Positions 1 through 42,237 of a stretch of DNA of 42,237 nucleotides are shown here, piece by piece (within the stretch, counting starts at the first letter, position 1; every line of letters starts with the position of its first letter). Source of the DNA: Candidatus Cloacimonadota bacterium (lineage in GTDB: Bacteria; Cloacimonadota; Cloacimonadia; Cloacimonadales; JAFGVF01); the NCBI GenBank assembly GCA_016838885.1, contig JAEKNW010000264.1:1-42237 (forward strand), given 5' to 3'. The notes under the pieces were generated by a model. That model saw nothing but the letters and a program-made list of their open reading frames with translations. It did no database searches and had not been told where the DNA came from. Position numbers and translations under genes: made by a program.

Positions 1-137
1 GATTTAATACTAACAAGCTTACAGCTTGGGGCGGAGAGAATCTCCACCGTCCGACAGAAGAGGCTATGTTACCAATAAACAATCATTATAAAATGTCAAG
101 AAAACTCGAAGATGGGCAATATTATAGACTTCTTTAA
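1..137 (+). CDS. 3' end of an unidentified gene
   Basis: The frame starting at base 3 is open from the window edge to a TAA at 135-137, giving about 44 residues that end in GQYYRLL. The other two forward frames close early (frame 2 at once, frame 1 at bases 76-78), so this frame is the likely coding one. The fragment is too short for me to assign a family. It lies outside the tRNA-bounded island, so it is probably chromosomal backbone. Confidence 0.45.
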   Translation, partial: FNTNKLTAWGGENLHRPTEEAMLPINNHYKMSRKLEDGQYYRLL

Positions 138-215
138 GGATAAGCTATAGGGGAGAGTAGCTTGCCACTTGAACAGTCTTCCAACTCTTAAAAAGATTCA
201 CTTCTAAGAAAAATC

Positions 216-250
216 TTGACACCAATACCAAGTCCTCACTTTTTGATTAT
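216..250 (+). promoter_or_regulatory. possible tRNA-Arg promoter
   Basis: A perfect TTGACA at 216-221 lies 33 bases before the first base of the mature tRNA. The -10 is poor: only a T-rich stretch around 239-250 is available. The call rests on the -35 match and position alone. Confidence 0.3.
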
Positions 251-254
251 CAGT

Positions 255-331
255 GCCCCCGTAGCTCAGTAGGATAGAGCAGTTCCCTCCTAAGGAAAAG
301 GTCAGCCGTTCGAATCGGCTCGGGGGTGCCA
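255..331 (+). tRNA. tRNA-Arg (anticodon CCU)
   Basis: A full cloverleaf can be drawn. The acceptor stem is gcccccg/cgggggt (one G-U pair), the D stem gctc/gagc, and the anticodon stem gttcc/ggaaa (one G-A mismatch at its outer pair). The 7-base loop ctcctaa gives anticodon CCT. The T stem is agccg/cggct around the loop ttcgaat. The discriminator base is G and CCA is encoded. It reads AGG codons. The half from the anticodon to CCA is duplicated at 28.27 kb and 38.96 kb, so this gene is the attachment site of the mobile elements to its right. Integration leaves the tRNA intact. Confidence 0.95.
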
Positions 332-334
332 ATT
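288..334. repeat. att copy 1 (tRNA-Arg 3' half)
   Basis: This 47-bp block runs from the anticodon loop through CCA plus three bases. It is repeated exactly at 28269-28315 and imperfectly at 38958-39003. It is the left attachment site of element 1. Confidence 0.85.
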
Positions 335-337
335 TTT

Positions 338-394
338 AAGTGAAAAGTGAAAAGTGAAAAGTGAAAAGTGAAGAGTGAAAAGTGAAGAGTTGAA
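338..394. repeat. GTGAAAA heptamer repeat
   Basis: About seven copies of a GTGAAAA/GTGAAGA heptamer start immediately after att copy 1. Similar heptamers follow att copies 2 and 3, and another run lies near 4986. The ORF-track peptide at 250-486 (FTFHFS-type repeats) is only the translation of this repeat and of the tRNA, and is not a gene. Confidence 0.85.
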
Positions 395-802
395 CCCGGA
401 AGTGAAAAATTAACTGGGAATGCGGGCAACTTGACCGCCTTAAGCACGCTAGTGCTTAGAATAAAAGCTCCATAGGAGCGCCACATTTTAAAAGAATATT
501 TATCAATCTAATACATTAAAGATATTTTTAGTTACAATCAACATCTAGTATGTTTCGGAAGGAACTATCGCTACTAAATAGCCCTACAAAGCTCTCAATA
601 AGTATTAACTATTTCACAAGTAAATATTTTTACAATAAAATTAATATTCTCTAATATTTCCCTTGACATAGATAAATAAATTTAGAATTATTGCAATAGT
701 TATTATATTAGTGCCGAAATTAGATGTCACCACACTGCTACAGCACTAAAGATAATAGCGTTATAATAGGATATTAACAAAATAAAGCATGGAGGAAAGC
801 AT
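395..802. other. non-coding leader region
   Basis: I see no gene here. It holds a small hairpin (TAAGCAC, loop gcta, GTGCTTA) at 441-458 and a TTGACA at 663-668. That hexamer has no convincing -10 at normal spacing: TAGAAT at 683 is only 14 bases away. The next gene's promoter may lie here but is not proven. Confidence 0.5.
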
Positions 803-3800
803 ATGAAAAGATTCTTTATTACTGTGGTTATATTGGCCATACTCATAACAAATTTATTTGCAATTCAAGTCGATCCAAGGAAACAATTATCTTTAAATGA
901 AAAAAGTACAAAACCTTTACCACAGAATAGTAGGTTTATCCCTACATATAATTTCGCAATCGAACCAGTGTCTATAATCGAGAACTATTATGATTATTTT
1001 CCAGGATCTTATAACGGCAAACCAATGCAAAGAGTTCAAACTCCTACTTTGGACGGACACTGGTTAACATTTCATGCTAGAACTTCTGCAAGTTCTAACC
1101 GTAGAGTCTATAAAACATTTATCGATAACACAGGAAGTATCTTATCAAATACTGCTTTTAGTGCAGCTGATAATTGGGAAGGATATCCTGGTATGGCAAC
1201 AACAGCAGGAGGAAGACCCCTTTTAGCTTACCATGTTAACTTAGACGCTGATGCAGATCTGGAAGTAGCCTTCGGTTATGATGCTGTTATTGGTGGACTT
1301 GCTCTTGGTATTCACTCTAGTATTTATACAATTATCGACAATCCAATAGATATTTATGTTAACGGAACCACTGTGTCCACTAACGAATTTATCTGGCCTT
1401 CTGTGCAAATCGGACCTTCACCAACTGCAGGTTCACAACGTGTTTATATCATGGGAAAAAATGCAAGAGATAACGGTTCTGCTATTTCAGAAAATGTAGT
1501 TATGTACTACAAAGATTTCACTGAACAAGAAATTGAATTCCAAAGTTTAGATGGAACTGGTTGGTCTATGACTTCTATTCCTGAATTGAACCAATGGAAC
1601 TCATCAACAGGTGAATGGAGAAGACCTTACATGTCTTTCATCGTTCATGAAGATAAAGCTTACTATATCGGTTACCATATTGCTTATACTGAATCAGGAG
1701 AGGCCGGAACACCTATTGAAGAAGGGACCCTTACTGCTTTCGTATGTAATAACTATGGTGAAGGTGAGTGGCAACGTTACTCAACTTATGGTGATTTTGA
1801 AGTTATCAATCCACCTTTTATCGATCCTAACACTGGTGAGCCTTTATCTCCTGGTCAAAACTATTTCAATGATGTAACAGAGGGAGATTTAAAACTGAGC
1901 TCAGGACAGTCTGGTTATTTTAGTACATCGATAGATAATGAAGGAAGAATACATTTCCCTGCTTTCTTTACTGTCGGAACCAACGAAGGATCATATTATC
2001 CAGAACTCCATACAGTAAAAAATATTACATTTGACACAAGTACTTTTGAATGGTCAATTGCTGAAGTTTATCCTAAGAAAAAAAATAATTCTGATCCATT
2101 TTATCCTAATGACCCAATAGATATTACTCAGTATAATTCAACCAACAAATACCCAAGTAATGCAATGTGGGAAGCATGGGATCAGGATGGTGATGGTATT
2201 GTAGATCAAGTCATGGATGATGGGAGCTGGGATGGAATTGATGATGGAATTACACCTGAGGATACTGATTATTGGGGCAAACCAATACTCTCTTCAATAT
2301 GGCCATACATGTATTGGGATTCAGCTGCTGCTGATGGTGCAATGATGTACCATCTTCACACTGCACAAATTACCAATGCTAATGAACATGGCATGATGGC
2401 AATGGTATGGCAAGATGCTGATAAAGCTCGTTTAGCTAATCTCTATCTAGAAGATTACCCTGAATATGTTCCTTACCAAAATATGGCTGAAATTGTAATT
2501 TCTGTGTCAGCTAACAATGGTAGACATTGGTCAGAACCAATCTTCTTAAACGGTGTTAGTACTCCTGAAATGCAAGGCGAAATTCCTGAATTCCCTTACT
2601 TAGGTTCAGAAGTTGATTATATCGGCGAAGATGAAGAAGGTAACTTAATCGGTCGTGTTCATGTTATGTATCTTGATGATGAAACTTATGGTTCATCAGT
2701 TCAAGGCATCGGTCAAGCTACTGGTGGAACAATGAAATATATGGCTCTGGATATTGCTTTTGGTTATTCTCAGATTCCAGAAGAGGTAGGTTCAATCTAT
2801 GATATACAATATACTCCAAATGCAGGTTCCGATGGTACTTATCCTTCACTATTTGAAGGTGAAGAAGTAACTGTTCAAGGTGTTGTTACTGCAAATAATG
2901 CTAGTCAAGGATCCGACCAGTTTGGAAAGTTTATTATCTCTGAACTAGAAGGAGGTGCTTGGAATAGTATCTATATTAACCACGGGGATACTGGTGTAGA
3001 AATTGGTGATTTAGTTGAAGTTAACGGAACTATTGATGAGTCTAATGGTTTTACAGAATTAACCAATTGTAGCGTTACAATCCTTAGCTCTAATAATCCA
3101 GTGCCAAATCCAATAATTATTAATACAGGTCATTTGGTTAGTGGATTTACTGCTGAGTCTTACGAAAGTTGTCTGGTGAAAGTCATAAATGCAACAGTTA
3201 GTCAAGAACCCGATGTCGAAGGCAAATGGGCTGTTAATGATGGTTCAGGTTCATGTTTTGTAGGTAATTTATTTGAGATAAATCATAGTCCTAGTTTAGG
3301 GACAATTTATGATTCAATTACTGGTTGTGTAAGTTATCTATCAGGTAACTATACTATTAATCCAAGAACTGAGAATGACTTAGTTGTGATCCAAACTGTT
3401 CCCAATGTTACTGGGCGAATAGTCTCACTTGACTCAATAACCGGAATTGAGGCAAACATTGCATTGATAGGTTCCCAAAACTATTTTTCAAATTCCATAG
3501 CTGAAGGATACTTTAACATAGCTAATGTTGTCGAAGGAAGTTATGTATTAGTTGTTACCTCTCCTTGGTATGACAACTATAGCGAGCTTGTTGAAATAGT
3601 AGAAGATGATGTTAATTACTTTGATGTTATTATGAGTGAAAAACTTTTACCTGCTAGTAATGTTGTTGCTAACTTAACAGATATGGACTATGTAGTGCAC
3701 TTAACTTGGTCTGAACCAATTTTAAACAGGGAAATAGGTTCTAATAAACAAAAAGAAGTTAGTCTTATAACCAAAGCAGAAGATTCATTACTTACATCAT

Positions 3801-4723
3801 ATGAACAAAAAAGAGTAGCTCGTCCAGAAGTTAATTATAACATATACTGTTATAAAGAAGAAGATGAGAATATAACTGCTAACTGGGTAGAGCTAGCAAC
3901 TAATTTAAATTCCCTTTCATATATATATGTTTCCTTCCCAGTTTTAGAATTAGGAACTTATTATTGGGCTGTGGAAGCAGTTTATTCTAATGATAGAGTT
4001 GCACCTCCAACTATATCTAATGTAATCATTAAAGAGGCTATCATGCAAGAAGACTTACCTGATGTTATTCAATATGGTTCTATACAATATGGCCATCCAA
4101 GTGAGATATCTGATGTCTTAATTAAAAATATCGGTAACGGTAACCTATTGATAAGTGATATTAGTTGTGAAAATCCAAATTTTATCATAGATTATGAGGA
4201 AGTAGGGCTGTCAATTGAACCTAACGCTGAATTCATTATTCAAGTAAGATTCTTTCCACAAACTTTCGGATTTTATGAAAGTAATTTGATAATAACTAAT
4301 AATTCAAGTAATTTACCAGTTTATTCAATTAGGTTAGAAGGTTATGGAGGGGATACTCCTGCTGATCCAACTGAAGTAAATATTTCAGTGTTAGAAGATG
4401 ATGTAAATATTAGTTGGAATTCTGTTACGGAGGATATAAATCATAATCCGATTACTCCAGACCTCTACATAGTCTATTATAACGGACAAAACACCGAAGC
4501 TGATAATGACTTTTACTTCCTTTGTTCGACTAGTGGGTTGAGTTTCGAACATGTTAACGTTGGGGCTTTTAGCCCATTTATGTTTTACCGAGTAAAAGCC
4601 TATGTATATGTTAATAACGTTGTTTTGAGTCAGATTAATGACTTAGTTAGCCGGAAACAACAAGTTACTATGAAAGAAGTGGAGAAATTGCTTAGGGAAA
4701 AGAAGAGCTTTCATACTAATTAA
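803..4723 (+). CDS. large secreted multi-domain protein (1306 aa)
   Basis: This is an exported protein of unknown function. Residues 1-20 form a typical signal peptide (MKRFF, hydrophobic core, then NLFA). The first ~670 residues are a large beta-rich region with a Ca-binding-like stretch (DQDGDGIVD). After that I read an OB-fold-like module (~672-800), a carboxypeptidase-regulatory-like beta-sandwich (~868-935), a fibronectin-III-like segment (~947-1070), an ASH/choice-of-anchor-like domain (~1090-1185) and a last Fn3-like domain (~1187-1280). No FlgD/T9SS-type sorting domain is present at the C-terminus, which is short and charged. A strong GGAGGAAA ribosome site precedes the ATG. It stands alone, with a hairpin terminator after it. 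No catalytic motif is evident, so a surface or binding role is a guess. Confidence 0.85.
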   Translation: MKRFFITVVILAILITNLFAIQVDPRKQLSLNEKSTKPLPQNSRFIPTYNFAIEPVSIIENYYDYFPGSYNGKPMQRVQTPTLDGHWLTFHARTSASSNRRVYKTFIDNTGSILSNTAFSAADNWEGYPGMATTAGGRPLLAYHVNLDADADLEVAFGYDAVIGGLALGIHSSIYTIIDNPIDIYVNGTTVSTNEFIWPSVQIGPSPTAGSQRVYIMGKNARDNGSAISENVVMYYKDFTEQEIEFQSLDGTGWSMTSIPELNQWNSSTGEWRRPYMSFIVHEDKAYYIGYHIAYTESGEAGTPIEEGTLTAFVCNNYGEGEWQRYSTYGDFEVINPPFIDPNTGEPLSPGQNYFNDVTEGDLKLSSGQSGYFSTSIDNEGRIHFPAFFTVGTNEGSYYPELHTVKNITFDTSTFEWSIAEVYPKKKNNSDPFYPNDPIDITQYNSTNKYPSNAMWEAWDQDGDGIVDQVMDDGSWDGIDDGITPEDTDYWGKPILSSIWPYMYWDSAAADGAMMYHLHTAQITNANEHGMMAMVWQDADKARLANLYLEDYPEYVPYQNMAEIVISVSANNGRHWSEPIFLNGVSTPEMQGEIPEFPYLGSEVDYIGEDEEGNLIGRVHVMYLDDETYGSSVQGIGQATGGTMKYMALDIAFGYSQIPEEVGSIYDIQYTPNAGSDGTYPSLFEGEEVTVQGVVTANNASQGSDQFGKFIISELEGGAWNSIYINHGDTGVEIGDLVEVNGTIDESNGFTELTNCSVTILSSNNPVPNPIIINTGHLVSGFTAESYESCLVKVINATVSQEPDVEGKWAVNDGSGSCFVGNLFEINHSPSLGTIYDSITGCVSYLSGNYTINPRTENDLVVIQTVPNVTGRIVSLDSITGIEANIALIGSQNYFSNSIAEGYFNIANVVEGSYVLVVTSPWYDNYSELVEIVEDDVNYFDVIMSEKLLPASNVVANLTDMDYVVHLTWSEPILNREIGSNKQKEVSLITKAEDSLLTSYEQKRVARPEVNYNIYCYKEEDENITANWVELATNLNSLSYIYVSFPVLELGTYYWAVEAVYSNDRVAPPTISNVIIKEAIMQEDLPDVIQYGSIQYGHPSEISDVLIKNIGNGNLLISDISCENPNFIIDYEEVGLSIEPNAEFIIQVRFFPQTFGFYESNLIITNNSSNLPVYSIRLEGYGGDTPADPTEVNISVLEDDVNISWNSVTEDINHNPITPDLYIVYYNGQNTEADNDFYFLCSTSGLSFEHVNVGAFSPFMFYRVKAYVYVNNVVLSQINDLVSRKQQVTMKEVEKLLREKKSFHTN

Positions 4724-4755
4724 CTCGAATTAAATCGAATTACACGAATTATAAA

Positions 4756-4779
4756 AAAGCCCTGCTTACGCGGGGCTTT
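4756..4779 (+). terminator. terminator hairpin after the 1306-aa gene
   Basis: The arms aaagccctgc and gcggggcttt form a 10-bp stem around the loop ttac. The T tract is short on the + strand, but the A-run to its left gives a longer T tract on the - strand, so it may work in both directions. Confidence 0.7.
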
Positions 4780-4985
4780 ATCGATGAAAAGAGGGAAATG
4801 AGGAGATAGAGAGATAGAGAGGCACACAAAAAAGAGGAAGATTCTTCACTCGAATCAACTCGAATTAAAACGAATAAACACGAATTAGTTTGTGAATGGA
4901 AACAGAGATAGAGCCCATGGTCGGAAGGAGGGCGTTCCCGCCCGCACCAAGCTGAAAAGCTTGGATTATCTTCTTGCTTTGCAAG

Positions 4986-5025
4986 AATGAAAAATGAAAA
5001 ATGAAAAGTGAAAAATGAAAAATAG
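4986..5025. repeat. TGAAAAA/GTGAAAA heptamer repeat
   Basis: Five to six imperfect heptamers of the same type as those that follow the att copies. Confidence 0.7.
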
Positions 5026-5216
5026 TGTGTAAAAAAAAGAGGACACATCAAAAAAAAGGTTAAAACAGGTTAAATCTCTAATTAACAGTGCTTTTGTGAT
5101 ATTTTTGTGATTTTGTGTTAATCCCAAAAAAAGCAGTAGATCTTTGAGAATAGCACTATATTCTTTTGCAAAAGTAACTTCCATAATCATCAGGAATATA
5201 TATATTATATGCCTTT

Positions 5217-5261
5217 TATGGATGCACCCCCTGTGTCCCCCTCAAAGAAGGGGATTTTGCT
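5217..5261 (+). repeat. 45-bp dispersed repeat, copy 1
   Basis: The exact reverse complement lies at 42096-42140. The repeat contains an internal dyad (cccct...aggggga type), as in REP-like or foldback repeats. Confidence 0.85.
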
Positions 5262-5300
5262 ATAAGAATCTGCACTCTTCACCTGTGATACGTAGCTTTC

Positions 5301-5368
5301 TACTTCGCTTATACATACTACATAGCTTTAGCGAAGTAGTAAGCTATGTAGAATGTATTAGCGAAGTA
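5301..5368. repeat. 68-bp fold-back element
   Basis: Two 28-base arms (5301-5328 and 5341-5368) are reverse complements with two mismatches, around a 12-base loop. It begins three bases beyond the stop of the leftward 91-aa ORF, so it may serve as that gene's terminator or be an inserted palindromic element. Confidence 0.7.
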
Positions 5369-5371
5369 TTA

Positions 5372-5647
5372 CTAAAGCTCTACTTCACCATTCGGGTTAA
5401 ACCAAAGAGTCTTTGGCACTTGATAATCACACTTCTTTAAAATTGTTGTTTCATCTAACTTACCTGTGAAATTCCTGTATCCTGCGGCTCTTATCTGGGA
5501 AGAGCCTTCCTTGTTCTCTACGACATACATATCCATAGTATCATCCCTAAAAGCCTCAAATAAGGAAGCCATCAGCTTGGGAAGTATCTTCGCTAATTCT
5601 CGGGCAACATTACTGGTAGCAAACATTCTTAACGGTTTTTTGAGCAT
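5372..5647 (-). CDS. small hypothetical protein (91 aa)
   Basis: I do not recognise the family. The ORF reads leftward from an ATG preceded by AAAAAGGAC, a good ribosome site 7 bases upstream, and ends at a TAG next to a large fold-back hairpin. The protein is soluble-looking and basic at the N-terminus (MLKKPLRMF), with an amphipathic helix-like stretch and a hydrophilic C-terminal half ending NPNGEVEL. No transmembrane segment, signal peptide or metal-binding motif is visible. The overlapping + strand ORFs have no comparable ribosome site and are shadows. The gene may be genuine because of its ribosome site and even composition, but it has no clear functional link to its neighbours. Confidence 0.5.
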   Translation of the reverse strand: MLKKPLRMFATSNVARELAKILPKLMASLFEAFRDDTMDMYVVENKEGSSQIRAAGYRNFTGKLDETTILKKCDYQVPKTLWFNPNGEVEL

Positions 5648-5803
5648 AAATTTGTCCTTTTTAATTGTTAATAGTTTAATTGATTATCCTTTATACCTTA
5701 GATTAGTTGAGGGTGGGAGGTAGCATTAATTAATACTATAAATATTATATATAGTTGAAAAGGTTGTATTTACGGTTTTTTATATCCTTTATAAACAATT
5801 TAC

Positions 5804-5832
5804 TTGACTAAATGATACATCCAAACAATAAG
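5804..5832 (+). promoter_or_regulatory. possible leader promoter of the BREX operon
   Basis: TTGACT at 5804-5809 is followed after 17 bases by AATAAG at 5827-5832. The -35 is good and the -10 weak. A start here would give a short leader running into the hairpin at 5857-5887. Confidence 0.35.
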
Positions 5833-5856
5833 TTAAACCTATATAGTATTACGTTG

Positions 5857-5887
5857 AGATCAACTGGTTATAAGTGGTCTTTTTTTT
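5857..5887 (+). terminator. terminator or attenuator hairpin upstream of BREX
   Basis: AGATCAACT pairs with AGTGGTCT (one bulged A and one G-U pair) and is followed by eight T. On the + strand this has the form of an intrinsic terminator. It lies between the candidate promoter and the operon, with no gene upstream on that strand that it would obviously serve. Confidence 0.55.
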
Positions 5888-5956
5888 ATAAGTTGAGAGA
5901 TTTTGAGATAAATATAAAGTAGTTAATGTCTTTAATATGATCAATAAAGGAAGAAT

Positions 5957-6097
5957 ATGAGTAGATTAAGCTCACTATTAAAACAAAAGGATTATGTTGG
6001 TAAAACAAACATTTCTAATAACTTAACTGAAGGAATAGCCATTGGCTGTTATAAACTATTAGTAAAAGATAATGATCATCAAAGAAAATCATGCTGA
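5957..6097 (+). CDS. mini-ORF (46 aa) overlapping brxF
   Basis: This ORF is too short for the supplied track. ATG at 5957 follows AAAGGAAGAA, a good ribosome site. The frame reads MSRLSSLLKQKDYVG... and stops at TGA 6095-6097, overlapping the brxF start (6091) by 7 bp, as in translational coupling. I do not recognise the peptide. It has no membrane segment and is rich in K, N, S and L. It may be a leader peptide that couples brxF translation, a small regulator, or a remnant of a longer gene. Better support from its ribosome site than brxF itself has makes translation plausible. Confidence 0.5.
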   Translation: MSRLSSLLKQKDYVGKTNISNNLTEGIAIGCYKLLVKDNDHQRKSC

Positions 6098-6546
6098 AAG
6101 ATAGGTTAAAAGAAATCCAAAAATTACGTAATAAGCTCTGCTTAATACCAGTAAATGGTGTGACCAAAGATATTATTTATACATTTAATAATACTTATAA
6201 TATTAATTCTATCAATATTGGGTTTGAGCTGTCGAAAGTTTTGAAGAACGAAGATTTAGGTAAAAACCTTCCAATAATAGCTGTCGAAAGTTTTCGTAAA
6301 ATTATAGAAGGAAGCACTTCAGTTTATCTTGATCAAGAAACAATTATGGTATATAATTTAGGAATTTTATTAGAAGATGACCTTAATCTTAATTTAGAGA
6401 GCATTTTATTAGAAATCAGCAAAAATATAGTTGTTATTTTATTATGGGAAGGTGAAATATCTAAGCAGGGATTGCATTTTCTCAGTATAAAGCATGGTAA
6501 ATTGTTAGAATTAACAGAAAAACATTATTTACAATTGGAGATATAA
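6091..6546 (+). CDS. brxF: BrxF, small P-loop-type BREX-3 protein (degenerate)
   Basis: This is the first gene of the type 3 BREX order brxF-brxC-pglXI-brxHII-pglZ-brxA. The length (151 aa) and position fit BrxF, which in the family is a small P-loop protein. Here the place of Walker A (about residues 16-28, KLCLIPVNGVTKD) lacks GxxxxGK[ST]. The presumed Walker B strand (IMVYNLGILLEDD) lacks the usual hydrophobics-then-Asp form. The fold may be kept without ATP hydrolysis. The later segment NIVVILLWEGEI resembles the conserved strand near the end of BrxF proteins as I remember them. It overlaps the 46-aa ORF at its 5' end and is followed by brxC after one base. The assignment rests mainly on gene order and size. 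Confidence 0.7.
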   Translation: MLKDRLKEIQKLRNKLCLIPVNGVTKDIIYTFNNTYNINSINIGFELSKVLKNEDLGKNLPIIAVESFRKIIEGSTSVYLDQETIMVYNLGILLEDDLNLNLESILLEISKNIVVILLWEGEISKQGLHFLSIKHGKLLELTEKHYLQLEI

Positions 6547-6547
6547 T

Positions 6548-9500
6548 ATGAAGTATAAAGAATTAATTAGCTTTGATCCAATAACCGAGATCATTAAATT
6601 CAGCAGAACTGACGATTCTGAATATCAGAAGAGCATTGTTAAGAATTATGTTTTTTCCGAGGCAGTTAAAAAATATCTTTTACCTACTATGATCAAAAAT
6701 TTAGATTATTTTAATTCTGAAGAGAGTTTTGGTATTCAAGTTGTTGGTAATTATGGTACAGGTAAAAGTCATTTAATGTCCCTTGTTTCTTTATTGGCAG
6801 AAGATAAAAGTTTGCTTGACCTTGTTTCAGATGAAGATACAAAGCAAAATCTAAAGCAAATAGCAGGGAAATTCAAAGTACTTCGTTTTGAATTAGCAAC
6901 CAGCCAAGGTTTATGGGATGTCATCAGATTCAATGTTGAAAGATGGTTATCAAAAAATGGTGTTGATTTCAAATTTGAAGATCACAATCAAGAAATGTAT
7001 CTTAAACAACTGCATATTATGATGGCTTACTTTGAAGAAAAGCATTCTGATAAAGGCTTTATGATTGTTATTGATGAGATGTTAGCCTATTTGAAAAGTA
7101 GAAATACACAACAGCTCAATGAAGACTTAATGGTTCTTCAAGCTCTTGGACAAGCTTGTGACAATTCAAGATTCAAAATAATTTTTGGTGTTCAGGAACT
7201 AATTTATCACTCTCCAGAGTTCCAATTCGCTTCTGAAATGCTTCTGAAGGTAGCTGACAGGTATAAAGATGTTAATATAACAAAGGATGACATTACTTAT
7301 GTAGTAAAAAGAAGATTATTAAAGAAGGATGAACATCAAAAAGAGATAATAAGAAAGCACCTTCAAAAATTTGTTAGTCTTTTTGAGCATCTACATTCAC
7401 ATCTTGAGGAATATGTAGAATTATTCCCTGTTCATCCAGCTTACTTCGATAACTTTCAGAGAATAAAAAAAGGTAAAAGCCAAAGGGAAGTTCTCAAAAC
7501 ACTTTCATCTACTTTCAAAGAAATGATGGAAACCGATATTCCAGAAGATAATCCTGGCCTAATAACTTATGCTGATTACTGGAATGATCTCGCAAATAAC
7601 ACCTCACTTATGTCAGATCCTGATATGCGTAAGATTAAAGAGGTAACAGATACAATTAAAGATAAAATTTCAACCTATTTCATAGGTGCTAGAAAGAACA
7701 ACAAGGTCATTGCGGATAATATAGCTAATGCAACTGCTATCAAGGCTCTGCAGACAGACCTTGATAAATTAAATGGGGCAACAGCTGAAAGCCTGAAGGA
7801 TGATCTGTGCCTAACAAACAAGTTTGCTGATACTCATGAGTTTCTACTAAACATTATTGAATCTACTGCTGACGGAATAGTTAGTGCTACTCAAGGGCAG
7901 TTCTTTGTTAAGAATTCTGAAAATAATGAATATTGTATAAAAGTAGAGGGTGGAGTAAATCTTGATGTTTTAATCCAGGAGTATATGAAGCAAATGACTT
8001 TAGAAGCCAAAGATGAAGCGTTTTATGATTTTCTTCAAAAAAGTTATCCTTTGGACTCCAACACCTACCGACAAGGTTTTAAAATTTGGTCTCATTCTAT
8101 AGAGTGGCCTTCTCACAAAGCATACCGACAAGGTTACATATTCTTTGGTAGTCCCCAAGAACGATCCACAACACAACCTGTTCAATATTATTATATGTAT
8201 TTTATGCCTATCTTTGATCAGACAAAGCTTATCTTCAATAATCAAGCTGATGAAGTATATTATGTTATGTCTGACTTAAGCGATAGTTTCAAAACAGAAT
8301 TAGGATTATATGGTGCTGCTAAGTCTCTTGAAGCATCTGCAAGCAGTAATCAAAAAAAGATATATAGAGAAAAAATAGATTTTCATTTCATAAGGACAAG
8401 GGATATATTTAATAAAGAATTTGTGACAAAAACTAAGGTTCACTATCAAGATAAGATTAATAATCTCAATTCATACCAACTGCCAGGTCTTGGATCAACT
8501 CTCCAACAGACCTTTGATGATGTAACTTCCACAATTTTAGATAAATATTTCACAGAATCAAATCCTGATTATCCTAGTTTCAATACTCTTCTATCTCCTT
8601 TAACTGAAGATAATTTTAGCAATCGCATGAAATCTGCTTTTATGAAGATAACTAAACCAGAGCAAGCCAACAAAGATGGTGAAGCAATACTTAACGGTTT
8701 GGGTTTGTGGGTTCCAGGAAGTTTGGATATTCAACATTCAAAATATGCTCAAACCATCATACAAAAATTAAACAATGATATTGGTAAGGTGATTAATTGT
8801 GATGATATTCTAGAATGTTACTACCCAAAAGGAAATCTTTGGAGGTCAGTAGATTTTAAAATTGAGGCTGATCTAGAATTCTTGGTTCTCTCAGTATTAG
8901 TCTATTTGGGTAAAATTGAGATAGTCCTCTCTTCTGGTAAAAGTATTACTCCAATGAATCTAGATGAGATTAAAAACCTTTCCCAAAATGATTACTTTAG
9001 TTTTACTCATATAAAAGCACCAAAAGGTATAAATATACCTGTTATCAAAGCATTATTCAAAGCGTTAGGGATGACTGATAAAACCGCTTATTTGGATAGA
9101 GAAGAAACTTATATCGAAATGAAACATAAAGCAGAAGAGCTCTCTAAAAAAGCTGTTACTTTGGCATATAAAATTAATGAAGGTATAACATGTAAAAGCA
9201 TAGATGTACTTAGTGAACAAGAAGCTGAGCCTTATAAAGCTAAATTTAACAAGATAGCAAAAATCCTAGATAATATTCAAACATTTACTTCTGAAGCAAA
9301 GCTAAAGAACTTCCCATATACTATTGAAGACATGGAAAAGGTTTTTGATTATAAAAACGATATTAAAGAAATTGATGATATGCTCCAGCTTAGAAGTAAG
9401 TTTGATGATTATATAAATTATCTTAATCAAGCAATTCAGTATATAACAGAAGAAAGATTAATAAAAGATATTAAGGATGCAATTGGCTTACTTGCTGAAA

Positions 9501-10198
9501 ATATAAGAAGTAATGATGAAAAAAGGATTAAAGAGTATGAATCTACTCTGTTAAGTTTGAAAGATCGCTATGCAAACTATTATTTAGAACAATATACCAA
9601 ATATTATTTATCTATAGCTGATTATGGAAAGAAACAAGTATTAATGGATTCAAGTGAAAAACGGATTTGTGATGTTTTGAAGGATAGTGATTTTCTATCA
9701 ACAGCTCACTATAATGAATGGTTGCAGAGAATTATTAGCTTAAAGGCAGCAGAAAATATCGCTAAGAAAGATATTCTGCATACTCCTTATCATAACTTTA
9801 ATCCAACTCTTTTCCTAGGTAAGCCTAAGGAAAGCATTATTACTATGAAAGAAGAATTGCTAGATATCTTGGAAACATGGATAACTTCCATGAAAAATAT
9901 CTTTGAAGATCCAAGTATTCAAAAAAATCTTACTCTTCTTAGTCCAGAGGAGGCTGATATATTGCAAAAATTCTCTAAAGGTGAGATAAAACTAGAGAAA
10001 AACAATGTTAGCCAGATTAGAGACCTAATAGCCAAGGTATCACAAAGTTTAGAAAGAATTGAAATTAGTTCTGCATCACTAAAGAAAGTCTTTAGTAAAC
10101 CATTAACTCCAGATGAAGCTTTAGAAGAATTTAAGCGTTACATTGACAGTATTTCTTCTGGTAAAGACAGAAACAAAATTAGAATTATATTAAACTAA
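6548..10198 (+). CDS. brxC: BrxC, large BREX ATPase (1216 aa)
   Basis: BrxC (PglY-like) is the large P-loop ATPase of BREX systems and is thought to act with the methyltransferase and PglZ in phage exclusion. Walker A is at about residues 67-75 (NYGTGKSHL) and Walker B at about 172-180 (FMIVIDEML). The long remainder is mostly helical and charged, and ends in a lysine-rich segment. The length is typical of BrxC. It starts one base after the brxF stop and 25 bases separate it from pglX, so it is in one operon. No frameshift or missing core motif is seen. The cellular role (cytoplasmic, ATP-dependent) follows from family knowledge and is not shown by the sequence. Confidence 0.9.
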   Translation: MKYKELISFDPITEIIKFSRTDDSEYQKSIVKNYVFSEAVKKYLLPTMIKNLDYFNSEESFGIQVVGNYGTGKSHLMSLVSLLAEDKSLLDLVSDEDTKQNLKQIAGKFKVLRFELATSQGLWDVIRFNVERWLSKNGVDFKFEDHNQEMYLKQLHIMMAYFEEKHSDKGFMIVIDEMLAYLKSRNTQQLNEDLMVLQALGQACDNSRFKIIFGVQELIYHSPEFQFASEMLLKVADRYKDVNITKDDITYVVKRRLLKKDEHQKEIIRKHLQKFVSLFEHLHSHLEEYVELFPVHPAYFDNFQRIKKGKSQREVLKTLSSTFKEMMETDIPEDNPGLITYADYWNDLANNTSLMSDPDMRKIKEVTDTIKDKISTYFIGARKNNKVIADNIANATAIKALQTDLDKLNGATAESLKDDLCLTNKFADTHEFLLNIIESTADGIVSATQGQFFVKNSENNEYCIKVEGGVNLDVLIQEYMKQMTLEAKDEAFYDFLQKSYPLDSNTYRQGFKIWSHSIEWPSHKAYRQGYIFFGSPQERSTTQPVQYYYMYFMPIFDQTKLIFNNQADEVYYVMSDLSDSFKTELGLYGAAKSLEASASSNQKKIYREKIDFHFIRTRDIFNKEFVTKTKVHYQDKINNLNSYQLPGLGSTLQQTFDDVTSTILDKYFTESNPDYPSFNTLLSPLTEDNFSNRMKSAFMKITKPEQANKDGEAILNGLGLWVPGSLDIQHSKYAQTIIQKLNNDIGKVINCDDILECYYPKGNLWRSVDFKIEADLEFLVLSVLVYLGKIEIVLSSGKSITPMNLDEIKNLSQNDYFSFTHIKAPKGINIPVIKALFKALGMTDKTAYLDREETYIEMKHKAEELSKKAVTLAYKINEGITCKSIDVLSEQEAEPYKAKFNKIAKILDNIQTFTSEAKLKNFPYTIEDMEKVFDYKNDIKEIDDMLQLRSKFDDYINYLNQAIQYITEERLIKDIKDAIGLLAENIRSNDEKRIKEYESTLLSLKDRYANYYLEQYTKYYLSIADYGKKQVLMDSSEKRICDVLKDSDFLSTAHYNEWLQRIISLKAAENIAKKDILHTPYHNFNPTLFLGKPKESIITMKEELLDILETWITSMKNIFEDPSIQKNLTLLSPEEADILQKFSKGEIKLEKNNVSQIRDLIAKVSQSLERIEISSASLKKVFSKPLTPDEALEEFKRYIDSISSGKDRNKIRIILN

Positions 10199-10223
10199 AA
10201 TTTAAAATTGCAAGAGAGGAAAA

Positions 10224-12890
10224 ATGACTAATCTATTTGATCAGTTTGAAGATAATGAAGATAAGAAAGTTGTTTGTTTGGGAATGGGGTTCGATTCTGA
10301 AGAAAAGAGACGAGATTATTTCAGAAAAGAGTTAAGAAAGAAACTACCAGAGTTAAAGAAAATGGATGGTTTCCCTATTGGTGAAGATGATGATATTATT
10401 GAGCTTTCAGACCCGCCCTATTATACAGCTTGTCCTAATCCCTGGCTTAATGATTTTATAGTAGAATGGGAAAAAGAAAAAAAAGAATTAGAAAAACAGG
10501 AAAAACGTAAGAAAGACTTTGAAGTTAATGAGCCTTACGCAAATGATATCAGTGAAGGTAAGAATAACCCAATTTATAATGCTCATTCTTATCATACAAA
10601 AGTGCCACATCCAGCCATTATGAGGTACATTCTACAATATACTCAACCTGGAGATATAGTGTTCGATGGATTTGCAGGTACTGGTATGACAGGAGTTGCT
10701 TCCGCAGTCCTTTCTAATACATCATCAAAAGATAAATATAAAATTGAAACTGAATTTAAAAATGAAGGAAGATCCATTCCAATTTTCGGTGAAAGAAAAT
10801 CAATATGTTCAGATTTAAATCCTCTTGCATATTTCATAGGTTATAATTTCTTATCTAAAATAGACGAAATAGATTTTAAAAACTATGTGAATAGAATTAT
10901 CAAAGATATCAATATCGAATTTGGATGGATGTACCAAACATATAACAAAAATGGTGTTTTGGTCCCTGTTGATTTTTATGTTTGGTCAGATGTATTTACT
11001 TGCATAAATTGCTCAAGAGAGTATGATTATTATAATGCTGTTTTTAATGAAAAAGAAAATCTTTTAGCTGAAAATCTCAAATGTCCAATATGTGGCTTCA
11101 ATCAAAAAAAAGATAAAAAAAATAAAGTTTATGAAACATATTATGATAAATTAACAAATAAATCACTTAAAAGATCAAAACGTAAAATTGTCTTAATTTG
11201 TTATAGAAAAAACGGGGAAAAAATATTTAAAAAACCTGATTCTTTTGATTTAGAAATTTTGAAAAAAATCGAAAAAGTTAATTTTAAATATAAGATCCCA
11301 ACATATGATTTGCCAGTTGGCGATAAAACAAAAGAAAGATTAAATGATAATTGCACTCATGTCCATCATTTTTTTACAGATAGAAATTTACATTTAATAT
11401 CAGCATTTAGAGATCTTATAAATTCTTCTGAATTCAGAAATGGAATGCAAACCTTTAGTTTGATAACTTCAGTTTTAAGGAGTTGCTCCAAATTAGAAAT
11501 ATATAGACCAGAAAAAAGAGTTGCAGCCAAAGGTACATTTAATCATTTATACTTTCCGAGTATTTCCTATGAAGCAAATGTGATTAAAGAAATTTTGAAT
11601 AAACTTAAAGCTGTTTTAAAAGCAAAAACAGAAATTGAAATAAAAGGTGAATCTGTATATTCTATTAGCAGCGCGTTAGATTTGAGGAATATTTCTGAAA
11701 ACTCTGTAGATTACATATTTATTGATCCTCCATTTGGTAGTAATATAATGTATTCAGAATTAGATTTTTTTAAGAATGCTTGGTTGGGAATTAATGAAAA
11801 TATCAAAACTGAAGCAATCATCAATGTATCTCAGAATAAAAAAATTGGAGATTATTATTATTTAATGAGTCAATCTTTTATAGAGTTTTTTAGAATTCTT
11901 AAGCCTGGAAAATGGATGACTGTGGAATTCTCTAATACTAGTGCAATTGTTTGGAATTCAATACAAACATCAATTCAGAAATCAGGTTTTATCGTTGCAA
12001 ACGTATCTGCACTTGATAAAAAAAGTGGATCATATAATGCAAATACATCAAAAACGGCTGTTAAGCAAGATCTAATCATTTCTTGCTATAAGCCCACAGT
12101 AGAATTTGATCAGAACTTTAAGCAACATCATCAATTTACTAAAGGTCTTTGGGATTTTATAGAAGAACATTTAAATCATCTTCCAATTCATTTAGTCGAT
12201 GGAAAAGCTACTACAGCAATTGTTGAGAGAAGCCCTAAGATATTATTTGATAGATTAATTTCATTTTACGTTACACGAAATTTACCAGTTCCAATTGACG
12301 CTATAGATTTTCAGAGAGGATTACGAGAAAGATTTGAAGAAAGAGATGGCATGTTTTTTACTCACGTACAAATAATGATGTATGATGAGAAAAAAAAGCA
12401 GTATCCTGAATATTTGCAGGCTTCTATCTTCGTTTCCTCTGAGCAAGATGGAATCTACTGGTTAAAACGAAGATTAGAAAAAGAGAAAATGACTTACCAA
12501 GATATTCAACCTGACTGGATGCAATCTTTGGCTGCAGTTCGCAAGGGAGATTCTATCCCAGAACTTAAGATTATCTTGGAAGAGAACTTTTTAAAGGATG
12601 AAGCAGGACGATGGTATTATCCTGACCAAGAAAACTTAGTTGATCTAGAAAAACTTCGTCACAAAAGGTTAATGAAGGAGTTCAATCTTTATTTAGAAAC
12701 TGTAAATAAGCTTAAAGCTAAAATAATAAAGGAAGTCCGAGTAGAAGCTTTGCGTGCAGGTTTCAAAGAGTGTTATCAACAAAAAGACTTTAAAGCTATT
12801 GTGAAAGTAGCAGAAAAGATTCCTCAAAACCTTTTAATGGAAGATGAATTCTTGCTACAATTCTATGATATTGCAATGATGAAGATATAG
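10224..12890 (+). CDS. pglX: PglXI, BREX-3 adenine DNA methyltransferase (888 aa)
   Basis: This is a predicted N6-adenine methyltransferase that marks host DNA in BREX. The AdoMet-binding motif I is at about residues 147-158 (FDGFAGTGMTG) and the catalytic motif IV at about 498-505 (FIDPPFGS). A second DPPY-type motif sits near the N-terminus (~61-66, SDPPYYTACPNPW), ahead of motif I. Two CxxC pairs (~260-263 and ~286-289) suggest a zinc ribbon in an insert. The C-terminal ~250 residues are helical and charged. A GAGAGGAAAA ribosome site precedes the ATG. The middle of the gene (about 10.9-12.1 kb) is visibly more A-rich than its ends, possibly a recombined specificity region. The target sequence cannot be read from the protein. 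Confidence 0.9.
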   Translation: MTNLFDQFEDNEDKKVVCLGMGFDSEEKRRDYFRKELRKKLPELKKMDGFPIGEDDDIIELSDPPYYTACPNPWLNDFIVEWEKEKKELEKQEKRKKDFEVNEPYANDISEGKNNPIYNAHSYHTKVPHPAIMRYILQYTQPGDIVFDGFAGTGMTGVASAVLSNTSSKDKYKIETEFKNEGRSIPIFGERKSICSDLNPLAYFIGYNFLSKIDEIDFKNYVNRIIKDINIEFGWMYQTYNKNGVLVPVDFYVWSDVFTCINCSREYDYYNAVFNEKENLLAENLKCPICGFNQKKDKKNKVYETYYDKLTNKSLKRSKRKIVLICYRKNGEKIFKKPDSFDLEILKKIEKVNFKYKIPTYDLPVGDKTKERLNDNCTHVHHFFTDRNLHLISAFRDLINSSEFRNGMQTFSLITSVLRSCSKLEIYRPEKRVAAKGTFNHLYFPSISYEANVIKEILNKLKAVLKAKTEIEIKGESVYSISSALDLRNISENSVDYIFIDPPFGSNIMYSELDFFKNAWLGINENIKTEAIINVSQNKKIGDYYYLMSQSFIEFFRILKPGKWMTVEFSNTSAIVWNSIQTSIQKSGFIVANVSALDKKSGSYNANTSKTAVKQDLIISCYKPTVEFDQNFKQHHQFTKGLWDFIEEHLNHLPIHLVDGKATTAIVERSPKILFDRLISFYVTRNLPVPIDAIDFQRGLRERFEERDGMFFTHVQIMMYDEKKKQYPEYLQASIFVSSEQDGIYWLKRRLEKEKMTYQDIQPDWMQSLAAVRKGDSIPELKIILEENFLKDEAGRWYYPDQENLVDLEKLRHKRLMKEFNLYLETVNKLKAKIIKEVRVEALRAGFKECYQQKDFKAIVKVAEKIPQNLLMEDEFLLQFYDIAMMKI

Positions 12891-12907
12891 ATAATTTACT
12901 TAAGATA

Positions 12908-15715
12908 ATGAATATTTTTAAATATAAAGATAAGAATGTAGAGATAATTGGTAAAGAAGAGATCTTAGGGAAAACAGTTTGTTGGGTTAAAGAACTGGAT
13001 GTAGATAACTTTTTTCAGGTAGAAGAAGATCAACTAAGAAAAGAGAAAATAGTATCTACAAAAGAGTCAATCACTCTAATAAGTGTTGCTGCTCGTATTA
13101 TTCAAGAGATGCAGAAACAGACTATTTTAGCACCCTATGAGAGTAGCCTTATCCCGTTACCACATCAGATTCTTGTATTAGAAAAAGTTATTAAATCTCC
13201 TTTTGTCCGTTTTCTACTGGCAGATGAAGTTGGTATGGGGAAAACCATCGAAGCAGGATTAATTCTAAAGGAATTAAAATTGAGAAAGCAGATAAAGAGG
13301 ATACTTGTAATAGTGCCAAAATCTGCAATGCTACAATGGCAATCCGAAATGAAAGTACATTTTAATGAAAAGTTTCATATTTATGATAGCCAAATGATTA
13401 ATTCGCTTTCAAAAACCTTCTCGCAATTCGATGTTGACCAAGAATTCAACTTCTGGCAACAGCATAATAATATCATTGTTTCTACTGATTCTCTAAAACC
13501 TATGGACAAACGAGCAGGTTGGAATCAAACAAGAATTGATCAGTACAATAAATATAGAATGGAAGCGGTTCTCGAAGCAAATTTTGATTTGGTTATAATT
13601 GATGAAGTTCATAAAATGGGGGGGAGTAATAGTCAAGTATCTCGTTTCAGATTAGCTGAAGCATTATGTATTACTATACCCAATGCTTTAATCTTATCTG
13701 CAACCCCACACAGAGGTAAGCCTGATCATTTTAGAAGAGTCTTGCAGTTATTAGATCCAAGTGCTTTTGCAGGAGAAGGATTACCGACAATTGAGGAGCT
13801 TAATCCATATGTAATCAGAACAGAAAAAAGGCAAGCAGTAGATTACGAAGGTAAAAGTTTATTTTCTGAAAGAGAAACAAAAAAAGTTGTGATAAAATAT
13901 GATAGAGAAAAGCATAAATTACAATTAGACCTATATGAAGCTGTAACAGAGTATGTAAAACATGGCTTTAATATATCCGTAAAATCTCGTGATTATTCTT
14001 ATGGTCTCATAATGATTCTCTTCCAGAGGATGGTTAGTAGTTCAACATCAGCTGTAAAAGAAGCAATGAAGGGTAGATTACAAAGACTATCAAATGGAGA
14101 AAATGAAATATTTGATGAAGTCGTAAATGATCAGACAGATACTAATTTTGATTATCAGGAAGATTACACCTTTGATATTAATCAATATGATGGAAAAAAC
14201 GAGACAGAGATCGAAAATGAAGATGAAATTACAATTTTGATGCGATTAATAAAATTAGCAGAAGAATGTGATAAACTCGAGTTGGATGCAAAAGCTGAAT
14301 TCCTGATAAACAAATATGATGAATTGAAAAAAACATACAATGATCCTGATCTAAAAGTTCTAATATTTACAGAATTTAGAGCAACCCAACAAATGCTGAT
14401 AAAGAAACTATCAGAATGGGGTTTACGGTGTGAACTTATCAATGGCTCAATGGATTTTGAAAAACGCTCTGATGCCTTAAAGCGGTTTAAAGATAAAAGT
14501 CAGATTCTGGTTGCCACTGATGCAGCAGGAGAATCATTGAATATGCAGTTTGCCTTTTTAGTAGTTAATTATGATCTTCCATGGAATCCGATGATAATTG
14601 AACAAAGGATTGGTCGTGTCGATAGGATAGGTCAGAAACATAAAGTAACAGCTTTTAACCTTTTATTAGATAATTCTGTTGATAAAAGAGTTTTTGAGGT
14701 TATTGAAGAGAAACTGGATAACATTCTTGAACAGCTTGGAATTGATAAAACTTCTGATGTTCTTGATTCAACTATGGATAGTCGTAAAGTTAATAATCTT
14801 TATCTAAAATCTCTTCTCGACATAGAATCATTTGAACGAGAAAGTGATAATTGGCTTCACGAAATAAAAATTAAACTTCAGGATTATCAATCAACTGAGA
14901 AAATTCTTCCTGGAACTAGGAATAATGAAATATCGACTGTAAAAACTAGAGAAATACACTACAGCCCATTACCATCTTGGCTGGAAAAGTTACTCCTTAA
15001 TTATACTCTAATAAATGGAGGACATTTTCAAAATCTCATCGATAACACATTTGAGATGTATTTAGATAAAAATAAAAAAATACTGGGAACTTGCAAATCC
15101 GATGTAGCAACATCTCTGCCTGGAATAGTTCATTTTACCCTTCAAAACAGCATGGTTACTAAGATTCTGAATAATGTTAAGTCCTACTTTGATTCATCTA
15201 ACATACCTGTTATTAAGCTACATGAAGAAGTAACAATAAAAGGATATTGGTCATTATGGAAGATCGAAGCTAAGAATAGTTTTGATTCTAAATTAACGAT
15301 AAAGGCAATTTTTGTTTCAGAGAAAGGGAAATTCTTTAACGCTTTTGCTGATGATATCTGGAACCAGATTGTAAATAATGATGATGCTTTCGATATTTTA
15401 GATAATGTTTCGACTTCAGATTACGATATAAATTTTGAGGAGCTAAAAGAAATATGCTTTCCTCAATTATGTGATACTTACAAATCAATTGAAATGGATT
15501 TGAAATCTAATGTGAACAGAATAAAATTTAACAAGGAAAATCAACACAAGTTTAGGTTAATGCGTATAGAAAGACTTGGCATAGAGAATATAAAAAAAGC
15601 CAAGAGGAATAGAATTATAAGAGAATTCCAAGAGTGGCAAAAGAATTTTGAAGCTGACTCTGTCTTGATCCCCAACCTTGAATGTTTGTCAGTAGTTAGG
15701 ATTGATAATGGGTGA
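12908..15715 (+). CDS. brxHII: BrxHII, SNF2-type helicase/translocase (935 aa)
   Basis: This is an SF2/SNF2-family DNA translocase and the BREX-3 helicase by position. I read motif I at ~106-117 (DEVGMGKTIEAG), motif II at ~231-235 (DEVHK), motif III at ~263 (LSATPHRG), motif V near VATDAAGESLN, and motif VI at ~565-576 (EQRIGRVDRIGQ). Both RecA lobes are therefore complete. The remaining ~330 C-terminal residues hold no motif I recognise. The N-terminus is beta-rich. It follows pglX after 17 bases, and its last codons overlap the pglZ start. All catalytic signatures are present, so the enzyme is probably active. Confidence 0.92.
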   Translation: MNIFKYKDKNVEIIGKEEILGKTVCWVKELDVDNFFQVEEDQLRKEKIVSTKESITLISVAARIIQEMQKQTILAPYESSLIPLPHQILVLEKVIKSPFVRFLLADEVGMGKTIEAGLILKELKLRKQIKRILVIVPKSAMLQWQSEMKVHFNEKFHIYDSQMINSLSKTFSQFDVDQEFNFWQQHNNIIVSTDSLKPMDKRAGWNQTRIDQYNKYRMEAVLEANFDLVIIDEVHKMGGSNSQVSRFRLAEALCITIPNALILSATPHRGKPDHFRRVLQLLDPSAFAGEGLPTIEELNPYVIRTEKRQAVDYEGKSLFSERETKKVVIKYDREKHKLQLDLYEAVTEYVKHGFNISVKSRDYSYGLIMILFQRMVSSSTSAVKEAMKGRLQRLSNGENEIFDEVVNDQTDTNFDYQEDYTFDINQYDGKNETEIENEDEITILMRLIKLAEECDKLELDAKAEFLINKYDELKKTYNDPDLKVLIFTEFRATQQMLIKKLSEWGLRCELINGSMDFEKRSDALKRFKDKSQILVATDAAGESLNMQFAFLVVNYDLPWNPMIIEQRIGRVDRIGQKHKVTAFNLLLDNSVDKRVFEVIEEKLDNILEQLGIDKTSDVLDSTMDSRKVNNLYLKSLLDIESFERESDNWLHEIKIKLQDYQSTEKILPGTRNNEISTVKTREIHYSPLPSWLEKLLLNYTLINGGHFQNLIDNTFEMYLDKNKKILGTCKSDVATSLPGIVHFTLQNSMVTKILNNVKSYFDSSNIPVIKLHEEVTIKGYWSLWKIEAKNSFDSKLTIKAIFVSEKGKFFNAFADDIWNQIVNNDDAFDILDNVSTSDYDINFEELKEICFPQLCDTYKSIEMDLKSNVNRIKFNKENQHKFRLMRIERLGIENIKKAKRNRIIREFQEWQKNFEADSVLIPNLECLSVVRIDNG

Positions 15716-17564
15716 CTTTGTTACAAGTATTTTAAAGAAAGTTTTATCTTTACCTACTGAATTAATATTCATTAATGACATAGATAATATTTTCACATAT
15801 TCTGAAGTATTAAATAGATTAAATGAACTATCCTATAAGGTTTCTAACTATATATGTCCTATAGCTTTCAGAATTGAATACGAATTAGAAATTAAGCCCT
15901 TTTTGATAAGATATCCAGGATCAAAATATATTGTTAGATGTTCATCTAGCCCATATCTTCTCGAGGATATTGCTGAGCATTCAGATATTATGAAGATTAG
16001 TTTCAATGATCTATACCCTAATTTAAATAATGAGTGTTTGCATGATCTTCCAGTAATTTATTTAGACGAGCTGCTTGATATCACTAGAACTTATTTTGAG
16101 CATAAGAATAAAGAACAGACCCTAAATTTCTTACTTGAGAAAATCTATCTTATTGATCTTAGCTCTCTTAATTCTAAAGAGGCATTCATAGGAAGAATAC
16201 TCAATATTCATTCTAGGGAAATTGAGTTTAATCCCGCAACCAAGAACTTGTTAAGAGAATATGCAAACAAATATTTACCAATAGAAGAAGACCTATTTTC
16301 AAAAAGAATATTTAATATCTGGCTAAAAAAAATGTGGGATGATTATGTATTAAATCAAGATGATAAAATAGATTTTCACCACTCTCAACTTACAGAACAG
16401 TTAAGATTATATTTTATTAACCATAATATTGAACCTTGCAAAGTTGATAAAGCAAGATGGGAGGAAATAGATCTTCGTGAAGGTGTCTATTATGATCATG
16501 AAGAACAAAAGCGTTCAGATGTAGACAATATACTGAAGAGATTAGATTTAGCCCTAAATGATCCTATTAGTGAGATTAACTGGAGTGAAATGATTCGTTC
16601 AGTAAGTATGGCATACAATAACATATTAGATTATCGAAGTATTTCAGATAAACAATATCTCACAATAGAAGAAAAGTTTAACCATAAATTTCAAGATTAC
16701 TTGGATAGCTACTTTACGGGATTATCTTCAAAAAGCTCTGTTAAAAAACCATATACAGTGTCTCAGATTCTCAATTTTATGCAATTCCAAAGCAATAATG
16801 ATGCAAAACAAGCACTAATTATTATTGACGGTTTAAATTACTGGCAGTGGTATATCATAGAAACATTATTAAAGAAAGAAGCAAAGTATGAAATCTCAAC
16901 TGATGTTTGTTTCTCTTGGATACCTAGTATTACATCATTATCCCGGCAGGCTATATTTAAGGGAGCTAAACCTGATATAGAATACAACCAAAATCCTAAA
17001 AATGAAGAAAAAAACTGGAATAATTTTTGGCTATCTCAAGGAATTCCTGGGTCGGATATAAAGTACTTTAAATTTGAATTTCAGACAAAGATTGAAGATT
17101 TCTTCTTTGGCAACTCTAAATTTCTAGCTTTTGTAACTAATGATATTGATGATATTATGCATAGTGCTTTGCAAGGTAATAATGATTTATATAATTCCAC
17201 ATTATCTTGGTTAGAAAATTCACTTTTTATGAAATTATTAGCAAAATTGAAAAACGATGGTTACTTAATATATGTTGGGTCTGATCATGGAAATATTGAA
17301 GCAACTGGTTGGAGAAAACTGAAAGGTTATGAAAAATTTGGAACAAGTAAAAGCAGAAGTAGAAGACACTTGGAATATGCTAATAGGTCATTATTGAATA
17401 AATTTCTTGATCAAAATCCTGAATTGTCTAGTTCTATGGGAACGGAAGATAATCTAGCATATTTAAAGAATAAATTAGCTTTTGAGTCAGAAGGTAAGAA
17501 AATCGTAACACATGGTGGAAGCCATTTCTGGGAAGTACTAACTCCCTTCATAAGGATAAAATAA
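15708..17564 (+). CDS. pglZ: PglZ, alkaline-phosphatase-fold BREX protein (618 aa)
   Basis: PglZ is the signature BREX protein and has an alkaline-phosphatase-superfamily domain in its C-terminal half. Metal-site motifs are visible: IIDGLNYWQW (Asp ~373), VGSDHGNIEATGW (Asp-His ~525-526) and THGGSHFWEVLTPF (~600). The N-terminal 300 residues are helical and variable, as usual for the family. The ORF track begins at a TTG (15702). The ATG at 15708, inside the end of brxHII (8-bp overlap), is the more likely start. The tight overlap indicates translational coupling. The exact biochemical role of PglZ in BREX is not settled; some family members show nuclease activity. Confidence 0.92.
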   Translation: MGDFVTSILKKVLSLPTELIFINDIDNIFTYSEVLNRLNELSYKVSNYICPIAFRIEYELEIKPFLIRYPGSKYIVRCSSSPYLLEDIAEHSDIMKISFNDLYPNLNNECLHDLPVIYLDELLDITRTYFEHKNKEQTLNFLLEKIYLIDLSSLNSKEAFIGRILNIHSREIEFNPATKNLLREYANKYLPIEEDLFSKRIFNIWLKKMWDDYVLNQDDKIDFHHSQLTEQLRLYFINHNIEPCKVDKARWEEIDLREGVYYDHEEQKRSDVDNILKRLDLALNDPISEINWSEMIRSVSMAYNNILDYRSISDKQYLTIEEKFNHKFQDYLDSYFTGLSSKSSVKKPYTVSQILNFMQFQSNNDAKQALIIIDGLNYWQWYIIETLLKKEAKYEISTDVCFSWIPSITSLSRQAIFKGAKPDIEYNQNPKNEEKNWNNFWLSQGIPGSDIKYFKFEFQTKIEDFFFGNSKFLAFVTNDIDDIMHSALQGNNDLYNSTLSWLENSLFMKLLAKLKNDGYLIYVGSDHGNIEATGWRKLKGYEKFGTSKSRSRRHLEYANRSLLNKFLDQNPELSSSMGTEDNLAYLKNKLAFESEGKKIVTHGGSHFWEVLTPFIRIK

Positions 17565-17568
17565 TTTT

Positions 17569-18273
17569 ATGAAAAAATATATTGGGATCAATCAAAGAAT
17601 TCCTTTTCATGTTATCAAAACTGGAATTCAGCTGCTCTTGGATGGAGAAATGGATGACGAGTACATAAAAGAACAATTAAGATTAGATTACACTGGGGAG
17701 AATAGAATATCGAAAGGTCTTAATTGTGTTAATAAAGTACTAATAAACAATCCCCTAGCAGAGTTACTACCTAATGAAAAACCTATGCTAAAGAACATTA
17801 TTAACTCAAAAATAGATCTTCAAGCAATATCTATAGCTTTGCTATGCACAGCTTATCCATTGGCTTTTGAAATTGTTTGTGAAATGGGTAGCATATTCAA
17901 GGTACAGAATCTAGTAAGCACTCAAGTCATCATGAAAAAGATGTCTTCAATTTATGGGAGCAACAGAGTTACTGTTAACGGATTTTATAGCATTATCCCG
18001 CTACTGTTAGAATTAGAAATATTTGTTAGACCAAAGCAAGGGTTGTATGAGTTTATAGAGAAACGAGTCTTATCTAATCCACTAGCAAAAGAGCTATTTA
18101 TACTTGCCTATCTGTTAAGTAATAATAAAAAATATATTGGTTTAGATGAATTATTCCAAACTCCTTGGTTTTATTATTTTGATTTCTATGATATTGAAAA
18201 TGAACTGAAACACTTCAAGTATATCGCAATCTCTACTGATTCAACTGGTAATACTATTCTAGAGAGAATATAG
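17569..18273 (+). CDS. brxA: BrxA, BREX DUF1819-type protein (234 aa)
   Basis: Size (234 aa) and position as the last gene of a type 3 BREX operon, four bases after pglZ, identify it as BrxA. BrxA is a small helical protein (DUF1819 family) of unclear molecular role with reported DNA binding. The sequence is all-alpha in appearance, without catalytic motifs, signal peptide or membrane segments. The call depends on context more than on motifs. No clear terminator follows. The next gene starts 243 bases downstream on the same strand. Confidence 0.8.
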   Translation: MKKYIGINQRIPFHVIKTGIQLLLDGEMDDEYIKEQLRLDYTGENRISKGLNCVNKVLINNPLAELLPNEKPMLKNIINSKIDLQAISIALLCTAYPLAFEIVCEMGSIFKVQNLVSTQVIMKKMSSIYGSNRVTVNGFYSIIPLLLELEIFVRPKQGLYEFIEKRVLSNPLAKELFILAYLLSNNKKYIGLDELFQTPWFYYFDFYDIENELKHFKYIAISTDSTGNTILERI

Positions 18274-18387
18274 GAGTATAAATATATAAAAAGTTTCCCA
18301 TTTAACCTGGAAATATGATATAAATTCAAGCTATTCATATTTTCTGCAGTATATAGGTGATTGATGAAAATTAAACTAATATATGAC

Positions 18388-18415
18388 TTGATATCGTTGA
18401 AAAGATTAATATGAA
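18388..18415 (+). promoter_or_regulatory. possible promoter of the cyclase-like/GIY-YIG pair
   Basis: TTGATA at 18388-18393 and TATGAA at 18410-18415 are separated by 16 bases, about 100 bases ahead of the next gene. The match is moderate. The rest of the 243-base gap after brxA shows nothing else of note. Confidence 0.3.
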
Positions 18416-18516
18416 TGATGTTTTCGCGATTGAGAATAAATTTCATAAGTTTAGGAAGTGTAAAGGGTTTGAGATTAGTTCTCGCAGGGTGTAGGATGAT
18501 TAAGGGAGAATGATAA

Positions 18517-19530
18517 ATGAATGAAGCGAACAATGATATTGAAGAAAAACCGAAATTATATGATATTAATGATGGTCTTAAGGAATCATTAGTGTGCGTA
18601 ATTGATATTTTAGGGTATAAAAAATTTATGACTTATGATAATAAACAAGAAGGTAATAGAAAATTATCACTGTTAAAAGAGACCTTCGAAAAAGCCCTTC
18701 GATATGCTAAGAAAAAAAGTCAAAGTGGAGATTTTCCTAAATGCTACCTTAAATCATATACAGATAATATATTAATAGCATGTCCTTTAGAAGTAAATAT
18801 ACCTTTTCCAAGGCAGTATAGGACATTCGATTTCATTATTAGTAGTCTCCAAGATCAATTTTTAATCTATGGTTTATTAGTCAGGGGAGCTTGTGATATT
18901 GGTGAAATTTATGTTGATGAAGATTTTGTATTTGGAGCAAGTCTAATTGAAGCACATAAACTAGAATCCAAAATAGCTAAATACCCCAGAATAGTTCTTT
19001 CTAATAAATTAGTTGATAAATTTAAGCAAATATATCAAAGTCCTAATCCTCCTTTTTATCAAACTGCTTGGGATGAATATGATTTTGCTACTAATTCAAA
19101 CAAAAAATTTTTGCTAAAATCAAATGGAATTTATTTTCTCAATCATCTTCAATTTTATGAATTACCTGATATTGAAGCAGATGAAGATTATCTTAAGGAC
19201 TATTGTTTATTTGCTGAACATAAAAAATTTATTATTAAAAAAACTCAATCAATATTGTCAAATAATAAACCTGATGAAAATGTTATTATCAAATACTTAT
19301 GGTTAGCTACTTACCACAATTATTTTTTGAATGACTTAATTAATAGATCTCAAGATTATTCAGGAGGAAATTGTCTAGTGGATATTGAATCCCTTTTCGG
19401 AAATGAATGGAAAGAGTATAGTGAGAAACATCCTGATTTTAAGTTTAAAGATTTTATGGGTATTAAAAGATTATCCCCAAATACATCTAAATATTTCTTC
19501 AAAACAACGTATATAAAAAAAGATAAATAA
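18517..19530 (+). CDS. class III nucleotide-cyclase-fold-like protein (337 aa)
   Basis: I do not know a named family for this protein, but the first ~160 residues have the layout of a class III nucleotidyl cyclase palm. A strand carries an Asp (VIDILGYKKF, Asp ~30). A second acidic turn follows (SYTDNI, Asp ~83). Then come RGACDIGEI (~123-131) and FGASLIEAHKLE (~139-150), which resemble the cyclase RxGxHxG and VNxAARLE segments. The C-terminal half is helical and unknown. A GGGAGA ribosome site precedes the ATG. It lies directly behind BREX-3, with a GIY-YIG nuclease 12 bases downstream, so it is probably a defence accessory. Production of a cyclic nucleotide is conjecture. The fold could also be a non-enzymatic sensor. 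Confidence 0.5.
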   Translation: MNEANNDIEEKPKLYDINDGLKESLVCVIDILGYKKFMTYDNKQEGNRKLSLLKETFEKALRYAKKKSQSGDFPKCYLKSYTDNILIACPLEVNIPFPRQYRTFDFIISSLQDQFLIYGLLVRGACDIGEIYVDEDFVFGASLIEAHKLESKIAKYPRIVLSNKLVDKFKQIYQSPNPPFYQTAWDEYDFATNSNKKFLLKSNGIYFLNHLQFYELPDIEADEDYLKDYCLFAEHKKFIIKKTQSILSNNKPDENVIIKYLWLATYHNYFLNDLINRSQDYSGGNCLVDIESLFGNEWKEYSEKHPDFKFKDFMGIKRLSPNTSKYFFKTTYIKKDK

Positions 19531-19542
19531 AAGGAGCATATT

Positions 19543-20295
19543 ATGAAAAGTGAAAATCCCAAATTGGCAAAATTTTCACAAAGCACAATCGAGAATATAG
19601 GATATTATATTTATATTTTACAAGATCCAAGAGATTCAAAAATATTCTATATTGGTAAAGGAAAGGGTAATAGGGTTTTTGATCATGCTAGAGGTTCTTT
19701 AGACAATCCTGAAAGGTCAGAGAAAATAACATTAATTAATGAGATAAATAGAGAATCTTCTGTAAATTATTTTATAGTTAGGCATGGATTAAAAACAGAA
19801 GAACTAACTTATGAGATAGAATCAACATTAATTGATCTGTTTACTCACAATAGCTTTAAAGATTTAGCCACTATAACTAATATAATGGCTGGGCACTATG
19901 CATTTGATAGAGGTATCAAAACTGTATCAGAAATTGAAGCTCATTATTCTTCTACACCTCTCTATATCGAAGATATTATTCATAATGTATTGATTATAAA
20001 TATTAATAAAACATACCTACAAAACAAAAATATATATGAAGCTACAAGAAAATATTGGAAACTAGATATGAGAAAAGTAAAAAAAATCGATTATGTTCTT
20101 GCAGAGTATAAAGGAATCGTGAGAGCAATATTTCAACCATTAGGATGGTATAGATATGAAAAAGAACAAAGAGTATATTTTGAAGGAAATAATCCTGTTG
20201 ATGTAAGTATAGAAAACTTATACTTGAACAAAAGTTTACCTTTTAAAATCAAAGGAACTCAGAATCCTCTTAGATATGTGTTTGGAAGAAAATAA
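19543..20295 (+). CDS. GIY-YIG family nuclease (250 aa)
   Basis: The N-terminal domain (residues ~20-105) carries the GIY-YIG signature: GYYIYIL, then FYIGKGKGNRVFDHAR with the conserved Arg, and later a candidate catalytic Glu in YEIESTLIDLF. The long form with FYIGKGKG resembles the LEM-3-like subgroup. The C-terminal ~120 residues are unassigned and may bind DNA or a partner. An AAAGGAGC ribosome site and a 12-base gap after the cyclase-like gene indicate co-transcription. The probable role is cutting foreign DNA or RNA as the effector of this two-gene unit. The link to the upstream gene is inferred from adjacency only. Confidence 0.75.
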   Translation: MKSENPKLAKFSQSTIENIGYYIYILQDPRDSKIFYIGKGKGNRVFDHARGSLDNPERSEKITLINEINRESSVNYFIVRHGLKTEELTYEIESTLIDLFTHNSFKDLATITNIMAGHYAFDRGIKTVSEIEAHYSSTPLYIEDIIHNVLIININKTYLQNKNIYEATRKYWKLDMRKVKKIDYVLAEYKGIVRAIFQPLGWYRYEKEQRVYFEGNNPVDVSIENLYLNKSLPFKIKGTQNPLRYVFGRK

Positions 20296-20323
20296 CATCC
20301 TATACATGCACAGTATATTATCC

Positions 20324-20353
20324 AGACCAGCATAGATAGTCTCTATCTGGTCT
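20324..20353. terminator. hairpin between convergent genes
   Basis: AGACCAG and CTGGTCT form a 7-bp stem with a partly self-complementary loop. The + strand continues into a T-rich stretch, so it probably ends the GIY-YIG transcript. It overlaps the last codons of the opposing HNH gene. Confidence 0.5.
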
Positions 20354-20969
20354 TGGGTTTCTTCTTTTTTTCTACTTGAATACAATTTATGTTACCTGCA
20401 TTCAGCTCTCTCAATTCTTTCATGCTATAGGGATAGCTTCTGGAGTGGATCATAGCATGACAATTAGGGCAAACAGGATATAAATCATCTTCAGGATAAC
20501 CAAATGTATCATCATCTAAGATAAAATCCTCTTGCTCTTGGTGATATTCCATGATTTCAGAGCAAGAAATCCCCCCAATCTCTGTAAAATTGATTCCACA
20601 CACAGAACATGATTGGCCTCTTTTTTCTCGTCTGATTTTTCGTGCATAAGGATTTCTTTCATATTGATTTTCGAACATTTTCTCAACTCTTGAATCATGG
20701 TTTCCAAAACACATGAAAGTTACATCACATATTCGGTTGAGCAATAAAAACCATTCTTCTTCAAGTGAAAAAGCTAAATCAGTAAGGATTATGATACCAG
20801 AGTTCATTGACGTCCAACAGAACTTCTCCTCTGATAAGATTTTAAATTCTTCCAATTTTATTGTCCAATGTTTAAGTAAGTGCCCATGATTAACCAGCTT
20901 ATCTATATCTTCATCAAAAGTTTCCCAATTTAGATCTTTAGGACTCCATGATAATAAAAAAGTATTCAT
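20343..20969 (-). CDS. HNH nuclease with EVE-like N-terminus (208 aa)
   Basis: The C-terminal half is an HNH nuclease of the McrA type: CSVCG (~120), EYHQE in the place of the first His pair, then PVCPNCHAMIH. The two CxxC pairs should bind structural zinc. The first ~60 residues (FLLSWSPKDLNWETFDEDI) resemble the start of EVE-domain proteins, which read modified bases and are often fused to HNH nucleases. That would make this a modification-dependent restriction enzyme. The EVE part is recognised from pattern only and looks shortened. The strand before the HNH has a His changed to Tyr compared with the usual HH. AGGAGGTG precedes the ATG, with its own promoter. It is transcribed opposite to the BREX group. 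Confidence 0.7.
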   Translation of the reverse strand: MNTFLLSWSPKDLNWETFDEDIDKLVNHGHLLKHWTIKLEEFKILSEEKFCWTSMNSGIIILTDLAFSLEEEWFLLLNRICDVTFMCFGNHDSRVEKMFENQYERNPYARKIRREKRGQSCSVCGINFTEIGGISCSEIMEYHQEQEDFILDDDTFGYPEDDLYPVCPNCHAMIHSRSYPYSMKELRELNAGNINCIQVEKKKKPKTR

Positions 20970-20992
20970 ACTTCCACCTCCTAATATTCCTA

Positions 20993-21020
20993 ATTAAATT
21001 AAATGAAGAAACTTAGTCAA
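20993..21020 (-). promoter_or_regulatory. promoter of the HNH gene
   Basis: On the - strand, TTGACT (21020-21015) and TTTAAT (20998-20993) are 16 bases apart, just upstream of the AGGAGGTG ribosome site and ATG at 20969. Confidence 0.5.
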
Positions 21021-21151
21021 ATAGTTTTTTAGTTTATAAATTTGTTCAGAGAAAGAAAAAGTGTAATATGGAGTTAATCAAATAATTGTATTCTTATCGT
21101 ATTACCAAATAGTAAAAAGTGAAAAACATCTGCTCCCTCTTAATCCAAACT

Positions 21152-21180
21152 ATAAAAAAAAAGTGCAATTAAGCACTTTT
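21152..21180 (-). terminator. terminator of the recombinase gene
   Basis: On the - strand, AAAAGTGC, loop TTAATT and GCACTTTT are followed by a run of T. It lies 15 bases after the recombinase stop. Confidence 0.8.
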
Positions 21181-21194
21181 ATATATCTATATAC

Positions 21195-21794
21195 TTACAG
21201 TATCTTATCCAGATTAACATAAACATCATCTATCTGATCTTGAGTGATTCCAATATAGCGTAAAGTAACAGCCTGGGAGGAGTGGTTAAATATCCTCATA
21301 AGTAAAGATAGATCAACTCCACTTTTGAAAGCATGATAACCAAAAGTCTTTCTAAGGGTGTGAGCTCCTATTCTATCTCTGATTCCAACCCTATAGGCAT
21401 AGTCATTCAAGAACTGCCACACATATTGCCTACTCCAAGCTTGATGCGTACTAATGACATTATTGGAGTCAGAAAGGAAGAGATAATCCTCATAACTTTG
21501 TTGACTGCTACTCCACAGCTCCAATATGATCTTTCTAACATTTTCCGACAGATGAAACTGCTTAGCCTTCTCAGTTTTCTTATCCTTGATAGAAATAACT
21601 TCTCGGAATAATGGATCATTTCCTAGTTCACTGAAAACAGAATTCCACTTCAGATTAAGAATATCTGAAATCCTTAAACCTGTCTTAATCCCTATTTCAA
21701 AAAGTACTAGCTCTTTTAACTTTCCTTCTTTCCTCATTAACTTTTTAATCCGTTCAATCTTCTTAACATCTCTTATTGGTTGAACATAATTCAT
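21195..21794 (-). CDS. short tyrosine recombinase/integrase (199 aa)
   Basis: This is a site-specific recombinase with essentially only the catalytic domain. Visible catalytic elements are Arg in TGLRISDILNLKW (~40), a Lys in the beta-hairpin (SIKDKKTEKAKQFHL), HTLRKTFGYHAF (HxxR, ~144-147), a second His in IFNHSS (~167), and Tyr in VTLRYIGI (~176). The full set is present, so it is probably active. At 199 aa it has the length of FimB/FimE-type or phage-like short integrases without a core-binding domain. AAAGGAT precedes the ATG. A strong intrinsic hairpin with a T-run lies upstream on the same strand and could attenuate its expression. It is the likely enzyme for integration at the tRNA-Arg 3' end, although it sits 6.5 kb from the nearest att copy. 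A decayed paralogue is at 28.5-28.9 kb. Confidence 0.9.
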   Translation of the reverse strand: MNYVQPIRDVKKIERIKKLMRKEGKLKELVLFEIGIKTGLRISDILNLKWNSVFSELGNDPLFREVISIKDKKTEKAKQFHLSENVRKIILELWSSSQQSYEDYLFLSDSNNVISTHQAWSRQYVWQFLNDYAYRVGIRDRIGAHTLRKTFGYHAFKSGVDLSLLMRIFNHSSQAVTLRYIGITQDQIDDVYVNLDKIL

Positions 21795-22127
21795 ATATTA
21801 TCCTTTAGATTACTTAGTGAGCTTCTACACTCATTATGACTTATAAAAAAACCTGATGCGATTACTTGAATCAGCATCAGGTGCTTCTAATCTATTATAT
21901 AATATATGTTTAAGAATCGTGATTTTACTTAACTTAACTACATTAAGTTAAGTAACTAACTACTAAAATATCAATATCATAAAAATAACTTTTATAATTT
22001 TATCAAATATAAGAAAGTGAAAAAGTGAAGAAGTGAATTGATTTTAAGAAATATTTTTATATAATCTTTTATAATTTTTTTATTTTTATCTTCACTTATT
22101 CACTTTAATCACTTTAAGAAATGTTGT
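21411..22127. repeat. recombinase-linked duplicated block, copy A
   Basis: The 5' part of the recombinase gene, the hairpin upstream of it and a further conserved stretch of ~100 bp (22010-22127) recur at 28480-29166. The two differ by scattered substitutions and a small replaced segment. Confidence 0.8.
21851..21882 (-). terminator. hairpin with T-run upstream of the recombinase
   Basis: ACCTGATGC/GCATCAGGT plus the inner pair GATT/AATC make a 13-bp stem with one bulge and a 5-base loop. On the - strand it runs into seven T. The structure is kept in copy B (28915-28946), where only the loop and bulge bases differ. It may be an attenuator of the recombinase transcript or the terminator of an earlier leftward gene. 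Confidence 0.7.
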
Positions 22128-22540
22128 AAGTAGAATATTTTAAATACTAACTAAGTAACTAATTGATTTAAAAAAAATACCCCAAATGATTTCTAAGAGT
22201 ATAAGTTTTACATTAATTGAACTTTGAAAGACCTGATATGCTCACTTGAATCGCATTAGGCATTTAATCTGTTATTAAATTATGTTTATGAACTGAGATT
22301 TTGCTTACTTAACATAATTGTGTAAGGTAAAAAGTGCCTAAGTGCAGTTTAGTCCATTAAGCATTCTACCCTTGAAAATTATAGAATGTTTGTATGCATT
22401 GATCAACATAAAGCAATTTACAGTGAAATCCCCTAAGTCTTTAATTTCCTATTTCGAAAGTACTGCCCCGCATAGATATTTGATTCAAAATGATATTAGT
22501 ATAAGACCAGATTAATTAGTTTTGATATAGAAAATATCTC
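22128..22540. other. non-coding region with a third decayed hairpin copy
   Basis: I see no gene here. A degraded copy of the hairpin region and the flank that follows it lies at about 22226-22325 (cctgatatg...cattagg, then a tail similar to copies A and B). Confidence 0.55.
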
Positions 22541-22569
22541 TTTACAAGATATTCTACTTACTAAATATT
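22533..22569 (+). promoter_or_regulatory. abiEi promoter with flanking inverted repeat
   Basis: TTTACA (22541-22546) and AATATT (22564-22569) are 17 bases apart. The arms AATATCT (22533-22539) and AGATATT (22547-22553) flank the -35 hexamer, which fits an operator for the antitoxin, since AbiEi proteins are known to bind inverted repeats and repress their own promoter. Confidence 0.5.
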
Positions 22570-22630
22570 GGTTCTAAGTGAAGGTGGTTTTTGTATATTT
22601 ACCTTCAAAACGAACCAGAAGGGGAAATCT

Positions 22631-23224
22631 ATGAATGTGCAAGACTTCTTTGGTAAGCATAATGGCTATGCCAGAATGAACGATTTGAAAGAGAATGGAT
22701 TTCACACCAGAGTTATTGCTAAAGCTCTGAATGATAAAATTATTGAAAAAGTTAAACCAGGACTTTATAAGCTAATAGATTATGAGTGGGATGAGAACAG
22801 TAGCTTTGTTGATATTACTAAAGTAAACTCCAAGGCAGTAATCTGTCTAAATTCTGCCCTACATTACTACAATCTCTCGACAATAAACCCTAATCTTGTT
22901 CATGTTGCTGTTCCAAATAATACAGCAAGGTTTTCTCTTGATTACCCTCCAGTAAAGCTATTCTATTTCTCTGATACAATATATCCACCAGAAATAATAG
23001 AAGTTAAAGGGTCTAATGGTACTTTCAAGATTTACTCTATAGAGAAAACAATCTGTGATGCTTTTAGATATCGTAAAAGAATTGGAGAAGATCTTGCTCT
23101 TGAAGCACTCAAGAATTATGTGAGAAGAAAAGAATCAGATCTAAACAGGTTACATAATGTAGCTAATGAATGTAAGATTGATAAAGTTATTGAACCATAC
23201 ATTAAAGCAATGGTGATTGAATGA
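22631..23224 (+). CDS. abiEi: AbiEi-family antitoxin/transcriptional regulator
   Basis: This is the antitoxin of type IV AbiE systems. The N-terminal winged-helix part begins MNVQDFFGKHNGYARMNDL and continues through KPGLYKL. The C-terminal part includes CLNSALHYYNL, HVAVPNNTAR and YSIEKTICDAFRYRKRIG, all characteristic of the AbiEi family. The ORF track starts at 22568, which lies inside the predicted -10. The ATG at 22631, with AAGGGGAAA ahead of it, is the better start (197 aa). The toxin gene that should follow is reduced to 25 codons overlapping this stop (ATGA). The protein is therefore probably an orphan autoregulator or could act in trans. Confidence 0.85.
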   Translation: MNVQDFFGKHNGYARMNDLKENGFHTRVIAKALNDKIIEKVKPGLYKLIDYEWDENSSFVDITKVNSKAVICLNSALHYYNLSTINPNLVHVAVPNNTARFSLDYPPVKLFYFSDTIYPPEIIEVKGSNGTFKIYSIEKTICDAFRYRKRIGEDLALEALKNYVRRKESDLNRLHNVANECKIDKVIEPYIKAMVIE

Positions 23225-23301
23225 TGACTAAGAATATTGAAGGATCTGTAAGAGATAGGCTATTAGTCATAACTAAAAACAATGAACTACTAAGCATATG
23301 A
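23224..23301 (+). pseudogene. abiEii: remnant of abiEii toxin (25 codons)
   Basis: The ATG overlaps the abiEi stop. The peptide MTKNIEGSVRDRLLVITKNN looks like the start of AbiEii nucleotidyltransferases (M-T-K-N-I-x-x-S-V-R-x-R-L-L). It then stops at TGA 23299-23301, and no nucleotidyltransferase core (GSxxxRxTxDxD) follows in any frame before the convergent gene. A deletion has removed almost the whole toxin. Confidence 0.65.
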
Positions 23302-23346
23302 CGGAGTTACACCAAATGTAAATTAAAAAATGTATAAGTTCTAACT

Positions 23347-26300
23347 TTAATCCTGTAAACGAAACATATCACCATTTAGTTCAATCATTCTTATTTTCTT
23401 TGTTCTTTTTAATTCACATCTTATAATATCAAATAGTATTTTATCAACATCAATTTGTTTGGAAAGTTCATTGGAATTAAATATTTTATTTTTCTGTAAT
23501 GATAGCAATTTCTGTTTAGTTCTTAAAAATATTTCAGAAAAATTACTATAAAATTTTATTAGGTATTGATAAATACAATTGTGTCTTATTCTCACTCCTT
23601 TTACAATTCCTGAATTGGAGGTGAACTTATCTTCTAAAATCTTAAGTTCTATTAATTTGAGTAGATGATTGTTATCATATTTATCATCATCAATGCGTAA
23701 CATTGAATTATTACTCGACAATATATCCTTGCAAAGCGACTCAAACGTTTCAAATAAATCTTTAGGTAAACTAGATATATCAAAACTAAAGGAATCATTT
23801 TCTAGCTGTTTAACATCTTTAATATAATTCTCAAAATCTTCTTTTAAAAACGTTAATATTGTCCGATTTAATAAATCAAAATCATCAGGGATACTTTCAC
23901 CAAGTAAAGCCAATCCAGATTCAAATAATCGGTCGATATACATACTACAAAAGGTATCACCAATTTGATATTTAGAATAATAGTTTTTGACACTAAAGGG
24001 CTCTTCTTTATATACTTCTGGGAGACCTCCTTTGAATATACCATACTCTGCTTTTACAGATAATTTATCAGATTTTTCACCAAACTTACATATTTGATTT
24101 GAACTTTTATCAATAATTATTGTATGATTATACTGAGTCTGTTTGTAGTGTTTAAACATATCTTTAATTTTCGGAAAATTATTTTCTATGAATAATCTGT
24201 ATTCTCTTAACAGGATTTCATATTTTTTTTCTACTAGCTTTGGAATATCATCCTTTTCATAGTTCCTAAACGATGCATTCATTCTTGATTGAACATTACT
24301 ACTCCAATCGTTAAATAGTGGAGGCAAAAGATCAAATATTTCAAGCTTATTTAGTTCGTTTATATACTTTAATAACAATAAATCATATGGTGTTAGAAAC
24401 TTTTGTAGATCATTGTTAAGTGTTGTTGTTTCTTTGTTAAACAATTCGGGTTTTATTCCTTCTTTCTCAAGAATACTTCTATAATTATCCTGATTAATCA
24501 TTCTTTGAATTTCATATTGAGTAAACTTTTCTGGCTCTTTTATTCCTCCAAATAATGAAAATATATAACATTTATGGTACACTGCATACTTAATAGTATC
24601 TAAATTTATTGGTAAATAATTTCCACAAGGTCTATATTGTTTATTCTCAATATTAAGTATATATTTATAGTTTGTAATGGTCAATATTAAAACTCTCTCA
24701 TTTAGTAGTAGAGGATTCCTCGAGATGTTAAAACTGTGATGATATTGACCATGTATGTTTAATTCAATTGTTTGAATAATTTCTTTTTCTATTTCTTTTT
24801 CATGTGAAGATTCATTTAAATCATATCCAAATGACATGCTATTTATATTAAATCTATCCACAGCTTCAAAGAAATAGTCATTTTTAACATTAAAGGGATA
24901 CATCACTATGTTTTCACTAATATCTACAGCTGAAAAAAATGAATGACTTCTACATACGTCGTCCTTTAAATCGACATGAACTAGCAAACCTGCATCGTTT
25001 TCTGAGTATGGTGATATTGCACTTCTTATGTTAGAATATTTTTCACTTACTAATGAATTCCTACTATTAATGAACTCCGTTGCCTTTTGATAAGCTTGGG
25101 GACTTATCTTTTCTTTTATACTATTGTCGCAAATAGCATAATAGGTATTCAGGACCTCTAATCTTACATTAGTTAAATTTTCTCTGTATTTTTCAAAATA
25201 ACTTGTACCCTTTGTATCTAATTCTAGTATTTTTAGTGCTATTATATAATCTCGTAATTTACTATAATAAAACTCAAGTTTAGCATCAAACTCATCACTT
25301 TTGGTTACAACAATGATATTACTTTTAAGAAGGTTCTCAGGAACTTCTACATAATTAATTCTATCAGAATTTTCTTCAAATATTTGTTTAGCAATTTCCA
25401 AAAGACTGTTCATATCATTCTGGCTGATATTGTACTTTTTTCGAATATTTTGTATATATTTGTCAATAATAGCTTTTGAGGATAACTCTAATATAAAATC
25501 TTTATCCTCCCGAAAAATAGAAAAAGCAATATGTAATAAATATGTATTTTTTTTAAATTCGTTTAACAATTCACGAGATATAACTTTTGTATATGAATAT
25601 TCTATTCTATAGTTATTTATTATTTTATCTAATTGAGAATCTAACAAATCTCTTATTTCAAAAGAGAACCTATCATTTTTCTCATCTATTTTTTCAATAA
25701 AAAGGTTAGAACATAACTTTGATGGTTCCCCATTATCATAAATATAATTATTCCAGTACATTGATTTACAGGATACAATCAAACGTAAATTCGGTTGAAT
25801 ATTATCTATAGCGTCATTCAAGATTATATTTTTATTAGCAGTAGACTTTTCATCAAGCCCGTCAATAAAAATGTACAAAATACTATCACCAATTATTTCG
25901 CTTAACTTTTCTATTCCATCATGAGTTGATTTTGTATTCTCGAAGAAGGGGAGATCTTTTAGCCTTTCAATAATATCATCGTAAATCCCAGTTTTAACAT
26001 TCCCAAATCTTTTCAAATAAACAAATTGTCCTTGATCTAAAAGTTGCTTTGCTTTGTAACACATCCAACATGTCTTGCCCATACCTGAAGAAGCAATAAC
26101 AGAAAATGCTTTCACTTGAGATTTCATGAAACTATTAAATGATTTTTCTAAACGTGGATGTGGTTCAAATAATGGTGGATAATATGATTTATCATCATGA
26201 ATATCTTTAGCAACTAATTGAGATGTATTTCTATCATATTCTGCTATTAATTTGCTTTTTAAATCAGATTTTTGCTTATCTTCTAAAACAAGTAGTTCTT

Positions 26301-26943
26301 CTTTTTTGATATCTGGAAATTCTAGTATCTTATTAATGTTAATACAATCATAAGTACAAAACTCACCATTTTTATTTGAAAATCCTGTAACTATGCCTAT
26401 TAAACAAGGATAGCCATTAATGTGTTGAAAAATTCCACTTCCCGAGATTCCTTCAAAATTACTTCCACTACCTTCTATTTTCTGGATAAATTCTTCAGTG
26501 CTTCCTTTTAACTCAAACTTATAATTGTAATTGTAATTATCAGTTATTGTGCAATCTATAATATTCTGACCTTTACCCTGTTTAATCTTTGGGTAACCTC
26601 TGAAGAAACACTTAGCATCCAGTTCGTAATAAGGCTCGTTAAAAATAATTTTGTTTACCCAAGACGAATCACTATCAATTCTAATCAATGCTATATCGAT
26701 ATCCTTTTGATCAAAATCTGGTAATGTAAATATATCTTCACAATTATATTCATCTCCATCATGGTCTTTTATAATGATTGAACTTTCCGATGGATGTTGA
26801 CCATAATCTTTACCATAGATAACATGAGCGGCAGTGATTACATAAGCTCTATCATCAATTTTAAAAAGAGTACCACTTCCAACTAAAGCATTTTTAATGT
26901 AAATTCTTGCAGAAGTATTCTTTAATAATTCTATAATTTTCAC
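23347..26943 (-). CDS. Avs1b-like trypsin-like protease/NACHT-type NTPase (1198 aa)
   Basis: The N-terminal domain is a trypsin-like serine protease with a complete triad: His40 in VITAAHV, Asp83 in KDIDIALI and Ser167 in GISGSG. A STAND NTPase of NACHT type follows, with Walker A at ~284-291 (ASSGMGKT) and a Walker B of the NACHT form at ~358-364 (FIDGLDE). The last ~800 residues are helical with no recognisable repeat and should be the sensor region. Avs proteins of this class recognise phage proteins, oligomerise and switch on the effector domain. The start is GTG, and its first four bases overlap the stop of the upstream MBL gene (GTGA), so the two are coupled. The pairing matches AVAST type 1 (Avs1a MBL plus Avs1b protease). 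The protein's exact trigger is unknown. Confidence 0.8.
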   Translation of the reverse strand: MKIIELLKNTSARIYIKNALVGSGTLFKIDDRAYVITAAHVIYGKDYGQHPSESSIIIKDHDGDEYNCEDIFTLPDFDQKDIDIALIRIDSDSSWVNKIIFNEPYYELDAKCFFRGYPKIKQGKGQNIIDCTITDNYNYNYKFELKGSTEEFIQKIEGSGSNFEGISGSGIFQHINGYPCLIGIVTGFSNKNGEFCTYDCININKILEFPDIKKEELLVLEDKQKSDLKSKLIAEYDRNTSQLVAKDIHDDKSYYPPLFEPHPRLEKSFNSFMKSQVKAFSVIASSGMGKTCWMCYKAKQLLDQGQFVYLKRFGNVKTGIYDDIIERLKDLPFFENTKSTHDGIEKLSEIIGDSILYIFIDGLDEKSTANKNIILNDAIDNIQPNLRLIVSCKSMYWNNYIYDNGEPSKLCSNLFIEKIDEKNDRFSFEIRDLLDSQLDKIINNYRIEYSYTKVISRELLNEFKKNTYLLHIAFSIFREDKDFILELSSKAIIDKYIQNIRKKYNISQNDMNSLLEIAKQIFEENSDRINYVEVPENLLKSNIIVVTKSDEFDAKLEFYYSKLRDYIIALKILELDTKGTSYFEKYRENLTNVRLEVLNTYYAICDNSIKEKISPQAYQKATEFINSRNSLVSEKYSNIRSAISPYSENDAGLLVHVDLKDDVCRSHSFFSAVDISENIVMYPFNVKNDYFFEAVDRFNINSMSFGYDLNESSHEKEIEKEIIQTIELNIHGQYHHSFNISRNPLLLNERVLILTITNYKYILNIENKQYRPCGNYLPINLDTIKYAVYHKCYIFSLFGGIKEPEKFTQYEIQRMINQDNYRSILEKEGIKPELFNKETTTLNNDLQKFLTPYDLLLLKYINELNKLEIFDLLPPLFNDWSSNVQSRMNASFRNYEKDDIPKLVEKKYEILLREYRLFIENNFPKIKDMFKHYKQTQYNHTIIIDKSSNQICKFGEKSDKLSVKAEYGIFKGGLPEVYKEEPFSVKNYYSKYQIGDTFCSMYIDRLFESGLALLGESIPDDFDLLNRTILTFLKEDFENYIKDVKQLENDSFSFDISSLPKDLFETFESLCKDILSSNNSMLRIDDDKYDNNHLLKLIELKILEDKFTSNSGIVKGVRIRHNCIYQYLIKFYSNFSEIFLRTKQKLLSLQKNKIFNSNELSKQIDVDKILFDIIRCELKRTKKIRMIELNGDMFRLQD

Positions 26944-27977
26944 TTCAAGATCTCCTCATTAATATATCGACATTCAAAGTTATATTCCAATTCTTCATCT
27001 GAAGTTACAATAATAGTGTTTTTACTCATCTCAATTTCCTCTTTTTTATAGTTAAACCAAAAGACTATTTTATCGATCATGTCTCTATTTGGATTACATA
27101 CTATCTTGGCTATAGTTTCTCTGTCTGGGTGTTTAGAACTTCCATAACCACCATTCGTGCTGACTATATAATTATTAGACTTAATAATTGATAAAAAGGC
27201 TTTAGATATGCTATATTTACTTCCATGATGCGATAATTTAACATAGTCAATTATAAGAGGATTTAATTCATTGTATCCTATTTTACGTAAATTTTGTTCA
27301 ATAATAGTTGGATTTGAGTCTGCTAGTAATAAAATAGAATTGTCGTTATCCTCTAATAATAGTACAATTGATGAATCATTTAAAATGTCATTATTTATAC
27401 TATCATTATAGGTTTCTAATGTCTTCAAATCTACAAGATCTTGACCGATATCAATAGACTTTTTAGTAGAATCATTTTGAACTGTTTCATATTTGTGAAA
27501 TTCTTCCTTCAACTTATCTAATTGAATTTTATTTGGAGATAATACTTTAATCTCTAATCCATCTTTTACAAGCGTCCTAAGAGCAGAATTATTTTCAAAG
27601 CTGAGTGAACTACACTTGTGAAATTGATTATTTTTTTTTAAAAATCCAATAAGGTTATTTGCTTGAGAAATACTTTTCTTTGTATTATTTTCTATTATGT
27701 TAATTAATTCAGGCGTATTGATAAAGTACTTCAAGATATTTGTAGGAATTGACTGTCCCATACTACATAACTTAAGAAAACCACCAATATGATCATCATC
27801 TATGTGTGTTAAGATAAAAGCTTCTAGTTGATGAATTGCTTCAAACTCTTTCTTTAATAAAAAGGATGTAGCATTAACTCCACTATCAATTAGTATGAAA
27901 CGTTCGTCTCCATCAGGTGTATGCCATTTAATAATTATACAATCACCGTGCTTAGCTTTTAATACTTTAATCTCCAT
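26940..27977 (-). CDS. Avs1a-like MBL-fold hydrolase (345 aa)
   Basis: This is a metallo-beta-lactamase-fold protein of the ComEC/competence-like subgroup. The metal motif is THIDDDHIGG (His58, Asp60, Asp62, His63). Further ligand motifs are LLLADSN (Asp) and KLSHHGSKYS (His). The start MEIKVLKAKHGDCI is typical of the family, so the ATG at 27977 is trusted. It overlaps a 28-aa ORF upstream (11 bp) and the protease/NACHT gene downstream (4 bp). In AVAST type 1 systems an MBL-fold protein accompanies the protease-STAND protein. Its substrate is not known: phosphodiester bonds or small nucleotides are possible. Confidence 0.82.
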   Translation of the reverse strand: MEIKVLKAKHGDCIIIKWHTPDGDERFILIDSGVNATSFLLKKEFEAIHQLEAFILTHIDDDHIGGFLKLCSMGQSIPTNILKYFINTPELINIIENNTKKSISQANNLIGFLKKNNQFHKCSSLSFENNSALRTLVKDGLEIKVLSPNKIQLDKLKEEFHKYETVQNDSTKKSIDIGQDLVDLKTLETYNDSINNDILNDSSIVLLLEDNDNSILLLADSNPTIIEQNLRKIGYNELNPLIIDYVKLSHHGSKYSISKAFLSIIKSNNYIVSTNGGYGSSKHPDRETIAKIVCNPNRDMIDKIVFWFNYKKEEIEMSKNTIIVTSDEELEYNFECRYINEEILK

Positions 27978-28053
27978 AAGTTCCTACTAACCAAAATTTA
28001 TATATTGCATCAGTCTTGTCACTAAAGCTTGAAACTATTTGTTCTTTATTCAT
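27967..28053 (-). CDS. mini-ORF (28 aa) leading the Avs1-like operon
   Basis: This ORF is too short for the track. It starts at an ATG preceded by TAGGAGGAAT, the strongest ribosome site in the operon, and reads MNKEQIVSSFSDKTDAIYKF... to a TAA that overlaps the MBL start by 11 bp. The MBL gene's own ribosome site (TAGGAACT) is weaker, so this ORF probably drives its translation by coupling. I do not recognise the peptide. It might be a leader, a small regulatory subunit, or what remains of a third Avs1 component. Confidence 0.55.
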   Translation of the reverse strand: MNKEQIVSSFSDKTDAIYKFWLVGTYGD

Positions 28054-28077
28054 TATTCCTCCTAAATGACTATACCT

Positions 28078-28106
28078 AATATACATTCCCCGCCAAATCC
28101 TGTCAA
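28078..28106 (-). promoter_or_regulatory. strong promoter of the Avs1-like operon
   Basis: On the - strand, TTGACA (28106-28101) and TATATT (28083-28078) are separated by exactly 17 bases. The predicted start lies about 18 bases upstream of the 28-aa ORF's ATG. Confidence 0.75.
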
Positions 28107-28165
28107 ACAAAATCATAACTAAATAGCAAATAAAGGATTATTCTTCCAAATACCGCCACCTCTTC

Positions 28166-28185
28166 TGTCATGCAACCGTCATGCA
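28166..28185. repeat. GTCATGCA direct repeat, element 1 right end
   Basis: Two copies of GTCATGCA separated by acc. The same 20 bp occurs at 38879-38898. Both lie 60-85 bases to the left of an att copy, as expected of an arm-type recombinase or accessory-factor site at the right end of each element. Confidence 0.6.
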
Positions 28186-28199
28186 TACAAAACAAGATG

Positions 28200-28255
28200 A
28201 TGATAAATAACTATTTAACAATATGATAAATAACTATTTAACAATATGATAAATA
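28200..28255. repeat. 23-bp tandem repeat (2.4 copies)
   Basis: Two perfect 23-bp units and a 10-bp partial copy (atgataaataactattta...). Each unit contains a small dyad (TAAAT...ATTTA). It lies between the Avs1 promoter and att copy 2 and could bind a regulator or the recombination machinery. Confidence 0.7.
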
Positions 28256-28268
28256 GAGTTAGGTTTAA

Positions 28269-28315
28269 TCCTAAGGAAAAGGTCAGCCGTTCGAATCGGC
28301 TCGGGGGTGCCAATT
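28269..28315. repeat. att copy 2 (tRNA-Arg 3' half)
   Basis: Identical over 47 bp to 288-334, without the 5' half of the tRNA, so it is not a functional tRNA. It is the junction between element 1 and element 2. GTGAAAA-type heptamers follow at 28317-28344. Confidence 0.85.
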
Positions 28316-28479
28316 AAGCGAAAAGTGAAAAATGAAAAGTGAAATAAAGTAACACCATAATTGCTACAATTTCGACTGATTTTACATATAACTTACTAAT
28401 ATAGATTAAAAATAAAGTGTTTTCATAAGTGACAGCAAGGTTGCCACTTTGCAAAAGCTTTCCACAAAAAAAAGAATTG

Positions 28480-28857
28480 CCAGACATATTGCCTACTCCA
28501 AGCTTGTTGCTTACTAACAACCTTATTAGAGGCAGAGAGGAATAGATAATCCTCATATCTTTGTTGATTGCTAACCCACAATTCTAATATTACTTTCCGA
28601 ACAATATCAGATTAATGAAACTGTTTAGCCTTCCTAGTTTTCTTCTCCTTGATACTAATAATTTCTCGGAAGGCTGGATTATCTCCTGATTCACTGAAAA
28701 CAGAACTCCACTTCAGATTAAGAATATCAGATATCCTTAATCCTGTCTTAATCCCAATCTCAAAAAGTACTAACTCTTTTAGCTTCCCTTCTTTTCTCAT
28801 CAACTTCTTAATCCGATCAATTTTCCTAACATCTCTTATTGGTTGAACATAATTCAT
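28480..28857 (-). pseudogene. decayed copy of the tyrosine recombinase
   Basis: The first ~81 codons match the intact recombinase closely (MNYVQPIRDVRKIDRIKKLM...). The next codon is a TAA where the intact gene has a Leu codon (after KAKQFH). Beyond it the same frame still aligns for about 40 residues (VRKVILELW..., then QAWSRQYVWQF), after which the similarity ends near 28480. The catalytic HxxR, second His and Tyr are missing. It is therefore an in-frame nonsense mutation plus a 3' truncation. The track ORF at 28314-28556 is a shadow of this remnant. Confidence 0.85.
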
Positions 28858-28914
28858 ATATTATCCTTAAACATTACTTATTGAGCTACTATACTCGATT
28901 TGTTATATATAAAA

Positions 28915-28946
28915 ACCTGATGCGATTACTCTAATCGGCATCAGGT
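28915..28946 (-). terminator. hairpin with T-run, copy B
   Basis: The same stem as at 21851-21882 (ACCTGATGC/GCATCAGGT plus GATT/AATC), with loop actct in place of acttg and bulge G in place of A. The A-run on its left gives a T-run on the - strand. Confidence 0.65.
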
Positions 28947-29166
28947 GCTTCTAATCTATTATATAATATATGTTTATGAACTTTGATTTCACTTAACTTA
29001 ATCTAATTGTATTAAGTATAATTAGTTGAAAATTAAATTTGATCTATCTAAGAAAGTGCAAAAGTGAAGAAGTGAATTGATTTAAAAAATATTTTTATAT
29101 AATTTTTTATAATTTTTTTTATTTTTATCTTCACTTATTCACTTTAATCACTCTAAGAAATGTTGT

Positions 29167-29653
29167 TTATACTTGCTGGTGCAAATTGAAATATAAATTA
29201 TAACAATGAAGGTTAATTTGTTATTTAAATAGTCTTCATATCAGAATAAAAAAAACGAGAAGATTTTGCTTTATTAAAAAAATATTTTATAACTGTATGG
29301 TATTTTACAATCATATTGATTCACAAAACTTCTCTAATGATAACAAGCTCAATAAACGTTGTTATAAATGGTATTTTGCTATTATCAATTATAACATTAG
29401 ATTAGAAATATTTAACAAATGAAAATATTTCATATTATGAAGTAGTTATTTTTTTAAGAAATGCATAAAAAAAGCAAAAAAATATTTGACAAATTATTAT
29501 TCCAATGTTTTTTTTGATAAGACTAAACACATGAGAGTTTGAATGATATGAGTTAAAAAATCAATAAAGTGAAAAACTCACAATTGATTAATTTTATTCA
29601 TAAGAAAAAACTGTTTGCAAGAAATTTAGAAATTTTTATATCCTGGAGGAAAA
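29167..29653. other. non-coding region upstream of the secreted-protein operon
   Basis: I see no gene. A TTGACA lies at 29486-29491, but no -10 is found at normal spacing: the sequence 17 bases on is a T run, with GATAAG further away. It is probably the leader region of the operon. Confidence 0.45.
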
Positions 29654-32600
29654 ATGAAAAAAATCTTAGCTTTAGTTTTCTTTATATCTTTGAGTTACCA
29701 TTTATTCGGATTAGGAAATATTAACGGTAACGTCGATATTGTTGGACAAGAAGATAATTCTGGTGTTATTGTCCAACTTCTACAAACTGGCGATATAGCT
29801 ACAACTAATTCTACAGGGAGTTTCGAGTTTAACAATCTTTATTATGGAAATTATTCATTAATTATCCAAAAAAATGGGTGCTTAACCAAATTTGTAGATC
29901 AGATATTGGTAGATGATAACAATCAATTCATTGAAGAACAGCTATATCAAGGTGACTTGAACACCGACGGTATCATTGATATTCTTGATAGAGTCCTTGT
30001 ATCTCATTCACTTAATAGCAGTTTTGGAGAAGAAGGTTATATTGCAGAAAAAGACTTCAATCAAGATGGTGTGATTGATGATTTGGATGTACAATATCTA
30101 ATTACTTATTGGAATCAAAGAAGTAGTGAAACACTAAACATTATTGATCCAGAAGTTGGAGGATTTGTTGTTCAAGGTAACATCTCCATCAGTTTTCCAA
30201 GCGGCAGCTTTGAGGAAAGTACACAGATAGAAATAACTCAAAGTGAAGAAATCCCTTTTGAAGCAAGTGAATATAACATAACACCAGTCAGTGATTATTA
30301 TAGCTTTAATAATGAAGGAATTCAGCTAAATGAACATGCCATCGTTGCCCTAAAAGTTGATAGTAGTATTTTTTCAGAAGATGTGGAAATAGAATTTTAT
30401 AGAATGTATCATTATTATTACGATGAACGAAGAGAAGAATATACGGTTGATTACCTTCCATTTTGGATTGATGAAGATAGTGGATTAGTACTATCTGAAA
30501 TAGACCACTTTTCTGGAATATTCTTAGGAGTAGATGTAAATGCATTACCAACATATAATTTTACAATTCCTATACCTGTAAATCAAGTAATTACTTTTCA
30601 AGAACCCTATGCTTTGTACGAATTTCCAGAACTCTTGAATATTGATAGTTTTGAATTATCCCCCCAAGTTCCCGGTCCTCTTTTTAACACCTATGACCAT
30701 TCAAGCGGTTGGTTAAATCATAGTGATTATTGGGGATCGGTTCATTGTCCCCCAGAAATATCAGATAATAACTGGATAGTAGTCTATTGTAGTGTTTATG
30801 ATAATGGGGAATATAGAGTTCCAACAAATCCTGCTTTTTCTGATTTAATTTTTTCTGGAGATAGCGAAGATACTATGAAATCCTTTTTATCTTTTAATGT
30901 GGATTTATCTAACTTAACTAGTGCAGTTTTGGAATTTGATTTATTTGTACAGGCTTATGATGCAAAAGATTATTTTTCAGTTTATGTAGTACCATATTCG
31001 CTGTATCAAGGTAATGTCGCTTACGGGGCTGTAGCATTAACACCATCTTTTATGAGATTTCCATTGAGAGATGTTGATAATAATCCTTCTAGAACATTTA
31101 ATACAGGGGATGCTCATGTTAGCCCTGACGTTGATGACTGGGTACATAAAGGTTATAACTTGTTTTCTGGAATTGGTGTTGTTCCTGGTTCATCAAATCC
31201 CTTAGTTCAAGTATCTTTATGTTTTCAAGCAGACAACGACAATGACAGAATGGCAGGTGCTTTTATTGATAATCTAAAAATTGTAGCAACTAATGGTATA
31301 GATGTCAATATCACATGTTCAGATACTTCACCTCTAATTAATCAAAATATAACATTTAATGCAAATTATTCCGATCCAATAGGAGATCTTGCAGGATATA
31401 GATGGGATTTTGGTGATGGAAGCGTGGAAGAATTTGTTGCTAGTTCAGTATCTTCAATAACACACTCTTACTCATCTACTGGCTCTAAAAATGTTACTCT
31501 CACTGTCTGGGATGAGGGTGGTAATTTCAATTATACACATGATGACATAGAGTTTAAGATGAATCATGCAACTGCCAATGATAATATTACAATCAATGTA
31601 ACTCAATCCCAACCAAACCAAGCTCCAGATACATGGATAACTAACAATCCAGGATCCAGTATAAACACAAATAGTGCTAGTTTTAGTTGGAATGGTTCCG
31701 ATCCAGATGGATATGTGGTAGGTTATTACTATGAATTAGATGATTCAACCCCAGATAACTGGACAACTGGTAGAAATGTAACACTAAATAACATTTCTCC
31801 AGGAAGTCATACTTTCTTTGTCCGTGCCAAGGATGATGATGGCTTGGTAGATCCAACACCAGCATCTTATACTTTTACCTATACTCCTACACCATCCGTT
31901 CAAATAACATTTACAAATCCAAGTAATGGATCAAGTACCAGCACTCGGATTATATCAGTAGAAGGGTATCTGAATAATACCAGTATCACTAATATGAATC
32001 TTAATGTAAATGGTGCTAATTACTCTATTGCTGTAAATAATGGTAATTTTGTAAATGCTGTTTATATTAGGCAAGGGACAAATACAATCACTGCATCAGT
32101 TCCTGGATATACAGGGAGTGCTACCCTTACTGTAACTGGAAATATGCAACCTGTTGATATGACATCAATCCTTACATGGAATAGTGCTACTGATGTAGAT
32201 CTCTATGTAGAAGATCCTAATGGTGAAATATGTTATTATAACCATCAAAATACAGCAATAGGTGGGCATTTAGATAGAGATGATACAGATGGTTATGGAC
32301 CTGAAACTTTTACTCTTGAAGATGGAGAAGTCATTGATGGTCAGTATCATATCAGGGTAAATTATTATAGTGGGTCTAATCCAGTTAACTCATCTGTTTA
32401 TACGCTTTTAAATGAAGGGGCTCCTAATCAAGTGTCTTATTCTGATGGACCACATACATTGTCTGAGCCAAGTGGTGGAAGTTCAACACCTACTGGAGCA
32501 TGGTGGAATGTAAGAACAGTAACCTTCAACTTAAGAGCGCCAATACCACCTAATTTGAATTTAATAAAAGAGGAAAATAGGTTATTTTTAGAATGGGAGA

Positions 32601-32947
32601 GCTGTCTCGATGGAGATATATACAGCTATGAAGTTAAGTATTCAGATACTCCGAATGTAGCAATCAATTCATCTTTGTTAAAATCACTCAATGTAGATAA
32701 ACCAGATATCGAAGAAATATGGAATAGTCGAAAAGTCATTGCAAAAGAAGATGTGGTGAAAGAAATATCTGATAGTAAAGAAGTTGTTTCTAGAAAAATA
32801 AACAGAATTGAAATCCCTAAAGAAATGTATGAAGAAAATATTTCTTATGTAAAACTCTTTATTTATGAGGATTCAGGAGTATGGTCAGAATCAGAAGTGT
32901 TAGAAATTAACTATAATCACGCTCAAAATGGAGGTTATAATGAATAG
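29654..32947 (+). CDS. secreted protein with dockerin-like, PKD and DUF2135-like domains (1097 aa)
   Basis: An exported protein with a signal peptide (residues 1-19, MKKILALVFF...). A carboxypeptidase-regulatory-like beta-sandwich (~20-90) is followed by a dockerin-like module (~99-153) with two Ca-binding loops, DLNTDGIIDILD and DFNQDGVIDDLD, in the duplicated layout of type I dockerins. A long beta-rich region (~160-550) leads to a PKD domain (~555-640, YRWDFGDGS), an Fn3/Ig-like domain (~660-750), another beta-sandwich (~755-830) and a DUF2135-like domain (~835-965, SATDVDLYVEDPNGE). No sorting domain is present at the C-terminus. GGAGGAAAA precedes the ATG. It overlaps the next gene by 8 bp, whose product has a cohesin-like module. 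Binding between the two is a reasonable inference, not shown. Confidence 0.82.
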   Translation: MKKILALVFFISLSYHLFGLGNINGNVDIVGQEDNSGVIVQLLQTGDIATTNSTGSFEFNNLYYGNYSLIIQKNGCLTKFVDQILVDDNNQFIEEQLYQGDLNTDGIIDILDRVLVSHSLNSSFGEEGYIAEKDFNQDGVIDDLDVQYLITYWNQRSSETLNIIDPEVGGFVVQGNISISFPSGSFEESTQIEITQSEEIPFEASEYNITPVSDYYSFNNEGIQLNEHAIVALKVDSSIFSEDVEIEFYRMYHYYYDERREEYTVDYLPFWIDEDSGLVLSEIDHFSGIFLGVDVNALPTYNFTIPIPVNQVITFQEPYALYEFPELLNIDSFELSPQVPGPLFNTYDHSSGWLNHSDYWGSVHCPPEISDNNWIVVYCSVYDNGEYRVPTNPAFSDLIFSGDSEDTMKSFLSFNVDLSNLTSAVLEFDLFVQAYDAKDYFSVYVVPYSLYQGNVAYGAVALTPSFMRFPLRDVDNNPSRTFNTGDAHVSPDVDDWVHKGYNLFSGIGVVPGSSNPLVQVSLCFQADNDNDRMAGAFIDNLKIVATNGIDVNITCSDTSPLINQNITFNANYSDPIGDLAGYRWDFGDGSVEEFVASSVSSITHSYSSTGSKNVTLTVWDEGGNFNYTHDDIEFKMNHATANDNITINVTQSQPNQAPDTWITNNPGSSINTNSASFSWNGSDPDGYVVGYYYELDDSTPDNWTTGRNVTLNNISPGSHTFFVRAKDDDGLVDPTPASYTFTYTPTPSVQITFTNPSNGSSTSTRIISVEGYLNNTSITNMNLNVNGANYSIAVNNGNFVNAVYIRQGTNTITASVPGYTGSATLTVTGNMQPVDMTSILTWNSATDVDLYVEDPNGEICYYNHQNTAIGGHLDRDDTDGYGPETFTLEDGEVIDGQYHIRVNYYSGSNPVNSSVYTLLNEGAPNQVSYSDGPHTLSEPSGGSSTPTGAWWNVRTVTFNLRAPIPPNLNLIKEENRLFLEWESCLDGDIYSYEVKYSDTPNVAINSSLLKSLNVDKPDIEEIWNSRKVIAKEDVVKEISDSKEVVSRKINRIEIPKEMYEENISYVKLFIYEDSGVWSESEVLEINYNHAQNGGYNE

Positions 32948-35900
32948 ATTATTTTTAAGCTTAGTAATAATCGTTTTAGCTATTAATATATATGGTATAT
33001 CCTTTAATACAACAAATGAAGATTTTGCCCAATTTGATGAAATTGAAGTTTCAATACAATCAGATAGTCTGATATTAGACCTAAAAGCGTTTGATTTTCA
33101 AATTAATTATGATTCTAATATCTTACACTTTGATGGTTGGCAATTAAATGATATAATAAGTAATTTCACAATTGACAAAGCAGAAGCAGACAGCTTGAAT
33201 GGAACAATTCATATTATAGGATGTATTGATAATCAACCGAATGGGGTGCAAGTAGGAATTAACTCCTCATTTGTAAATTTTCATTTTACCGCTATAGAAG
33301 TTGGCGTATGTGAACTGAGTTGGCAAGAATATCCCAATATCTGTTGCGATTCAAATCTTGTATCTTATAGACTTGATACATTTTCTCATAGTTTGATAAT
33401 ACACCCTGATTTGAATGGTTCAGGATCTGAACAAGACCCTTTTCTTATTACAAACCTAGATGAGTTAAGATTTTTGAGTGAAAATCCTGGAGTAGTGACA
33501 GTAGGATATCACTTTCAGCTGTTGAATGATATTGATGCATCAGAAACTGAAAATTGGAATGCTGGATTTGGTTTATTGCCTATTGGGAATTTAACAGATA
33601 GATTTAGAGGTGGTTTTGATGGAAATGGTCATACAATATCAAATCTTTATATTAATAGACCTGAGCAGGATTATGTTGGTTTGTTTGGTTACATAGATGA
33701 ATCTATTATAAGTAATATAGGTTTAATTGATAGTGATATAACTGGAAAAATGTACGTAGGGAGCTTGGCTGGTTATAGTTCTTGCAGTACTATTGATAAC
33801 AGCTATGCAACTGGGAATGTTAGTAGTAATGGTTCAGTTTCCGGTGGTTTGATAGGTTCTCAAGCTTCAGGAACTGTCAACAACTGCTATGCATCCGGGA
33901 GTCTTTCGTGTGGTTGGCTTAGTTACGGTGGTTTGATAGGTTATCTAATTTCAGGAACTGTTAACAACTGCTATGCGACAGTCAGTGTTGATAGTTATGG
34001 AGGAGGCTTGGTTGGTTATAGTAATAGTGGAGCAACTATTAATAACAGTTTTTGGGATATTGAGACATCTGGTCTAACTACAAGTGCTGGAGGTATAGGT
34101 TTAACGACATATCAGATGAAAACACCCTCATATTTTGTTGATGCTGGGTGGAGTCTTATAGTTTATAATGCGTATGATGAAGCAGATTGGGGTTTTAGGC
34201 CTGACATTAATGAGTGTTATCCTGCTCTTATTTGGCAGATACCTGATGTTTTTGATGATGTTGATGAAGAAGCTCCTAGACAGCCATCAGACTTTAATTA
34301 TATGTATGGTGAAGTAGAAGTACCAGTAGATGGAACATTGAGTTGGACTTTTGGAGAAAACACAGAAACCTATGATGTTTATTTTGATACAGTTTACCCC
34401 CCTGAAAATATGGTAATTGATGAAGAGATAGCTGGAGAGAACGGTACTTACTCATTTGAGGATTTACTTTATGGTACGAGATATTACTGGAAAATCGTAA
34501 CAAAGAACTCATATTCAGAACACAATACAAATTGTATTGGGTGGTTCAATACTACCACAGGAGTTAACAACTATGTTCTAGAAGTTTCTCCTCCCAAAGA
34601 TCAACTACTAGACTACTTACCATCGGAGTTGCTTTTCATATTAAATGACAATATAGAGTATGTTGAGTTATGGTTTGGTGACATAGAATCACAGACAGAA
34701 GTTGTAATACCTTTAACTATTGCTTCTGATACATTGACTTATCAACTCCCAGATATAGACTACTTACATAACCAGTATTATTGGACTTTAGTTTATTTCG
34801 ATACTGAATTAATGGAACACAGTTTAAATGGATATTTTATCACACCTTTGAATAACTTGGGTGGTGATGGTTCAGAATCTAGTCCTATACAGATTTCCAC
34901 ATTAAACGAATTACAGATATTTAATAATCTTTACCCTTACCACAATAACAGTGATCCATATTTTGAACTTGCTAATGATATAGATGCTTCAGCGACTATT
35001 GATTGGAACGAAGGAGCAGGATTTGAACCCATTGGGTCAAATGATAACAGATTCACAGGTAACTTTAAAGGGAATGGTTTTATAATCTCAAATCTCTATA
35101 TAAACCGCCCCACCCAGGATTATGTTGGGCTTTTTGGATACACTGATAATTCAAATTTAGCGAGCGTGTATTTAGAAGATGTTGATATAAACGCAAATCA
35201 AAATGTTGGGGGGTTAAGTGGATGCAAACTCTGGGGTCAAGTCAATGACTGCTTTGTTACAGGAATCGTCAGTGGAACGTCAGAAGTAGGTGGACTGATT
35301 GGTAAATTTCATTATGGTCCTGCCACTAACTGCTATGCAAGTGTTAATGTGAGTGGGTCTGGGAATAATGTCGGTGGATTAATAGGAGATTGTTTGGTGG
35401 CACTCGACAGCTGCTATGCTACTGGAAATGTGAGTGGATCAGGGAATGCGACCGGCGGGTTGATTGGGTATCAGCGAGGGGGTGATTTAGAGGAAGAATT
35501 CACTAATTGTTATTCTACTGGAAATGTAAGTGGATCGTATCAAGTAGGTGGGTTGGTCGGGTTATCTTTTGGAATATACGGCAATTGTTATGCCACTGGG
35601 AATGTAAGCGGATCTTCTAGAGTTGGCGGTTTAATTGGAAACCAAGGGTCTCCAGGTTGGGGATATTCTGGAGTAAGAAATTGCTATGCAACTGGTAATG
35701 TGGATGGTGATGATAATGATGTTGGAGGGTTGATAGGGTTTCAATATACTGGTACAACCAGCAATAGCTATGCAACAGGTGATATTTCAGGCTCTTCTCT
35801 TGTCGGTGGTTTGGTAGGTATTCTAAGTTCAGGAACTGTCAATAATAGCTATGCAACTGGTAATGTGAATGGTGATTATGCTGGAGGGTTGATAGGGTAT

Positions 35901-38690
35901 CTATGGACTGGAGGGATCGCCAGCAATAGCTATGCAACAGGTGGTGTTACAGGTTCTTCTCATGTAGGTGGTTTGATAGGTTTTCTAAATTCAGGAACTG
36001 TCAACAACAGCTTTTGGGATATTGAGACATCTGGTCAAACTACAAGCGCTGGAGGTTCAGATGCTACAGGGTTAACAACACAGCAAATGAAAACACCTGC
36101 AATATTTGTAGATGCTGATTGGAGTGTAGTTGGTTTCAATGCTGATATTGATGGAGATTGGTTTTTTAATCCCAGCATTAATGATCTGTATCCTGCTCTT
36201 TCATGGCAGGTTTCTGGTGTTGTTGCCCCTATCCTAACCTATCCAAGAGATAATGGAGAAACTGCAATAACAGGAGAACAACTAATATGGGAAGCTGATC
36301 TATTTGAACATGCTACTTCATATCTTTTGAGTGTAGGGACTGACAACCCACCAACTAATATATTACATAATCAGGATATAGGGTTAGTAACCAACTATTT
36401 ATTTGCTGGGATTGGAGCAGATGCAGAATACTATTGGCAAGTGATCCCTGTAGATGCTGACGGTAATGAAGCTGAGAACTGCCCAATCAGGAGCTTTTCC
36501 ACCGTAAATATCGCCTCAGTGTTGGCTCAAAACAAGATAATTGAATCAACTATTCCTATCAATGGTAACTACCCTATGAGTTATAGCCAAACTATATTCT
36601 TTCAATCTGAACTCACAAGTATTGATCCTATTATCGATAGACTATATTTAAAAAGAAATACCTCAGAATCGATCACAGGTTCTGAAAATTTGCGAATCTA
36701 TCTAGCTCATACTGACAAAACAGAGTTTGAAGCAGAGAACGACTGGGTAACTATTACTGATGGTTTAATACAAGTAGCAGAGATCTCAGTTGGAGAAGGA
36801 GATTGGGTTGAGCTTCAGTTTGAAAATCCATTTATCTATAATCAAAATGATAATTTAGTTGTAGGGATAGCAGATTATGTTAATAATGCTAATACTTCAA
36901 TATCACCATTCTTAGCATTGGAAGTAGATGGTTATCGATCAATTAGTTATTGCTCAGATAGTAGTATACCATACCCCATTATACCATATGAAGGAACAAG
37001 ACACGAAGCAGTTGCTTATATAGCTTTTGAGATCAAAGACATTGTCGTTGGGAATGTGTCTCCAGTTAATGGTGTCATAGAATTATATGAAACAGAATCC
37101 CAACTGTTTCAAGTGTTTGCAGATGATCCATTAAATCATAGTTTATTATACAGTTGGAAGCTAGATTGTGAGGAAGTCTCAAATTCAGATTCTTTACTTT
37201 TTAATACTGATTATGATACAGCTGGAGAATACAGTTTAACGCTTTCAATTAGTAGGGATTATTCATCGTATAATAGAAAACAAAATCCAACATTAACTAG
37301 AAGAAATGTTGAAACTTTTGAGTGGACTATAATTGTACATGATATTGACCAAAATATAGTAATTACTGATTTATCCTTTGCTTTTGAAGAAGATGGTGTT
37401 TGGAATCCTATTGACCAAATTATTTGTGAAAACGAAACACTCAATTTCTATATAAACGCAAGTGACCCTGATGGTAATGATTTAACTTATAGTTGGTTGC
37501 TAAATCATGTAGAAGTCTCTGCAAGTTCTTTATATCAGTTTCAAACTGATTATAATTTGGCTGGAAGTTATACACTTGAGCTGATTCTAGATGACAACTA
37601 TATTCGTGAGCAAATAATTACTTCTAGACTTAATAATCGAAGAAATAGTAAAAGTTCATCTATGTCTCGTGAAAGATTCGATAATAACCCCATATCTAAG
37701 TTTTCAGTTGATAGAACATTAAGAGCTGCTATTAGAGATACGCAGACATTCACTTGGCAGATTGAAGTAAGTGATGTAGATCAAACAATCGTTATTCATG
37801 ATTTATCTTATGCAACAGCATTAGAGGGGGTCTGGACTCCAGTTGACCAATTTATCAGTGAAACCGAAACACTCAATTTCTATATAAACGCAAGTGACCC
37901 TGATAGTAATGATTTAACTTATAGTTGGATATTAAATGGAACCGAAGTCTCTACATCGGCAACCTATCTATTTGAGACAGATTATGATTCTGCTGGTGAA
38001 TATACACTAGAATTAATTATTAATGATAACTATGGTGATGTTGCTTTAAGAAACATTCAATCATTTAACTGGAATATTGAAGTAACTGATGTTGATCAAG
38101 AGATTGAAATTACTGATTTGTCTTATGCTACTGAATTAGATGGTGTATGGACACCTGAAGATCAGATGTTTGAAGAACATACAATCCTCAATTTCTTTGT
38201 CAATGCTTTCGATCCTGATGGACAAGATTTATCTTATGAATGGCAGTTAAATGATACTGTAGTTTCAGATACTCAATCATTCGATTATGATAGTTCAAAT
38301 TATCAGAATAATACTTATGAAGTGAAGCTAACATTATCTGATGGGTTTAGAGATACTCAAGAATATATTTGGAGTGTAGTGCAAGCTGTTTCGAATGAAG
38401 ATGATATAGAGGCTATTACTGTTACTAAGTTAGGTAGCATATACCCCAATCCTTTTAATCCAAGTACAACAATTAACTTTAATATTGCCAGAAAAGATAT
38501 TGCAAGTATGAGGATATATAATATTAAAGGACAGCTTGTAAAAGACTTCGGTGAGTTTGTTAAATCACAAAATACTGTTACTTGGTATGGCCAAGATAAT
38601 AATAACAAGTCAGTTGGATCTGGATTGTACTTGGTGGTTATGAAAAGTAAATCAAATGTAGAAACTAAGAAGATAATTCTAATGAAATAG
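32940..38690 (+). CDS. surface protein with cohesin-like module, GLUG arrays and sorting domain (1916 aa)
   Basis: The track start (32928) is less likely than the ATG at 32940, which has GGAGGT five bases upstream and begins a clean signal peptide (MNRLFLSLVIIVLAINIYG). Residues ~20-140 look like a cohesin: FDEIEVSIQS, a strand with FDFQINYDSNILHF, then a closing FVNFHFTAIEVG. Two arrays of GLUG repeats follow (about 220-400 and 690-1030; units such as GGLIGFL...GTVNNSYATGNV). Each array ends in a near-identical SFWDIETSG segment. Fn3-like domains lie between and after them, then several PKD/Ig-like repeats (~1380-1820). The C-terminus is the FlgD-like sorting domain (SIYPNPFNPSTTINF ... KKIILMK). 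It is probably exported and anchored at the cell surface, with an adhesin or scaffold role inferred. The gene is coupled to the upstream dockerin-type gene. Confidence 0.85.
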   Translation: MNRLFLSLVIIVLAINIYGISFNTTNEDFAQFDEIEVSIQSDSLILDLKAFDFQINYDSNILHFDGWQLNDIISNFTIDKAEADSLNGTIHIIGCIDNQPNGVQVGINSSFVNFHFTAIEVGVCELSWQEYPNICCDSNLVSYRLDTFSHSLIIHPDLNGSGSEQDPFLITNLDELRFLSENPGVVTVGYHFQLLNDIDASETENWNAGFGLLPIGNLTDRFRGGFDGNGHTISNLYINRPEQDYVGLFGYIDESIISNIGLIDSDITGKMYVGSLAGYSSCSTIDNSYATGNVSSNGSVSGGLIGSQASGTVNNCYASGSLSCGWLSYGGLIGYLISGTVNNCYATVSVDSYGGGLVGYSNSGATINNSFWDIETSGLTTSAGGIGLTTYQMKTPSYFVDAGWSLIVYNAYDEADWGFRPDINECYPALIWQIPDVFDDVDEEAPRQPSDFNYMYGEVEVPVDGTLSWTFGENTETYDVYFDTVYPPENMVIDEEIAGENGTYSFEDLLYGTRYYWKIVTKNSYSEHNTNCIGWFNTTTGVNNYVLEVSPPKDQLLDYLPSELLFILNDNIEYVELWFGDIESQTEVVIPLTIASDTLTYQLPDIDYLHNQYYWTLVYFDTELMEHSLNGYFITPLNNLGGDGSESSPIQISTLNELQIFNNLYPYHNNSDPYFELANDIDASATIDWNEGAGFEPIGSNDNRFTGNFKGNGFIISNLYINRPTQDYVGLFGYTDNSNLASVYLEDVDINANQNVGGLSGCKLWGQVNDCFVTGIVSGTSEVGGLIGKFHYGPATNCYASVNVSGSGNNVGGLIGDCLVALDSCYATGNVSGSGNATGGLIGYQRGGDLEEEFTNCYSTGNVSGSYQVGGLVGLSFGIYGNCYATGNVSGSSRVGGLIGNQGSPGWGYSGVRNCYATGNVDGDDNDVGGLIGFQYTGTTSNSYATGDISGSSLVGGLVGILSSGTVNNSYATGNVNGDYAGGLIGYLWTGGIASNSYATGGVTGSSHVGGLIGFLNSGTVNNSFWDIETSGQTTSAGGSDATGLTTQQMKTPAIFVDADWSVVGFNADIDGDWFFNPSINDLYPALSWQVSGVVAPILTYPRDNGETAITGEQLIWEADLFEHATSYLLSVGTDNPPTNILHNQDIGLVTNYLFAGIGADAEYYWQVIPVDADGNEAENCPIRSFSTVNIASVLAQNKIIESTIPINGNYPMSYSQTIFFQSELTSIDPIIDRLYLKRNTSESITGSENLRIYLAHTDKTEFEAENDWVTITDGLIQVAEISVGEGDWVELQFENPFIYNQNDNLVVGIADYVNNANTSISPFLALEVDGYRSISYCSDSSIPYPIIPYEGTRHEAVAYIAFEIKDIVVGNVSPVNGVIELYETESQLFQVFADDPLNHSLLYSWKLDCEEVSNSDSLLFNTDYDTAGEYSLTLSISRDYSSYNRKQNPTLTRRNVETFEWTIIVHDIDQNIVITDLSFAFEEDGVWNPIDQIICENETLNFYINASDPDGNDLTYSWLLNHVEVSASSLYQFQTDYNLAGSYTLELILDDNYIREQIITSRLNNRRNSKSSSMSRERFDNNPISKFSVDRTLRAAIRDTQTFTWQIEVSDVDQTIVIHDLSYATALEGVWTPVDQFISETETLNFYINASDPDSNDLTYSWILNGTEVSTSATYLFETDYDSAGEYTLELIINDNYGDVALRNIQSFNWNIEVTDVDQEIEITDLSYATELDGVWTPEDQMFEEHTILNFFVNAFDPDGQDLSYEWQLNDTVVSDTQSFDYDSSNYQNNTYEVKLTLSDGFRDTQEYIWSVVQAVSNEDDIEAITVTKLGSIYPNPFNPSTTINFNIARKDIASMRIYNIKGQLVKDFGEFVKSQNTVTWYGQDNNNKSVGSGLYLVVMKSKSNVETKKIILMK
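37433..37496. repeat. 64-bp near-identical internal repeat, copy 1
   Basis: Matches 37865-37928 with one difference, while the surrounding domain repeats are clearly diverged. This indicates recent duplication or gene conversion within the gene. Confidence 0.75.
37865..37928. repeat. 64-bp near-identical internal repeat, copy 2
   Basis: Partner of 37433-37496. Both encode the strand ETLNFYINASDPD of consecutive PKD/Ig-like repeats. Confidence 0.75.
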
Positions 38691-38762
38691 TATCATATAA
38701 ACCTATGAGCCTTGTAATTATTAATAAAAAGGTTCATTGATTGTTAAATAATACAAAATAAT

Positions 38763-38790
38763 AAATGGCACGATTATTCTCGTGCCATTT
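38763..38790 (+). terminator. terminator of the secreted-protein operon
   Basis: AAATGGCACGA and TCGTGCCATTT form a perfect 11-bp stem with loop ttattc, 72 bases after the stop codon. Only a short T stretch follows. Confidence 0.8.
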
Positions 38791-38878
38791 AGATTTATAA
38801 TTTAATTTTCTTGTTGTATTAGTTTATATTTAAATGATAATAGAATGATTGCTTCCTCTTAGATAGCACTAAATTTTT

Positions 38879-38898
38879 TGTCATGCAACCGTCATGCA
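38879..38898. repeat. GTCATGCA direct repeat, element 2 right end
   Basis: Identical to 28166-28185 (TGTCATGCAACCGTCATGCA) and again placed just to the left of an att copy. Confidence 0.6.
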
Positions 38899-38957
38899 AG
38901 TAGTATATAATGAGGATAACTACATATATTACACTATTTAACTTTCTAATGAATTAT

Positions 38958-39003
38958 TCCTAAGGAAAAGGTCAGCCGTTCGAATCGGCTCATGGGTGCC
39001 ATT
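38958..39003. repeat. att copy 3 (tRNA-Arg 3' half, diverged)
   Basis: Matches att copies 1 and 2 except that the acceptor strand reads catgggt instead of cgggggt, and one A is missing just after CCA. It marks the right end of element 2. GTGAAAA heptamers follow (39004-39026). Confidence 0.8.
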
Positions 39004-39065
39004 TAAGTGAAAAGTGAAAAGTGAACTACTATATACATTAAGATTATAAATTAGTTATGATTTTG

Positions 39066-41951
39066 TTAATAATCTCTTTCTTTCAAAGAAGTAACATAGA
39101 ATTTAAATCCTCTTTCTTTTGCGAACTTAGCAACTCTTAATGCTTTTTCATATTCACTATTGGTTAAACGAGAAAAACCATGACAGAATCCATAAACTTT
39201 GTTTAGAATTGAGATAATTTCCTCGAGATTCTTAGCATCTTTTTTACTAGATTTCTTTTTAATTTTCTCAAAGTATTTTCTTAGCCAATTCCAAAAAGCT
39301 GGATCATACTTAACTTTATCTAATTCCCATATTGTACCATCATCATAGTCTTCTTCTTTGCAAGTATAAACTTTTTCGTCGATTTTCTCTTCTGTATCAT
39401 GAATTATCTCATTTGACAGATTTTCAGAAATAGACTCAGAATTCAAAGAAACATCAGCTCTTAATGACTTATGATTACTATTAAAGCTATTACTTTTAAC
39501 AAAGAACTTCAGTAATAATTCTTCCAAAAAATTATTATTGATTCTACTATAACTAAGAGCCAAAAATCCACTTGCTCTTGATATGGCAGTATATAATCGA
39601 TTCACATACATATTATCTTCTTTAAGTTCATCAATATTTAAAATGAAGAGTAGCTCAAATTCTCTTCCTTTTATATCATCAATGTGAAATATAGATAATT
39701 CTATGTCACTTATTTTATCAATGGATTGTTTAAGAAGTGGGACTTGGTCTCGGTAAAAAGTAATTATACCTACATTAAACTTCTGTTTTATCTCATTTTT
39801 TATGATTTCAATATTAGAAGTTATCCATGATGTTAACTCAATGTTTCCATTAAGTTCTGTTGCTATTGGTAAAAATTGATCATTTGATTTAGTATAGGCA
39901 TTTTTAAGAGTGTTTTCTTTATCTTGTAATTTGCTATAGAGATAGTTATTTATTTTAAACAAACTAGGTTTAAATCTATAAACATCATTCAGGTGTTCAT
40001 ATCGAAAATCTCCGATGAATTTACTAAGTGCTTTTTCAGTTAAAATACTACCCATACTTCCAATTTGCAATAGGTCTCCAGTTATGAATATATTTGATGT
40101 TCCTGGATAACATAAAAGTTTAATAATATTTAATTGTTTTAATTGAAAGTCTGTTATCTCCTCGATTAATACCTCGCGTCTATAGTTGTCTCTTATATAT
40201 TGATAAATTGAGCTTCTCATTTTGAGTCTATCATCAATGGTAGTAACTTGGAATAAGTCATTTGCAATTGTTAGTAAAAACTCAATAAAATCACTGAATA
40301 AGTCATTACTAATAGAATCAGAGTTTTCACTGGAAAGTGAATAAGTCCAATTTATGAATACTTTTTGGAAATATTTCAGATCAAAGTGAATGATTTTAAT
40401 ATAATGATTCTTCATTTCAATGAGTTGAAATAATGCAGATAATATTTTAAGATATCCACCAAGGAGTTTTTGAATTTGATTTAGTAATTGTGATTTATTT
40501 TCATTATTAATTTCTTTCACTTGGAGAATATTACTATCATTGTTAAAATTTCTTATGACATCTGTTAGGAGTTGGCTTAGGGTAGTTTGAGATAAATTAT
40601 TTGTATCATCACTTAAACTCTCTAATAGTAATGTAGCTTTACTTTTTTCATTATCAAAAATATCATTAATTTTATCAAATAGATCATTTTCATCCATAAA
40701 GCTACAAACTGTTAAAAAGCTTTTGAAAGAACTTTTTTCTCTAAGTACTTTCTGTAAATAACTAATGTTTCGTTCGCTAAAATCACTTTTATAAAACTTT
40801 ATTAATGTGCTTAAAATTTCTTTTTTGCCGGTAGTTTGACTCAAAAAATAATCTGTAAATGAAGAGTCCTTTTCTAAAATCTCAATATCTTCTGATATAT
40901 TAAATCTGATACCTTCATCTGATAATAATTTTATAAATTTATTAACAAACGTGTTCCAAGAGAAGATATTTTTGTTAAAGTCTAACACTTGCTCCTGTTG
41001 GAAGGTATATGATAAATGGCTTTCCGTTTCTGGTCTATTAGAAAACAAGATCCAAGTGTTTAGTTTATTCATGAAGTAATCTTCCACAGATTTATCTGAT
41101 TTTTCTTGATCGATTAAAAAAGTATTTACCGATTTTTGTGCTATTCTTTTAACAAGTAAGGATGTTTTCCCTGTTCCAGCGGGCCCAGTGATAAGATATC
41201 TACCCCCTATAGGCAATCTAAGAATTTTCTCTTGCTTAGGACTTAATATAATCTGATTTTGTAGATGAGCTGAATCAATAACAGGTTTATTAAAGTTAAA
41301 ATCAATAGTACTTTTTTCATTTTGATTTTCTTCTAAGTTTGTGAAAAATTGGTTGAGATTTTCGGTTAACGATGAACATTGTGTTAAATCATTCTGCTCT
41401 ATAAAATTCATATTTTTTAAAATTATATCTTTTCTTATTGCATCAATTGCTTTAGGAAACTCAGAATCTTTTTCGAATATCTTGCATTTTATTCCATCCC
41501 ATTCTAAGTCTTTGGTTGGTTCAAAATCGATTCTTCTCAAGATTACATATTTACCCTTTTTACCAAATTCAATTTTTGAACCGACTTTTGATGTAAGTAA
41601 TGATGTACTTTTTTCACCATATTTTGAAATTGCTAGCATATAATCTTTGTTAAAACTTCCTGAAGTTCTTTCTTTCTGCAAAGCAAAATACTTTATCTCA
41701 TTAGTTAACTCATTTTGTACTTTTATTAAGCTGATAAATGGGATAGTTTGATTGATACGGGCTACTTCTAATACAGAATTTGAGTATTTTGCTGTCCCTG
41801 AGGATTTCTCACCATTAATGTTTACATTATCGATATACCTCAGTTTTTCTCTTCCCTTGAGAATTGATTTGTTAGATTTCTCCATATCCTCTAAACCCAT
41901 TAAAGTTAGCATCCCCAATTCAATGATTCTTTTGTCCTTTTCTTTAACCAT
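39066..41951 (-). CDS. SF1 UvrD-like helicase with possible Gre-like N-terminus (961 aa)
   Basis: This is a superfamily 1 helicase core. A Q-motif-like IILSPKQEKIL (~234-244) precedes Walker A at ~255-263 (ITGPAGTGKTS). Motif II is degenerate (LIEEITDFQ, where DEAQD would be usual), motif III is FITGDLLQIGS, and the C-terminal motifs read DDIKGREFELLFIL and NRLYTAISRA. Residues ~70-142 (EIKYFALQKERT..., then ISKYGEKSTSLLTSKVGSKIEF and YVILRRI) resemble the C-terminal domain of GreA/GreB, suggesting contact with RNA polymerase. The last ~90 residues are unassigned. AGGAGGT precedes the ATG, with a consensus promoter upstream. It lies outside att copy 3, so it is either backbone or a further accessory segment. 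The Asp-to-Glu change in motif II may alter ATPase activity. A role in defence or transcription-coupled repair is conjecture. Confidence 0.7.
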   Translation of the reverse strand: MVKEKDKRIIELGMLTLMGLEDMEKSNKSILKGREKLRYIDNVNINGEKSSGTAKYSNSVLEVARINQTIPFISLIKVQNELTNEIKYFALQKERTSGSFNKDYMLAISKYGEKSTSLLTSKVGSKIEFGKKGKYVILRRIDFEPTKDLEWDGIKCKIFEKDSEFPKAIDAIRKDIILKNMNFIEQNDLTQCSSLTENLNQFFTNLEENQNEKSTIDFNFNKPVIDSAHLQNQIILSPKQEKILRLPIGGRYLITGPAGTGKTSLLVKRIAQKSVNTFLIDQEKSDKSVEDYFMNKLNTWILFSNRPETESHLSYTFQQEQVLDFNKNIFSWNTFVNKFIKLLSDEGIRFNISEDIEILEKDSSFTDYFLSQTTGKKEILSTLIKFYKSDFSERNISYLQKVLREKSSFKSFLTVCSFMDENDLFDKINDIFDNEKSKATLLLESLSDDTNNLSQTTLSQLLTDVIRNFNNDSNILQVKEINNENKSQLLNQIQKLLGGYLKILSALFQLIEMKNHYIKIIHFDLKYFQKVFINWTYSLSSENSDSISNDLFSDFIEFLLTIANDLFQVTTIDDRLKMRSSIYQYIRDNYRREVLIEEITDFQLKQLNIIKLLCYPGTSNIFITGDLLQIGSMGSILTEKALSKFIGDFRYEHLNDVYRFKPSLFKINNYLYSKLQDKENTLKNAYTKSNDQFLPIATELNGNIELTSWITSNIEIIKNEIKQKFNVGIITFYRDQVPLLKQSIDKISDIELSIFHIDDIKGREFELLFILNIDELKEDNMYVNRLYTAISRASGFLALSYSRINNNFLEELLLKFFVKSNSFNSNHKSLRADVSLNSESISENLSNEIIHDTEEKIDEKVYTCKEEDYDDGTIWELDKVKYDPAFWNWLRKYFEKIKKKSSKKDAKNLEEIISILNKVYGFCHGFSRLTNSEYEKALRVAKFAKERGFKFYVTSLKERDY

Positions 41952-41996
41952 AATACCTCCTAGATTTTAAAAATGTTAAAAAATCCAAACAAAGAT

Positions 41997-42025
41997 ATTT
42001 TACAAAAGCAAGCTTAACTTGTCAA
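41997..42025 (-). promoter_or_regulatory. consensus promoter of the SF1 helicase gene
   Basis: On the - strand, TTGACA (42025-42020) and TAAAAT (42002-41997) are 17 bases apart. The predicted start lies about 40 bases upstream of the ATG at 41951. Confidence 0.75.
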
Positions 42026-42095
42026 GTATAATCTAAAATTATGAATTTATCCTGAATCATGCAGTAGAGCTTTAAGGAAGAGAGCCGATTCTTTT

Positions 42096-42140
42096 AGCAA
42101 AATCCCCTTCTTTGAGGGGGACACAGGGGGTGCATCCATA
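42096..42140 (-). repeat. 45-bp dispersed repeat, copy 2
   Basis: Perfect reverse complement of 5217-5261. Confidence 0.85.
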
Positions 42141-42150
42141 ATGTCAATAG

Positions 42151-42191
42151 AAGTTTAAAATGGTACAGATTTGGAAGTTTAATCTGGTACA
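42151..42191. repeat. two 17-bp repeats, possible IS21-type end
   Basis: AAGTTTAAAATGGTACA (42151-42167) and AAGTTTAATCTGGTACA (42175-42191) differ at two bases and are 7 bases apart. Closely spaced repeats containing TGGTACA resemble the multiple terminal repeats of IS21-family elements. The transposase would be beyond the window edge, so this is only a suggestion. Confidence 0.4.
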
Positions 42192-42237
42192 CTATTGTAA
42201 CTCATTATTAGTTATATTTTCCCTTTCATTCTATAAC

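Follow-up and report, generated by a model that had tools for sequence, protein, structure and literature searches.

The gene pair and its island

The window, which is the whole stretch of 42,237 nucleotides analysed, contains two long adjacent genes whose products we call P1 and P2. An earlier note on this DNA had described them as a dockerin-like and a cohesin-like surface protein, and this observation is confirmed as real and correctly spotted. The genes and the features that delimit the surrounding element are as follows.

255..331, forward strand: intact tRNA-Arg (CCT), its last 44 nt at the 3' end (288-331) presumably serving as attachment core
28269..28312, forward strand: identical 44-nt copy of the tRNA-Arg 3' end, at the boundary between two tandem islands
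28471..28857, reverse strand: decayed tyrosine-recombinase copy, residues 1-129 of 199 with one stop, 82% identical to 21195-21794
29654..32947, forward strand: P1 (1097 aa), secreted, with its dockerin near the N-terminus and no type IX secretion system (T9SS) sorting domain
32930..32934, forward strand: GGAGG ribosome-binding site of P2, inside the 3' end of P1
32940..38690, forward strand: P2, a surface protein of 1916 aa with signal peptide, cohesin, GLUG repeats, Ig/PKD domains and a T9SS C-terminal sorting domain (CTD)
38958..39001, forward strand: 44-nt copy of the tRNA-Arg 3' end with 2 mismatches, at the right end of the P1/P2 island

Both open reading frames are present at 29654-38690 as had been claimed, and the overlap of 8 bp (32940-32947) holds with ATG 32940 as the P2 start. 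An alternative start at 32928, which would lengthen the overlap to 20 bp, is less likely. The 8-bp overlap, with the ribosome-binding site of P2 lying within P1, is an arrangement typical of translational coupling.

The window consists of two tandem islands at one tRNA-Arg gene, the second of which (about 10.7 kb) carries P1, P2 and the truncated recombinase. No 44-nt repeats of the tRNA-Arg 3' end, such as those at 288-331, 28269-28312 and 38958-39001, are expected by chance, and with direct repeats of the tRNA 3' end at both borders and an integrase, this is a tRNA-associated island. A shared sequence with a repeated GTCATGCA (GTCATGCAACCGTCATGCA motif) lies just inside the right ends of both islands. 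The term mobile element, used in the earlier note, is thus borne out by the tRNA 3'-end repeats and the integrase remnant, but only in part: because the integrase copy is truncated, carries a stop and lacks its C-terminal part, the P1/P2 island looks immobilised and is probably no longer mobile by itself. Elsewhere in the same genome, contig C349 (13461-13649) encodes a C-terminal fragment of the same recombinase (residues 137-199, 90% identical), complementary to the truncated window copy at 28471-28857. No relatives of the island were found among the plasmids searched, no phage structural gene turned up among the proteins searched, and the viral contigs searched contained no relatives of P1 or of the P2 N-terminal module.

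The first island carries a type 3-like BREX set, an Lmu/Avs1-like pair and the tyrosine recombinase at 21195-21794. The BREX-type defence set (6091-17564) comprises BrxF, BrxC/PglY, PglXI, a BrxHI/HII-type helicase and PglZ, and an ORF at 17569-18273 comes next. On the reverse strand, 23347-27977 encodes a metallo-beta-lactamase-fold protein and a large protein matching PADLOC LmuA; the small protein of this pair has weaker DRT-MBL/Avs1a matches, and the pair is a candidate second defence system of the first island. The tRNA-proximal end (803-4723) encodes a long, putatively secreted protein of 1306 aa in which no sorting domain was recognised.

Domain architecture of P1 and P2

The modules of the two proteins, all on the forward strand, are distributed as follows.

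29750..29956, forward strand: CarboxypepD_reg-like (CnaB/transthyretin-type) module of P1, directly before the dockerin (25.7 bits, Pfam cut-off 32.3)
29951..30109, forward strand: type I dockerin of P1, with the two calcium-binding loops DLNTDGIIDILD and DFNQDGVIDDLD
31337..31540, forward strand: PKD domain of P1 (best stretch aa 562-629, Pfam)
32336..32431, forward strand: DUF2135-like segment of P1 (sub-threshold Pfam match)
32991..33419, forward strand: divergent cohesin-family module of P2 (aa 18-160, recognised with a profile of phylum cohesins)
33672..34100, forward strand: first GLUG-repeat block of P2 (limits approximate)
35190..36060, forward strand: second GLUG-repeat block of P2 (limits approximate)
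37335..38270, forward strand: three repeated PKD modules of P2
38439..38678, forward strand: Por_Secre_tail T9SS type A sorting domain of P2 (Pfam, NCBIfam)

P1 has a signal-peptide-like start followed by the CarboxypepD_reg-like module, the dockerin, and then PKD, fn3-like and DUF2135-like stretches. The two DxNxDG loops that had been read in dockerin order belong to a canonical type I dockerin: aa 100-152 match Pfam Dockerin_1 (PF00404) with 32.9 bits against a cut-off of 22.9, and both loops are intact, with D-x-N-x-D-G and the later D at positions 9 and 12. The best PDB sequence match of this dockerin is that of a cellulosomal GH48 enzyme (E 2.6e-7). As the earlier note stated, P1 has no T9SS sorting domain by Pfam or NCBIfam searches, nor does Pfam find a glycoside hydrolase in either protein of the pair. 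The region aa 740-960 of P1 is related to other conserved Cloacimonadota proteins. Because relatives match separate parts of P1 in different proteins, and no full-length relative was found in the 125 Cloacimonadota genomes searched (partial matches only, to differing proteins), P1 is, by sequence comparison, a mosaic.

P2 begins with a signal-peptide-like start and the cohesin module, continues with GLUG blocks and Ig-like and PKD modules, and ends in Por_Secre_tail (aa 1834-1913), which scores 34.6 bits with Pfam and 37.7 bits with TIGR04183, in agreement with the cell-surface sorting domain that had been claimed for its end. The own genome has a SprA_N match and approximately 96 CTD matches, and since SprA is present, a T9SS is available in this genome. 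P2 shares its C-terminal domain with T9SS type A cargo and differs from most such cargo in having a cohesin, whereas P1 is not CTD cargo.

The cohesin-like start of P2 is beyond the reach of standard searches: neither Pfam nor NCBIfam matches the N-terminal module, PDB sequence searches gave nothing meaningful for it, and Pfam Cohesin (PF00963) matches nothing in P2 or anywhere in its own genome. Matches of the P2 N-terminus to coronavirus-spike PDB entries (E 0.02 and up) were dismissed as chance. A profile built from 66 clean sense-strand modules of Cloacimonadota relatives, with the window excluded, gives aa 18-160 a score of 27.0 bits, against 14.6 for the best of approximately 18,000 scored shuffles and no more than 6.0 bits for every other tile of P1 and P2. 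Cruder earlier cohesin models gave the module 8.2, 19.5 and 23.8 bits; the first of these, made from 30 diverse loci with partly wrong-strand translations, had a shuffle maximum of 20.4 and did not separate P2. The cohesin call depends on a clean alignment, because that faulty profile left P2 within the shuffles. An hhalign comparison of an intermediate cohesin alignment with the single P2 sequence gave 81.9% probability, and 9 of the 24 weak tblastn matches of the module that were compared in relatives fall on Pfam cohesins. Identity to relatives is 10-22%, and no close relative of the module was found in the phylum. The profile evidence indicates that aa 18-160 of P2 are a genuine but very divergent cohesin-family module, as the earlier note had suspected. 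The P1 dockerin, too, diverges in sequence from the mainstream type of the phylum, as the P2 cohesin does.

An AlphaFold2 model of the P2 module made with an alignment of Stygibacter-type cohesins reached pLDDT 79 and pTM 0.74; the single-sequence model had a pLDDT of 30.5. Cohesins or cohesin-containing complexes account for 49 of the 50 best PDB structure matches of the cohesin-guided model (TM approximately 0.5-0.7), the other being a fibrillar-adhesin CLIPPER domain. Because the sequences aligned were chosen as cohesins, this fold match is a consistency check rather than independent evidence. Among the best structural matches are the non-cellulosomal cohesins of Archaeoglobus fulgidus (2xdh) and of Clostridium perfringens GH84C/GH33 (2w1n, 2jh2, 2vo8). 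Like the P2 module as modelled, they have a cohesin fold outside cellulosomes, but they come from other phyla, domain contexts and export routes, and are only approximately 10-13% identical to P2.

Cohesins and dockerins in the genome and the phylum

The P1 dockerin is the only dockerin found in its own genome, which is 99.3% complete. A model that included the window sequence found three cohesin-like modules there: that of P2, one on contig C21 (E 1e-9) and a weak one on contig C118 (E 0.003). The C21 module lies within a calcineurin-like phosphoesterase protein with a T9SS CTD (locus L124, 148-2850). Because the C21 and C118 modules could also bind the sole dockerin, the earlier description of the pair as self-contained is doubtful. 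It is unlikely that the sole dockerin lies beside one of the few cohesins by chance, although such adjacency does not amount to proof of binding: with approximately three cohesin-like modules and a rough count of approximately 2,900 genes, we estimate the chance at approximately 0.2%, or approximately 3% if the neighbour is assumed to be drawn from the approximately 96 CTD proteins. A true cellulosome was rejected on the basis of the single dockerin and the absence of an enzyme. No multi-cohesin scaffoldin was found in the genome, P2 itself having one cohesin, and P1, the sole protein with a dockerin, lacks any enzyme domain.

Non-cellulosomal cohesins and dockerins are reportedly widespread, as Peer et al. 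are said to have described in 2009. Among the 125 Cloacimonadota genomes, cohesins occur in 72 and dockerins in 70; both occur in 48 (odds ratio 2.8, P 0.006, a test that ignores relatedness). A contig scan for cohesins with a narrow alignment returned three scaffoldin loci only. A cohesin/dockerin scaffoldin system with a CTD has already been reported in the phylum, in Ca. Stygibacter (Williams et al. 2021, PMC8542988), with multi-cohesin scaffoldins and dozens of dockerins that are C-terminal on hydrolases. The window genome falls in the order containing Ca. Stygibacter frigidus, and the two systems also have in common a CTD on the cohesin protein and signal peptides on the dockerin proteins. 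The pair described here differs in its sole dockerin, which is N-terminal, in the single cohesin per protein and in the absence of an enzyme. The earlier placement of the pair outside a cellulosome context therefore holds for this genome but not for the phylum, which has scaffoldin systems and similar gene pairs.

The dockerin and cohesin loci that we surveyed are a non-random set, mostly from dockerin-rich genomes (loci L134 and L096 cover one and the same stretch of contig), and their dockerin proteins form two main groups. In the first, the dockerin is at the extreme C-terminus of a protein without a CTD, which is the case in 53 of 55 CTD-less dockerin proteins. The second comprises 59 proteins in which a CTD comes after the dockerin, at a distance of mostly 100-230 aa; the intervening stretch is a cohesin scoring above all shuffles in 21 of the 59 (survey loci L032-L196), and such dockerin-cohesin-CTD chains could polymerise or form an internal clasp. 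A CTD is present in 16 of the 20 cohesin-only proteins, the four exceptions being lone cohesins of 160-175 aa. With its N-terminal dockerin and no CTD, P1 stands outside both main groups. Its nearest precedents are two CTD-less proteins from distant genera (L065, 655-1776, genome G092; L142, 1864-3012, genome G117) with an N-terminal dockerin and a remainder that, from reading the sequence, we take to be phosphoesterase-like. Three things are unusual about the pair: its dockerin is N-terminal, its cohesin is divergent, and it takes the form of a two-gene island.

The earlier note had also proposed a survey of Cloacimonadota for like pairs, and CTD-less dockerin genes adjacent to CTD-bearing cohesin genes were indeed found in five genomes, the Stygibacter-type G082, G087, G088 and G089, and G117. 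One such arrangement is a cluster (contig C249 of G087, with counterparts in G082, G088 and G089; survey locus L101, 1851-4776, with counterparts in L102, L103 and L104) that encodes a Porphyromonas-type peptidylarginine deiminase with a C-terminal dockerin, a lone cohesin and a cohesin with a T9SS CTD. As in P1/P2, a CTD-less dockerin gene adjoins a CTD-bearing cohesin gene and there is no glycoside hydrolase. Unlike P1/P2, the cluster has its dockerin at the C-terminus of an enzyme, its cohesins are short and recognisable by Pfam, and it includes an extra lone cohesin; it is not orthologous to P1/P2.

A proposed docking model and its alternatives

We propose, with a probability of roughly 0.5, that P1 and P2 together make up a minimal surface assembly of two components, in which P2 displays P1 by calcium-dependent docking. 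The T9SS would export P2, whose C-terminal sorting domain would keep it at the outer surface, and its GLUG, Ig and PKD modules would form a long stalk that carries the N-terminal cohesin well away from the membrane. P1, the other product of the overlapping gene pair, would be exported by its own signal peptide, and its calcium-loaded dockerin would plug into the P2 cohesin. The PKD, fn3 and DUF2135-like modules of P1 would thereby be exposed, and would probably act as an adhesive or ligand-binding head, in an assembly in which no carbohydrase would take part.

It is possible, if somewhat unlikely, that the two proteins do not dock on each other. The dockerin would then be a structural spacer stabilised by calcium, and the cohesin-like module of P2 a further beta-sandwich stalk or a ligand-facing domain of a T9SS adhesin. 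This would fit with a P2 cohesin too divergent for Pfam and PDB sequence searches, and with the many Cloacimonadota chains that carry both a dockerin and a cohesin before the CTD, for which intermolecular docking is not obvious. Because the P2 cohesin is far from any characterised one, its dockerin-binding face may have been lost. The preservation of both calcium loops in P1 argues against such a purely structural role, as does the recurrence in relatives of adjacent pairs with complementary presence and absence of the CTD.

Less probable is that the main partner of the P1 dockerin is a different cohesin made by this cell, for example the C21 cohesin-phosphoesterase-CTD protein, and that P2 is a neighbouring adhesin. 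The C21 module is well recognised and its protein also has a T9SS CTD, and a dockerin is not obliged to prefer its genetic neighbour; however, C21 is on a separate contig, and the overlap of the P1 and P2 genes and their common island point to P2 as the partner. It is very unlikely that P1 and P2 are cargo in decay that no longer has a function, as the truncated, stop-containing integrase copy and the lack of full-length P1 relatives might suggest, because the intact frames of 1097 and 1916 codons, the signal peptides, the intact sorting domain and the good ribosome-binding site indicate that selection still acts.

The model of docking between P1 and P2 can be extended to export itself. The dockerin may stand in for the T9SS sorting domain: CTD-less dockerin proteins would then cross the outer membrane while attached to a cohesin partner that has a CTD, a form of hitchhiker export that would take in both P1 and the terminal-dockerin proteins of the Stygibacter-type relatives. 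The idea comes from the position of the dockerin in those 53 of 55 CTD-less proteins, where it occupies the usual place of the CTD, and from the CTD of the 16 of 20 cohesin-only proteins. We regard it as quite unlikely; the same data fit equally well with dockerin proteins that are released in some other way and dock once they are at the surface.

The P1/P2 pair is a divergent and minimal variant without enzymes, is partly explained by the known biology of the phylum, and would be a pared-down version of an assembly principle that is already known. If P1 and P2 bind, this Gram-negative-type bacterium would be using cohesin-dockerin docking, encoded by two genes of a genomic island and without any enzyme, for surface display, far removed from plant-wall digestion. 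Being so highly divergent, the pair could serve as an orthogonal protein-coupling tool. Binding between P1 and P2 would also make testable the route by which dockerin proteins that lack a T9SS signal come to the surface of diderm bacteria.
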